Below are positions 1 through 64,000 of a stretch of DNA of 64,000 nucleotides, piece after piece. Location: positions 4,092,001-4,156,000 of the forward strand of contig OZ038456.1 in the NCBI GenBank assembly GCA_964036195.1, in the 5' to 3' direction. A program made the position numbers and the translations under genes. How positions within the stretch are numbered: the stretch's first letter is position 1; every line of letters starts with the position of its first letter. Source of the stretch: Sphaerolaimus hirsutus. Lineage: Eukaryota > Nematoda > Chromadorea > Monhysterida > Sphaerolaimidae. The notes under the pieces are model-generated. The model saw nothing but the letters and a program-made list of their open reading frames with translations, made no database searches and was not told where the DNA came from.

Positions 1-165
1 AAGCGCCATGGCGCTTTTCCGAACCCCAGCGCCAAGCGCCAATAGCGCCAGAGCAAAATGGCGCCAAGCGCCAAAAGCGCCATGGCGCTTTTCTAGACCA
101 CAGCGCCAAGCGCCAATGGCGCCAGAGGATATTGGTGCCAAGCGCCAATAGCGCCAGCGCCAAAA
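1..165. repeat. GCGCCA-rich tandem repeat, block 1
   Basis: Tandem and partly palindromic repeats built from AGCGCC, GCGCCAA and AGCGCCATGGCGCTTTT. The array is cut by the window start. The same motif returns at 661-872, so 166-660 looks like sequence lodged within or between two blocks of one satellite. No coding function is seen. Confidence 0.85.
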
Positions 166-660
166 AAGTTTTGCTTCTCATATATGCACTGCTATTAATT
201 TGTTTTTGGCGCAAGATACAAGTCATTTGCAGTCACTTTTGTTCTTTTTGTCCTGTGGGTGTTTGGGCTAAGTATAGCACACCATCTGTAAAAGGTGCTA
301 AGATTTTTTGGATGATGATGGATGATGTTTTGGATGAAATTTTGGATGATGTTTATTACTTAACTTTACACTTTACACTTTACACCTGCTTAAACAAAAC
401 TGCAAGGAACGAGCTCAGTATAGTGATTGAGCCTATGTGAAGAGTGTTACTATTCCGATGAAAAGTCACATAAAGCCTTACATAATTCGGATTAGATGGA
501 ACAAATGTTGAATACCCATGCAATCACAAGGACATCGTTTACAAACTGATCAAGAATAGGGTATGTTGATCCAGGAATACACTGACAGTAGCACATATGC
601 TTATCTAAATTATACTTAACAGGTACTTCTGCATAAAATAATGATGAATTTTTGTACTTT
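166..660. other. unassigned sequence between two GCGCCA repeat blocks
   Basis: AT-rich DNA with a short run of ttggatgatg-type repeats near 310-355. No domain, splice-flanked exon or clear terminal inverted repeat was recognised. The small open frame at 132-440 starts inside the satellite and looks like chance. Confidence 0.5.
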
Positions 661-872
661 TTGGCGCTTTTTTGGCGCTTTTTAAAACACTAGCGCCAAG
701 CGCCAATGGCGCCACGGCGTCATAGCGCCAAGCGCCAAAAGCGCCATGGCGCTTTCCCAAACCCCAGCGCCAAGCGCCAATGGCGCCACAGCAAAAAGGC
801 GCCAAGCGCCAAAAGCGCCATGGCGCTTTTTGCTTTGGCGCTAGCGCCAGGCGCCAGCGCCATGGCGCTTTT
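661..872. repeat. GCGCCA-rich tandem repeat, block 2
   Basis: Same family as 1-165: repeated GGCGCTTTT, AGCGCCAAGCGCCAATGG and the palindrome AGCGCCATGGCGCTTTT. Open frames across it are products of the repeat. Confidence 0.85.
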
Positions 873-883
873 CCATCACTAGT

Positions 884-1091
884 CTACAGAACCTTATAAA
901 TGGCGGTTTTTGTTGCTTTTTTCGACGTCTGCGTACGTTTCAGACGACAATTTCGTACTTGGTTTTCAAAAATTTTCTTGTGAAATAATAACCCCCCCCC
1001 CTCGAAATACCCCCCCCTCGTTTAACCCCCCCCCTCTCGGGACCACTATGAAACAATCACCCCCCGGGGGTATTTCGAGGAAATACGGTAG
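884..1091 (-). mobile_element. poly-G MITE, truncated half copy
   Basis: Half of the poly-G MITE family, in reverse orientation relative to the complete copy at 39015-39473. It runs from the agtctacagaaccttataaa region through C-runs to the terminal inverted repeat CGAGGAAATACGG, followed by TA. The other half is absent. Confidence 0.75.
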
Positions 1092-1452
1092 AAAGTTGCC
1101 GGCAAAATTGATGAAGTGGTACGAGTGGACTGAAATCTTGCATCAAATGGTTCATCAGACGTTTCTGACAGATCAAACTGAAAGTTGAACTTGAATACCA
1201 CTAAATCAACATATTCAAATCGTTTCAATTTCATTTTTGTTCACGTCAAGAAAACATTTGCAAACAGAAAGCAAGAAAACAATGTTGAAAACAACAATTC
1301 GCACTATTTGAATTTTTACAAAATGGATCCCAGCCAAACCAGTTCCCCTGAGGAGATTGTGCTCGAATCCAACAGCCCTTTCAGTTGAGAAACTGTGTGA
1401 ATGTGTGCCAGCCGCGCATCTGAACATATTTGTTGGTTTTTCACTGCGGAAC

Positions 1453-1607
1453 GTGTATGGAAGCAGTGAGTTCACCCTTCTGCGCGCAGGCGGCCCAGGC
1501 ATCAGCATTGGTCACTTTGGTGGCATGTCTGAAGAAACACGTGTCCATGCAGAAGTACGTGGCACCAGCCAGTGTGGGGCATTCTTTCTCCAGGTTCCCA
1601 ACCAAAT
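1453..1607 (-). CDS. C-type lectin-like domain exon (partial gene)
   Basis: Minus-strand exon of 155 bp with acceptor ...tgcacag before 1607 and donor GTTCCG after 1453 (a weak donor). It enters with 2 nt of a codon and leaves in phase 0. The encoded segment has the start of a C-type lectin-like fold: two early cysteines (around ECPTL and YFCMDTC), then TNADAWAACAQKGELTASIH. That last stretch matches the usual Trp/Ala/Cys helix followed by the L-x-S-I-H strand. The entry phase fits the 1-nt exit phase of the kelch exon at 25338-25549, so it may be the next exon of that gene, with giant element copy A in the intron. The rest of the lectin domain is outside the window. The domain call is by pattern; the link to the kelch exons is inference. 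Confidence 0.55.
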
Positions 1608-2654
1608 CTGTGCATAAGTTTTTTTGGGTTAAACAGAACATATTTAGGCATGAACATTGTACATAGGCATGTAGGTATGTTTATTTGAAGAATGAATCCC
1701 AAATTGAAGTGATTTACCATGTATCAATTTGTAGCCATGCTGCAACCCTGTGGAGAATGCACAATCAAGAAATATATTCAGCCATATTAGATTTTTCCGC
1801 TGCATGTTTCTGTGTGTTTCCGCCGTATCTGCATTTAATATACCTACCTGGTGTGAATTACCTTATCAAATCTGAGAAAGTAGTACTCCCAAAATGGAAA
1901 TGGGGGGGGGGGTAATTCGAGGAAATACAGTACGTTATGTATAATGCTTGGACAAACTTGAAAGCAATTTGCTGAGAGAATGATGAAACAAACAGAAGGC
2001 GAATATAAATTTGACAAATAAGAATGTGCGAGTAAAATGCTGGTTTGGTGACACGCTCTACATGGCCGCAGTAACGAGTTAAGTCAAATTTCAATCAAAA
2101 CAATAATACCATATTGCTTCTAATTGAAGGGCGCCCTTCTAATTATTACGACTGCTTGTCTACCTTGCCCTTCTATTAGAGTCTCCTTTCTATTGGGGCC
2201 AGCCTTCTATTTATTTTTCACTCCACTCCCGCGTTCTGTTCTGTTCAAAGTATGCTTCAGAGCCTTAGTTTTTAATCTAATTGATGCATTGATTAGGTGC
2301 GATCAGCTAAACAAAGCGCCACCGGTGGTCCACAGCCACCTATTTAAACAACTTATTTCTGCTTTTGCATCCAATATGCCACATCAGAAATCGGTGTGTG
2401 ATGTTCGTGAAGCGTCGTGAAGTGCTCTCACGTTGCCTGAGAATCGGTTTGATGCGTCGGGAAACGTCAGCGCCGTCTTGACGTGTGCTTCACAACATTT
2501 AGGCCGCCCCGCCATATGATGCGTGAAGTGTGTAGAAGACACTTCACCGAAAATCTCGTGAAGCGTGTGGAACCGTGTTTGAGTGTCTTCACAGTGGTCG
2601 CTTCACGTCCAATTCTACACGTTTCATGAACCCATTTTTTGCTGTGTCTGTGTA
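1608..2654. other. non-coding stretch with repeat fragments
   Basis: Probable intron. It holds a fragment of the poly-G MITE end near 1895-1930 (G-run followed by taattcgaggaaatacag). At 2397-2630 there are imperfect direct and inverted repeats of cgtgaagcg / cgcttcacg. No exon was recognised. Confidence 0.5.
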
Positions 2655-2820
2655 CCGTATTTCTTCTAATAGAATGGCATAGTTTGAAATGAGAGATCTG
2701 AAAAAAATTGGTGAAAAAATAGAACGGCAGCCTCCAATAGAACGGCACCTCTATCAGAACGCCAGGTTAAAAAGTTGATGAAAAAAATAGAACGGCACTC
2801 TTCTATTAGAAGAAATACGG
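2655..2820. mobile_element. MITE with CCGTATTTC terminal repeats (TTCTAATAGAA type)
   Basis: 166-bp element with terminal inverted repeats CCGTATTTCTTCTAATAGAA / TTCTATTAGAAGAAATACGG and a TA duplication at 2653-2654 and 2821-2822. The interior carries repeated tagaacggca motifs. Its first nine bases match those of the poly-G and GTGTAAAG MITEs in this window, but the interior is unrelated. Confidence 0.8.
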
Positions 2821-2984
2821 TAATTGCGTTATGCATCACAACCGTCGTTGCCAGGCAAGTCGTTGTCAGAAATGTTTGGTGCTGCCATGGTCCCTTCAAT
2901 TTGCTTTCTTACCAATGATATTTTAAGGTGATTACTGTGACAAAGGTGATAAATATCTATTTTACTTAAATATATACTTACCGT

Positions 2985-3221
2985 ATACTGAATAATCACT
3001 CGCTATTTATTACATTTGTTACATATTATACGAAGAAAAGTACACACTTTTACATTTTCCCAGGAAAAAAACAAGTGTTTTTTAAAAATACTCAGATTTA
3101 CGTGTACGCATGAGTAAAAAAAAGTATTTTACATACTTTATACTTTGTGGTGAGGCAAAACAAAGTACTTTACATCTAGGTAGATATACTTTTAAATAGT
3201 TCAATAATTCTAACAACTCTG
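2985..3221. mobile_element. right end of a CAGAGTTGTTA-type hAT-like element
   Basis: The segment ending in ...ttctaacaactctg matches the right end of the 58667-60863 element, including the preceding agtattttac and tacttttaaa motifs. No matching left end with a duplication was found here, so it is treated as a fragment. The left boundary is approximate. Confidence 0.5.
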
Positions 3222-3262
3222 CATTTTTCTACCTCAGGGTACGTTAACAACGACGAATTAGT

Positions 3263-4506
3263 AACGATGGCAAACCATCCAAAAAAAAGTATTTAAATTT
3301 TTAAGTGTTTTTTCCTAAATGAATTTTCGAATTTTCGAATTTTTCCTGGAATGAATTTTAGAATTTCGAATTTAATTTTCGAATTTTCGAATCTTTTTTG
3401 GCAATTTTCGAATTTTTTTGGCTATTTTTTGAATATTTTCAAATAATTTTCAATTTTTTTTGGAAAAATATTGAATCTGAAGCTTTAAGCACAGAATTTG
3501 GACTGTTTTGGAAGTGGCTATACTCGGCAGACATGCTAATCTACAAATAGATATCATTTATATCTTTGGCTGGCAGACAGCCAACTGAAAACTTGTGAAC
3601 TGATTCACCACTCCACTCCATTTCATCCTGACGCCGAACCAGTTCAGTCAGCCGTAAGTTCACTGCCAACTGCGGTTATAACGTCATGATGGAGTGTTAC
3701 CACCAGAAAAATGTAGGGTGTAATGTCGCCTGAGTATAGCACACTGAGCGTACTCAGTGCATACAGTGCTAACTGCACAAAATATGGGTACTTCTCAAAC
3801 CAAAACTCAAAACCACTCATATACTCCAGTGACATTACACCTACAATGAAATCTACCATAACCCATCTGAATAAAAGAACAAACAACAATTTTTTCCATC
3901 ATATTTATCAAAGCAATTTGATTAATATGATGAAACAATTTTATGTTTGTTCTTTTATTCAGATGGGATATGGTAGGTTTCATTTCAAGTGTAATGTCGC
4001 TGGAGTATATCTTTGATCACATCTCTTTTACTTATAAATATGTGCAGTTCCTATGGGGCCTCCCAGACACCTGTAAAATGCTCTGTGAAATGTCAAATGT
4101 TATGCAAAATTTCTAAAGTCATGGAAATGCTGTGGAAAATGGCAAATATGTTAGCCATTTTTCCAGGTCATTTTCATAACTGTTGACACTCTCCATGACA
4201 TTTCACATTTTACAGGGCAGTTTACATTTCAACGTTTTTTGACATTTTTTCTGTTTTGTTTCGCTTTTTCATAAGCACCGCGTATCAATTGTCGTTGTAT
4301 GTAGTACGTTGAACTTAAGAGAGCCTTGAATTGCCTGAAAAATTCGAAAAGTATTTTTGAATTTTCGAATTTTAGAATTTTTTGAAAAATAAATCGATTT
4401 TTAAGTGTTTTTTTCTAGGGGTGGAATAAAAATTCGAAAATTCCAGAAAAATTCGAAAATTCGAAAATGTTTTCAAATTTTCGAATCTTTTTTTTTTGCC
4501 ATCGTT
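3263..4506. mobile_element. TIR element, AACGATGGCAAA family, 10-bp TSD
   Basis: 1244-bp element with perfect 12-bp terminal inverted repeats AACGATGGCAAA / TTTGCCATCGTT. It is flanked by the direct repeat acgaattagt at 3253-3262 and 4507-4516. The ends are AT-rich with many gaattttcgaa motifs. The middle holds a long inverted repeat (about 3820-4005) and a second hairpin (about 4050-4230). There is no transposase, so it is non-autonomous. A second member lies at 62973-63818, also with a 10-bp duplication. Confidence 0.85.
3820..4005. repeat. inverted repeat inside the 3263-4506 element
   Basis: The left arm (ccagtgacattacac ... cccatctgaataaaag) pairs with the right arm (cttttattcagatggg ... 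gtgtaatgtcgctgg). The loop is around 3895-3935. Confidence 0.75.
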
Positions 4507-4589
4507 ACGAATTAGTACTGCGTGTTCAAAAAATTTCTTGCGAAACAATTAACCCCCACGAAATACCCCCCAAAAAAGTAAATATGGTA

Positions 4590-4814
4590 CCGTATTTCCT
4601 CGAAATACCCTCCGGGGGGTGATTGTTTCATAGTGGTCCCGAGAGGGGGGGGGGGTTAAACGAGGGGGGGGGGGTATTTCGAGGGGGGGGGGGTTATTAT
4701 TTCACAAGAAAATTTTTGAAAACCAAGTACGAAATTGTCGTTTAAAACGTACGCAGACGTCGAAAAATGCAACAAAAACCGCCATTTATAAGGTTCTGTA
4801 CACTAATATTAGTA
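4590..4814 (+). mobile_element. poly-G MITE, left half (split by a 19.6-kb insertion)
   Basis: Begins CCGTATTTCCTCGAAATACC after a TA at 4588-4589 and runs to ...ctaatattagta. Compared with the complete copy at 39015-39473, it stops exactly where the inner TIR element begins at 4815. The other half resumes at 24450. Confidence 0.85.
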
Positions 4815-5296
4815 AAGTCGGCGGACATTTCACCCTACAAAATCGGAGAGTTAGAATCCGCTCGTGAATAGAGCAAACAACGAAACTTGTGTCCCACGCT
4901 AGAAATTGAAAAAGAAAATCATATTAAAAAAAAATGGACGTTTCGCTGCGTCCGTGCGTGCCACGCCCTAGTCATCTACAGTTTCAACGTTGCTCGTAAA
5001 GAATTTGACCGTTCAAACTACCGTTTTACCGTTCAAACTACCGTTTCTGTTTTTATTTCATTTTTTATTCGTTGGCTCCGTTCCAACAGAAGAGAACTTG
5101 GCAGCCGGCCAAAATTTCGAAATCTGCTATTAATATGAATAAAATAGGCTCACAATAGCTATATAACCATGTATATAAACAAAAATAGCGATTATGAAGG
5201 TGGAAATTGGCAAAGCGAAGCAAATTTAAACGATTTTTAGCTAACTTTGAGTTTTCACTCTCATTTATATAATACGCAACTGGTAACTGGGATATG

Positions 5297-7229
5297 TGTA
5301 AGAGCGTTTTTACGATGGGAAAAACACCACCCCACAAAATTTTAGACAAACAAATGCAATGATAATTCATGGAACGTAAACTACTATGTATTTTGTGAAC
5401 TAAATTTGGGCAAACTTTCTCAGACATTGCGGCGGCTTTTCGACGGCAACGGGGACTGCATGGCATGCACAGCCCTGCAGTGGGCTGCGCAGTACCCCGT
5501 CAGAGCACTGCATCGCAAGATCGACGCCGCTACATGGGCTGACCGAGTTCGCCATGTTTTCTAGTGGTTGTAGTGCTCTGCACAATTTCGTTTCCTTACC
5601 CCCAATTTTAATTACTGTTTTGTGCGCCAAAGCTATTTAAGTCAAATTGGCTAGGTTATGTCTAGCTTAGGCGTAACTGCATTCCACATGGCATAAGGTG
5701 AGAGGGGAATTTCACATTTTTCACTTTGAAATGCCGCGGCGCGGCGTGTGGCCGCCTTTGGGCTCGCCGGCACACTGTTGTGACTCTCTGGGCGGTCTAA
5801 AGCACATTCTACCCTTTACTTATCTTTGGGCAGAGGCGGAGACTGACGGCTGATAGGTAGGTGGCGACCGGAAGCCAGGAACAATGAATTCCACTCAAAA
5901 AAATACAAAAGCACTGTTCCGCGTTCCTCCCCATGTTGACTAGATTGTCGTGCGTCATCTAGTATCGGTGGGTGGTAGGAACAGCTTCTGATAACGCCCC
6001 AAGTGACAAGTAGCAGTCCAAAAAAATACTTTTCCGCCGCCCTAGCATAAATATCTCCTCGCGCTCGGAAGGGTGTGGCCATCGGGCTGAAACCTTTCTC
6101 ACGGGCGTTAGCTGACCGGATAGTCACAATAGTGGGTCGCGGGGTTGGAGGTGATAAGCATTTCGCGCCCGCGAGCATTTCCTAGCTACCGTAACTTATG
6201 AATACAAAACCCCCAAACAAAGTTTCCATGTGACATGTAGAAATTGTTGTACATACCGTTTCACGCCAATGCCTTTCATTCCCACGAGCTTAATTAATCG
6301 TTCTGTATCTTAATTAATTAACATTAGTTGTAAGCTTGTGTTAGCTGTCTAATTATTGATTAACTTAAATTGCTGTGTTGGATTATGATGCCGTAATTGC
6401 CTTTGTACATACTTTGTTCATTCTGTTTCTGCAATATGCGTTGCACTGCGCTGTTATCTGTTTTAAGTCGTCTTATATTAAGTAGGGATTTGTAGGTAAT
6501 TATGGAAGTGAGTAATTGTCGTATCAAGTAAACTTGTAAATTATAGGTTAAGCCCCCATGTCGCATGAAGCTTTTAATTACTTTTGTTAGCTGATATTAA
6601 TTAGTACTCTTTTTTCATAAGCAGCTGTGTTACGTACGATTTTACTAAGTGCTTACATCAGAGCTTATGTGATTTGAAAGTGATTTTGTAACCTCGCAAT
6701 TTTATGTCTTTTTTAGCTTTTTATTCGAATCGATTATGGTAGCCTTGATTGCCTTATAAGTAGCTGAAATTGTTTTTTTCCTCAACTTCGTCGATGCGAC
6801 GTAAGCTGATTTTGCTTCTACTCTGCCGCTACTGTTCTTCCATCGCCCTAAAAAATAAAACTCTCTTCTCAACCCAACTTGGACCCCCCTTTTGTATTGG
6901 CACTAAGTACTAACTGCTTTCCCTTAGTTAGCTAATTAACAACTGCTCTAATTGCCGTGCTGCTTATGCTGAGTGTAAGTGCTGTGCGTGCTGCGGGAAA
7001 CAGAACAGCGTGAGCCACCGAGTGGTTCATTGCACGTTCTGAAAAACCTACCGTCTTCGGACACGTTTCCTTAAAATTTACAACACGCATTTATAACCTG
7101 GACCTCCGGGCCCAGTGCAGTGCACTGCAGCGGCAAGCGGCCGGTGAGGTGGGAATAGAGGGAAAAGTGTGGTAAAAAACCTCGTGAATCGTGTAGTTGA
7201 AAAACAGCTGAATACACGGATTCATGACA
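5297..7229 (+). repeat. copy A 5' LTR
   Basis: 1933-bp direct repeat of 22381-24312, starting TGTAAGAGCG and ending GGATTCATGACA. Candidate promoter TTATAA near 6754 and polyadenylation signal AATAAA at 6854-6859 give a plausible U3-R-U5 layout with R starting near 6785. Small open frames inside (for example 5816-6178 on the minus strand) occur in both LTRs and resemble no known protein. Confidence 0.95.
6754..6859 (+). promoter_or_regulatory. copy A LTR core promoter and poly(A) signal candidates
   Basis: TTATAA at 6754-6759 and AATAAA at 6854-6859 are spaced as expected for transcription start and 3' end formation in an LTR. The same pair occurs in the 3' LTR. Assigned by motif and position only. 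Confidence 0.4.
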
Positions 7230-7232
7230 ACT

Positions 7233-7250
7233 TGGTAGCAGACGCGAGTG
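7233..7250 (+). other. copy A primer binding site (initiator Met tRNA-like)
   Basis: Three bases after the 5' LTR the sequence reads TGGTAGCAGA. That is complementary to the TCTGCTACCA 3' end typical of animal initiator methionine tRNA, a common Ty3/gypsy primer. The match stops after about 10 bases. Copy B has TGGTAGCGTAGCGAGTGG at the same place. Confidence 0.75.
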
Positions 7251-7338
7251 GTTTGCTTAATTCACTTCAGTGAACGGTGCGGCGCCTGATCAACGCCAAG
7301 CCGTTAAGTGATAAGTAACAAACGATCTGTCGCGCCGG

Positions 7339-10266
7339 GTGGAAACGCTGCGGTCAGGAGGGCCAGCGTCGATCCCAAGGTCAGTTGAGGAAGTGTGGAG
7401 AGCTGCAGAACAGCTACAGAAGCGCACGCGCCGAGAGGCGGCTTTGCGCAGGGCACAGCAGACTGCGGACGCGCAGGACGCTGAGGTTGAACAGGTAAGA
7501 GTTGAAGCAGGTGCGCAGGAAGCGGAAGCGGAAGCCGAGCGCGCACAGGAAGCAGCGACTTGGACCAGACGCACAGAGGATAGCACTCCCGTCGTCCGGC
7601 CAGTGCTGCAATTTGGAACAGGCGGCAGCCGTTGGGATACGCCGGCTTGCGCGCCAGGTGCGCTACCGACTGGGGCGGCTCGACGAGCGTCCAGTGGAGG
7701 CACAGAAACAGAACGCCCACCAGATAGTCCGCTCCTGCGACCCAACAGGCCAGTAAGTGCTGAGCCCGGGCGAGAGCAGAGGAAATCAAGTAAGTGGGGT
7801 TTATTTCGACGACCGTGGGGAAAAAGCGGCCGTAGCTCCCTGGTGTCGACAGGGTCTGGATCACAGGCTGATTCAGCAGGGTACGCTGGTGAAGACGAGC
7901 CCGTGAGTTCGTCTGCATACCAGCGTAGAAGTGGTGAGACTTCCGTAAATCTAATTGATACCCCAGTAGCGATCCCAGATATAAATATTGAATTTCCCTC
8001 GTTAGCCGAAGAGCTCGAAGAGGCGGAAAATTCATTGGGGGAGCTTCAATTAAGTGCCCCGCGAAGTTCTTCCACACCACGTGAACTTGCATCCGCGCAA
8101 GGCTCGATTGAAAGCTGTGTCTCTTCGAATAGAGCACGGCGCAGAATCGTAGGACCGTCTCCCATAAATCAAAGTAGAATGACCAGCACCCCGCCCCCAG
8201 GTTCGAGTGTGACGACCGCGCCGGGCACGCTCACCACGGTGACGACTACCCAGGCAGCCAACCAAGTGACGCCGGGCCAGATCCTGACGGCGGCGACCGC
8301 GGCGGACCCGGGCAGGGAAACCACTGGGTACACTAGAGAAGGTTGGACCTTCCCGGGCATGATACAACTACTGCACCAGTGGTCTGGGGAACTTAATCGC
8401 GCGGGACCAGCGGCGATTTCAGTCAATGCTTCCACAGCAGATAAAAATAAGCTACAGGCCATTAGGCTAGGTTTGAGTATGTACACCAGTGTAGGTAACC
8501 CTAGCGCGCTGGAGCAGGCCACCACTCAATTTTTGGCGTTTTGTTCTAACAGGGGATTAATTCCACCCATAGCATCGGCAGCTAATGCTACCTTAGGCGC
8601 GGGAACGGCCCCTGGGAACACAACCGCGCAGACTGTGCCCCCGCCGGCGAGTGTAAGCGGATCAGCGGGCGGCAGTGGAGCGACACCTGCGCCTGCAAAC
8701 GCCACGGCTCAACCAGCTACCAGTGTAATCAATTTGGCGGGACAGCCGGGTCCCTCCTCCCCAGGATCGTCAGGATCGATCTCACCTGCACCTAATCCTA
8801 CGGATCCAGACTATCTGGCACAGCACCAGGTGCCGCACGGCACGGCTGCTACGCTGACCGCCCTGGCTACGCAGTGCGATGCATTCACAGGAAGGGCTGA
8901 CAAGAGTTTCAAGGACTGGAGACGTAAGTGGGATATTTTGTGTGATGCGCTAGGTGTTTCAATGCGCTCTAGGCAAAAGTTGCTGCCTATCTTCTTACAA
9001 AAGAATGCCAATTCTATTTTTGTAGCTAGAAGGCGGGAACTGCGCGCACTCGATTACAAAGCCATGATGGATCGTTTGGAAGAATTGTTTGCAAATCCAA
9101 ACGCTCAGCATCATGCACAGCGCGAGTTTATTGAGTCAACTCAAAGTCCCACTGAATCTGTGCTGGACTGGGCAACTAGATTGGAACGTGCAGTAAAGCG
9201 CGCATATCCAATGCTGCATTCCGCCCAAAGGGAAGGCATGTGTATCACCAAGTTTCACCAGGGGTTGGACAAGGACATCAGGCGCAATCTGGCGGTGCAC
9301 GCCAATATAAGTTGGAAGGAATTAGTTGACAATGCGCGCATGCAAGAAAGCTATAAAAATCTTGAAACCGTTCAGAAGGAACATGCGAAGTCGGCCAGCG
9401 AGATCGTCGCCGAGACGTCGAACCAGGTCATGGAGCGCATCATGGCCATGAACCTGCACCCCTCGGTCCAGTCGATGGAGGCAGAGAGTGCCGAGAATGC
9501 GAAGCTCAAGGCCAAGGAACGGGCGCTCGACGAACAACAGAAAAAACTCGACGCCCAGGAAGCTAAGATGATGGGCGCACCGCGCCCGAGGCGTGAGTTA
9601 CCGCCCAAAAGGTTTGAAAATGGATGTTGGGAATGTGGATCTCCTGATCACTTTCGCTACCAATGTCCAAATAAGCCCCCTCCCGAGCCATCTGCTGGCA
9701 ACGATAGCAATCAGCGTGGCCGCGGAGGCGACTTTCGTGCGCGCGGTAGAGGTGGCGGCCGAGGGCGAGGCCGTGGACAGGGAGGACAATATCCACAAAA
9801 CTTTGTGTATCCAGGTGGATGGGTACCAATGCAATTAAGTCAACCTATGACCGTGCCTTCCTCGCAGATGATGCAGCCTGTGTACGTCCAGAGCCAGCAG
9901 CCCGCGGCCATCGGATGGCACCCGCAGCCACAACCGGCGCAACGGCCGTTGGAATCGCAGCAAGGCCAGAGCAGCAGCGTGCCGCTGCTGAACCCGACGA
10001 CAGTGACACAGGTGGGTGAATGCACTTACAAGGCCGTGACCGAGTCATCGCCGTCTTACGCTAGAATTCTCTTCCATCATGATCAACTATTGACATTGCA
10101 AGGGCTGGAACCGGAAGCCCCTGAAGAGGAGGAGGAGATGGAGGAGCAACCTGTAGCTAGCCTCCAGTGTAAAATGCACGCGCTCATGGTAGATTGGGAA
10201 AGTGGATTAGCCACTGGGCGTATCAACGCGAAGCCACGTCAATCCTATTTCGTACCAGTTGGTTAG
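7339..10266 (+). CDS. gag: copy A Gag-like protein
   Basis: About 975 codons. The N-terminal third is charged and Ala/Gln/Glu-rich. A Pro/Gly/Thr/Ala-rich linker follows (about residues 270-490), then a Ty3-type capsid region (about 495-660) with WRRKWDILCDALG and DRLEELF. One CCHC zinc knuckle, CWECGSPDHFRYQC, lies at residues 763-776, followed by an Arg/Gly-rich box at about 795-820 and a Gln/Pro-rich tail with an acidic stretch. The frame opens at a TAA at 7312 and has no ATG until 8179. The homologous region of copy B also lacks an early ATG, so initiation may be non-AUG or may use a spliced leader; 7339 (GTG) is nominal. The C-terminus leaves the frame that aligns with copy B near 10190. 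Gag would assemble particles and bind the RNA genome. Confidence 0.88.
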   Translation: METLRSGGPASIPRSVEEVWRAAEQLQKRTRREAALRRAQQTADAQDAEVEQVRVEAGAQEAEAEAERAQEAATWTRRTEDSTPVVRPVLQFGTGGSRWDTPACAPGALPTGAARRASSGGTETERPPDSPLLRPNRPVSAEPGREQRKSSKWGLFRRPWGKSGRSSLVSTGSGSQADSAGYAGEDEPVSSSAYQRRSGETSVNLIDTPVAIPDINIEFPSLAEELEEAENSLGELQLSAPRSSSTPRELASAQGSIESCVSSNRARRRIVGPSPINQSRMTSTPPPGSSVTTAPGTLTTVTTTQAANQVTPGQILTAATAADPGRETTGYTREGWTFPGMIQLLHQWSGELNRAGPAAISVNASTADKNKLQAIRLGLSMYTSVGNPSALEQATTQFLAFCSNRGLIPPIASAANATLGAGTAPGNTTAQTVPPPASVSGSAGGSGATPAPANATAQPATSVINLAGQPGPSSPGSSGSISPAPNPTDPDYLAQHQVPHGTAATLTALATQCDAFTGRADKSFKDWRRKWDILCDALGVSMRSRQKLLPIFLQKNANSIFVARRRELRALDYKAMMDRLEELFANPNAQHHAQREFIESTQSPTESVLDWATRLERAVKRAYPMLHSAQREGMCITKFHQGLDKDIRRNLAVHANISWKELVDNARMQESYKNLETVQKEHAKSASEIVAETSNQVMERIMAMNLHPSVQSMEAESAENAKLKAKERALDEQQKKLDAQEAKMMGAPRPRRELPPKRFENGCWECGSPDHFRYQCPNKPPPEPSAGNDSNQRGRGGDFRARGRGGGRGRGRGQGGQYPQNFVYPGGWVPMQLSQPMTVPSSQMMQPVYVQSQQPAAIGWHPQPQPAQRPLESQQGQSSSVPLLNPTTVTQVGECTYKAVTESSPSYARILFHHDQLLTLQGLEPEAPEEEEEMEEQPVASLQCKMHALMVDWESGLATGRINAKPRQSYFVPVG

Positions 10267-10901
10267 ATTACCTGCGGCGCACTGCGATGCATGATCTGAA
10301 GGATGAAGATTGTGTGGTGCTCCCAGACTGTCGCCCGCATGACGACCACAATGATACGCTTACCAGAATCGAGTGGAGGGTTTTGCGTGACGCCCCATTA
10401 GACCCATTCCTAAATGAGCCCCCTGTGATTTTGTCCCCGCGCACATTTTCGAGCACATGCGTTGATAAAATGGCTGAATTTAGAGACAAAACGTCCGCAG
10501 TGCCTCGCCAGCGAGCTTATTCTGAACCACCGTATAATAATCAAGTCTTTGGCGCCCTGTTTACAGTGTTCACCATCGCCGCGGTGATGGCGTGTTTGAG
10601 CTTGTTGCCTTTGGCGGTGGCCTCGACGATGCCGGACACGCCACTGCTGTGCAGCGACCTGACCGATCATTACGACTTGTACACCTACCCCGACTTGCCT
10701 AACTGCACCGCGTTAGTCGATTCTGCTGTGTCATTGACTAAACCGGTTCCCCTGAAACTCACTATTTACAAACGCAATATGGTAGAGTATCGTGCCACTG
10801 CGTATCGATGTGTAGCGGCCACAAGGTCGGCTCATACATCCATACATACTTTTGGGGTGACGTCACTTTGGAACACTTTGACTCACAGCCGCATGCGGTA
10901 G
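10194..10901 (+). CDS. env: copy A envelope-like glycoprotein, N-terminal part (different frame)
   Basis: Continues, in a frame shifted relative to gag, the sequence that in copy B lies in one frame from the gag tail. It carries a strong hydrophobic segment (about nt 10540-10620) that could be a signal or signal anchor, followed by a Cys-containing ectodomain with an N-glycosylation-like NCT. Similarity to copy B changes frame near 10850 at a run of T and G. This is a 1-nt lesion of copy A that copy B does not share. The displayed start is a TTG codon and is not taken as a real start. Viral family of the glycoprotein not identified. Confidence 0.7.
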   Translation: MGKWISHWAYQREATSILFRTSWLDYLRRTAMHDLKDEDCVVLPDCRPHDDHNDTLTRIEWRVLRDAPLDPFLNEPPVILSPRTFSSTCVDKMAEFRDKTSAVPRQRAYSEPPYNNQVFGALFTVFTIAAVMACLSLLPLAVASTMPDTPLLCSDLTDHYDLYTYPDLPNCTALVDSAVSLTKPVPLKLTIYKRNMVEYRATAYRCVAATRSAHTSIHTFGVTSLWNTLTHSRMR

Positions 10902-13525
10902 ATCCCTCGGAGTGTGAGAGCATGATGAAGTACCATAAGTGCAACGACGGCGCGCTTCAGCCAGTGGACGAGCTGAGCAACGCATGGGACACTCAATACC
11001 CGACAAACGTAAGTTATTCGGGGCACGGGCTGTACTGTTGCAGCTGGTTAATTACCAAGACCCCACAGTGTGGGCTGTTTAAGGGAGATGTACGCATGCG
11101 CTACGGCGCCAAGGTCATGCAAAGTACGCTAGGAGAAGTGTCAAAATGTAATTACGAGGAGGGCACCTGTACCCTGCCCGACGGTAGCCAATTAGTCTGG
11201 AAACCAAATCCAAAGGCTGAATGCCCCTATGAGAAATGGCAAGACATAGCTGGGTTAATTAGACAAGATATTTGGCTCGCGCGTGATCACACTTTGGCAT
11301 TGTCATTTCGAGCAAAAGAAGAAATCATTTCATGTGGTGAAAAATTATGGAAATCAGACCAGGATATTGTTGTGGCACCGTTCGAAATCCCCCCAATTAG
11401 GTATGTGCGGGAGAAGCGCCACGCTGCACGCCCCGGATTTGGCGTAGTGGACACCGGTCACTTGGCCGCAGCAATGCAAGCGGTGTACGAGACATCTGAG
11501 CAAACAATGCGTGCACAGGCCGTGTCTACTTGTAGGCACGTGCAACATTTTCAGGAACTTCTCCGCCTAGCTATGACCGAGCACCCGACGACCACAGCAC
11601 GCTGGTACATGCGCGACAATGAGATTTTGGCCAAGGCGGCGCCGGACGGATTTCTAGTGCATAAGTGTTTTGCGGTAAAGACTTATCAGTTGGGCACCGA
11701 AACAGGTAAAGGCGCGTGCCACGCTACGGTCCCAATACGAATGAAATTACATGGACAGAATGTGACCTTACATTTGGATACAATTACAAATGCCCTTCTG
11801 TTCCAGCCGGTTATGGGAACGTGCACAAATCGCCACGACCGTGTGTTGAAATTGCATGGGCAGTGGTATAAGTACTTACCTGAGAAAGGCTCCCTGGAAC
11901 ATATCCCCGTTTACAACACCCACAGTTTCCCACACAGGTGGCAGCTCGAACGACCGACGGACGTGCACCATCAGATCTTTGCCGCAACGACAATGTACAA
12001 TTTGTCTGAGCTGCTGCCGACCAACGACGTGTGGCACTCATACGCGATTGTGCGGCGCGTGCATGGAATGCCGACACATGCAGTTGATGGCAGTTTACAA
12101 TCGCATCGATTAATGGCCAGGTCAATGGTAAGCGTGGGATTTTGGGATTTTGACGCCTTGAGGTCATGGCTGCAGATATGGATTTATCTGGTGTGCGCCA
12201 TAGTGACTTGCCAGTATTTATTAGCAGCTTTGTTAGCCGCCGCGCCCCCGGCAGCTACGACGCTAATTGAACGTGCGCGCCGACGACTACGGCGGAAATC
12301 AAGGCCGCTAATTACCCGACACAGAGACGCAGGTAAGCGTAGCTTTATGAAAAGCTATGACGGCCGACTGACCGTGTTGAATCCGACAACAGGTGCGTCC
12401 GAGTGTGCATCAGATGACACGGTAACGGTACAGATGTTTCCATCAATTGAATATAATCACCAATTAGAAATGGCGGAAATTTCCATGAGCCCATCAGTGG
12501 AGAGAATCAGAATGATTACGCTATCAAAAGATGAACAGGAAAATATAAAGTCTGTCGTCGCTAGACGGAACGGGCCTGTGCATGTCTATTACAGTCCTGC
12601 AGTGCCCGTGTGCATGGACGGCATCATGTACCACAGCTGTTTGCTGGACACTGGCGCCATGCGCTCGTTATGCAGCAGAGATGTGTTCCAGGAACATCGA
12701 CATGGACACGACGCCGTCGAAGAAACCTCTCCCATTTCCCACATGCGATGTGCTGCGGATTCTAAGCTAATGATAATCGGTCAGTTGGAAATGCCCATTG
12801 AAATAGGGGGACACACATTTCGTGTCGTTTTCCAAGCCATCGATGGCCTGGTTGACAATTTAATTTTGGGCGCGGATGTGCTGCGGCACATGATAATTGA
12901 TATGCCCGCGCGCCTCTTAAAAATCCCCTCAGTAGGCGTCAGCGTTCCATTTTATAATCACAAGCCGGACGTGCAGATTCGTGCAGTGTTTGCATTAGTC
13001 ACAGCGGCTACCGAAATCAAGGCAAGGCATGAAGCGATGGTGCCGGTGCGCCTATCAGCTCCAGTTAGCTACCGTACATTGCATGTGAAATGTCCAGATG
13101 GACACGAAATGGAATTTTCTGTGCCCCAAACATTGTCAGAAAATGAGCGCAAGGAACTTGCAGCCGTACTTTTGGAGCACAAAGGCGCCTTTGCGAGACA
13201 CAAGTACGACATAGGGTATAGCGAATTGGTTGATTATCGGCTGCAATTAACCGATCGAAAACCGATTGCGTGCCGCATGTATCGGTTGAGCCTGGATGAC
13301 CAACAATACTTAGAAAAGCACCTGCGCTGTCTAATTGAACATGACATAATTGAAACAAGTACAAGCCCATACTGCGCTCACACATTAGTTGTTTCTAAAC
13401 CTGATGGTTCTAAACGCATGGTCATTGATTACAGGCGATTAAATTTGGTTTTGCATGCGCCACAATTTCCATTGCCGAGGCTGGATGACACCGTTGATGC
13501 ACTCAGCAACTGCAAGTTTTTTTAG
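10808..13525 (+). CDS. copy A envelope-like ectodomain + membrane anchor + protease + N-terminal RT, one ORF
   Basis: A single 905-codon open frame. Order: Cys-rich ectodomain (about 10850-11400) with several paired-looking cysteines and N-V-S / N-C-T type sites; furin-like REKR at about 11408-11419; a helical segment with AAAMQAVYETSEQTMRAQAV; a membrane segment near 12165-12270 (LQIWIYLVCAIVTCQYLL) followed by a very basic stretch. Then comes a retropepsin-type aspartic protease with LLDTGA (catalytic Asp codon 12647-12649) and LILGADVL. Last is the fingers part of RT with SPYCAHTLVVSKPDGSKRMV, ending at TTT-TTT-TAG at 13517-13525. An envelope-like protein upstream of and fused to protease is not the usual retroviral order (gag-pro-pol-env). 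Copy B shows the same fusion. See findings for the +1 site. Confidence 0.87.
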   Translation: MCSGHKVGSYIHTYFWGDVTLEHFDSQPHAVDPSECESMMKYHKCNDGALQPVDELSNAWDTQYPTNVSYSGHGLYCCSWLITKTPQCGLFKGDVRMRYGAKVMQSTLGEVSKCNYEEGTCTLPDGSQLVWKPNPKAECPYEKWQDIAGLIRQDIWLARDHTLALSFRAKEEIISCGEKLWKSDQDIVVAPFEIPPIRYVREKRHAARPGFGVVDTGHLAAAMQAVYETSEQTMRAQAVSTCRHVQHFQELLRLAMTEHPTTTARWYMRDNEILAKAAPDGFLVHKCFAVKTYQLGTETGKGACHATVPIRMKLHGQNVTLHLDTITNALLFQPVMGTCTNRHDRVLKLHGQWYKYLPEKGSLEHIPVYNTHSFPHRWQLERPTDVHHQIFAATTMYNLSELLPTNDVWHSYAIVRRVHGMPTHAVDGSLQSHRLMARSMVSVGFWDFDALRSWLQIWIYLVCAIVTCQYLLAALLAAAPPAATTLIERARRRLRRKSRPLITRHRDAGKRSFMKSYDGRLTVLNPTTGASECASDDTVTVQMFPSIEYNHQLEMAEISMSPSVERIRMITLSKDEQENIKSVVARRNGPVHVYYSPAVPVCMDGIMYHSCLLDTGAMRSLCSRDVFQEHRHGHDAVEETSPISHMRCAADSKLMIIGQLEMPIEIGGHTFRVVFQAIDGLVDNLILGADVLRHMIIDMPARLLKIPSVGVSVPFYNHKPDVQIRAVFALVTAATEIKARHEAMVPVRLSAPVSYRTLHVKCPDGHEMEFSVPQTLSENERKELAAVLLEHKGAFARHKYDIGYSELVDYRLQLTDRKPIACRMYRLSLDDQQYLEKHLRCLIEHDIIETSTSPYCAHTLVVSKPDGSKRMVIDYRRLNLVLHAPQFPLPRLDDTVDALSNCKFF

Positions 13526-13530
13526 CAGCG
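13517..13530 (+). promoter_or_regulatory. candidate +1 ribosomal frameshift site inside RT (copy A)
   Basis: A run of seven T ends in TAG followed by C. The upstream frame stops at this TAG. The downstream frame, which encodes SSADINQAFYN, starts one base later. A +1 slip of tRNA-Phe on TTT-T before a stop with C at the next position matches known +1 sites (bacterial prfB, antizyme). Copy B has the same arrangement at 48870-48880. Confidence 0.6.
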
Positions 13531-15764
13531 CCGATATTAATCAGGCCTTCTATAATATTGCACTGCATCCCGACGACAGACACATCACTTCATTCCGTAA
13601 TATTTTTGGTCAATTCCAATTAAAGAGATTACCTATGGGACTGAAATGTTCACCAAGTTTGGCACAAAGGTGTTTTGAACTTGCAATGGCGGGATTGATT
13701 CATCGCAATGTGCTATTGTACATTGACGACTTGTTAATTTACAGTATGGACTGGAAAACCCATTTAAGTGACATTGGCCAAATTTTGGATCGACTGATCA
13801 AAAACAACTTCAAAATTAGTCCCCGTAAGTGTTTTTTCGCACGTATCACTGCGGTAAAATTTCTGGGCTTTATGATCGGCCGCGAGGGCATTTGCATTCC
13901 CATGGACAAACGCAATATTATCTCAGAATGGCCCCTCCCGAAAACTGTCAAGGAAGTCAAAGGGTTTTTGGGAGCAGTGGGATTTTTCAGACGCATGATC
14001 CACAGGTGCGCCGAAATAGCAGTGCCACTATCGAATTTGACACGCACTGGCCCGCGCGAGAACTACGATGGAAATGCGCCAGTAGATCTCAATGATAACC
14101 CTGAGGCTCTGAGAGCTTTCTTCCAATTAAAAGAAATTTTATTACACAGCCCCTGTTTGCAATACCCGAACCCAAATAAAACATTCATCGTAATTACAGA
14201 CGCTTCACAAATTGCGGTCGCTGGAGTGCTGGTGCAGCGAGCCGACGAAAAATCCGGACTGCATGCGTGCGCTTTCTACAGCCGGAAGTTGACTGAGGTT
14301 CAGAGCAGATGGCCCGCCATCACTCTAGAGGCTTACGCAATTTTTGAGAGCGTTCGAAATTGGCATTGCTACCTGGCGGGACGCCCCTTTGAAGTGTGGA
14401 CTGATGCCAAAAGTATCCCTTGGGTGAAGAACCCCAATTTGGAAGCTACACCACACGCCGCATTGCATAAGTTTGCGTTGGCCATTGCCCCGTATCAAAT
14501 TACATTCAAGCACTTGAAAGGAAAGTACAATGAGCTCGCAGATGCCCTGTCCCGAAGGCGCGATGCGCCAATAACTTTCGACGAGAAATTAGAACTTGAC
14601 GAGGCATTTGAGCAATTTGCACTCATTAAAATATCGCACAATAAAACTGTCGCGACGCAGACCGCAATCGACCCGTGGGATACGGTAGCTACTGTTTCCA
14701 GACGCGCGCCTACCAAGGAACCAATGAGGACACGCGCGCGTGCGAGGGCGGAGTCTGCGGCGCGTGACCACAACCCTGGGACAATGGACACGCGACAGCC
14801 GGCAAACAATGGGGTGGAGCCAATTACCGGACTCACTACCGTAGGTCCACAAACAATGGCTGGTGGCCCCGCGGCTACCGAAGTGCGCGTCAACGGTTTT
14901 CACACTGATCATGTTTTGCCCCCGTTTGTCCCTATAATTGAATTGAAGCGCTTGCAAATGCAAGAAGCGTATTTAGTGAATTTGATGGAAGTTTGTAAGG
15001 ATGCACCTGGACAATGTGTGCCACCGTTTTTTATTGATCAATATGGAATTATGCGAAAAAGGGCTGAGGCTTCAATAGTACCGGGGATCAAGTTGTATGA
15101 TCCCGTGTGTATTCCAGCCTCATTGTGCCCGCTAGTATTCGAACTAGCGCACAATCACCCTACAGCGGGACATCTGGGAATAATGAAAACTTTCGAAAGA
15201 TTACAGGAATTTGCGTGGTTCCCAAATATGCGCCCCGAAAGCGCACATTGGGTCGCCACGTGCCCTTTGTGTTGTGCGCGAAAAGGACTCAGGCAGTCGA
15301 TGCAGACTTTGATGGCGTGCCGGAAAATCGCGCGATCTCCCGGCGATGTCATCGCAGTCCACGCCGTTGGCCCGCTGCCACGCACGCGGCGCCGGCATAA
15401 ACACGTGTTGGTTTTCGTTGACCAGTGCACGCGATTTGGTATCGCTGTGCCGGTACCCAATATACGTCAGGATACTGTAGCATTTGCATTTTTGCTACAC
15501 ATTCTTCCCATATTTAGCGTACCCGGCGCCATTTTGAGCGATAACGCGCCAAGCTTTGTCGAAGGGGCATTCAAAAGATTGTTATTGTATTTCAATACCC
15601 TTCAGCATCGCTCATTTGCGTATATGCCAAAAGGCAACGGAATGGTGGAGCGTCGAAACGGTGTTCTGATGGAAATCGTGTCCCATTACGTGAACCAAAC
15701 CCATTCCGATTGGGACTACCACCTAGGCGCCGCGGTGCATCGCGTTGACAATTCTCAAATCTAA
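13526..15764 (+). CDS. pol: copy A RT (palm onward), RNase H, integrase N-terminal and core
   Basis: Frame begins at the +1 site (an upstream ATG at 13455 is probably incidental). RT palm has the catalytic YIDDLLIY near 13719, then the thumb with KEVKGFLGAVGFFRRMIH. RNase H has VITDASQIAVAGVLV and a second TDAKSI motif. A Pro/Arg-rich linker follows. The integrase zinc domain has HNHPTAGHLG and CPLCCARK. In the core, LSDNAPSF (second Asp) and NGMVERRNG (Glu) are present, but the first catalytic Asp is His (codon 15360-15362); copy B has Asp there. The frame ends in foreign sequence at about 15740-15764, so the core is cut after its Glu motif. Confidence 0.9.
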
Positions 15765-17095
15765 AAGCCCCCCCCCCCCCCCCCCCCCCGAAAAACTCCC
15801 CCTCGAAAAAGTCCCACCCTGTTAGCTGACAGAGAAAAAATCACCCTCTTGATTAACTCCACTACTTTATGGGGAGAGCTATTTTATCATCAGGAAATTT
15901 TTTAGGGTGTCTTATTTGAGGGGGTAGATATTTGTCAGGGGAAATATTCGACAGGGGAGTTGTTTTTTCGCTAGAATTTAGCTTAAAATATGTGCATGGC
16001 GTAACATAACATGGAGGATTCACACCAAAGTTCACATTAAATCACTCAGTCAACCCTTCTTATCATTCTCAAATCGTCACATTTTACAAGGCTCACTTCA
16101 AATGATCAAACAAACTGACATTTTTCAAGAGACCTCCATCCCCAGTCCGACAAACTTGCATGCCGCTGTCATATGTGTGGAATGCATACAATGAGGCAAA
16201 ACAATTCCACCCATCATAGTAACTTCTGCCCGTGGCGAAAGTTGTACATGCGGATTGGAAATCTGTTGGGGGTGGGGGTTGTGGAATTGAAATCTGTTGG
16301 GGGGTGGGGGTTGCGGATTGGAAATCTGTTGGGGGTGGGGGTTGTGGAATTGAAATCTGTTGGGGGGTGGGGGTTGCGGATTGGAAATCTGTTGGGGGTG
16401 GGGGTTGTGGAATTGAAATCTGCTGGGGGTGGGGGTTGCGGATTGGCAATCTGTTGGGGGTGGGGGTTGCGGATTGGAAATCTGTTGGGGGTGGGGGTTG
16501 TGGAATTGAAATCTGCTGGGGGTGGGGGTTGCGGATTGGCAATCTGTTGGGGGTGGGGGTTGCGGATTGGCAATCTGTTGGGGGTGGGGGTTGCGGATTG
16601 GAAATCTGTTGGGGGTGGGGGTTGTGGATTGGAAATCTGTTGGGGGGTGGGGGTTGCGGATTGGCAATCTGTTGGGGGTGGGGGTTGCGGATTGGCAATC
16701 TGTTGGGGGTGGGGGTTGCGGATTGGAAATCTGTTGGGGGTGGGGGTTGTGGAATTGAAATCTGTTGGGGGGTGGGGGTTGCGGATTGGCAATCTGTTGG
16801 GGGTGGGGGTTGCGGATTGGCAATCTGTTGGGGGTGGGGGTTGCGGATTGGAAATCTGTTGGGGGTGGGGGTTGTGGAATTGAAATCTGCTGGGGGTGGG
16901 GGTTGCGGATTGGAAATCTGTTGGGGGTGGGGGTTGTGGAATTGAAATCTGCTGGGGGTGGGGGTTGCGGATTGGCAATCTGTTGGGGGTGGGGGTTGCG
17001 GATTGGCAATCTGTTGGGGGTGGGGGTTGCGGATTGGAAATCTGTTGGGGGTGGGGGTTGTGGAATTGAAATCTGTTGGGGGGTGGGGGTTGCGG
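15740..17095. other. foreign segment replacing about 28 codons of copy A integrase
   Basis: Relative to copy B, integrase coding sequence stops just after ...GAAVH and resumes near 17096. In between lie a 22-bp C-run (15768-15789), an unassigned AT-rich stretch (15790-16250) and a G-rich minisatellite (16250-17098). No TSD is obvious, and host sequence was lost at the same time, so this is a replacement rather than a clean transposon insertion. Confidence 0.75.
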
Positions 17096-17098
17096 ATT
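16250..17098 (+). repeat. G-rich minisatellite, 31-32-bp unit, about 27 copies
   Basis: Unit close to GGATTGGAAATCTGTT followed by GGGGGTGGGGGTTGC. Variants carry GGCAATC or GGAATTGAAATC, and CTGCTG or an extra G. Three G-runs per unit on the + strand give strong G-quadruplex potential. All frames are open on both strands because the unit lacks stop codons, so the long Pro/Gly-rich open frames here are artefacts. Confidence 0.95.
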
Positions 17099-17515
17099 GG
17101 AAACATGTTGACGCCCCCCGCCGCTGGCGCAATGCTACCCGAGTCGACAGATAAGCACGGCGAACCTACCGAGCTCGCGCAGCGTCTCTCGGCGGCGCGC
17201 AATGCGGCGCATACCGCGCTTAGGAATGCTCAATTGAAAGAGCAATACTACGCCAATCGCCGCGCCCGCCATTTGAATTTGAAGCCGGGCCAAGCGGTCC
17301 GTATTTTCACTCCGCGCTTGACCGATCAGACCGGCCCTTGTAAAAAATTTGCTGCTTTCTTTTTAGGCCCCTACGAATGCATTCGCTATGCTCATCCGCT
17401 TGTAACTATTTATAATGATACTAATGATAAGATTTATGTAGTGCATGCGGACCGCTGTAAACCAACGCTTGAAAACATTATCCCCACGTGTACGCAGAAT
17501 CTCGGCCCTACTTAG
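17096..17515 (+). CDS. pol: copy A integrase C-terminal domain (detached)
   Basis: After the minisatellite the frame again matches the copy B integrase end: a helical AAHTAL region, then EQYYANRRARHLNLKPGQAV, FTPRL, PYECIRYAHPLV and YVVHADRCK. This is the GPY/F-like C-terminal module of Ty3/gypsy integrases (here GPYEC). It stops at 17515. It has no start of its own and is separated from the catalytic core. Confidence 0.85.
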   Translation: MGNMLTPPAAGAMLPESTDKHGEPTELAQRLSAARNAAHTALRNAQLKEQYYANRRARHLNLKPGQAVRIFTPRLTDQTGPCKKFAAFFLGPYECIRYAHPLVTIYNDTNDKIYVVHADRCKPTLENIIPTCTQNLGPT

Positions 17516-17777
17516 ACTCTCATTGCGGTAAAGCCCTTAAGTGGCTATCGACGTAGCCACTGAACAAATTAACTAATTGTGTTCCCGTAATTCGAATAAT
17601 TCCCTCATCACGTAAGTTTGATAAACTTGTGATCCCAAGTGCGTGTGACTGTGTGTTCGTGTGTGTGTGAGTGCGGTTGTAAATTCACTGGTACACTAGT
17701 GGGCTCCGAGAGTCCACTGCAGTGCCGGTGATTGATTGTGATTAATTGCACTCTTCCTTAAAACTTAAAAACGTAAC
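17516..17777 (+). promoter_or_regulatory. spacer between integrase and helicase ORFs
   Basis: 262 bp non-coding. It includes a perfect 8-bp-stem hairpin AGTGGCTA...TAGCCACT at 17540-17561, a GTGTGTGTGTGAGTG tract at about 17655-17675 and a possible splice acceptor ctgcag near 17720. Copy B has a spacer of similar size with an ACAC tract at the same place. The spacer shows that the helicase needs its own expression route (splicing, internal promoter or internal initiation); which one is unknown. Confidence 0.5.
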
Positions 17778-20700
17778 ATGGCCGGAAGGAGCATGGGCGC
17801 CAAACGGCAGCACAATGGCCGGCGGGCCAGCGCCGCGGGCTCGGGCTTCACGAAAGCCACCACCCAACGTGGCGAACCGGGCGCCACCATACCGCCCCCC
17901 AAGGTGGATCACCAGTGGGGTGAGAACCAGCGGCCCCCGCTGCCCGTCTACGCGAAGCGGATGTTCGCTGGCTGGGTGGACCGTGTCTACTGGAGACACG
18001 ACACTGCCGACCGGGAATACTACCAAGCCCACGTGCGACTTCACGACGACGCGTTGGCCGAGCTGGCCAAGAATGACGAATGGAACGACGCCGACAACGT
18101 GTACCCGTTCTTCACCTACTCGACCAACATCGCGCGCAGCGCCCGCGACCGCCGCACGTCGGTCGTGGTGGCGCAGTACGCCAACGTCAACGAGATGTAC
18201 GGCCCGGAGCTGCACTTGCCGCTCGTCAGACACGGTATGAAGTTTACGGCCAGGTATGTGCAGCGCTGCACTGCCAAACCTGACTACTGGGAGTTCTTTG
18301 ACATTAAATTGGACATGAACAAAAGCGCTAGCCCCCTATTGGTGGCAGTGCCCGTCGTCGTAACCGTACAGGGACGCGCCCCGGCCGACCATGAGTACGA
18401 CGCGCAGCGCGACGAGGTCGGCTACCAGCGCTACTCAACGAACTGGCGCTCGCTACGGCTGCGAGTCGCGTTTACGCCCCGCCGCTACAAGGAACTGCCG
18501 GAGTTGGGCGCGGGCAAGCGCAACGACTGCAGCCCGGAGCGCTTGGCGTTCGCGCACCGCAAATACACCATGCCCGGCAACCCGATCCCGAGCGCAGGTA
18601 TGTTGGGGATTGCCCACGTCGAGTTTCACGACCTGAATAACGATGTGTTTGACAACGTCTATTACGCACATGCGTATGGCGTTTTCTTGCTCGAAAAATC
18701 GGCGCTGGAAGATTTTTACTTCCATGACCCCCACGAGGTGTCATTGGATCGGGTGCACCCGCCGCACCTGCGCACCAAGTACGTGATGCTGGCCGCAGCA
18801 TACATGTACCACGAGTCTTTGTTGCGTTTCCGAGCGGCACGCGCCACGGCGGTGCGCGCGCTAATTGAGTGGGAAGCGACCGACGCAGGTACCAAGGCAT
18901 GCATCACGATCAACAGGCCGGACCTGGCCGACGCCGTCAACGACGAGCAAGAGCAAATGGACAAGCAGCAGAGACGCGCGAACGCGCAAATCAACGCTCT
19001 ACCCCAGCTGCTGGTCGGCGCCGGACCGATGTCGGTGCTGACGTTGACCAAGGCGATGCCCGACGACGACAGGCCCAACCCGACGCAGCCAAAGTTGCAG
19101 CTGCGAGTGGCCACCTTAGAGGTAAGCCCGGAGCGGGCTGTAATTGTGGGCAATTTGGACTTGAAGTTGAGCCAGGCGGCGCTCCCGGCCGAGCTCGAGA
19201 ACGGCGACTACATGGTGCGCACCACCAATGAGTCGCCCAACTACGTGCGAACCATGCGTTCTTTGCAAGGCGCTATCGAGCGCCTGAACGAAGGTTGGAG
19301 ACCGTCCAACATACGCTCGGGCAATGTCCTAAAACTGGGTGACCAGATCGCCATTGCCATTGTGTATGATGACCGGTTGTCCGACACGTTCACCCAGTGG
19401 TCGCACATCCGCGCCACGGCCGCGCCTCTAGAAGACGAAATCCGTCAGGGCACGTCCGAAGCGCTACTGGTGAGTGAGCCCGGCGAGTTCAAGCCGCTGG
19501 GCGGCCAGGCGAAAACCCTGGCGGCCGTTTTAGCCGCCTTGAAGCTGGCGTGGCCGCTGTTGCTCATGTGCGACTCCCCGTTCGGCACTGGCAAGACCAC
19601 TGTGCAGAACCAGGTGGCGTACATGTGCTCATTGTACTTCAACCAGTTTAATGGTCGCCCATTCACAGACAGTAATTCCACCCTTTCCTCCGACATCACT
19701 TCCAACGCCAAATACCACTCCACCATCGTCACGTGCACCGTCAACTCGGCGACGGACGAGAGCGCTAGGCGCGCTGTGCAAAACATGCGGCGCACCGGCT
19801 GCGACGGCGTGCACGAGGCCGTGCGCCGCCTGCTGCTGGGCCGCAAGCAGTGGTCCGAACTGCCCGCCGCGCAAGTCAAGGACATGCTGCAAGAGCCCGG
19901 GTACGTTGAATATTTGAAATTGAGAGCGGCGTTCGCTGTAAGGGTACTGAGCCCCCTGTTGGAAACCCAGGAGGTGTACAGCGACCTCGCTGTAGACGAC
20001 CTGCCCGCGTTACACAAAATAGCGCAGGACACCCCATTCTCGGTCGCGCGGGCCGACGCCCAGTGGATAGAGCTAGTAGACCAGTACTGGGCGGTGAAAA
20101 CTGAGTACGAGACCGTGCACTCCATCGTCGCAGGTCCCAACCAAACCCCCCAGCAGGTGATGAAGGCACTAATGGAGCAGGTGCCGCACCTAGTCGTCAC
20201 TGGTGAAGACGACGATGAAGAATGGGACGACGACAACGACGAGGTCGTAGCGGGTCGCACGGGCGTCGATGTGAACGACCCGGACCTCGAGGACACGGAC
20301 TGGGGCCGCGTGCTGCGCCGGGCCGCCAGGAGGTACGCCAAGGGCACCGTCAAGCTGCACAAGTACGTTCTGGATTTGTTGCAGCCGGGACAGATCCACG
20401 TGACTGTCGATTCGACACATGATGTGCGCATCAAGCACATCAGGTACTGTGCCATGATAGTGGACGAGGCGTCGCTCGTCACGAACATCTCCATGGTCAC
20501 AGCGTTGAACCCCGTGTCGCTCCCCCACAACGGCTTAGTCTTGCTGTTCGGCAACAGCAAGCAACTCACCCGCAAAGTTCAGACCCAGCGCTGGGTTGAA
20601 CCCTTCCTTAATCCCTCTCCATCTTTGATTGATGGACTCACAGCGTCCAAAATGTGCCCCCTGCTGCGGCTGGAAACGGTTTTCCGCAGGCACCCCCAGC

Positions 20701-21788
20701 TGATCAACGCCAACTCGCACGCGGCGTACGAAGGCCGGCTCCGCCCCTATCATCAGAAATCGCCGTGCAGGGATGACAACTTGCCGCGCATGCCGGGCGA
20801 CCACGTCCCGATCCCGCTGTCCACGGTCATCAACCACACCGGACTGGAAACCAAGGAGGGCACATCGACCGTCAACGTACCCGAGCAGCTCATCGTAGTG
20901 CAGTTGGTTAAACATTTTGTGGAATTGGCGAACCAAGGCGGCGTGCCCTGGAGTGACTTGAGTTGGGCGGATGCCATATTGGTGGTTACTTTTTATGCGG
21001 CGCAGCAGCGCGCGCTGATCGACAAATTGGCAACCGACCCGTCGTTGAAGCACTACGGGCGAGAATTCGGGGCGACTCGAGTGCTCACCGCCGACAAAGC
21101 GCAAGCCAGAGAAGCTGAGGTGACCATCGTGTCGTGCGTGCGCAGCAGCGAGCCGCCCGCGCGCGACAGGTTGACCACCCAGTATTCTCAGCAGACCACT
21201 CGAGTCAGCTTTGTGGCTCAGCTGGAGCGTGGAAACGTGGCCACCTCCCGCTCGCGTTGCGCCAGAGTCGTAGTGGCCAACGTGGAGACCTTGTTGTGGT
21301 CTGACTTCTTCCACATTTTCTTTTCGTATGAATTCGCTTCGGCTGGTCTTTACCAGTATCATGCAGAGAAAATCTGGGGATCCAGGATATGGACCTGGTC
21401 GCCCGACTGGAGACCACAGGCCCACTGCCCCGAGCACCAGTACGACGACGATGAAGAAGCCGCCCAGACTGAGCTCGCCCAGCCGGACGTCAATATGGAC
21501 GAGCCCGTGGACGTACAACACGCGCCCCAGCCGGCGGACGAGCCGCTGCCGTACGACCCCACGGACGAGGTCGAGGACATCGCCAGCACCTCCGATGGCG
21601 ATGCCGACGACGCCACATTCTCCGCGCCGGAAGAGGAGGCGCTGCTAGCCCCCGGCGGCGACATCAAGCCCGACGAACCCGTGGCGGTCGCTGCGCCAAC
21701 GCCGGCGCCGACTAAAGAGGACGACATGCAGCCCGAGGTCGCTACCGAAGAAGATGTGCCGATGGAGGGCACTGACGAGGGAGTTTGA
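17778..21788 (+). CDS. copy A superfamily 1 (UPF1-like) helicase
   Basis: Intact 1336-aa ORF starting at ATG 17778 (taacATGG context). The first 580 residues match no family I can name, but copy B has them too. Helicase motifs follow in order: Walker A FGTGKTT (residues 603-608), motif II VDEAS (about 895-899), motif III FGNSKQL (about 924-930, with Asn where copy B has Asp), an LETVFRRHP motif like the UPF1 QYRMHP, motif V DKAQAREAEVTIVSCVRS (about 1106-1123) and motif VI GNVATSRSR (about 1152-1160). This set and its spacing point to the SF1B UPF1/SMUBP2/NAM7 group, predicted to be a 5'-3' RNA or DNA helicase. An acidic, low-complexity tail runs from about 1215 to 1336. It stays open while the rest of copy A is damaged. 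A Ty3/gypsy element carrying such a helicase is not something I recognise. Confidence 0.88.
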   Translation: MAGRSMGAKRQHNGRRASAAGSGFTKATTQRGEPGATIPPPKVDHQWGENQRPPLPVYAKRMFAGWVDRVYWRHDTADREYYQAHVRLHDDALAELAKNDEWNDADNVYPFFTYSTNIARSARDRRTSVVVAQYANVNEMYGPELHLPLVRHGMKFTARYVQRCTAKPDYWEFFDIKLDMNKSASPLLVAVPVVVTVQGRAPADHEYDAQRDEVGYQRYSTNWRSLRLRVAFTPRRYKELPELGAGKRNDCSPERLAFAHRKYTMPGNPIPSAGMLGIAHVEFHDLNNDVFDNVYYAHAYGVFLLEKSALEDFYFHDPHEVSLDRVHPPHLRTKYVMLAAAYMYHESLLRFRAARATAVRALIEWEATDAGTKACITINRPDLADAVNDEQEQMDKQQRRANAQINALPQLLVGAGPMSVLTLTKAMPDDDRPNPTQPKLQLRVATLEVSPERAVIVGNLDLKLSQAALPAELENGDYMVRTTNESPNYVRTMRSLQGAIERLNEGWRPSNIRSGNVLKLGDQIAIAIVYDDRLSDTFTQWSHIRATAAPLEDEIRQGTSEALLVSEPGEFKPLGGQAKTLAAVLAALKLAWPLLLMCDSPFGTGKTTVQNQVAYMCSLYFNQFNGRPFTDSNSTLSSDITSNAKYHSTIVTCTVNSATDESARRAVQNMRRTGCDGVHEAVRRLLLGRKQWSELPAAQVKDMLQEPGYVEYLKLRAAFAVRVLSPLLETQEVYSDLAVDDLPALHKIAQDTPFSVARADAQWIELVDQYWAVKTEYETVHSIVAGPNQTPQQVMKALMEQVPHLVVTGEDDDEEWDDDNDEVVAGRTGVDVNDPDLEDTDWGRVLRRAARRYAKGTVKLHKYVLDLLQPGQIHVTVDSTHDVRIKHIRYCAMIVDEASLVTNISMVTALNPVSLPHNGLVLLFGNSKQLTRKVQTQRWVEPFLNPSPSLIDGLTASKMCPLLRLETVFRRHPQLINANSHAAYEGRLRPYHQKSPCRDDNLPRMPGDHVPIPLSTVINHTGLETKEGTSTVNVPEQLIVVQLVKHFVELANQGGVPWSDLSWADAILVVTFYAAQQRALIDKLATDPSLKHYGREFGATRVLTADKAQAREAEVTIVSCVRSSEPPARDRLTTQYSQQTTRVSFVAQLERGNVATSRSRCARVVVANVETLLWSDFFHIFFSYEFASAGLYQYHAEKIWGSRIWTWSPDWRPQAHCPEHQYDDDEEAAQTELAQPDVNMDEPVDVQHAPQPADEPLPYDPTDEVEDIASTSDGDADDATFSAPEEEALLAPGGDIKPDEPVAVAAPTPAPTKEDDMQPEVATEEDVPMEGTDEGV

Positions 21789-22380
21789 ATAAACCCAGGA
21801 CATTTTTGTTTTGAAAGTTTTTGGAAATCGATAACGTAATGGAAACTATAAACAACAGTGAAACAAACAAAACAATTAACTAAGTATCTCGAAATCACAC
21901 ACCAAATAGTTTCCAAGACATTCGCTGCGGCACCGAATGGCCGAGTTTTGTCCCCCCGAGTTGACGAACGTAACAGCCGCCCCCAGTTGACCGTCCAAAA
22001 TTGGCACTTTTCTGGACAAAAAACAAATTTTTGTAAATTTGAAAAGAGCAAAATAATTTTGAAAATGGAAATACCTCAGGAACCCAATTGGCAATTCCAT
22101 TATAAAGTCCCGACTGCAAAAGGCAGGGCAGTTGATTGACTCCCATACCGTTCTCAGCTTATTATTGCATTTTTGTAATTGCCAGCCACGTTCCGAAATC
22201 TGATTTTCGACTGTGAAATGCACGCTAGCCATTTTGCATGCAAATAACCACTTTTGAAAAATTCAAAAAGATGAACAACTTTTATATGTAACGAAAAATT
22301 TTGTGCATGCGATTGTAAAAATAATCACCAGTCACACCTCAATAGTTTAGCCAGGAGGTAAACCGCAATGGCTGGTGGGT
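21789..22380 (+). other. copy A 3' non-coding region and polypurine-tract area
   Basis: AATAAA overlaps the helicase stop (about 21788-21793). The rest is AT-rich non-coding DNA. Immediately upstream of the 3' LTR is GGAGGTAAA...ATGGCTGGTGGGT, and copy B has ATGGCTGGTGGGAT at the same position. This conserved block is the likely plus-strand priming region, although it is not a pure purine run. Confidence 0.55.
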
Positions 22381-24312
22381 TGTAAGAGCGTTTTTACGAT
22401 GGGAAAAACACCACCCCACAAAATTTTATCAAACAAATGCAATGATAATTCATGGAACGTAAACTACTATGTATTTTGTGAACTAAATTTGGGCAAACTT
22501 TCTCAGACATTGCGGCGGCTTTTCGACGGCAATGGGGACTGCATGGCATGCACAGCCCTGCAGTGGGCTGCGCAGTACCCCGTCAGAGCACTGCATCGCA
22601 AGATCGACGCCGCTACATGGGCTGACCGAGTTCGCCATGTTTTCTAGTGGTTGTAGTGCTCTGCACAATTTCGTTTCCTTACCCCCAATTTTAATTACTG
22701 TTTTGTGCGCCAAAGCTATTTAAGTCAAATTGGCTAGGTTATGTCTAGCTTAGGCGTAACTGCATTCCACATGGCATAAGGTGAGAGGGGAATTTCACAT
22801 TTTTCACTTTGAAATGCCGCGGCGCGGCATGTGGCCGCCTTTGGGCTCGCCGGCACACTGTTGTGACTCTCTGGGCGGTCTAAAGCACATTCTACCCTTT
22901 ACTTATCTTTGGGCAGAGGCAGAGACTGACGGCTGATAGGTAGGTGGCGACCGGAAGCCAGGAACAATGAATTCCACTCAAAAAAATACAAAAGCACTGT
23001 TCCGCGTTCCTCCCCATGTTGACTAGATTGTCGTGCGTCATCTAGTATCGGTGGGTGGTAGGAACAGCTTCTGATAACGCCCCAAGTGACAAGTCGCAGT
23101 CCAAAAAAATACTTTTCCGCCGCCCTAGCATAAATATCTCCTCGCGCTCGGAAGGGTGTGGCCATCGGGCTGAAACCTTTCTCACGGGCGTTAGCTGACC
23201 GGATAGTCACAATAGTGGGTCGCGGGGTTGGAGGTGATAAGCATTTCGCGCCCGCGAGCATTTCCTAGCTACCGTAACTTATGAATACAAAACCCCCAAA
23301 CAAAGTTTCCATGTGACATGTAGAAATTGTTGTACATACCGTTTCACGCCAATGCCTTTCATTCCCACGAGCTTAATTAATCGTTCTGTATCTTAATTAA
23401 TTAACATTAGTTGTAAGCTTGTGTTAGCTGTCTAATTATTGATTAACTTAAATTGCTGTGTTGGATTATGATGCCGTAATTGCCTTTGTACATACTTTGT
23501 TCATTCTGTTTCTGCAATATGCGTTGCACTGCACTGTTATCTGTTTTAAGTCGTCTTATATTAAGTAGGGATTTGTAGGTAATTATGGAAGTGAGTAATT
23601 GTTGTATCAAGTAAACTTGTAAATTATAGGTTAAGCCCCCATGTCGCATGAAGCTTTTAATTACTTTTGTTAGCTGATATTAATTAGTACTCTTTTTTCA
23701 TAAGCAGCTGTGTTACGTACGATTTTACTAAGTGCTTACATCAGAGCTTATGTGATTTGAAAGTGATTTTGTAACCTCGCAATTTTATGTCTTTTTTAGC
23801 TTTTTATTCGAATCGATTATGGTAGCCTTGATTGCCTTATAAGTAGCTGAAATTGTTTTTTTCCTCAACTTCGTCGATGCGACGTAAGCTGATTTTGCTT
23901 CTACTCTGCCGCTACTGTTCTTCCATCGCCCTAAAAAATAAAACTCTCTTCTCAACCCAACTTGGACCCCCCTTTTGTATTGGCACTAAGTACTAACTGC
24001 TTTCCCTTAGTTAGCTAATTAACAACTGCTCTAATTGCCGTGCTGCTTATGCTGAGTGTAAGTGCTGTGCGTGCTGCGGGAAACGGAACAGCGTGAGCCA
24101 CCGAGTGGTTCATCGCACGTTCTGAAAAACCTACCGTCTTCGGACACGTTTCCTTAAAATTTACAACACGCATTTATAACCTGGACCTCCGGGCCCAGTG
24201 CAGTGCACTGCAGCGGCAAGCGGCCGGTGAGGTGGGAATAGAGGGAAAAGTGCGGTAAAAAACCTCGTGAATCGTGTAGTCGAAAAACAGCTGAATACAC
24301 GGATTCATGACA
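22381..24312 (+). repeat. copy A 3' LTR
   Basis: 1932-bp near-identical partner of 5297-7229, with about a dozen substitutions plus one short indel near 22429. Followed by TSD TATG at 24313-24316. Confidence 0.95.
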
Positions 24313-24449
24313 TATGGGCCAAGTTTTCATACGTGACCCGATCTATTCCAATGGTTAAAATATTGCGTCACAATACCTACTGCCGTCATGCACTCTCCAC
24401 TGGAGAGATTGACGCAAATGTTTGTAGGGCGATACGTCTGCCGACTTTA

Positions 24450-24686
24450 TGTAGGTGGTATGTACACTGTTCTAACGTGACACCGACATTGTTTTAACGT
24501 GTGTTCTGCAGTACACAGAACACAAACTACAGTTATTGTCATGTACGTTCCCTTTACACTCAATTTTGGGGGGGGGTATTTCGAGGGAGGGGGTGATTGT
24601 TTCATAGTGGTCTCGAGAGGGGGGGGGGGTCAAACGAGGGGGGGGGGGGGTATTTCAAGGGGGGGGGGTATTTCGAGGAAATACGG
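24450..24686 (+). mobile_element. poly-G MITE, right half
   Basis: Resumes the MITE interrupted at 4814 (tgtaggtggtatgtacactg...) and ends TTTCGAGGAAATACGG followed by TA at 24687-24688. Together the halves match the complete 39015-39473 copy. Confidence 0.85.
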
Positions 24687-24688
24687 TA

Positions 24689-25337
24689 TATATTTTTTTA
24701 TTACTGAAATGTTCACCGTTTCTGTTGTCACGCTTTTTTTTTTTTGGGGGGGGGGGGGGGTGAAATGAATGTTCAACTATCACTTGGTATCAAAGTTTCT
24801 GGGCCAATTTCGCTAGAGGCAAAGTAAAATGACAAATGGTAAAAGCGAATAAAAAGGACAAATAAATGGCAAGTTTAGAGTAAAGGAAAATCACAAATGG
24901 CAAGTTGAGTCAAGTAAAAAAATTAACGTTAAACTAATAAGTTAAGATAAAAGTAAAAAGGTAAAAGCGAAGTTTTCATTTTTTTATGTTTTTTAATCAT
25001 TTTCTTATTATTCATGATTGGAATTTATTGTGGATCAAGCGGACAATCGAAAAACACAAAATACAGGGGACGTTTCAATCTTGCTGGGCTATTCCTTGAA
25101 TTTTACTATGGAATGATTTTCTGTTATCACGACATTTTCATTGGTAAATTTTCATGAGTGGTTTCCACACATGCGGCCCTGGCGCCATTTGAGGGTTCCA
25201 AATTGTGCCCTCAAATAGTGCAATTATTTTCTAGTTTCCATCACTCTAGGTGTGTATTAAAATATCTACCTAAACATCACAAACTCAAAATCGTCCAAAT
25301 AGTTTTAAAAAGTCGACAAGTGATCACCAGTCAATAC
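24689..25337. other. intronic sequence, no feature recognised
   Basis: AT-rich DNA with a T-run followed by a G-run near 24728-24761. No exon or complete mobile element was found. Confidence 0.4.
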
Positions 25338-25549
25338 CGACAGCCAAATGTCGATGCACAGCCCTTAGCATTGGATAGGATGTTTCTATCCACTGCAAGT
25401 TTATTTCATCAAATTGATAGACAGTGTTCAAGTTTGTGCCTTTGTAGAAGCCTCCAGTCAAATATAAAATGTCATTGGCAATGACAAGTGCGGCGCAGCA
25501 GTGTAACATTGGCGTTGGCGCCGTTACTTGCCACGCGCTTCCGTCGTAC
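25338..25549 (-). CDS. kelch-repeat exon
   Basis: 212-bp exon with acceptor ...gatacag before 25549 and donor GTATTG after 25338. Entry uses 1 nt and exit leaves 1 nt. The protein has a kelch blade: YDGSAW, then ALVIANDILYLTGG, then NTVYQFDEINLQW. Joining it to the exon at 33705-33858 completes an Arg codon and gives a continuous ERYDGSAW, as expected for one kelch strand crossing an intron. Kelch propellers mediate protein binding. Confidence 0.8.
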
Positions 25550-25736
25550 CTGTATCGAGTTAGGTAAATCTGCATATTTTTCTGTGGACATGACGGGTTT
25601 ATTTCCTCCAGGGTTGACAGTGGGTATTTACTTTTACTCTAAAATACGCATAAAACAGTCTACTGAGTAAATACTCATGGGTACAATACTTAAATTGTAC
25701 CAGTTCCCATCTGTACTCGTACTTTTTCATCAGTAC

Positions 25737-26532
25737 TGCTGCGATTACAGCTCGGGCGTAAAATTGATTTTTGGGTGTAAAATAAGTTACGCGTGAATGG
25801 ATGAAGATATGGCGTTGTAATTCCAGTCAAAGAAAGCACACATGCAGATGTTGCTTGTGTCCAAAGCTCATCAGTTTATTTCAATTGTACTAGAAGTTAT
25901 GAATTTTGGCACAACTTTTTATAATTTTATGCCCTAATTTTATGCAACTTACAGCGCAAAATCGAAACAATTGTGTTAAAATTCATAACTCCCAGTACCA
26001 TTAACATAAACTCATGAGCTTTCGACACAAGAAACATCTGCATCTAAGCTTTCTTTGACTCAAATAACAATGTTGTATCTTTATCCATTCATCTGTTATT
26101 AATTTTACGCCCAAAATCAATTTTACGCCAGGTCAATTTTATGCCCGAGCTGTACCGTATTTCCCCGTGTAAAGCACCCGGGTGCTATACAAAATCGAGA
26201 CCCTTTCCAGCAACCTTTTTTAAAAACTTGTATAACACCCGGGTGTTAGGTCACGGGTGTTATACACGGAAACTGGACTAAACTAAAAAAGTGTGCTTTT
26301 GTTTTAAATTTATGATTGCTTTTTCGGTTCCCAGCGTGCAGCAATCCAATGGAAAAATGTGCGCCGCGGAATTACAATGAGTGGCGCGCGCCATTTAAGC
26401 GATATTTAAGCAATTTAAATCAGTGATTTTTTGAAACCTAGCATTGCACCCCGGGGTGCTATGCAGCTGTATAACACCCCGGGTGTTGTGCATGGGGGGT
26501 CCTTTACACGGAGAAATACGGTAATCGCAGCA
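25737..26532. mobile_element. MITE with long TIRs (TGCTGCGATTACAGCTCGGG), carrying a nested MITE
   Basis: Inverted repeats TGCTGCGATTACAGCTCGGG at 25737 and its complement at the right. The right repeat is interrupted at its TA by the 26155-26521 MITE. The interior has a further inverted repeat (taaaattgattttggg and gtgtccaaagctcatcag / ctcatgagctttcgacac). No ORF. Confidence 0.7.
26155..26521. mobile_element. MITE with CCGTATTTC ends (GTGTAAAG type)
   Basis: 367 bp, ends CCGTATTTCCCCGTGTAAAG / CTTTACACGGAGAAATACGG, TA duplication at 26153-26154 and 26522-26523. The interior has repeated CACCCGGGTG-like palindromes. It is inserted in the right TIR of 25737-26532. Confidence 0.8.
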
Positions 26533-26937
26533 TAATGGGTACTTCGGCGTATTTCAGAAAATTCAAATATGCACACAAAAAGCAAAATGTAACCACGTAA
26601 TCACTGTATGCCTGCATTAATTAATATTTTCATTTGTTATTTGTTCTTAGAATGCTGGTATACTCGGGGTACGTGATACTCTACCCTCGCACTTATTTAT
26701 GTCTCGTGTTGGAAGCGTGCCAATGATTATTAAATCATGCGATTCCCGTGAAAATATAAAAAAAAAAATTCATCGATGTGAATATGTTAATGAATAACAT
26801 TATAAACTCGGCAGACATTATGGGAATCAATATCTGGAAGGAACCACTCCATCATGACGTCTTTAAGCGAACATCGTCGAAATGGTAAAAACAAAAGAAA
26901 AAGAAAAAGTGACGAAATATTTATGTCGAAAGACATG

Positions 26938-27052
26938 GCGCCCGTCCCGCCAGGCACCTGACAGCCGCCGCCGGACCGCCCGGCAGATCAAGATCTAATT
27001 GCGTGCTGGTGGCCGCTGTCAGGCATCTGGCACGACAGGCGGGTCGGGCACC
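26938..27052. repeat. GC-rich inverted repeat
   Basis: Imperfect hairpin: gcccgtcccgccaggcac...ctgacagc pairs with gctgtcagg...gcgggtcgggc, with a loop near 26990. The right flank (27070-27200) resembles 5090-5200 and 27835-27925, an older repeat family. Confidence 0.55.
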
Positions 27053-27446
27053 CCGGAAAATAAAAATAAAAATGGGGGATATCTCCGATGGCAGCCTGCC
27101 AAAAATTTCGAAATCGCCATCAATGTACATAAAATATGGTTAAATATGTATCTAAACATGTATAAAGGTGGAAAAAGTGATTAGCAAGGTAAACGTTTGC
27201 AAAATGGATCAAATTTGAACCAAAATTTGGGGAAAAGTCGCTCAAAATCTGCTCCACTTAGATACATCGCTTCTGAGCGATTTTGTGAGGGGGATAGGGG
27301 ATAGCAGCGAAAATTTTTACCCCCTGGATTGATCGATAGCTGAGTGGCCTTCGGGATATATGGCTTCGGGAGAGAGGCGCGGCCTCCGGGATAGGTGGAT
27401 AGATGGCGGATTTGCACGGCCAGCTTCCACTCTCGTCCGTGTTGGA

Positions 27447-27675
27447 GCCGCGCACACTGAAACCGAATATTTCGGCATAAGCACTTTTCATCTGCCGAAT
27501 CTGAACCGAAAAATTGCCGTTTGGACGGTTTGAGTTCAGCATTTTAAGCATTTCATATTGAATTTTCAAACGTCTGGACGATTTTGGTTCAGCAAGTTTT
27601 TTTCTATTCAGCATTCAATTCGGCATTTGTCAAAAACGTGTGTATGCCGAAATATTCGGTTTCAGTGTGCGCGGC
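27447..27675. mobile_element. MITE with 33-bp perfect TIRs (CACTGAAACCGAATATT)
   Basis: Perfect inverted repeats at 27447-27479 and 27643-27675 containing CACTGAAACCGAATATTTCG. Length 229 bp. No TSD found; no ORF. Confidence 0.7.
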
Positions 27676-29626
27676 CCCATCCACTCACGTCTCATTCGTA
27701 GAAGTTCGTTCACTCACGTGACAAGTAACCCGGATCGGGCACTTGGACTTGGCATTTGGGTGCGATTTGATCCACGTCGAAGCCTTTTTAAAAATTTTTT
27801 TGCTGAAAATCGCGATATTTAGATCCATTTTGCCAATTTTCACCATCACAATTGCTATTTTTGTTTAAATACATGGTTATATCCCTTTCAAAGCTATTTT
27901 GAGCCTATTTCATTGATATATCTACAGCATCGGGATGGCTGAAAAGGTTTTTTCCAATGCAGGTATTTTTTAATAAAAAAACTGGGTTTTTTTCAAAAGC
28001 TCCCAGATATGGTAGGGTGTCAACAACGTCAACGTTATAAAAGTTGGAAAAACAGACAATATGAGCCGGAACACGGAAAAAAATGGAAAAACTGAAAATC
28101 TGGTGGAAAACAGAAAATGAGCCGGAAAAACGGAAACGGAAAAAAATTAGCAGCTGTAAAATCGAAACGGAAAAATGTTTGCCTGTGGAAAGGGGAAAGT
28201 TGACACCCTAGTCATGAGTCAACATATACAGGTAAATCAGACAGGTTAGAGTACTTTGTGAAGTTATGTAGCCATAGAATGGCTATGGAGTCATGGGATA
28301 GCATTGTAAGTAGTGATTTCTGTCAAAAATATCTGTTTTACTATTGACTTATTATGTATATCGACTTTTGTCAAACCCAAACCCGTTTCTGCCAAATCAC
28401 CCAGCTATCTATCTATCCCAGAGGCCACTCAGCTATCTATCTATCCCGGAAGCAAATTTTTTGGCTATCTATCCCACAAATCGTACAGGATAGCGTACAG
28501 AGTTAGCTGGGGTCTTCAAGATTTTGGCACTAGCGGGGGCTGAATCGTTCCTCCAGAGGGATAAATAGCTGTAAATTATTCTTGGAAGGGGGGGGGGCTC
28601 GCGGGGACAAAATATATATAGGCTTATTCAGTGCATAGAAAGCAGAAAATGGGAAAATCGCTAGAAACAGGTTAAAAGTAGCCAAAACTGGCTAAAAATA
28701 GGTATATAACCATGTGTATTGGTGAAATCTGTGATTTTGAAGGTCAAAAACCATAAACTGGTATGAAAATTAATGATTGTGAGCGAAAATTGTGTCAAAA
28801 TGTCTAAAAAATCCAAATAGGTAGGTAGCTGAGCGATTGGGGAGGGCGGACTCAGGGGTTAGTACCAAAAATTTTGCCTCGGGATAGATAGATAGCTGTG
28901 TGGCCACTGGGATAGATAAAATGAGCGGCCTCCGGGATAGATAGATAGCTGGGGATTTGGGGGGGGGGGCAGCCGAACTAAGAATTAGTAACGTATTATG
29001 TGACAGTTATGTATTTATTTTTACTGGAATTTTTACATTTGATCGCATTCCGCATTCCGCTAAACCCATAAATGCATTGCATTGATCCCCTAAACCTCCC
29101 CCCCCCCCAAATCGGCCAGCTATCTATCTGGAACGATTTTTAAGAAATTTTGCCCCAATTTCCGCTGAAAATCGCTAATTTTTGTACCTTTTTATAGTTT
29201 TTCACCTTCAAAACTCTAATTCATGTTCCGTATTACCTATTGTTGGCTATTTTTCTCCTAGTTTTTCCCCTTTTCTTCCTTCTATGCCTAGGAAAAGCCT
29301 ATACATTGAACCCCCGTGAACCCCCCCCCCAAAAAAAAAAACAACGTTTTTTTCAGCTATCTATCCCTCCGTAGGAGCGATTTACTATCTATATGAACCC
29401 CCGCCGGGGTCCAAATCTACAAAACCTGTGTGCCACACTGGAATTTTGTGTTTTTTGGGTGTGGGCATGAGACATTGATTGAACAAAGACATGTATGAGG
29501 AATAAATTTAAGCCATCATGCTGTTCACTTAAAGCACCATGAATGCTTTGATATCAAAATTTACCTTTATTTATTACAAAAATTATCATTCTTTTCATGT
29601 TAACATTGCACAATTAATATTCCGAG
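27676..29626. repeat. old repeat cluster with GGATAGATAGATAGCTG motifs
   Basis: Holds a 198-bp TIR element (28013-28210, ends TAGGGTGTCAAC / GTTGACACCCTA) and many gatagatagctg / cagctatctatc motifs between 28390 and 29400 on both strands. It also holds a diverged relative (27980-28350) of the interior of the 29627-30304 element. No coding signal. Confidence 0.55.
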
Positions 29627-30304
29627 TAGGGTTGGAAAAAAAAACGTTTTTTTTTAACTCGATGTTTTTTTAAAAAAACAACGTTTTTTTTAAAAACACG
29701 TTTTTTTTTAATAAAAAACGTTTTTTTAAAAGCTCCCAGATATGACCTTGTGTCAACATATATAGGTATATCAGACAGTGGCAATACTCTGTGATGTTAT
29801 ATATGACCATATAATGTCTGTGGAGCCATGGGATAGCACTTTAAGTGGTGATTTGTGTCAAAAATATCCATTTTTCGTCGACATATTGTTCGTATATCGC
29901 CTTATAGTCGAATGTTCATGACTTCAGGTAAAGTTTGGCACGGAATAGTGATCAAACAAGGTTATAAAAGGAGGTTGTTACTTTGGGAGTGAAGTTACAC
30001 ACTGTGGAGGTACATGGAAGCACATTACCTCAATATTATGTACTACAGCAACATATGACGGCTTATTAACCCATGGTAGCACATAGAAATGGATACTTTG
30101 ATACTAAAAATGCCACAAAACCAATGAAAAGAACCACCAATGTCAATTTGTGCGTGAAATTGCGCGCTTGCGCGCAAAAATTTTGCAAAATAGCTAGTGC
30201 TTAGTAATAAAAATTTTGGCCGATGTTTTAAAAAAACACAAAAACATTTTGGACGTCATGTTTTTTTTATAAAAAACGTTTAAAAAAAACATCGGCCAAC
30301 CCTA
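29627..30304. mobile_element. hAT-like non-autonomous element
   Basis: 678 bp, ends TAGGGTTGG / CCAACCCTA, 8-bp duplication attccgag at 29619-29626 and 30305-30312. Interior has many aaacgttttttt motifs. No transposase. Confidence 0.85.
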
Positions 30305-31218
30305 ATTCCGAGTTTCACTTCTGCATTCAAAAAACAGTTTACCGCAAAAATCAAGATTGCAGTGTGTGGACCGTAAATTTATTCCCCAGATGTGGCTGCA
30401 TATGAACAAATGGAGTGGCTCTCGGCACAAATCATTTCACGTTTTGGCACGATGCCAAAATGTGATATCGATCAATTGTGATGGGTAAGCAGTCGAAAAA
30501 ACTTAGCCGTAACGCTAACAAATAACAAAGCACATTTCATGTTGGGTCATACCAACTTTCCAAATTTCATGAAATTAACATGGAAAACTCATAAATTTTA
30601 TGTCAAACAAAAATAATTAAAATGAGAAAACTCACCCATCGTTTCTCTTGTTCCATTCCGACGGAATGCGACAGAATGTACATTTTCGGCATACGTGTTA
30701 AGTATAAAGCATAATGTGATTCCTAAATTAGCAAAAATGAGACAAGAAAGCAAGTTTCTATGTCACATTTTAGCGTATCTAGGATTTTCGACATTTTTCA
30801 TCCAACAAATAGAACATGTTTTCGAGTAATTCCAGAAATTAGGAATAGATTAGTGATTTGCAATTGATTTTGCACAATACGATGTTCTTCTTGAAGCTCT
30901 GTCGCAGCTTGCGGCAATATTTTTTTAAAGATCACCGACCAGCCAACGATTTTTTTATTTTTATTTTTATTATTATTATAAGTAGGCCTTTTACGAACAT
31001 AAGTTTTGCGTTGACGCTCAGCGGAAGGAATATAAGTGCCGGAAAGCTGACTCGTTTCATGTCTGCCGACTTTAACAACAATCAATTTTGTCAACTTTTT
31101 ATGAAACTGGACGCGTTAACCATCGTTGGCACACTTCCAGCGGGAACCACGCGTGCAGGGTGTAGAGTAACCGGAGTATATATATTGTCTAAACTTAGTG
31201 TTAAATACCTATAAATAT
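30305..31218. other. intronic sequence, no feature recognised
   Basis: AT-rich, including a tttattttta run at about 30953-30980. No exon or element boundary was identified. Confidence 0.4.
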
Positions 31219-31583
31219 ATCATTTACTGTGCTATATTGAAATTGAGTGCCAAAAAGAAGTATATCATTTATTGTGCCACGTTGAGATTGATCTATTATT
31301 TGAGCTCTGACAAGAAGTATATCAAATAATTTCACACAATTTTATCATTGCAGCGTGAGCTTTTTGTTTTTACTGCATATTAAATATTTATAACAAAGCT
31401 CACGCTGCAATGATGAAATTGGGTGAAATTATTTGATATACGTCTTCTCAGAGCTCAAATAATACAGCTCAATCTCAACGTGGCACAATAAATGATATAC
31501 TTCTTTTCGGAGCTCAATCTCAACGTGGCATAGTACATGATATACTTCTTTTTGGCACTCAATTTCAATACAGTAAATGATGT
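31219..31583. repeat. long foldback (hairpin) repeat
   Basis: Arms of about 140-180 bp run from tcatttactgtgctatattg to its complement ending cagtaaatga, with a loop around 31365-31390 (tttgtttttactgcat). The right arm has an internal duplication of the agctcaatctcaacgtggca unit. Confidence 0.8.
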
Positions 31584-32091
31584 ATTTATATTGTGCATTC
31601 AAAAGCATATGGATGACAGCAATTTTTGGGTGCAACGTCTACTTTTTTATTGGCTTCAGCCATTTTTTAAAGGATATACTTCTTTTTGGGGGCCACAGGC
31701 CCAAAATAAATATTCATTGGGCCCTCCAATTATGAGAACTTTTTGATAAATGTCCACAACTGCACACATTACAATAAATTTTGACCACATCCCACCTGAA
31801 TTAAAAACAACAGGGATTTGATTTTTCATCAACAAAAAATACTCCCAGGATGGGTGAATTTGATACACATTTTTAAATATTTAATGAATTTACTGAGTGA
31901 ACTGCATGCCATGCAATTTTCTGAAAGAAGCACTATCATGACATCATCATTATTAAAAAAAAATTGTTCCAAAAGTGCATACAGAAATATCATGCCTGCG
32001 TGTTATCCACTAAGACAGAAGTGCATACTTTGCAGTTCATCGAGTAAAGAGTGGTCTAAAAACTTGGATACAGTATGAAACTTGCTGGGCA

Positions 32092-33226
32092 CTCAAAATG
32101 GTGCTGTTCCTCAAATTTGGATAGCTTTCTTGGAAATGTGCCATTTTGGAGGCAATAGCATGACTCCATAAAGATGGTGTCATTTTGGAGTAGATGGCGC
32201 CACTCGATAAAAATGGCACCATTTTGGAGTCGATGGCGCCACTTTTTAAAAATGGCGCCATTTAGGTGTTGATGGCACCACTCCATAAAAGTGGCGCTGT
32301 TTTGGAGTTGATGGTGCCACTTGTAAAAATGGCGCCGTGTTGGAGTCTATCGCGCCACTCCATTAACATGGCGCCGTTTTGGAGTTGTTGGCGCCACTCT
32401 GTAAAAGTGGCGCTGTTTTGGAGTTGATGGTGCCACTTGTAAAAATGGCGCTGTGTTGGAGTCTATCGCGCCACTCCATTAACATGGCACCGTTTTGGAG
32501 TCAATGGCGTCACTCCGTATACATGGTGCCACTTTGGAGTCAATGGCGCCACTCTGTAAAAATGGTGCCATTTTGGAGTTGATGGCACCACTCCGTAAAA
32601 ATGGTGCTGTTTTGGAGTTGATGGTGCCACTTATAAAAATGGCGCCGTTTTGGAGTCTATGGCGCCACTCCGTAAAAATGGCGCCGTTTTGGAGTCGATG
32701 GCGTCACTCTGTAAACATGGCGCCATTTTGGAATCAATGGCTCCACTCTGTAAAAATGGCGCGATTTTGGAGTCAATGGTGGCACTCCGTAAAAATGGCA
32801 CCATTTTGGAGTCGATGGCGCCACTCCGTAAAAATGGCGCTGTTTTGGAGTCAATGGCGCCACTCTGTAAAAATGGCGCCATTTTGGAGTCGACGGCGTC
32901 ACTCTGTAAACATGGTGCCATTTTGGAGTCAATGGCGCCACTCCGTAAAAATGGCGCGATTTTGGAGTTGATGGTGGCACTCCGTAAAAATGGCGCCATT
33001 ATGGGGTTGATGGCACCACTCTGTAAAAATGGCGCCGTTTTGGAGTCGATGGCGCCACTCTGTAAAAATGGCGCCATGTTGGAGTCGATGGCGTCACTCC
33101 GTAAACATGGCGCCATTTTGGAGTCAATGGCGCCACTCTGTATAAATGGCGCCATTTTGGAGTTGATAGCGGCACTCCGTAAGAATGGTGCCATTTTGGA
33201 GTGATGGCGCCACTCCGTAAAAATGG
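32092..33226. repeat. 39-bp satellite with ATGGCGCCAT palindromes
   Basis: About 28 copies of a 39-bp unit close to AAAATGGCGCCATTTTGGAG followed by TCGATGGCGCCACTCCGTA. 39 bp equals 13 codons, so frames stay open on both strands and produce repetitive open frames that I do not consider genes. The GGCGCC core recalls the 1-165 and 661-872 repeats. Confidence 0.93.
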
Positions 33227-33704
33227 CCCTACCTCTGAAACACTACCTCTGAAAGAAAATCGTGAATAACTTTTTTGAAACTAAACCAATTGGTCTGAAA
33301 ATTGGCGCCGGGGTACTTTTGACACAGGCTTTCCAATGGTGTTGGTGGTTTCTGTATAGCTTGTGGCGTTCCGAAGTGATTCATGTTTTAATTTTCGATT
33401 TTCCGCATTTTGGTGTGTCTGACCATATTATGGGTGGGTCGCTTGAGCACTCCCTCGGCAGCGAGGGATGGCGCTGTCGCGCCCACCCGATAAATATGCT
33501 AAGCCAGTTGATGAGATGTCATGCATGTGCGGTGAAAATGCGTGCTTTTGTGCGAAATTTTTGAAAAAAATGTTAACAAATTCATATCAAAATTGCCCTA
33601 GATATATATGCACGGACTAGATGTGTGGCTGCTGTGCAATTTGGCTGCAATAAATACATCATGTACATCGCATTTAAATATTCGCAGTTTATTCGAGGTA
33701 ATAC
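33227..33704. other. intronic sequence downstream of the satellite
   Basis: No exon or mobile element recognised. The 100-codon open frame at 33262 has no known domain and no splice support. Confidence 0.4.
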
Positions 33705-33858
33705 CTTTCGCAGATGTTTGAGAAATCAGGCCAGTCATCTCCGCAGACATACAAAAAGCCATGATAATTTGCACATTTAGCAAATCCGTGTCGGTGTGCA
33801 GTCTGGGCGACGGTGCTCCATGCGTTTCCGCTTGCCGAGTACGAGTACACTTCTTTGT
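33705..33858 (-). CDS. kelch-repeat exon
   Basis: 154-bp exon, acceptor ...gcatgcag before 33858, donor GTATTA after 33705. It enters with 2 nt and exits with 2 nt. Encodes KEVYSYSASGNAWSTV and HGFLYVCGDDWPDFSNICER, a typical kelch blade. Phases join cleanly to 58014-58132 upstream (GHGH then KEVYSY) and to 25338-25549 downstream. The intron to the upstream exon now measures 24 kb, because it holds copy B and the 33984-39621 element. Confidence 0.8.
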
Positions 33859-34201
33859 CTGCATGCTAGTTCTGTGTTATACTCTACATCTGACGATGGC
33901 AAACCCTCTAGAAAAAGGTAGTTAAATTTTAATTGAAACAATTGAGCATCAGAAAAGTGAATAAGACTTTAGCTGGGTACAATTAGCATTCGAAAAATCA
34001 CCCGTGATTTATATTTTTGAAAATCACAATAAATATAAATATACCGTATTTCCTAGAAATACCCCCCGGGGTGTGATTATTTTGCAGTGCTCCCGAGTGG
34101 GGGGGTTAAATGAGGGGGGTATTTCGAGGGGGGGTTATTATTTCGCCAGAAATTTTTTGAAATCCTAGTACAAAATCGTTGTTTGTGATGTGCGCTGGGG
34201 T

Positions 34202-35822
34202 TAGCATTCAAAAAAATCACTGATTTTTTGGAAAATATATATAAATATATCACTCCAAATTTGGAAAAAATATAAATATATATAAATCACTCTAGGTCTC
34301 CAGAAAATATAATTAAATTACTGGAAAAAAACTCTAAGCTCAAAAAAAATCTCAAAAAATCACTCTCGCTTTATTTCAATTTCAAGCATTATTCTCTGCT
34401 TTATTTACCATTTGCAAGCACAAAAAATGTACCCTGAATTCCCACAATTCATTTATTATCATTCCACAATGACTATTCATTTCATACAATATTTGACAAG
34501 TGAAAACATCAAGCAAATATCACAACAGAAAAATTCAACCTACAACCTGAATGACAACTTCAAAAACATTTTGTGCTGCAAACATTTTGCATTTAATCTA
34601 TAGTCTCTGGTTGGATGTTTGACTAAATAGGTGCTCAGCACTTGCAGCAGTGCCAGGTATGCTGTGCAAGATTAGTGCAAATTCACTTAGTTCATGCAAC
34701 CAAAAAATTTCATTTGATTCAATTTAATAAACATTCAATTTAATGCATGTGTGCACACTAAACTGTAAACTGTGTGCTGGTAAACTCATAAATCAGCTTT
34801 GAATGCATTTGAGTTTACTGGAAAAATTTTTTCTTAATCCCCATCAACTGCAGTTGACAGACATTTCATTTTGGTAAACTCACATGCATTCAAAGCTGAT
34901 TTATGAGTTTACCAGCACACAGTTTACAGTTTACCATGTGAACCCCCATTAAGCATTCAATTTTCTAATTTAAACTGACACAAATGAAAACTTTTCCAGT
35001 TTCCAGTTTTCCATGGTTGTTCTCCATAATTGAAAACTGGAGAAATTGTGGAATGTAATCAAAGTGCACCAGTAAAAAAAAAATGGTGAACTGGGTTTTC
35101 AATTACTGCAGATCATCTTTGACTACATCAAATTGGTATTTTTTGATTCAATGTTATGTTTTATTTCAGACAAGTATGTTATAAGATAAAGAGATGCTTT
35201 ATACACTAAAACATGGCAAAACAATTCATAGTAGGATGACATAAATAAAAAGTTACTAAAACAATTTGCATCTTTGTCACACACAAAATGAAGACTTCAA
35301 TGAAAATGAAATGAAGTGATGGTGATTTCACCATTTGTCATCATTTGAGTTTTCACATTAGGTAAACACAGTGGCGAACTAGTGACTTGCCAAAACCACC
35401 CCACTGAAATTCATGCCATTTGTGAAAACTGAACATATTCAATGGTGGAAAACTGGATGACAATATGTTGCCAGTTTTGAACATTTCAGTTTTCAAAGTC
35501 AGCATGAAAACAGCACAATATCTACCTGCTTCAAATATTTTTTTAACTCAATAATGCTTTACATGAGCAGAGAGATTTCCTGGAGAAAATTGCTTGCAAA
35601 ATTCTCTTGCATAGATTACATGTTTCAGTAAAAAAGCGCCATCATTGCACCACAATGTATCTAGTATGAGTGATTTTCTCAGTGATTTTTTTTGAATTCT
35701 GAAAATATATATAAATATATCACTTAGAATTTGAAAAAAATATAAATATATATAAATCACAGGTTATTTATATTTATTGTAATTTTTTTAAATATAAATC
35801 ACAGGTTATTTTTTGAATGCTA
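34202..35822. mobile_element. hAT-like element TAGCATTC, nested
   Basis: 1621 bp, ends TAGCATTCAAAAAAATCACTG and TTATTTTTTGAATGCTA, duplication gctggggt at 34194-34201 and 35823-35830. The empty site is visible at 37119-37126. Contains an inverted repeat around 34758-34935 (aaactgtaaactgtgtgctgg arms). Same family as the outer 33984-39621 element. Confidence 0.85.
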
Positions 35823-36058
35823 GCTGGGGTAGAAAAATGCATCAATAACTGACTCATGTAGACTCATATTAGTACGTAGTTGGTATAACACTGTTCTAAC
35901 GTGATTCTGACATTGTTTTAACGTGTGTTCTGCACTACGCAGGACACAAACTGCAGTATTTGTCATGTACATTCTCTTTACACTCAATCTGGGAGGGTAT
36001 TTCGAGGGGGAGGGGGGGGGTGATGGTTTCATAGTGGTCTCGAAAGGGGGGGGCAACG

Positions 36059-36851
36059 TAGGGTGTCAAAAAATTTTTTACGGAAAACGGAAAGGTACAA
36101 AATTTTCACTTTACAGAAAACTGAAAGGTAAAAAAAAATTTCCGCCGGAAAACGGAAAAATGAAATGCCAGAAAACGGAAAGCGAAATTTTCACAGAAAT
36201 GGAAAAAAAAGGTGAAATTTGCATGGAAATGGACAAATTTGCATGCAGGTTTGCCTTTTTGGCTTTGATTGTGGTAGCTGTACATTCTGCAACTATGGAT
36301 CATGCCAGTAACTTCACTTGTAGTTCACGCTTAACTGAACCAACAAAAATCAACAAAAGGTAGCAAAAATACACTACAACAACAATAATAACTTAGCAAA
36401 AGTGAACTTTGATGTAACTGAACAGTAAAAAGTATACTCAGCGGACTTCAAAGTATATGTCCAAAATAAATTTGTGTTTTTAACAGATTTGGATACTGAT
36501 AAAAATTATGAACGACACAAGAACCTGGTAGAAAAAACACCATAGTTGAAAAAGATAAATACAGATTGGAAAAATAATGCCAGAAAACTGAAAATCGAGC
36601 CAGAAAATGGAAAAATGGCCTGGAAAAATGGAAACTGAAAGGTAAAAATTTTTCAGCCGGAAAATGGAAAAACAGAAACAGAAAGGTAAAAAATTTTCAG
36701 CTGCTGGAAAACGGAAAGGTAAAAAAATTTCGGCTGCCGGAACACGGAAAACGGAAAGGTAAAAAATTTCAGCTGCCGGAAAACGGAAAGGTAAAAAATT
36801 TTCCTGCGGAAAGGCGGAAATGGAAAACGGAAACGGAAATTTGACACTCTG
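36059..36851. mobile_element. TAGGGTGTCAAA element nested in poly-G MITE 1
   Basis: Begins TAGGGTGTCAAA and ends TTTGACACTCTG, with an imperfect duplication (gcaacg / gtcaaacg). The interior is full of ggaaaacggaaagg repeats. Same ends as 28013-28210. Confidence 0.65.
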
Positions 36852-36961
36852 GTCAAACGAGGTGGGTATTTCGGGGGGGGGGGGGGGTAATTTTGAGGAA
36901 ATACAGTATCAGTGATTTATGTACATTTATATATTTTTTCAAATTCTGAGTGATATATTTA

Positions 36962-37446
36962 CCGTATTTCCTTGAAATACCCCCCAGGGGGTGATTGTTG
37001 TTTCATAGTGCTCCTGAGAAGGGGGGAGTTAAACGAGGGGGGGTGGGGTATTTCGAGGGGGGGGGGGGTTACATGAAATTTTTTGAAATGGTTGTACAGA
37101 ATCGTTGTTTGTGATGTGCGCTGGGGTAGAAAAATGCATCAATAACTGACATGTATAGACTCCTGTATTAGTATTGTATAATATTAGTACTCCTGTATTG
37201 TATTTATAATATTAGTAAGTAGATGGTATAAACACTGCTCTCACGTGATTCCGACATTGTTTTAACGTGTGTTCTGCACTACGCAGAACACAAACTGCAG
37301 CATTTGTCATGTACGTTCTCTTTACACTCAATCTGGGGGGGGGGTATTTCGAGGGGGGCGAGATTGTTTCATAGTGGTCTCGAGAGGGGGGGGGGTCAAA
37401 CGAGGGGGGGTATTTCGAGGGGGGTGGGTATTTTGAGGAAATACGG
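36962..37446 (+). mobile_element. poly-G MITE 2 in the hAT nest
   Basis: Ends CCGTATTTCCTTGAAATACC and TTTTGAGGAAATACGG with TA at both sides (36960-36961; 37447-37448). Essentially complete. Confidence 0.8.
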
Positions 37447-37859
37447 TATATAGGTATATTTTCCAAATTCAAGCAAAAAATCACTGAGAAAATCACTCAT
37501 ACTAGATAAATATTTACATTGTGTCTTCTAACTAGTGTAATATGCCTGAGAGATTTTCTCCAGAAATTATCTTTGCACATTATTGATTGAAAATCGCTTT
37601 TCTGAGTGAATAAACGAGCTTATTTGAAAAAAAATTTTTGCTCAAGATTACCTCATTGTAAAAAATGACCGAATAGGCAGATCAGCGGAAAAAGCATTAT
37701 CGATGGGAGAGATAATTGTCGTGACAAGACCAGATGAATCGGTTGATAAAAATGGTGGCTAACATAGGCGGCGCAAGGTCCCAATTTGTGCTTGTGACAT
37801 CCACAATCACATTGGCCAAAATTTGACCTTGTGCACTTTTTACTAGGTAAACATAGGTA

Positions 37860-38293
37860 TCGTATTACCTCGAAATACCCCCATGGGGGTTTATTATTTC
37901 GCCAGCAAAATTTGAGGGGGGGTTAATTCGAGGGGGGGGTTTATTCGAGGGGGGGTTTATTATTTTGTCAGAAATTTTCATAAGAATCGTAGTAAATAGT
38001 AGGCATTTACATACCCAAAACAGGTAATAAATGTGTCCAAACAGGATATATTTGGACATAAAAACGTAGATAGCTACACAAAATGAGGCTGCAATGCAAA
38101 TTAACAGTAATTTACATCATGTACATTGCATACATGATGTATTTATTATGTACATGACGTACATCATTCCGAAGGGGGGGGGGGGTATTTCGAGGGGGGG
38201 TTTTATTTTTTTCCCCAGCCCATTTTGAGGGGGGGTTAATTCGAGGGGGGGGGGGTTAATTCAAGGGGGGGGGGATAATTCGAGGTAATACGG
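37860..38293 (+). mobile_element. poly-G MITE 3, variant, in the hAT nest
   Basis: Left end TCGTATTACCTCGAAATACC, right end AATTCGAGGTAATACGG, TA at both flanks. The interior differs from MITEs 1, 2 and 4 (ttcgccagcaaaatttgagg). Confidence 0.7.
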
Positions 38294-39014
38294 TATTTCT
38301 GCTTGTGACACTGAAAATTCTGCTGGTTACAATCACAAGCGCAAAAGCACTGACGCTGCCTATGTTGGCAATTCAAACTTAATGTACTGGAGTTTGCAGA
38401 TATTGTGTTTATTTGGGGTGCTGAGTTTATGGGAGTTTACAGATTATGGGTTTGACTTGAGTTGATTTAGGGTGCTATGTTCACATGAGTTAATAAATTA
38501 GGGAGTCTACAGATTAGGGAATGATTGACTTGAGTTTATTTAGGGTTCTGAATTTACAGGAGTTTAAACATTTTGAAGTTTACAGATCAGGGGACGATTG
38601 ACTTGAGTTTACTTAGGGTGCTGAATTTACTGGAGTTTGCAGATTATTGGTTTAACTTGAGTGTATTTAGGGTGCTAAGTTGAGTTTACAATTTAGGCAG
38701 TTTGCAGATTAGGGAGTGATTGACTTGAGTGTATTTAGGTTGCTGAGTTTAAATGAGTTTACAAATTACCATATTGGCTTGTTTTGAGTCCCATGTTTGA
38801 ATTGAGTGCCATGCTCGAATACAGTGCCAGGGTAACTGCCTTATGAAAAAATACAGTACCATGCTTGAATTGAGTGCCCCCCACACCTAAATGCATATAC
38901 GGTCAGGCAAATATAACATATAAAAGAAGCGACGGAAGTGTGTGCCGCTTCTGTTGTTTGATGTATAGTTACTAGTCACTGTAATGCAGCAATGCTGATT
39001 GTTTTTTTCACATA

Positions 39015-39473
39015 CCGTATTTCCTCGAAATACCCCCCGGGGGGTGATTGTTTCATAGTGGTCCCGAGAGGGGGGGGGTTAAACGAGGGGGGGGGGGGTA
39101 TTTCGAGGGGGGGGGGGGTTATTATTTCACAAGAAAATTTTTGAAAACCAAGTACGAAATTGTCGTCTGAAATGTACGCAGACGTCGGAAAATGCAATAA
39201 AAACTGCCATTTATAAGGTTCTTGTAGACTAATATTAGTATGTAGATGGTATGTACACTGTTCTAACGTGACACCGACATTGTTTTAACGTGTGTTCTGC
39301 AGTACACAGAACACAAACTGCCGTATTTGTCATGTACGTTCTCTTTACACTCAATTTTGGGGGGGGGGGTATTTCGAGGGGGGGGGGGTGATTGTTTCAT
39401 AGTGGTCTCGAGAGGGGGGGGGTCAAACGAGGGGGGGGTATTTCAAGGGGGGGGGTATTTCGAGGAAATACGG
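39015..39473 (+). mobile_element. poly-G MITE 4, complete reference copy
   Basis: 459 bp, ends CCGTATTTCCTCGAAATACC / GGTATTTCGAGGAAATACGG, TA duplication. Two mirrored halves each carry G-runs and gattgtttcatagtgg. Used here to show the empty site of the 4815-24447 insertion. Confidence 0.88.
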
Positions 39474-39515
39474 TACAATGAACAGATGTGGTACATTTTC
39501 CAAAAAGCTAGAGAG

Positions 39516-39551
<36 letters not shown>

Positions 39552-39749
39552 TTTCTCAAAAATCAGAGTGATATATTGATATATATTTTTCCAAAAAAAA
39601 TTGGTGATTATTTGAATGCTAGGTACAATCAAATGAAATTTCAGGTGTGGGTGGACGACACCCTCCTATATATACCGCCACCAGTCAGTCAGATAGTTAC
39701 CTAGATAGCTGGCCAATTTGGGTTACCCCTTAGAGAACCCCCGTTCTAT

Positions 39750-41389
39750 TGTCAGATATTTTACGTTTTTACTAATTTTACTAGCTTCCGTTTTTTACCA
39801 CAAAATACACCACTCGTCGAGTTGCCACGGCGGAGAATTGTAAATTCCGGTCCCTTTGCACTTAATTGCGTGCGTAATTAAATAAATGGTTGTTTTAATG
39901 GTACGGGGATTTTACACGCAAATCAGGAACAGCGCCAGTACCCCTTGGGGTCCTGACAAGTTCCCGAGGACGGACACGGCAACTTACCAATCCCTTTCGT
40001 AATTGCAGCCGGCGTTTTACTTCAATTAATCGTTAATAAGCTGTAATTAATAAAATCAAATTAAAATGCAAATCAGTTAGTATGCTTCAGGGGGACCAAG
40101 TTGAATTTCACAGGAACTTTATTTAGCAATTTAGTCAGAGTCAATTTCACAATAGCACAAGTGAGTCGTAAAGCCTCTAGTGGGTGAAAAAATGTAAAAT
40201 CAGCGCGTTTTATAATCACCAGAAATCTACCATATCATCACTGAATACTACTTCTGAGACACAACAATTAACCGTAATTGAAAGATTACAAGGCAAAAAC
40301 AATGATCACTTGAAAACGAATAATATAGCGTACAAGGCACGGGAAAAATAAGTAAATGTGGGAAAAATGACAAAATGCAAAAGTAAAATGAACTAATTAG
40401 ATAAGGGTAACTGTGATTAATCTAACGTAATTACAGTACAATTAAAATATCTCAGAGGTGAGTGTCATAAACTGGGTTTTTATTCAAAGGTTACGGTACA
40501 ATTTAGAACAGGTGGTGTGACACTGGGTTATCACCCCGCGCCACTTTAGGTGAAATATTTTATAGCGTGCCCGACCAAGGCCACTGAAAGAACGCTTATT
40601 GCAGGGGTTTATTCAAGGTTATTTCATTGCCGGGTAAAGGGTTGGAACTTCGGGCAGGAACACACGCTACAAAGACACTAGCACTTTTGAGTTCACCAAT
40701 CACCCTGGGTGATGGGAATAATTAATTGGCACTGCTGTGCTCTTCACTTCATACTGTGCTCTGCATGTGTCTTGCAGTCGCATGTCGACAATAATTGCCG
40801 TTTTGCCACTTTTCCGCCCATTACCTAGTCCTAAATAAAAATGCACTTGGTCGGGGAAATTTCTGAATGTTATCTGTCGGGGGGCGAAGGTGTTTAACAG
40901 AGTGGACACCTTTAGCTTAGCGAGAAATTTCAAAGCTTTTCTAACCCATTCTCAGACACTGCACCCTTTTGATCAACTATGTAAGCTAATAAAACTTTTA
41001 AAAAAATTGGAATAACATGTCTAAAAGTACATTCAACCAAAACGGAAGTAATCACTTAACTTAAATGCAGGTAACTTAATTTACTTAACTAATGGAACGG
41101 GAACTGAAGCAATTAAAATCACATGGGGATAATAACGTAAGTAACAGAAAGAAAAAAATACTTAATTAATTTCATGGCCACAGTAGTTTCCATTCGGGCG
41201 TACTGTCCTGGGGCTGCAGCCTCGTTGGCGGATTTGCAGTGCACAGCGAACCTCGCGTTCACTGTGACTTCCCTGTGCACCGCGGGCCGTCATTTGGTCA
41301 CACATGGTCGTTTTTGAGTCGTCGGAGTGTCTGCACAAAATTGTCATTACGTTTTTACACATGATTGGCTAGCCATATTTCCACCTACA
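39750..41389 (-). repeat. copy B 3' LTR
   Basis: 1640-bp repeat of 56382-57991. On the minus strand it starts TGTAGGTGG and ends AATATCTGACA. It carries about 20 bp that the other LTR lacks near 39840-39870. Confidence 0.92.
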
Positions 41390-41958
41390 ATCCCACCAGC
41401 CATAAATTTTTTACCTCCAGGCTAAAAACGACATGTTCAGAAAAAGTGTTTTTGCACCGTTTTTTGGTTATTCAAAATCATGCCTTCTCTGCATTTTTTG
41501 GTGGATGGCCGTGGCAGTCACATGCCCTGGGGGTGCAAATATGGCTCGTCTTCATTCGAACTATGGCATCAGCTTTCTGCTGTACCAGCTTTTTGTGCTC
41601 GAAACTTCGAAATTTTGGTTCCCGCACAGGGCTCGATGTGAGAAAAGTTTTTTATTTTTTATGAAACTGATTAAACTGGGATTTTTAAATTAAACAATTT
41701 GCAGCGTCCTGCCACTACTGGACGGGCAGCTTGGGATCAACATTCAAATTACCTGCTCGACCGTCATGTCGCAGCCCATGCGTGTGAAAATTGATCGTCA
41801 ACAAGATTTTCTAATTATTTTCATGGAATACTAGCAAGTATGCTTGATCGATTGTTTCTGTTACAAAGTTGTCTGTTTCTCCTGAAGTCAAAAGTTGTGC
41901 ATATGAAAATACCGCACTTTGAAACTTTAGATTTTATTCTAGTTGAATTTGTCTCCTA
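41390..41958 (-). other. copy B 3' non-coding region
   Basis: AT-rich non-coding DNA between the helicase stop and the 3' LTR. Next to the LTR the minus strand reads ATGGCTGGTGGGAT, the conserved priming-region block shared with copy A. Confidence 0.5.
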
Positions 41959-44900
41959 TCAATTTTCACAATTACCATTTTCCATGTGGTGTTCTACCTG
42001 CTGCGCTGGAGCGTTCTCCGGTGGCAGCAGGATGGCGTCGACAGCCTCGTTGTGTTCTGGCGGCGGCGAGGGGGGCTCGGCCACGTTCTGCAGCGCCATG
42101 GCCGCCATGTCGTTGCTAATGGGGGAATAGTCTTCATTAGGGTGGTAAACTGGCTCAATTATGGGCGCTACCTCCTCCACCACCGGCACCACTTCCTCCC
42201 GCGTGTCCACAGAGGAGTCAGAGCTAGAGGTAGCGGTTTCCATATCGGACTGAATTTCCGCTTTCAGTTCTTCTTCCAGTGCCGGGTATTTTTCAGGTCC
42301 GACTAGTTCTTTCAAGTCGGCCCGCGGGCGCCACTCACGTGGCCAGAATCCCAGCACGTTCCCCCAGATCTGGCCCGACTTGTAAGTAAAAATTCTTTTG
42401 GTCATACTTTCGACCGTCAGGAACCGGTGAAAGAAAGTTGACCACAGCATGGTCTCGGCGTTGGCCACCACCACGCGCACACATTTGGCGCGGGAGGTGG
42501 CTACGTTTCCCCGGGGCAACTCCGCCACAAATCCAACTCTACCGTACGCCTTCCTGGGATCAGCATCCAGCTGGGCGGAGTCAGTTGGTGGGCTGCCGCG
42601 CACACATGAAACGATGACCACCTCTGCTTCACGGGCCTGGGCTTTGTCGGCAGTGATTACACGTGTGGCCCAGTAGGCCGCGTCGTGTTCTGTGTGGGCT
42701 ACTAATCTACTAATTAGGGTGCGCGCCTGCGCCACATAAAAACACACAATTAGTAAACTAGCGGGATCCGTTAAATCCGCCCAGGGTAGGGTGGGATCTT
42801 CTTTCACAGTGGCCACGAAATAGTCGTATAAGTGAAGAATGATTCACAGTTCGGTCTTGTTGATAATCGACATGCCTTCTTTTGACTCGCAGCCTTGGTG
42901 CACCAGTGTGGACGACAGCGTGACGCCCTCCTCAAGGTCGCCGGGCGCGGGCAACATGGTGGCGCCGTGCGCTGCCTTGTCGTTGTAGGCGCGTAGTAGT
43001 CCATGGTACGCTGCCACAGAGTTGGCCTGAATGAGCTGGCGATGCCCGCGGAACACTGTTTCCAAGTGAACCACAGGGCATAGTTGATACTGTGTGAGCC
43101 TATCAATGAGGGTGGTTTCTGGTTTCAGGACGGGCTCCACCCAGTCCTGCACGCGAATCATACGTGTCAATTGTTTACTGTCTCCAAATAGAAGTAGCAT
43201 GCCGTTCACTGGGAGCTGGGCCGCCTGAACCACACTAATTACTGCAGCGTCAGACGCTAATGACGCTTCGTCAATAATCACCGCGCAGGCAGTCACACTT
43301 TTTATACGGGCATCGTGGGCGGAGTCTAAAGTGACATGGATTTGACCGGGCTGCACCACTTCCAAAAACACACGGTGCAGCCTGACCGTAGCCCTGACAT
43401 ATTTAGACAGCTCCCTACGCAGCACCTTACCCCAAAACCCTTGGTCAACTAAACTAGCCTCTCCAGCCCGGGCGCCCGCCACTCCTCCCTCGAAGTCGTC
43501 AAATGGCTGCTCGTCCCCATCCTTGGCTGTGAGAAAAGGCACGTGCTCGGTCAGCTGCGCACAGATAATGGCATCATTCGTGCAGTTGTTGATGATCTCG
43601 TCGACCAGCTAGTCCTTTTTGGCGCCGTCGTACTTTTCCAGCGCTGCTGTCCACTCGGGACTGAGACGGACAATGTTGTGGCCGGTTTGCTGTGCTAGGG
43701 TGTGCAGGGTTGGTAATTGGGTCGTGGGAGTGGTGCCATAAGTGGCATCACTTTCCCACATGGGACTCAAAACGCGCACCGGAAATGCCGCCCTTAATTT
43801 CAAAAAGTCTTCAAAACCCTCCAGTTTTTGCATTTCAGTGAATGGCGTGTCAGCCATGGCGGTCCATTTCGCGCGTTCCCGCAACAAAACTTCTAAAGCC
43901 CCAAAAATGTCCCGCTGCCCTAATTTATTCAGGTTGGTCAGTGCCCTGCGCGCTCCTTCGTTGGCCGCCGAGTTTACGGTGCACGTGATGAGCGTGGAGT
44001 GGTATTTGGCGTTCGGCTGCCTGTCGGACGGCAAGTCGGAGCCCGCGCGTACCCTGGGTCTCGCGTTGTAATAATTATAGCCGCGCGAACACTCATACGC
44101 CAGTTAATTTTGTGTGGTCGTCTTCCCAGACCCGAAAGGCGAGTCACACATAATCAAAAAGCGTATGCGCACGGCTGTGATCACTGCTCCTTAAACTTCT
44201 ACCTGTCCTTGTTGCGGCAGAAACTCACCTAGTTTGGCCTGAATCATTTGTTCATTTCTTCCCCTGAACAACAATTCATACTGCTCATTAGCCTCGTGGC
44301 TAATTAGCGCCCAGTCAGTTTCGTCATCCAGCAGACGCAAATTCAATATCACTCACAGCTAACTGGATTTGCGCCTCCAGGGTGAGTACTTTTGACCCCT
44401 GAACCACTCTTGGCACCCAGCCGACCGGCATCTTGTTCAGGGCGGCCTGCAGTGACCGCATGGTTCGATCATAATTAGGTGAGTCATTGGAGTTGCTTAC
44501 CATGAACCGGCCATCCTCGAGGGTACGGGGCAGCGCTGTCTGCGACGCTGTGGTGTCCAGCTTCGCTTGTAGCATCGTGCACGCTGGTTCTGATTCCATG
44601 CTGGTAATCCGCACTGATAAATTGGGGCTGCCTGCAGCTGGTTTATCCTCATCAGGTCGGGCCTGCACTAAGCTCAAAACTGACATGGGCGTCGCTTGGT
44701 TCAGCAGCTGTGCCTGCGTATTCACCTGCTCCAGCAGACGAACGTGCTGCTCTTCTGGTCCCTCAAAAGTGTCCGCTTGTAATTCCTCCAGGTCTGGGCG
44801 GCGCACCATAATGTCGCACGCAGTGCCCCGCGGCATGTGCTCCCAAAACACATTTGCGCACACATCTGTTGCGCGCTTCGCCCAAAACTGCAAGAATGAC

Positions 44901-45925
44901 TCGTTGTAGCAGTGGGCCGCTGCTAAAATACTCAACTTGTATCTCAAAAATATGTCCATTTTGTCTCGGTTCTCTGTGTCCGGCTGAACGCCCGTTGTGC
45001 TGATGTCCTCGGCCGTGGCGATCTGCAGCCCGTACGCATGGCCGTAAAATTCATCACCAAACACGTCCAAGTCGTTCAGATCGTGATATTCTACATGGGC
45101 CAGCCCCAACTGCCCAGCACTCAAAGTTTCCACTCTGGGGTCACTCACATACTCGCGATGCAAAATGACCAACTTTTCCGGCCCGGCATCGCCTCGCTCC
45201 GCCGCGCCCAGCGGTTCCAGGTTCTTGTAATTTGACGGCGTGAAGGCCGCTCGCAGCCGTGCCGTTTTCCAGTCGCTCGTGTACGGCTGGTAACCGGAAG
45301 TGTCGCCGCGTGTCAATGTACGCGCCGCCTGAGTGATGCGCCGCGTGCCCTGCGTACTCACTACAATCGGGGCGGCAATGTTTAAGGGGCATTTTGTCTG
45401 ATTACCCCATATCGCAACACCGGTGAACTCCCAGTACCGTGAGTTTTCTATTTTCTGTGCAATCGCAGTTGCCGAAAAACGCATTCCGTGGCGCACCAGG
45501 GGTAAAAACATCGAGGGGTGCTGTTTCTGAATTTTTGCACACAGATCCACCAGCTGGGTGGTCCTTTTGTCTCTGGCCGCCTTTGCCCGCTTAGTCGAGT
45601 AATAAAAATACGGATACGCCTCATCCGGGTTCACCCACTGCTCATTTTCACTGAGTATCACCATAGTTTGCTCAGAAATTCTCACGTGACATTGATACTC
45701 AACATGCCCATCGGTACCTGTGTCAATGTACACTCGGTCTACCCAACCTTTGAATTTCCCTCTGCTGGGGTACTTTTCCGGCCCGTTTTGCATTTATTGC
45801 ACCCGGTAAAGTTGTCGTGGGGGGACAGTTCCACCGCCGCATGCGCCATGTGTATTTGTTTCCTTGCCTTTGATGGGTGGGGCATCTGAACCTTCAAAGG
45901 GGCGTTTGCGAGAGGCTGGGGCCAT
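41959..45925 (-). pseudogene. copy B UPF1-like helicase, broken
   Basis: Runs on the minus strand from ATG 45925 (an N-terminus with basic ASRKRPF) to 41959. In-frame TAA at 45794-45796; the next block 45793-44324 holds the conserved N-terminal region. A frame change near 44330 and further stops flank Walker A FGSGKTT (about 44125). The block 44034-43609 ends in TAG, 43542-42844 ends in TGA, and 42843-41959 completes the protein. Motif II is DEAS, motif III is GDSKQL (canonical Asp), and motif VI is GNVATSRAK. The acidic C-terminal tail differs from copy A. It is homologous along its length to the copy A helicase, so the gene was in the element before the two lineages split. Not functional as read. 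Confidence 0.85.
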
Positions 45926-46150
45926 TATAATTACGTCAATGTTATAAAATAATTAATTGCGAAGATTAATGAACGGGGAAGGCAATAAAAACTCGTGCGG
46001 TCCAGTTACCCGTGGGCAAATGGGGTGCACGAGCTTCCTACGAACACACACACACTCTCACACACGCATCACGCTTTTTATACCTTGGTCTGGGTTATGT
46101 GGCGTGACGGTGGCAGTCGTAACGGCTAATTAACAGGCAATTAATTAATT
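45926..46150 (-). promoter_or_regulatory. copy B spacer between integrase and helicase
   Basis: About 225 bp non-coding with a cacacacacactctcacaca tract at about 46045-46066, the counterpart of the GT tract in the copy A spacer. Confidence 0.45.
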
Positions 46151-48910
46151 TCAGTCGGTGCTGTATAATTCACTGTAAGAAGGGCGAATTAAGTATTCAC
46201 TGGTTGCCTTGCAACGATCTGCATGAACTACGTATATTTTCCTATTAATATTGTTGAACAAAGTCACTAATGGGTGGGCATAATCAATGCACTCATATGG
46301 GCCGATAAAACGAGGCGCGAATTTCTTACTAGGGCCCGTTAGCTGTGTAATACGTGGCGTGTACACGCGTACCGCTTGCCCGCGTTGCACATTAAATCGG
46401 CGTGCGTGGCGATTGGCGTAAAATTGTTCCTTCTGCTGCGCCCTTGCCAAAGCGGTATGCGCAGCCTCGCGTGCTGTAGTCAAACGCGCGCCTAACTCAT
46501 TTATAAGGGCGCGCTTATGCGGCAATGATGGCAATGCCTCAGTGTCAGAGGGAGGCTCAATCATACGCTCCCACATGGACGCAGCAGGCTTGCCAAATAG
46601 CAACGCATCGGGGGTGGTTAGCAAAGACGGGTGTTTCGATGTATTGTACGCATGTACTGCGGCTCCTAAATGTATGGCCCAATCGTCATGTGTACGATTT
46701 ACATAGTGGGACACTATTTCCATCAGAACACCGTTCCTACGTTCCACCATTCCGTTACTCTTGGGGGTGTACGCAAAAGACGTGTGTTGGGTCGCATTCA
46801 AATATTGTAAAAGCTTGGCAAAAGTGCCCTCTGTAAAGCTAGGGGCGTTATCACTGAGTATAATGGCCGGCACACTAAATATCGGCAGAATGTGCAATCA
46901 AAATGCGAATGATACAGTGTCTTGTTTTATGTCGGGAACGGGCACAGCAATTCCAAAACGAGTACACTGATCAACAAACACCAACACATGTCGGTTTCTG
47001 CGTTTTGTGGTTAATAAAGGTCCTATTGCGTCTACTGCTATCACATCACCTGGCCTTTTGGCTACCTTGCGGCACACCATTTGAGTTCGCATTGCCGCTC
47101 TGAGACCTTTCTTGGCATTGCACGAAGGGCAAGTAGCAACCCAGCGTGCACTTTCCGGCCGCATTCCCGGGAACCACGCGAACTCCTGCAATCTTTCGAA
47201 TGTTTTTATTATTCCTAAATGGCCCGCAGTGGGGTGATTGTGTGCTAATTCTAATACAAACGGGACTAATTCAGACGGAATGCACACTGGGTCGTATAGC
47301 TGTATACCTGGGATTTGGGACGTTCCCGCTTGGCGGCGTAGGATACCGTATTGATCAATAAAATATGGCGCGGCACTGTAATAATTATCTGCGCGACACA
47401 CTTCTATTGTTGCGGCGATGTACGGTTCCTCGGCTTGCAACTGTTTCAACTTATCGACGGGGGTCACTGGCGGTAGCGCCATTATCGTACTGCGCTTAGT
47501 TACGCTCGTCAAACCCGGCGCAACTTCATTTCCGGCTCCTGAACCACCAGCCATTGTTCCAGTTCCAGGTGTTTCCGCATTCCCTTGCGGCTCTCGCAAA
47601 CTAGGAGACTCCGCCTCTTTTTGCCCGCGAGTCCGGTCGCTGATTGGTCGCAGTAACTCCGCCTCCTCGTTTACGTCACCTCGCTCGCTGATTGGCTGGT
47701 ACGTTGCTCTTCTTGCCGCAACTACCGTAACCTGCTTGTCGTGCGGGATAGCGATTTCACGGCACGTAACCTGTGCAAACTGCTCAAAGGCTTCATCCAG
47801 GTCCTTCTTCTCGTCGAATTCCACCGGCGCATCTTGCCTTCTTGATAACGCATCTGCCAATTCATTACTTTTTCCCCTCAAATGCTTGAACGTGATTTGA
47901 TACGGCGTAATTGTTAAGGCAAACTTGTGTAGCATGGCGTGCGGGGTGGTCTCTAAATTCGGATTCTTTACCCATGAAATACTCTTGGCATCGGTCCAGA
48001 CTTCAAAGGGCTGTCCCGCCAAATAACAATGCCAATTACGTATACTTTCATAGATTGCACATGCTTCCAATGAAATTGCTGGCCACTTGCTTTGTGTTGC
48101 ACCCAACTTCCGGCTGTAAAAAGCACATGCATGCAGTATTTTCTCATCTTCTGCTCGTTGCGCTAACACACCTGCAACAGCAATTTTGGAGGCGTCCATA
48201 ATAATTAAAAACATGTGCTTGGGATCAGGAAATTGTAAACACGGGCTTCCTAATAATGCTTCCTTCAGCTTATGGAACGCTTCCAAAGCCTTAGGTTTCG
48301 ATGTTAAATCTACTGGCGTGTCGCTGTTGTAATTTTCCCTCGGTCCCGTACGCGTGAGATTTGATAGGGGTACGGCCAACTCCGCACACCTGTGAATCAT
48401 GCGTCTAAAAAACCCTATAGCTCCTAGGAAACCCTTAACCTCCTTTACGGTGGTGGGCACTGGCCAGTCCTGAATTATGTGCAGTTTATCATCCGGCACG
48501 CACACGCTGTCACGCCCAATCATAAATCCCAAAAAACATACTGCCGTGACGCGTGCGAAAAAACACTTTTTTGGACTAATCTTGAAATTAGTTTTTATTA
48601 ATCGTTCCAACACTTGCCCTATGTCGTATAAGTGTGTGTCCCATGTTGCACTGTAAATTAATAAATTGTCAATGTATAATAACACATTTCGATGAATTAA
48701 TCCGGCCATAGCCAATTCGAAACAACGTTGCGCTAAACTGGGGGAGCATTTTAATCCCATTGGTAAACGTTTCAGTTGAAATTGCCCAAAAACATTTCTA
48801 AATGACGTAATGTGTCGATCATCTGGATGCAAAGCAATGTTATAGAAAGCTTGATTTATGTCGGCGCTGCTAAAAATACTTGCAGCTACATAAAGATTCG
48901 ACTGTTTCAT
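46151..48910 (-). pseudogene. pol: copy B RT (palm onward), RNase H and integrase
   Basis: Downstream frame after the RT +1 site. The RT catalytic motif reads YIDN (codons at about 48665-48676) where copy A has YIDD, so polymerase activity would be lost. RNase H motifs, the integrase HH-CC zinc domain, the first catalytic Asp (AVDAIGP), SDNAPSF and NGMVERRNG are present. An in-frame TGA at 46898-46900 cuts the integrase core between the first Asp and the second. After it, the frame stays open through the central stretch that copy A lost and the C-terminal domain with PYECIDYAHPLV. Confidence 0.88.
48870..48880 (-). promoter_or_regulatory. candidate +1 frameshift site inside RT (copy B)
   Basis: The minus strand reads TAT-TTT-TAG-C at the same codon as the copy A site. 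The downstream frame resumes one base later with SSADINQAFYN. Confidence 0.6.
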
Positions 48911-51259
48911 CTAAGCGGGGTAATGGAAATTGGGGAGCGTGCAAAACAGCGTTCAAGCGTCTGTAATCAATTACCATCCGCTTTGACCCATCCGGCTTGG
49001 AAACTACTAACGTGGGGGCACAATACGGGCTCGTACTGGGTTCCACGATGTTGTGCTCAATGAGGCATCTCAAATGGTTTTCTAAATATTGCTGATCATC
49101 CAGACTCAATCGGTACATTCTGCAGGCAATTGTTTTTTTGTCCACTAATTGCAGTTGATAGTCCACTAATTCGCTGTAGCCAATGTCATACTTGTGTCGC
49201 GCAAAAGCTTCTTTATATTGCAAAATTACCTTCTTCAGTTCCTCCCGTCGTTCGTCAGTCAAAGTTTCCGGCACTGTAAATTCCATTACGTGTCCATCCG
49301 GGCACACAACTTGCAGTGGGGGCCCCAGTTTGTCTTCAGCTACTTTGGGGGGAGGTTCAGTCGCTTGAACTTGCTGACACACATCTCTATCATAACATTG
49401 CTGCACCCATTCTGCGGGGGGGTCTCCAGGCTTCACCTTCAGCACGCAGTCCACTGGCTCGACCACAGCAATGCGATGTCCTACCTGTAACACCACGGGT
49501 TGAGTTTGCACATTTGCACATCTCACCTGAAACACGGGGGCACTGGTTTCATAGGCCGCTGAAGCAGCCATGACTCCACAGCGCTCGCCTACCGTATCCA
49601 ATCCCATGACAGTGAATAAAGTTTTGTCCAAAGGGGCAGATAATTTTGCCGTCACTAGTGCTTCATGTCTAGCCAGAATTTCTATTTTTTCATTCACAAT
49701 AGCGTAAATTCTGCGCTGTTGAACTTCTGGGTCTGGGTTATCAAATGGAATTATCGCGTGAGCCGTGGGGATTCGCAGTTCCCTTGCAGGTAAATCCACT
49801 ACCATGTGCCGTAATACATCTGCGCCAATTAGGATTTCACCAGCTAATCCATTCACTGCTTGAAACACAATTCCGAAAGTGTGGTTCCCCATTGTTACAG
49901 GTATTTCCATCTGTCCCAATACCAAAAGTTTCGAGTCGGCTGCACACCTGAGGGCTCCAATGGGCGATACCTCATCATGCTTGGTAGCCTTTTCCTTGTG
50001 TCGCATCAACACGTCTCTGTTACACAATGAACGCATGGCGCCAGTGTCCAGTAGGCATCTTTGATATTCTCTTCCATCGATGGTTATGGTAATTGATGGG
50101 CTGTAGTACACATGCACAATTTCTTCCCATCGATTGGCCACTTGACGAATGTTATCTCTCTCTTCCGGTGAGAATGTAATCATGCAAACCGATTCTTCTT
50201 CCAAATCGCATTTTCTATTTATACTGTATTGAATAGCGGGAAAATGACGCGAGCCCGTGAGTGCGGGCATGCCACTTGGCATTCCCACGCACGGGTTAAT
50301 TACAGTTCGTACTCTCACCTGTTCGCTAGGGCGATCCTCAGCTAGTTCGATGATCATTTTTGGCTTTTCTTCGTTCTTTGATCGTTTCTTGATTTTTTCC
50401 TTTGCCCGGTTCACCAAAGTCACGGCCGTTTCCGGCGCTGCAGCCATGAGCGCGGCTAGCAAGTATTGCATGGTCACCAGGGTACATACCAGGTAAATCC
50501 ATAATTGTAACCAGGTGTGCCACGTGTCAAAATCCCACCATCCTAGCGCCAAGACTGACTTCGCTAAAGTTTGATGCTGTTGCATGTGTGATTCCACCTT
50601 CGGCTCCGCCCCCTGCGTAATTTGCTGCACAATTGAGTATGCATGCCACACGTCATTTAGGGTGGTCGTCGGCAATAGTTCTGACAAATTATACATGGTC
50701 ATGGCGGCAAAGATCTGATGGTGTACGTCTTTAGCCTTTTCCTGTTGCCATTTCTGCGGGAAACTGTGCGTGTTATACATTGGTAAATGCTCCAAACCGC
50801 CCACCTTCGGCAGGTATTTATACCATTGTCCACTTAACATTACCACACGGTTGTGCGCATTGGTGCATGATCCTGGGATCGCTTGAAAGTGCAAAATGTT
50901 CGTCAGCCTGTTCATGTGCAACGTCACATTCTGCCCATGCATGCATACTTGTACAGGTACCGTTTCATAACACTCTGGGGACTTTTCCTCTTTCATTATC
51001 TCGTATGTCTTGACCGCGAAACATTTGTGACCCAAAAATCCATCTGGCGCGGGTTTAGCAATTATTTCATTATCATTCATGTACCAGCGGGCTGTCGTAG
51101 TTGTGTGTTCATTCATAGCATGGCATACGAATTCTTGAAAGTGCTGCACGTTCTTGCAAGTGGCCACTGCCTGTGCACGCATGGTTTGTTCTGCAGTTTC
51201 GTATACAGCCTGCATGCTGGCTGCCAACTGTCCTGTGCTCACTATCCCTAACGTGGGTC
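48870..51259 (-). CDS. copy B envelope TM-subunit + membrane anchor + protease + N-terminal RT, one ORF
   Basis: 790-codon open frame (from 51242). It begins just after a furin-like RQKR and a TGA near 51259. It contains a helical segment (AASMQAVYETAEQTMRAQAV), a Cys-containing ectodomain, a membrane segment at about 50465-50525 (WLQLWIYLVCTLVTMQYLL), a basic stretch, a retropepsin with LLDTGA and EILIGADVL, and RT fingers ending at AAG-TAT-TTT-TAG (48870-48872). This reproduces the envelope-protease-RT fusion of copy A. Compared with copy A there are extra residues between protease and RT. Confidence 0.87.
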
Positions 51260-51402
51260 AGGCTTGCACTCTTTTTTGTCTGACGCGTCGAATCACTGCC
51301 TTCTCAAATGGCGCCACCACAATATCCTGATCTGATTTCCATAATTTGATGCCGCATGATTTGACCTCTTCATGTGCTCTGAAAGACAGTGATAGCGTGT
51401 GA

Positions 51403-52329
51403 TCATCGGCTATCCTGTCTAATGCATCCATGCATTTCGCGCCATTTCTTGTATGGGCATTCCGCCTTCGGGTTCGGTTTCCATGTTAATTGGCTGCCGT
51501 CCTCCAGCGTGCATGCACCCATTTCATAATTGCACTTGCTAACCTCACCCAATGTGCTTTGCATGGTACTGGCTCCATATCTCATTCGTACTTCTCCTTG
51601 AAAAAACCCGCAGTGTGGCATTGTTTCAATCACCCATTTGCAACAATACAGTCCATGCCCTGAATAGCTAACATTGGTGGGGTATTGGGTATCCCATGCA
51701 TTGTCCAGGTCATTCACAGGTGTCATGGGCCCATTGTTGCATTTGTGATATTTGATCATGCCTTCACATTCGGCGGCGCCCACTGATCGAGGGTTGGAAT
51801 CAAACTTATCCAGCGTGACATCGCCCCAGAAGTTCTGATACGTCCTCGCAGTTCTGGTAGAGGCCACACACCTGTAAGCTGCCACACGGTATTCTACCAT
51901 ATTTCGCTTGTAAATTGTCAATGTCAATTTCCGCGGCCGTTCCAATGACGCCGTGGTGTCTACTATAGCCGTGCAATTCGGCAGGGGGGGGGGGTACGTG
52001 TATAGATCGTAGTGGTCAGTCAAATCGCTGCATAGCAATGGAAACGAGGGCATGGTAGTTGCGCTAGCGCCTGGCAATAGAGCTAACCCCATTATAATGA
52101 ACCCTATTGTCAACACAAAAAACAGTGACTGTGCAACATGGGGCATATACGGGGGTTCCGAATAAGCGCGCAGCGCGGGGCGCACCCCTTCCTCAGTAGA
52201 CAAAAACCCCATATACCTGTCTATTTGGTTGCTGGATCCAGTACGCGGCGGCAACGCGGCCGGTGTGGCATACAAAAAGGGGTCCAGACTGATGTTCTTG
52301 AGCACGTCCAAGGGCACCTCAGTCAGCAT
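51403..52329 (-). pseudogene. env: copy B envelope-like SU part
   Basis: Frame from 52329 to 51403. It is in the same frame as the gag tail, from which it is separated by a TGA (52360-52362) and ten codons. A hydrophobic segment at about 52050-52130 is followed by a Cys-rich ectodomain aligned with copy A. A frame change just before 51403 and a stop near 51259 separate it from the TM subunit. Glycoprotein family not identified. Confidence 0.75.
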
Positions 52330-52359
52330 GTCCGAGTGATCATCTGCAGGACAATTAGG

Positions 52360-53439
52360 TCACAGCGTGCAGTCCGTTTCTCGCAAATCATGCATTCCGA
52401 TCCTGCGTAAAAAGGCCAACCAGGTAGTTCGAAACAAATATCCTTTTTCGGTTCGCATGTATGCCCATGGTTTGATCCAGAATTCACACTCTTGTGCGAG
52501 CACATGCATTCCCGCTGTCCGCTGTGGTTCCTCGTGTGGCTCTGGGACCAGTTCGTCTGGTTCTTCCGATTCTAATTCCAAACCTTGCATCACAGGGATT
52601 AGTTTATTAACGGGACTTATCATCATGCAGCGGTCATCTTCGCGTACCCTCATGGTCACTCCAGTCGTGCTGGTCACTTGCGTAGGGTTCAGCGACTCTA
52701 CGGGGGGGTTATTTACCTGTTGCATCGGTTGCATGTAGGGTTGCATGCACCCATCCGGTTCCATAGCCATCCAGCCCGGCGGCGCTTGATATGCCATCAT
52801 CTGTGGTTGCATGGACATGTCACCAGCCCTCTGAACCGTCTGCGCTGGCTGTACGGGCATCAGCTGAGTTGGCTGCCACTGTGGGTAGGCATATTGCATG
52901 GGCATCATACCTGGCTGCATCGCTTGGGCTTGGTCATTCCTCTGGTAACCACGTTGTCCTCCGCCGCGCCCATGTCCATTTCCTCTGAACGCTCCACCGC
53001 CGCGGCTCCTTCTGACATACTGTTCTCTTTGTTCGGGAGTGAGTTTAGGACATTTGTATCTAATGTGCTCTTCAGAGCCACATTCCCAACACCCTTTGTC
53101 AAATTTACGTGGGGGCAATTTAGGGGGGTCCCTATTTAGTCCCAAAAGTTTACCTTCCAGCGCGCCCAGTTGTGCTGATTTCTTCGCTATCTCTTGATGC
53201 ACAGAGTCAAATTTGGCGACACTCTCAGTCATTTTCTGTTCCATTGTTTCTAGCGTCTTGTCGCCCTGGGATGGCAATCCAGCCATTGTGGGCATGTTTA
53301 GAGCCATCAATCTGTCCATCACCTTGTCGGTAGCGCTGGCAACCACATCCTGTTTGGATTTTTCACCCTTATTCTGGCTCTGTTCTGCTTCCAAGAAGCT
53401 CTCCTGCGCAGGTGCATTATCAACCATCTCTTTCCATGT
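52360..53439 (-). pseudogene. gag: copy B Gag C-terminal part
   Basis: Contains the zinc knuckle CWECGSEEHIRYKC (about 53050-53095), an Arg/Gly-rich box, a Met/Gln-rich tail and an acidic segment. It ends with TGA at 52360-52362 in the same frame as the envelope-like region. The upstream end is the insertion point of the small LTR element. Confidence 0.8.
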
Positions 53440-55212
53440 TGTTGTGCACACAGGAAACGGGGCTGACTGCATACCGAGTCCGTGGCGCACAGATGAGAAA
53501 CGTGCAGTGAGTTTCAGCTGGATTGGCATGTGGACCTTGGGCAAGAGGCGAAGCCAAGTCCACGAAGCCAACAACGGGAGAATATTTGTGTTTGAGATGT
53601 TGTGTTGTTGCGTTTTGGTGGAACGTCGCTCGGCGACACGGATCGTAAAGTTTTAGCATCTCATATTCATAGATGGTCACCCCCCGAAGGGGACATGAAT
53701 GATGAGGGAAAAGTGAGTTAATGAACATCAACTGACCTAAACACCCAAATGGTCACTACTCAAAATTGGTTGAAACATAAAAGTTAACGGTTCAGACCAA
53801 TCACTCCAAACCTATCCAACCATAGGAATGCAAGTGTATATAATGTAGTGGACTCTAACTACAACAGTCCCCCCAAGTTCACCCTACAGGGGGAACTGAC
53901 AGAAAAACAATAGTCAAATTCATACAAAAATCACAACAAACACCAATTACAATAGAATAACAACATTCACCCAATAAACAGAAATGTCACCATTGTGCAT
54001 GATCACTTAGCCTTGGAGTGTTCTTGCCTTTCCTGTAGTTCCTCTATCCCTTGAATGCCATCACTGGTGCACTGACTGCTGGTTGCTGCTTGGCTGGTAT
54101 GTTGAATGTTTGGTGTGGGTGATCAGAATTGCATGGTACTTGGTGATTTGGTGTACTGGTTGGAGGTGGCAGGCTGGATGGTGGTGTCTTGTGCAGGAAA
54201 ACTGTCTGCTGCCTTATTTTGGACTTCATGTAGGTGGACCGTTTCAGAGGTGTGTATTGGATAATTGCATTGACATAGATTGGTGGGTGTTTGGGTGGGT
54301 AGTTCTGCTGGTGTCACTGATTGACAGTCAGGGTATGTTTGGGTTCTGGCATTGCTGATTAATGGCCAAAGTGGTGTTTTTAATTTACCAGTGTCACTGA
54401 TTGACATCTGGTATGCTGGTGAGGGTTCCCAGTGTCGCTGCTTGACAGCTGGGATGGTTAGGCTGTCGGTGTCATTGCTTGACGGCCGACCTGTTTGCCT
54501 CAGTTCCTGGTGTCGCTGCTTAATGGCTGGGGTTAGGCTGTCAATGTCTCTGTTGGACTGCTGACCTGTTTGCCTCTGTACCCAGTTGCTGCTTTGATGG
54601 CCAGGGTTTTTGCATTTGACATCTTTTGTGTCATGCATGCGCTCTTGTGGCACACGGCGGGGGGCTGCTCTTGCTGGCAGGTGCTGCTGCAGGTTTGATT
54701 GGGGTGCCACCGATGTCATTGTTGGACAGTCGGGGGCGGGCGGGTTCACATAGGCTTGAGAAGTTTCAAGCCAGTACGATCACCATGTTGTGCACACAGG
54801 AAACGGGGCTGACTGCATACCGAGTCCGTGGCACACAGATGAGAAACGTGCAGTGAGTTTCAGCTGGATTGGCATGTGGACCTTGGGCAAGAGGCGAAGC
54901 CAAGTCCACGAAGCCAACAACGGGAGGATATTTGTGTTTGAGATGTTGTGTTGTTGCGTTTTGGTGGAACGTCGCTCGGCGACACGGATCGTAAAGTTTT
55001 AGCATCTCATATTCATAGATGGTCACCCCCCAAAGGGGACATGAATGATGAGGGAAAAGTGAGTTAATGAACATCAACTGACCTAAACACCCAAATGGTC
55101 ACTACTCAAAATTGGTTGAAACATAAAAGTTAACGGTTCAGACCAATCACTCCAAACCTATCCAACCATAGGAATGCAAGTGTATATAATGTAGTGGACT
55201 CTAACTACAACA
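53440..55212 (-). mobile_element. small non-autonomous LTR retroelement nested in copy B gag
   Basis: 427-bp LTRs at 53440-53866 and 54786-55212 (three differences), TG...CA ends, TSD ATGT at 53436-53439 and 55213-55216. On the minus strand a primer site TGGTGATCGTACTGGC follows the 5' LTR (54786-55212), and a purine tract (cttggggggac) precedes the 3' LTR. The 919-bp interior has diverged repeats of a ttgacagctggg-like unit. A 208-codon open frame (54123-54749, minus) matches no gag or pol domain. TRIM/LARD-like; it needs enzymes from elsewhere. Confidence 0.9.
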
Positions 55213-55216
55213 ATGT

Positions 55217-56320
55217 GATTGATGCCATGACGGGTACATTGCGCCGAATTTCATTCCTCAATCCCCCATGGAATTTTATCATGCATGTGTCACCTCGTTT
55301 TGCATGCCCCATGCCTGGATAGGCGCGCTTTATCAATTTTTCCAAATGTACCGCCCATTCCAGTACCGACGCGCATGATGCTTGTCGTTCGGATTTCGTT
55401 GAATTTTTCCAACGCTAGCATCATATCCTTGTAGTTTAGATCGCGCAATTCTCAGTATCGTGTGTTGAAAATGGCCCTTGCACTGCCTTTCAAAAACAAT
55501 TTTACCAGTTCCGACTGCTGTTGCCTGACATGTCCCTAGGCGTCGAAGTGCTCTTCGGTGGGCTTAACTGCAGCGCCGGGGAAATATCTCCACTCTGCGC
55601 CGCTGTCTCAAGTAGCTCCGCTATGGTGTTTTCAATTACGGGAAATTGATCTGCAGTAGCTCCAAGCTTAGCTGCAATCAAAGGATAATCACGTTGGATT
55701 GACGGCTGCCCTAGAGGCTCGCTGTCACCAACGTATCTGTCTGAACCAACTTCAGAACCTGATCGCACTCCAGGCGATATGGATGAGCTGCCCGCACTCC
55801 ACCCCAATGTCCTTCGAAGCTTAGACCACTTACCTGTCTTTCCTGCTTCCTTTCCTGCAGCTCGTCTGCTTGTCCCAGGCGCTTCTTCTGCTTCTGCGCT
55901 GGACGTTAGCTGCTGTGCCGCTGCCGGTACAGCTGGCGTCTTCCACTGACTAAAACTGTCTGGCGCGGGCCCTGCGCCTCCAACCGTTGATAACCTGATT
56001 ACCGGTGTATCCTTTGCTGTCTGTCCAGACCAGCGTTGACTTTCACTCTCCTCTAGCGCTTCCGGCGCGTCTGTTTCAGGGTTAACCAAATCGTTCGACT
56101 CACTGTCTTCTGCTTGACTCTCAGCTGCAGCGGGTTGTGCGTCCACTTCTTGCCCAGCTTTTCGTTGTCGCGCGCGCCTTCGTGCTTGATTTTGCTTTTC
56201 CAACGCAGCGTGCCAAACTTGTTCTATATTGTCCCCTTGTAAGTCTGCTGGCCCTCTCGATCTCAATTCCCTTTGCCGTGATTCGTTATCCGTGAAGCCG
56301 TTTTTTGTAGAGGCGTTGAT
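55217..56320 (-). pseudogene. gag: copy B Gag N-terminal part with internal deletion
   Basis: Minus-strand frame open from about 56320 to 55502, with no ATG near its beginning (TTG at 56266 is nominal). The charged N-terminal region resembles copy A (EQVWHAAL versus EEVWRAAE). Compared with copy A, roughly 280 residues are missing at about 55510: the Pro/Gly-rich linker and the first half of capsid. Capsid helices follow in a broken frame to 55217, where the nested LTR element interrupts. Confidence 0.7.
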
Positions 56321-56361
56321 CTGGCGCCCCCAACAGAAAACTTAATGACTTGCTTAGGAAA

Positions 56362-56379
56362 CCACTCGCTACGCTACCA
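56362..56379 (-). other. copy B primer binding site
   Basis: The minus strand reads TGGTAGCGTAGCGAGTGG just after the 5' LTR. It is related to the copy A site, but with a weaker match to the initiator Met tRNA end (TGGTAGC only). Confidence 0.6.
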
Positions 56380-56381
56380 GT

Positions 56382-57991
56382 TGTCAGATATTTTACGTTT
56401 TTACTAATTTTACTAGCTTCCGTTTTTTACCACAAAATACGCCACTCGTCGAGTTGCCGCGGCGGAGAATTGTAAATTCCTGGTTGTAATTAAATAAATG
56501 GTTGTTTTAATGGTATGGGGATTTTACACGCAAATCAGGAACAGTGCCAGTACCCCATGGGGTCCTGACAAGTTCCCGAGGACGGACACGGCAACTTACC
56601 AATCCCTTTCGTAATTGCAGCCGGCATTTTAATTCAATTAATCGTTAATAAGCCGTAATTAATAAAATCAAATTAAAATGCAAAGCAGTTAGTATGCTTC
56701 AGGGGGACCAAGTTGAATTTCACGGGAACTTTATTTAGCAATTTAGTCAGAGTCAATTTCACAATAGCACAAGTGAGTCGTAAAGCCTCTAGTGGGTGAA
56801 AAAATGTAAAATCAGTGCGTTTTATAATCACCAGAAATCTACCATATCATCACTGAATACTTCTTCTGAGACACAACAATTAACCGTAATTGAAAGATTA
56901 CAAGGCAAAAACAATGATCACTTGAAAATGAATAATATAGCGTACAAGGCACGGGAAAAATAAGTAAATGCGGGAAAATGACAAAATGCAAAAGTAAAAT
57001 GAACTAATTAGATAAGGGTAACTGTGATTAATCTAAAGTAATTACAGTACAATTAAAATATCTCAGAGGTGAGTGTGATAAACTGGGTTTTTATTCAAAG
57101 GTTACGGTACAATTTAGAACAGGTGGTGTGACACTGGGTTATCACCCCGCGCCACTTTAGGTGAAATATTTTATAGCGTGCCCGACCAAGGCCACTGAAA
57201 GAACGCTCATTGCGGGGGTTTATTCAAGGTTATTTCATTGCCGGGTAAAGGGTTGGAACTTCGGGCAGGAACACATGCTACAAAGACACTAGCACTTTTG
57301 AGTTCACCAATCACCCTGGGTGATGGGAATAATTAATTGGCACTGCTGTGCTCTTCATTTCATACTGTGCTCTACATGTGTCTTGCAGTCGCATGTCGAC
57401 AATAATTGCCGTTTTGCCACTTTTCCGCCCATTACCTAGTCCTAAATAAAAATGCACTTGGTCGGGGAAATTTCTGAATGTTATCTGTCGGGGCGCCAAG
57501 GTGTTTAACAGAGTGGACACCTTTAGCTTAGCGTAAAATTTCAAAGCTTTTCTAACCCATTCTCAAACACTGCACTCTTTTGATCAACTATGTAAGCTAA
57601 TAAAACTTTTAAAAAAATTGGAATAACATGTATAAAAGTACATTCAACCAAAACAGAAGTAATCACTTAACTTAAATGCGGGTAACTTAATTTACTTAAT
57701 TAATGGAATGGGAACTGAAGCAATTAAAATCACATGGGGATAATAACGTAAGTAACGGAAATAAAAAATACTTTCATGGCCGCAGTAGTTTCCATTCGGG
57801 CGTACTGTCCTGGGGCTGCAGCCTCGTTGGCGGATTTTCAGTGCACAGCGAACCTCGCGTTCACTGTGACTTCCCTGTGCACCGCGGGCCGTCATTCGGT
57901 CACACATGGTCGTTTTCGAGTCATCGGAGTGTCTGCACAAAATTGTCATTACATTTTTACACATGATTGGCTAGCCATATTTCCACCTACA
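56382..57991 (-). repeat. copy B 5' LTR
   Basis: 1610-bp partner of 39750-41389, bounded on the right by TSD CTAT at 57992-57995, 18 bp from the kelch exon donor. Confidence 0.92.
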
Positions 57992-58013
57992 CTATAGGTT
58001 AATGCATACTCAC

Positions 58014-58132
58014 GATGGCCATGACCACCAACAGCAATGACTCGGTCATCATTAAATCTGCACATTGCAAACACCCATTTTGTGCCAGGCATTGAGGGGG
58101 CCTGTGCAGATGATCCAGTAATTGCATCATAC
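58014..58132 (-). CDS. kelch-repeat exon
   Basis: 119-bp exon with acceptor ...aatctttcag and a strong donor GTGAGTATG. It enters with 1 nt and exits with 1 nt. Encodes YDAITGSSAQAPSMPG, then KWVFAMCRFNDDRVIAVGGH, a full kelch motif with the double Gly. Phase-matched to the split exon upstream and to 33705-33858 downstream. Confidence 0.85.
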
Positions 58133-58151
58133 CTGAAAGATTTGATAAATA

Positions 58152-58420
58152 CTGTATTTCCTCGGCGGTTCATTCAAGGGGGTGGGTATTTTGAGGAAAT
58201 GTCGTATACCTATTTGGACATACCGTATTTCCTCGAAATATGCCCAGGAGGGTTTATTTGTTCAAAGTGGAAATTTTGAGGGCAGTTAAACGAGGGAGAG
58301 ATTTCGTCGGGAGGGGGGTGGGCGGGTGGGAGTTTTTATTTCGCCAGAAATTTGTTCAACTCCCAGTAATAATTTGTCGTTGTTCACATACTCTGAGGTA
58401 GAAAAATGCAACAATCGATT
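58152..58420 (+). mobile_element. poly-G MITE fragments
   Basis: A short 52-bp relic (58152-58203, ctgtatttcctcgg...gaggaaatgtcg) is followed by a left-end half starting CCGTATTTCCTCGAAATATG at about 58233. It lies in the short intron between the two kelch exons. Confidence 0.55.
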
Positions 58421-59013
58421 TATGCTATGGGGGGATTCATGCTTGGTAATAAGCCTGGAACGCACAAACACCCGTTCCGCACAAAGACCCGTTTCACACA
58501 AATCATCAGTTGTGTGCATAATGGGCAATTGTGCGTGATGGGTTCGATTTTGTGCGTAACAAGCAAATGTGCGGAATGGGTATTTGTGTACACCCTCAGT
58601 AGCAGGTACTAACGTATAGCATGTGTTCAGAAAGGGTTCAGAGTCTAGCAACTGTCCTCCACAAACCAGAGTTGTTAAAAGGTACATACGTTTACTCAAA
58701 AAATACGTGTACGCGAGTACGCGGTAAATACGTTTACTTATACTTTTAGAAAAAGTAACATACTCACATGTACGCGTACGTTTTTGAAGCATACGCATAA
58801 AGAAAATGTATTTCTGAGAATGCAATGTGGAACATATTTATAAGGTGACTACACTCCAATCTACTCTATTTCCTCTAAACCCCCCCCCCCCGGGCGGCGG
58901 GGTTATTTTCTCATAGTGCAAATTTTGAGGGTGGTTAAACAATAACGGGTATTTCGAGGGGGGTTATTACTTCGCCAGAATTATTACTCTCAGTACTGAT
59001 CATTGTTTGTAAC

Positions 59014-60037
59014 CAGGGTTGGCAAAATCTCAGAAAAAAATAAAAATAAAATAAAAATAAAATGGAATATTCAAGAATAAAATAAAATAAAATAAAATGG
59101 AAAATTTAAGAATAAAAATAAAAATTGTATAAAAATTCGTATTTTTGTAAAATTGTATAAAAATTCATATTTTTTGTAAAATTTTATCTTGTTGCTTGAG
59201 TTTCTACCTGTTTATCATGGATCTGGGAGCAGTCCCAAGTGTAAAGTGTCAAATGTCATGTAAAATGTCATGCAAAGTGTCAATTGTCATGACAAATGTA
59301 AGGTAAAGTGTAAATTGTCATGACATGTAAAAATAGAGTATCAATTGTCAAGCAAATTGTGTCCAAATCTTATGTTTTATATCTAAATGTTATGTTTTGT
59401 ATCCAAATTATGTTGTTGTTGAATCCAAATCTTATGTGAACATTTGGATACAAAAACATAAGATTTGGATTCAAAACATACTATGGATACAAAAACACAA
59501 GATTTGGATACACAATTTACACTTTACATGACATTTGTTATGACAATTGCCACTTTGCTTGAAATTTGACATGACACTTGACATTTTGCATGACAATTGA
59601 CACTTTACTTTACATTTGTCATGACAATTGACAAATTCCATTACATTTTACAAATGTGCCCAGCACATTCCACTAGTCCTTCTACTGAAAATGCAAACCA
59701 TTCTTATCAATAATTGTAACTTTACACTTGCAGCTAGCTAACAATACATACTGCATGCAACTTTTGAAGAGTAAGGAAAAAAATTTTCACAGGTTTTTCA
59801 TGTATAGGTCTAATTATAACATTTTTCTGGCCTTGCATGCATGATTCTGATTTTTTGTAAAATTTTTGTACAATTTTTGTAAAATTTTTGTAAAACGTGT
59901 CATTTTATTTTATTAATGACTTTTGGGAATAAAATAAAATAAAATAAAATGAAACAAGAATAAAATAAAACTAAATTAAATTTTTATACAATTTTTATAC
60001 AATTTTACTAAAATGAATTTTTATAAAACCAACCCTG
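59014..60037. mobile_element. hAT-like element CAGGGTTGG, nested
   Basis: 1024 bp, ends CAGGGTTGG / CCAACCCTG, TSD tttgtaac at 59006-59013 and 60038-60045. Flanks are rich in aaataaaataaaa. The core is a foldback of tgtcaattgtcatgaca and ccaaatcttatgttt motifs (about 59230-59650). No ORF. Sister copy at 61460-62332. Confidence 0.88.
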
Positions 60038-60080
60038 TTTGTAACATACGCCGAGGTAGAACAATGCAACAATAAGCACC

Positions 60081-60418
60081 ATAAACCCCCGTTTACCTAG
60101 ATCCGAACGCTTACGAATTTTTGAAAAACGATTCATTCACGGCCCCCCCTAAACTTTTTGGGAAAATTCACCCCATACAAAAGATAGCCCAAAGAGTTGT
60201 CTAAATGATGTATGGTATGCCCCCCAATATAAGGCCGCGTGGGCTGTGTAAACGGCCCACACGGCCTTATATTGGGGGGCATACCATACATCATTTAGAC
60301 AACTCTTTGGGCTATCTTTTGTATGGGGTGAATTTTCCCAAAAAGTTTAGGGGGGGATGTGAATGAATTGTTTTTCAAAAATTTGTAAGCGTTTGGATCT
60401 AGGTAAACGGGCGTTTAT
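60081..60418. repeat. near-perfect 338-bp palindrome
   Basis: Arms of about 155 bp (ATAAACCCCCGTTTACCTAG ... and its complement) with a small loop near 60235-60262, itself palindromic (gtgggc...gcccac). Only a few mismatches, so the element is young or under gene conversion. Probably a foldback MITE. Confidence 0.85.
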
Positions 60419-61062
60419 ATGTACATTGTCTATAGACTATAGACTTATATACTTAAGTACCAATAGAGATGACATAGGTAAACCCTGTTCTAGCGTCACG
60501 CAGTCATTGTTTTAACGTGTCCTCCATTTCACAAAACACAAACTGAACGCTTTGATATTTACGTTCTCGTTACACTCAATTTGGGTGGGGGGGGGGTTCG
60601 ATGGGGGGTCTATTAGGTAATTCATAGTGGCCATTCTGAGGGGGAGGGGTAAATATTTTCGAAAACCTACCCAGTTCTACATATTCTATGAAGAAAAGTG
60701 CTCACTTTTGCATTTTACTGGGAAAAAAATTTGTACTCGCATTTACGCGTACGTACGAGTAAAAAAAAAGTATTTTACGTTTTCTATACTTTGTGATGAG
60801 TAAAAAAAAATACTTTACGTTTACATATACTTTTAAAAAAGTTCAGTAATTCTAACAACTCTGCCACAAACCATGAAAGTGCCTGTGTATCGGTGAATGT
60901 TTGGGTACAGTGATGAATTCACAATCGTCAATTGGACCGTACCTTGGTCATTTATGAGTGCACCGGCAGCCAGCTTCCGATATGTAAACGATGCCGGTAC
61001 GGATGGCAATGTTGTGATTGAATAATCATTTTGGTCGATCCGCATCGCTGCGCCATTGCCAG

Positions 61063-61459
61063 CTGCATAGGGTTGACTTCAAGTCGCCATTGTACCCCAT
61101 TTATTGTGTTACGCGCACAGTTTCATATAGCAAGATTTTTATGGTGGAAGGTGAAGCACAGTGAATGGTCTTCTTCCTTTGGGGCTTTGTGAAGGAGAAC
61201 GTCTCCAGTCCACAGTTTTTTTGAATATGTGAAAATTAAGTTACATGAATGCGTGCTCTCAACATATTTAATGGGGTATTTACATTTATCTACTGCGATG
61301 TCAAATTTGAGCGCTTTTAATTAAAAATTGACATGTTGGGAGCTGTTGAAACTGTGCGCCTGACCCAAGCCACCCGGTACCCACCCATCCAAGCTGTTAC
61401 AGCAGACATCTTTGCACACATGTAAATACAAGAGCTACTAAAGTCACAAATGTCTACAC
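61063..61459. other. intron part between the split kelch exon and the CAGGGTTAG element
   Basis: About 400 bp with no further feature recognised. With the element 61460-62332 removed, the intron 61063-62348 would be close to 410 bp. Confidence 0.5.
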
Positions 61460-62332
61460 CAGGGTTAGCAAAATCTCAGAAAAAAAAAATAATAAAATAA
61501 TAGAAAAATGGAAAATTTATGAATAAAATAAAATAAAATATAAAATTTCAAAATAAAAGTAAAAATTGTATAAAAATTCGAATTTTTGTAAAATTGTATA
61601 CAAATTCATATTTTTGTAAAAATTGTAAAAAAATTCATCTTTTTTGTAAAAAAAATTATTGTGTTGCTTGGGGTTCAACCTGTTTATTTGCGGAACTGGG
61701 ACAGTTCCAAGCCTTATAAAGTGTCAATTGTCATATGAAATGTCATGCAAAGTGTCAATTGTCATGACAAATATAAATTAAAGTGGCAACTGTCAAGCAA
61801 ATCATATCCAAATCTCATGTTTTGTATCCAAATCTTGATGTTGTTTTTGTATCAAATCTTATGTTAACATTAGGATACAAAAACATATGATTTAGATACC
61901 AACAATGTAATATTTGGATACACAATTTATACTTTGCATGACATTTGTCATGACAATTAACACCTTGCATGTTATTTTTACAAATGTGCCAGCACACTAG
62001 TAGTACTTCCACTGACAATGCAAACCATTCATATCAATAATTGTAACTTAACACTTGCAACTAGCTAACAATACCTATTGCATGCAACTTCTGCTAAGTA
62101 ATGGAAAAATTTGTCACACGTTTTTCACGTTTAGGTCTAATTATAACATTTTTCTGGCCTTGCATGCAAGATTCAGATTTTTTTGTAAAATTTCTGTAAA
62201 ATTGGCCATTTTATTATTTTATTAACATTTTGAAATAAAATAAAATAATATAAAATGGAACAATAATACAATTAAAATAAAATACATTTTTATACAATTT
62301 GTATACAAATGATTTTTATAAAACCAACCCGT
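61460..62332. mobile_element. hAT-like element CAGGGTTAG
   Basis: 873 bp, left end CAGGGTTAG, right end CCAACCCGT, TSD gtctacac at 61452-61459 and 62333-62340. Same family as 59014-60037, with a similar foldback core. Confidence 0.82.
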
Positions 62333-62348
62333 GTCTACACACACTCAC

Positions 62349-62501
62349 GTTGAAGAATATAGACTGTGCGATTTATCTTCTCGACAACCATTTCAAGGGC
62401 TGGAGAACTCATCAGAGAGCTGCCGTCGATCACTGTCGATGGCTTGTCTGGCCGCCACTCTTCCCAGTATTTTCCCCATCCCAGTCGAAACAGCCAAAGT
62501 C
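62349..62501 (-). CDS. host exon between CCP and first clear kelch exon
   Basis: 153-bp exon, acceptor ...gtgtgccag, strong donor GTGAGTGT. It enters with 2 nt and exits with 1 nt. Open only in the frame that also fits both neighbours. The end (EMVVEKINRTVYILQ, then PGNGAAMRID in the next exon) resembles the strand pattern of a kelch blade; the beginning (GWGKYWEEWRPDKP) is not recognised. Function inferred from phase and context. Confidence 0.55.
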
Positions 62502-62578
62502 CTGGCACACATGTTTAAATTTTATCACACGGCGCATTGTCTTCAAATTGACAAAAATGACTGGGCAAGCAAACGCAC

Positions 62579-62964
62579 TCGGCTTTGAGCTACAATTGTA
62601 CAAGTGGCTGTGGCTCCAGGGATCAGTCCCAGACCCTGTAAAATGCCCTGAAAAATGTCGAATGTCATGCAAAGTGTCAAAACTCATGTAAAATGGCAAA
62701 CGTACGCTAGATAACGTTTGACGATTTGCATGACATTTGTAATTTTACAGGGCATTTTCAGAGTGTGGGATTGGCTCCAGGAGCCGTTGGGCTGGCACAG
62801 GTGCTGCAGGCTGGCGCTGGTGCGGTCGGCGGCGGTGGTGTTGCGCGCGCAGGTCACAGTCAGCGAGGTGCCGCACGGGTACGCCTGCCACGCGCTGTGC
62901 AGCGACGAGTTGTACACCACGCTCCACGTCGCCCCCAGCTGCTCCGCGTCAGGCGGGAGGCAGG
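62579..62964 (-). pseudogene. sushi (CCP) exon split by a 151-bp foldback element
   Basis: Upstream part 62964-62772 (acceptor ...cccacag) encodes CLPPDAEQLGATW ... PCGTSLTVTC ... LCQPNGSWS, the Cys and Trp pattern of a sushi/CCP module. After the 62621-62771 element the frame continues as HSHLYNCSSKP and ends at donor GTGCGT (62578-62573). With the element and one TSD removed, the exon is 225 bp and phase-consistent with both neighbours. The bases here are unusually GC-rich for the window. As it stands the exon is interrupted. Confidence 0.7.
62621..62771. mobile_element. 151-bp foldback element in the CCP exon
   Basis: Hairpin whose arms start gatcagtcccagaccctgta and end gggcattttcagagtgtggg. 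Flanked by 10-bp duplication tggctccagg (62611-62620; 62772-62781). The arms resemble the cores of 59014-60037 and of the hairpin near 4050-4230. Confidence 0.75.
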
Positions 62965-62972
62965 CTGTGGGC

Positions 62973-63818
62973 AACGATGGGTGAATTCTCAAAATAAAAA
63001 CACTTTCTGTATTTTAAGTTTTTCAAAAATGAATACCTATCTGTGTTTTGAGTTTTTTTCACGAAAAATCTTTTTTTTCACGAGTTTCTGTGTTTTATTT
63101 CTGTTTTTTTTTTTGAAAAAACTTGAGTTTTAATCAAAACACTCAAGTTTGTTGATAAAAACTCAAGTTTTTTAGTAAAAACTCAAGGTTTTTGATAAAA
63201 ACTCAAGTTTTTTGATAAAAACTCAAGTTTTTTTTTGTAAAAACCCGAGTTGTACTATAAAAAGTAGCATTTTACAGCATCTTACTGTTGAAACAGTGGT
63301 TTTCTTATCAAATATTGGTTTTGCATATGTTTTTCATTAGTTCATTGGAGGTAGTTTCAAATGGGTTACCAATACCTTTGACAGCTTGGGAGGTGAGGAG
63401 CCCTCAGCTCAATTGTGTGAGCTAGCAGACCCTGGTGGACACTCCTCAACACTTCGATCACAGTTCCTAATATTGTCAAAACAACCAGGAGATGCGGACA
63501 CCATTATTTTTTGGATACTTTTTCATGGTTAAACTTGGATACAATGTACATATTAACACACTATACATACATGCATACCTTATGTCTGCACATACACACA
63601 TTGTTCAGTTCAAATATTATGCCTTCTATTGCTTGGATAAAAAACTCAAAAAACATTTCCGTATTTTCTGTGTTCCCGTGTTTCCGTGTTCTCCAAAAAA
63701 GAACTCATTTGAGTTTCCGTGTTTTTCAAAATTGTTGAGTTTCCGTGTTTCTGTGTTAAACAAAAACACAGAAACTGAATGAGTTTCCGTATTAAATATG
63801 TGTGTTTTTGCCATCGTT
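62973..63818. mobile_element. AACGATGG-family TIR element at a splice acceptor
   Basis: 846 bp, starts AACGATGG and ends CCATCGTT. 9-10-bp duplication ggctgtggg(c/g) at 62963-62972 and 63819-63828. On the minus strand the duplicated bases contain the splice acceptor cccacag of the CCP exon, so both copies carry an acceptor. Interior is full of aaaactcaagtttt repeats. No ORF. Confidence 0.8.
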
Positions 63819-63882
63819 GGCTGTGGGGCAAGCTGCAGTTGTGACCGCTGTCAAGTGTTTCAGAAACCAGTGTGATAAAAAC

Positions 63883-64000
63883 CTTTGACACAGTGGTCAT
63901 CTAAAATGTTCTTGTCCCAGTCACTGTTATTCATGCATTGCGCAGTCTTCTCAAACACAAACGGCGTCTCTGAGAAGTAGCTGCCACTTTGGCAGGCTCT
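63883..64000 (-). CDS. Cys-rich host exon (partial, cut by window end)
   Basis: Open minus-strand frame with ACQSGSYFSETPFVFEKTAQ, CMNNSDW and DDHCVK, then donor GTTTTT after 63883. Cysteine spacing and a Trp fit the end of a sushi/CCP module. It leaves 1 nt, which with the two entry bases of 62964 makes an Ala codon directly before CLPP, as expected between tandem CCP modules. The ancestral intron was about 63 bp. Confidence 0.65.

Follow-up and report, generated by a model that had tools for sequence, protein, structure and literature searches.

An intact UPF1-like SF1B helicase gene inside the LTRs of giant Ty3/gypsy-type elements of the nematode Sphaerolaimus hirsutus

MAIN FINDING

Within the 64-kb stretch of Sphaerolaimus hirsutus DNA that we analysed (64,000 nucleotides, hereafter the window), a 19.0-kb Ty3/gypsy-type element, element A, carries an intact UPF1-like SF1B helicase gene inside its LTRs, between integrase and the 3' LTR. 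A second element of the window, element B (18.2 kb, minus strand), belongs to a related family. The helicase is present in both families, next to the reverse transcriptase (RT) in nearly all copies checked, keeps its motor motifs in the copies read and evolves under purifying selection; we hold this whole set of observations, taken jointly, to be very nearly certain.

The helicase gene of element A occupies positions 17778..21788 (+). Its open frame, 17769-21788, comprises 1339 codons and from the ATG at 17778 encodes 1336 residues, so that the complete frame reported in the preliminary description is indeed there. The protein consists of an N-terminal part of ~580 residues, a helicase core at about 585-1190 and an acidic tail. 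Assignment to the SF1B class, proposed earlier from motifs, holds: Pfam AAA_12 matches with E 3e-22 (79.6 bits, cut-off 27) and the motifs follow in the proposed order. Of the two Pfam families suggested for checking, the other, AAA_11, stays under its cut-off at 14.4 bits. An intact B-type copy, L050, matches AAA_12 with E 5e-25 and repeats the same order of motifs (I, II, III, V and VI) in slightly changed form: SPFG[T/S]GKT, DEAS, G[N/D]SKQLT, VFRxHxQL, TADKAQAREAEV, SCVR and RGNVATSR. The motif set named at the outset is thus present in A and recurs in L050, except for RRHP, which is absent from the B-type helicase and has VFRxHxQL in its place. Motor motifs are unbroken in the helicase copies read. 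The N-terminal 580 residues, described before as unrecognised, matched no Pfam family and no homologous protein was found for them. An AlphaFold model of the core, built on an alignment of four rows, had a pLDDT of 34, and no splice signal upstream of the ATG could be proven.

STRUCTURE AND CLASSIFICATION OF THE ELEMENTS

Comparison of the LTR pair of element A places the 5' LTR (TGTAAGAGCG...TTCATGACA) at 5297..7229 (+) and the 3' LTR, 99.4% identical to it (distance 0.6%), at 22381..24312 (+). The LTRs have TG..CA ends and are flanked by a 4-bp direct repeat, TATG. A candidate primer-binding site read from the sequence, TGGTAGCAGA, follows at 7230..7250 (+) and resembles the complement of the initiator tRNA-Met 3' end; the counterpart at this position in element B is TGGTAGCGTAG. 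In the gag frame, 7315..10266 (+), one stretch resembles Retrotrans_gag/PNMA and a CCHC knuckle is present, all of these matches being below cut-offs. Between gag and protease lies an env-like glycoprotein region, 10173..12400 (+, right edge approximate), made up of the frame 10173-10898 and the first part of the frame 10742-13525, with a match to PF24664 Monjiviricetes_fusion of 28.9 bits (cut-off 27). The aspartyl protease, 12602..12880 (+), is in frame with env (residues 621-713 of the 10742-13525 frame); its match is weak (PF13975, E 0.005, below cut-off). RT palm, RNase H and integrase span 13443..15764 (+), with matches to RVT_1 (1e-21), RT_RNaseH_2 (4e-28), H2C2 (4e-15) and rve (2.5e-6, below cut-off).

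Copy A had been described as damaged in gag, env and integrase. For integrase this is so: the gene is interrupted after about 15752 by foreign sequence of about 1.3 kb (approximately 15753..17105, +) that includes a 31-bp tandem array at 16249-17110, and about 70 nt of sister sequence are missing there. The insertion is not present in any of the 29 other A-type loci read. The C-terminal part of integrase continues behind it at 17106..17515 (+), is 68% identical to B 46203-46474 and is contiguous with the remaining integrase in sister copies. As for gag and env, they occupy three frames in copy A and a single one in sister copy L031, which has a stop within env. Rfam gave no match in the 64-kb window at gathering scores.

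The LTR pair of element B, found in the same way, lies at 56381..57991 (5' LTR, -) and 39749..41389 (3' LTR, -), is 95.6% identical (distance 2.9%) and has a 4-bp target repeat, ATAG. Its helicase gene, 41962..45865 (-), has decayed, with one frame change near 44353 and two in-frame stops (43609-43611 and 42844-42846); the two pieces are 43% and 40% identical to the A protein. RT palm, RNase H and integrase occupy 46154..48910 (-) with one in-frame stop at 46898-46900, and the gag end, env, protease and RT fingers, broken, occupy 48873..53652 (-). Monjiviricetes_fusion reaches no more than 18.7 bits in the broken env piece of element B and 28.6 bits in B-type copy L032, where gag passes its cut-off as well (26.7 against 24.1 bits).

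We classify these elements as Ty3/gypsy-type by their domain order, LTR ends and the domains of their homologues. The order protease-RT-RNase H-integrase is that of Metaviridae, with the protease weak, and TG..CA ends combined with TATG and ATAG lie within the 4-6 bp target repeats of Ty3/gypsy elements. A search with pol yielded 23 of 8000 scored homologues at E <= 1e-60, only 25-35% identical and none above 35%; all 23 carry gypsy-type pol domains. Errantiviruses have env downstream of pol; here env precedes the protease and the helicase is downstream.

RT itself does not lie in one frame: at a single shifty stop (AAG TTT TTT TAG C, 13510..13530, +, in copy A) the frame changes by +1, and it does so at the same site in 24/24 copies read. 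We rejected a 10-nt GT..AG intron as its explanation: splicing would delete K-[F/Y]-F-S, a stretch conserved among Ty3-type RTs. Upstream of this site gag and env form a single frame in L031 and L032, and env and protease do so in both window copies, with a TGA between them in L032. It is tentatively possible, at clearly less than even probability, that a gag-env-protease-RT(fingers) polyprotein, a programmed +1 frameshift in RT and an SF1B helicase of its own mark a distinct retrovirus-like lineage. Large RNA viruses encode helicases, and the SF1B helicase of such a lineage, if real, would be the reverse-transcribing counterpart of theirs; the conserved change inside RT might be a new translational control point.

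COPY NUMBER, AGE AND SELECTION

The 348-Mb assembly holds at least 78 A-type and at least 87 B-type helicase matches. Full-length frames (>=1326 aa) account for 47/72 A-type and 53/87 B-type matches among those listed, and because the genome holds so many intact copies the finding is not due to chance. A genome-wide search for the linkage to RT had been suggested in the preliminary description: among the matches listed, RT is followed by the helicase in 61/67 A-type and 81/83 B-type cases. Helicase-free RTs are few, namely 6/67 A-type matches (judged from the matches listed) and 2/83 B-type, at the single place examined. The order integrase-helicase-3' LTR, claimed for the window, recurs in 30/30 A loci, one of which is the copy in the window. 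In six of six B-type loci, collinearity with window B starts upstream of the helicase and extends beyond its end; the sequences of these loci end before the LTR is reached.

As had been noted, the two families differ both in LTRs and in proteins. The LTRs share only 11-13-base matches (E 0.11 or worse), and amino-acid identity is 0.43 for the helicase, 0.40 for gag and 0.70 for pol, with dN of 0.58 for the helicase against 0.23 for pol. Between helicase A and window B, 0.64 of third codon positions differ, compared with 0.44 and 0.35 of first and second positions, and the synonymous distance between the families is near saturation. Within families, synonymous changes exceed non-synonymous ones about 4- to 20-fold per site. 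Pooled over 28 A copies, with L001 and L002 left out, pN/pS was 0.07; L001 against 29 A copies gave 0.09-0.17; and six B copies gave 0.05-0.06 in pairs about 4% apart and 0.06-0.25 in closer pairs, all copies having been picked by high protein score or open frames. Values near 1, named beforehand as an outcome that would speak against a retained gene, were thus not seen (0.05-0.25 within families). Together with the same position in both families, these ratios support the proposal that the helicase is an old, retained part of two families with unrelated LTRs and not a one-off capture. We read the lineage as an old one that has recently been multiplying.

RELATIVES OF THE HELICASE

A profile of the A and B cores matched best structure 8ftm ('5'-3' RNA helicase-like protein', 6e-8), which we take to be Sen1, followed by UPF1 (5e-7), SMUBP2 (2e-3) and SEN1 (5e-3). 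UPF1-, Sen1-, SMUBP2- and MOV10-like proteins each match the element helicase weakly, and the label 'UPF1-like' is correct only in the sense of SF1B membership. Among 5.8 billion proteins, a query with words from the first 500 residues gave no match at E <= 1e-3 among 8000 scored, and residues 570-1190 matched one of 8000 scored, a Bodo saltans protein (E 4e-6) whose Pfam domain PF21634 presumably makes it MOV10-like. One PHROGs family of unknown function was matched (E 2e-4), and scans of IMG/VR found no relative. A viral-type SF1 helicase was considered and rejected: Viral_helicase1 reached E 0.06 in L050 and E 0.002 in the window B piece, both below cut-off.

The host UPF1 gene is located elsewhere, its reading frame split as by introns, and is 23-28% identical to the element helicase, which rules out a recent capture of host UPF1. 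Among the host SF1B genes (UPF1, MOV10, Sen1 and SMUBP2 types) this comparison covered UPF1, since element copies filled the AAA_12 list. The zinc (CH) domain of UPF1 is absent among the Pfam matches of the element A helicase, which by this and by its low identity is no UPF1 orthologue. Independent insertions of a host gene, the other origin raised beforehand, are contradicted by the shared position in both families and, in the case of UPF1, by the same identity values.

WHAT THE HELICASE MIGHT DO

Our preferred explanation, to which we give an even chance, is that in this giant env-carrying Ty3/gypsy-type lineage an SF1B helicase has become a permanent third gene serving the element's own RNA. 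The protein would be made separately from a downstream message, probably spliced or internally initiated, and would work on the RNA or RNP of the element as a translocase that uses ATP to move 5'-3' along RNA. By opening RNA structure and stripping proteins it could allow an unusually long genomic RNA to be packaged and copied, while the 580-residue N-terminal part and the acidic tail would direct it to Gag or RNA. That such action is its main role we judge slightly short of even. A retained helicase in a high-copy LTR family also raises the question of whether it lifts the size limit of retroelement genomes.

The divergence of the helicase between families, similar to that of gag and far above that of pol, is at least as compatible with an arms race against the host as with a core role in replication. 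The main alternative, less likely than not, is counter-defence, in which the helicase would suppress host RNA surveillance or serve as a decoy for it, the target being either UPF1-dependent NMD or MOV10/Armitage-type small-RNA silencing. UPF1-like and MOV10-like proteins are surveillance factors and are among its relatives, NMD would threaten a long polycistronic RNA in which stops come early, and the dN contrast with pol points the same way. However, the identity to host UPF1 is low and CH is missing among the Pfam matches, pN/pS is far below 1 overall (as gene-wide, not site-wise, values), and a protein acting purely as a decoy could afford to lose motor motifs. In favour of the reading, the authors of the R1 LINE helicase paper interpret preliminary complementation data as a sign that a LINE SF1 domain suppresses silencing (PMC4686597). 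If the reading were true, retroelements could be armed with relatives of host RNA-surveillance helicases.

An action on DNA, in cDNA synthesis, strand displacement, nuclear steps or integration, appears improbable. SMUBP2- and DNA2-like helicases, which act on DNA, belong to the same group and AAA_12 does not discriminate substrate, but the top profile matches are RNA helicases of the Sen1 and UPF1 types, Sen1 also acting on DNA. Far less probable still is neutral cargo, a gene trapped between LTRs and recently amplified without function: the window copies are young by their LTR distances, so that recent amplification could by itself account for open frames, yet frame and motifs are kept across families near synonymous saturation and the synonymous excess within families is large. 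An assembly error, or a normal host helicase gene lying beside the element and not within it, found no support and can be dismissed given the integrase upstream and 3' LTR downstream in all 30 A loci and the separate, split host UPF1 gene.

COMPARISON WITH KNOWN SYSTEMS

Cellular UPF1, Sen1, SMUBP2 and MOV10 helicases share the AAA_12 domain and motif order with the element helicase, which differs from them in its low identity, unrelated N-terminal part and single uninterrupted frame within a retroelement.

The publications compared here are cited from the portions of their text available to us. A general rule that retroelements carry no helicase needs an exception for insect R1 LINEs, which gained an SF1H helicase of tobamovirus type fused to ORF2 (Lazareva et al. 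2015, PMC4686597; PMC5803895); cucumoviral and pomoviral helicase sequences are also reported to lie close to plant LTR-type retrotransposons (PMC4686597). R1 LINEs are likewise retroelements that acquired an SF1 helicase, but non-LTR ones; here the carrier is an LTR element and the helicase is a separate gene of cellular AAA_12 type. In the open-access literature searched, neither an LTR element nor any other reverse-transcribing element with a cellular-type SF1B helicase was found. Such an element is apparently unreported; its env placement is already known from Burro (PMC6431247).

Troyka elements, defined by CG..CG ends and 3-bp target repeats (PMC12440569, in part), are not matched by the TG..CA ends and 4-bp repeats seen here. 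Juno and Vesta of bdelloid rotifers also have an enzyme gene downstream of pol, in the usual place of env; their ORF3 encodes a DEDDy exonuclease or GDSL esterase, not a helicase, and, in the text at hand, they are mostly without env (PMC5408684). Mosquito BEL/Pao elements captured a glycoprotein of the same broad class, of Chuviridae type, but have a BEL/Pao pol, and the available text mentions no helicase (PMC7642597; PMC13172572). The planarian Burro is, like the elements described here, a giant gypsy-type LTR element with extra protein domains and an env-like fusion glycoprotein in frame in the gag-protease interval (PMC6431247). It exceeds 30 kb, and its 4,873-aa ORF1 has BIR, BCL2, MATH and other domains; one Burro-like ORF1 is homologous to midasin, an AAA ATPase, and an SF1 helicase gene is not named in the portion available (PMC6431247). 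Those Burro domains had no Pfam match in the frames scanned in elements A and B and in B-type copies. Compared with Burro, our elements are shorter, 18-19 kb, and have a UPF1-like helicase after integrase and a +1 change inside RT.

Helicase gene and its class

In copy A the helicase frame is open without a break from 17769 to 21788 (+ strand) and, counted from the ATG at 17778, encodes 1336 aa, just as the preliminary description had claimed. Of the two Pfam domains proposed there for checking, AAA_12 was recovered (residues 952-1172, E 3e-22), whereas AAA_11 gave only a sub-threshold match. As a single sequence, this helicase reached UPF1 in the PDB at E 1e-3. A profile of the A core and an intact B-type core matched best 8ftm ("5'-3' RNA helicase-like protein", which we take to be Sen1; 6e-8), followed by UPF1 (5e-7), NAM7 (2e-4), SMUBP2 (2e-3) and SEN1 (5e-3), and in NCBIfam the IGHMBP2 family was matched at E 1e-7, its 30.7 bits falling short of the 348.9-bit cut-off. 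By these matches the helicase is UPF1-like SF1B by group, with no single subfamily assignable. Its motifs are preserved both in A and in the intact B-type locus L050, which share Walker A, DEAS, GxSKQL, VFRxHxQL, TADKAQAREAEV, SCVR and RGNVATSR.

The G+C content reaches 59-61% in the helicase region (18001-22000). It is lower in the pol region (12001-16000), at 47-50%, and in most sequence outside the elements, at 32-46%. In both families a GT-rich tract occurs in the leader that precedes the helicase ATG (leader at 17516-17777 in A, 45866-46150 in B). Behind the tract, A has a predicted hairpin, and B has inverted matches recognized by eye only; the leader is a possible regulatory or splice region.

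Retention within the elements

We surveyed the 348-Mb assembly containing the window; copy counts are lower bounds, and the matches listed lean to the best-preserved copies. Every one of the best 35 of 614 candidates for the copy A protein shared 97-100% identity with it, and their frames measured 1335-1345 codons. A 111-aa piece spanning motifs V-VI returned, among the best 150 of 414, at least 78 A-type (73-100%) and at least 72 B-type (55-59%) matches, and frames of at least 1326 aa were present in 47 of the first 72 A-type matches (89-100% identical). Frames of that length also occurred in 53 of the best 87 of 488 matches to the B N-terminal piece (91-100% identical).

An RT palm piece gave, among the best 150 of 1305 candidates, 67 A-type (95-100%) and 83 B-type (90-91%) matches. 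The preliminary description had proposed a genome-wide search for such clusters: set against the at least 78 A-type helicase matches listed, 61 of the 67 A-type RTs are followed, no more than 60 kb downstream, by a helicase in the same orientation. The distance is 5-8 kb in 54 pairs and 4.9, 8.0, 8.7, 18.1, 18.8, 18.9 and 31.9 kb in the other seven (median over all 61, 6198 bp). For the B-type, 66 of 83 RTs were paired among the matches listed, and fetching the expected places of the remaining 17 revealed the helicase in 15 (81/83 in total). RTs without a helicase match, which would speak against its retention, are few: 6/67 A-type among the matches listed (on contigs C15, C3, C14, C187, C472 and C489, the last two with the RT less than 2 kb from the contig edge toward which the element points) and 2/83 B-type at the one expected place. 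Among the matches listed, 17 of 78 A-type helicases had no RT match in reach. Three of these (two with 1337-aa frames) correspond to L017, to L013 or to short fragments close to a contig end; at L013 and L017 the helicase is surrounded by integrase and LTR sequence. In 30/30 A loci integrase lies upstream of the helicase and the 3' LTR downstream, which is the position originally proposed.

Selection and possible function

The pN/pS of the helicase was 0.09-0.17 between A locus L001 and the 29 other A copies; pooled, it was 0.08 over all pairs of the 30 and 0.07 over the 28 without L001 and L002. By segment, against L001, it was 0.13 for residues 46-580, 0.11 for the core and 0.16 for the C tail. 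Six B copies gave 0.05-0.06 in pairs about 4% apart and 0.06-0.25 in closer pairs. Selection, against which a dN/dS near 1 would count, is thus seen within both families (0.05-0.25), on values biased downward by the choice of the best 30 A copies by protein score and of B copies with open frames. Between A and B, pN is 0.41 and pS 0.70, with synonymous sites near saturation and codon position 3 most changed; the codon-position pattern rests on window copy B, which was not picked for openness. The two copies were described as clearly diverged, and the helicases are 43-44% identical; identity is about 40% in gag, about 63% in the env/protease frame and about 70% in pol.

The helicase gene is thus structurally intact, retained, under selection and complete in its motifs. 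Its product would be made separately from the other element proteins, would translocate on RNA and might aid an unusually long element genome. The fast divergence of the helicase stands against a pure replication role, and gag has diverged between the families just as much. That the helicase serves instead against host silencing or NMD is possible, if rather unlikely.

Origin of the helicase

In a genome search with AAA_12, the best 150 of 454 matches comprised host UPF1 as the top two (on C14 and the 91-kb contig C65) and 148 matches at 90-98 bits, which by score and place look B-type. The C14 exon matches a UPF1 entry, presumably human, at E 8e-63 (214 bits) and yeast NAM7 at 177 bits, pointing to an animal host. 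The reading frames of host UPF1 are fragmented in the way introns would do; the helicase gene of the elements runs in one unbroken frame. Recent capture from this host's UPF1 is ruled out because element helicases are only 23-28% identical to it in matched stretches; the helicase may be old or derived from another SF1B gene. Read from translations, the C65 UPF1 is near-identical to that on C14, a chromosome-size contig, being either a second haplotype or a duplication.

Organization of the two elements

Element A (5297-24312, + strand, 19.0 kb) has 1.93-kb LTRs 99.4% identical (K2P distance 0.006), with TG..CA termini, and is flanked by the 4-bp direct repeat TATG. Element B (39749-57991, - strand, 18.2 kb) has 1.6-kb LTRs 95.6% identical (0.029) and the repeat ATAG. 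Comparison of the A and B LTR sequences gave no significant similarity, so the two copies do differ in their LTRs, as first described. The domains recognized in pol are RT, RNase H, H2C2 zinc and rve integrase. The integrase damage reported for copy A proved to be a foreign insertion absent from the other 29 A-type loci read. A 31-bp G-rich repeat (about 28 copies, 16249-17110) inside this integrase is absent from those loci. The gag region of copy B carries a 427-bp direct duplication (53440-53866 and 54786-55212, 99% identical). Between the elements lies a 39-bp tandem repeat of 28 copies (32140-33227), and a 338-bp palindrome at 60081-60418, with arms 95% matched, resembles a small foldback element.

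A Monjiviricetes-type fusion glycoprotein (PF24664, Monjiviricetes/Chuviridae-type env) lies between gag and protease (10173-12400, + strand, in window A), scoring 28.9 bits there and 28.6 in L032 against a cut-off of 27. In the B-type locus L032, gag and env are joined in a single frame of 1685 codons (L032:3-5057), followed by TGA at 5058-5060 and, in the same frame, protease and RT fingers. This codon is sense in window A and B and may be either a leaky stop or a private mutation. In the A-type sister copy L031, gag and env lie in a common frame with one stop inside env.

A +1 frame change splits RT at TGCAAGT[T/A]TTTTTAGCAG in 24/24 copies read, namely window A (13510-13530, +) and B (about 48870-48890, -), L031, L032 and 20 fetched copies (L056-L075; ten A-type and ten B-type, taken from the 67 and 83 RT matches, respectively, the upstream frame of L072 being read by eye). 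The site is spelled AAG TTT TTT TAG C in A and AAG TAT TTT TAG C in B. No frame among the best 150 of 1305 RT matches is longer than 931 aa, which is what a general split would predict. The site is a candidate for programmed +1 frameshifting at a shifty stop inside RT, in which tRNA-Phe could slip forward by one base and pair again while UAG occupies the A site.

Comparison with known systems

In Burro, env likewise lies between gag and protease; in L032 env is in frame with gag. In the open PMC papers covered, a UPF1-like helicase gene was described for no LTR element; the work on env-carrying elements (Chary and Hayashi 2025) and on Burro (Grohme et al. 2018), outside this set, may contain one. 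Viral helicase sequences close to plant LTR elements are mentioned in PMC4686597. The nearest precedent is that of R1 LINEs, which carry a tobamovirus-type SF1 helicase (PMC4686597, PMC5803895), whereas the helicase of elements A and B is UPF1-like SF1B.
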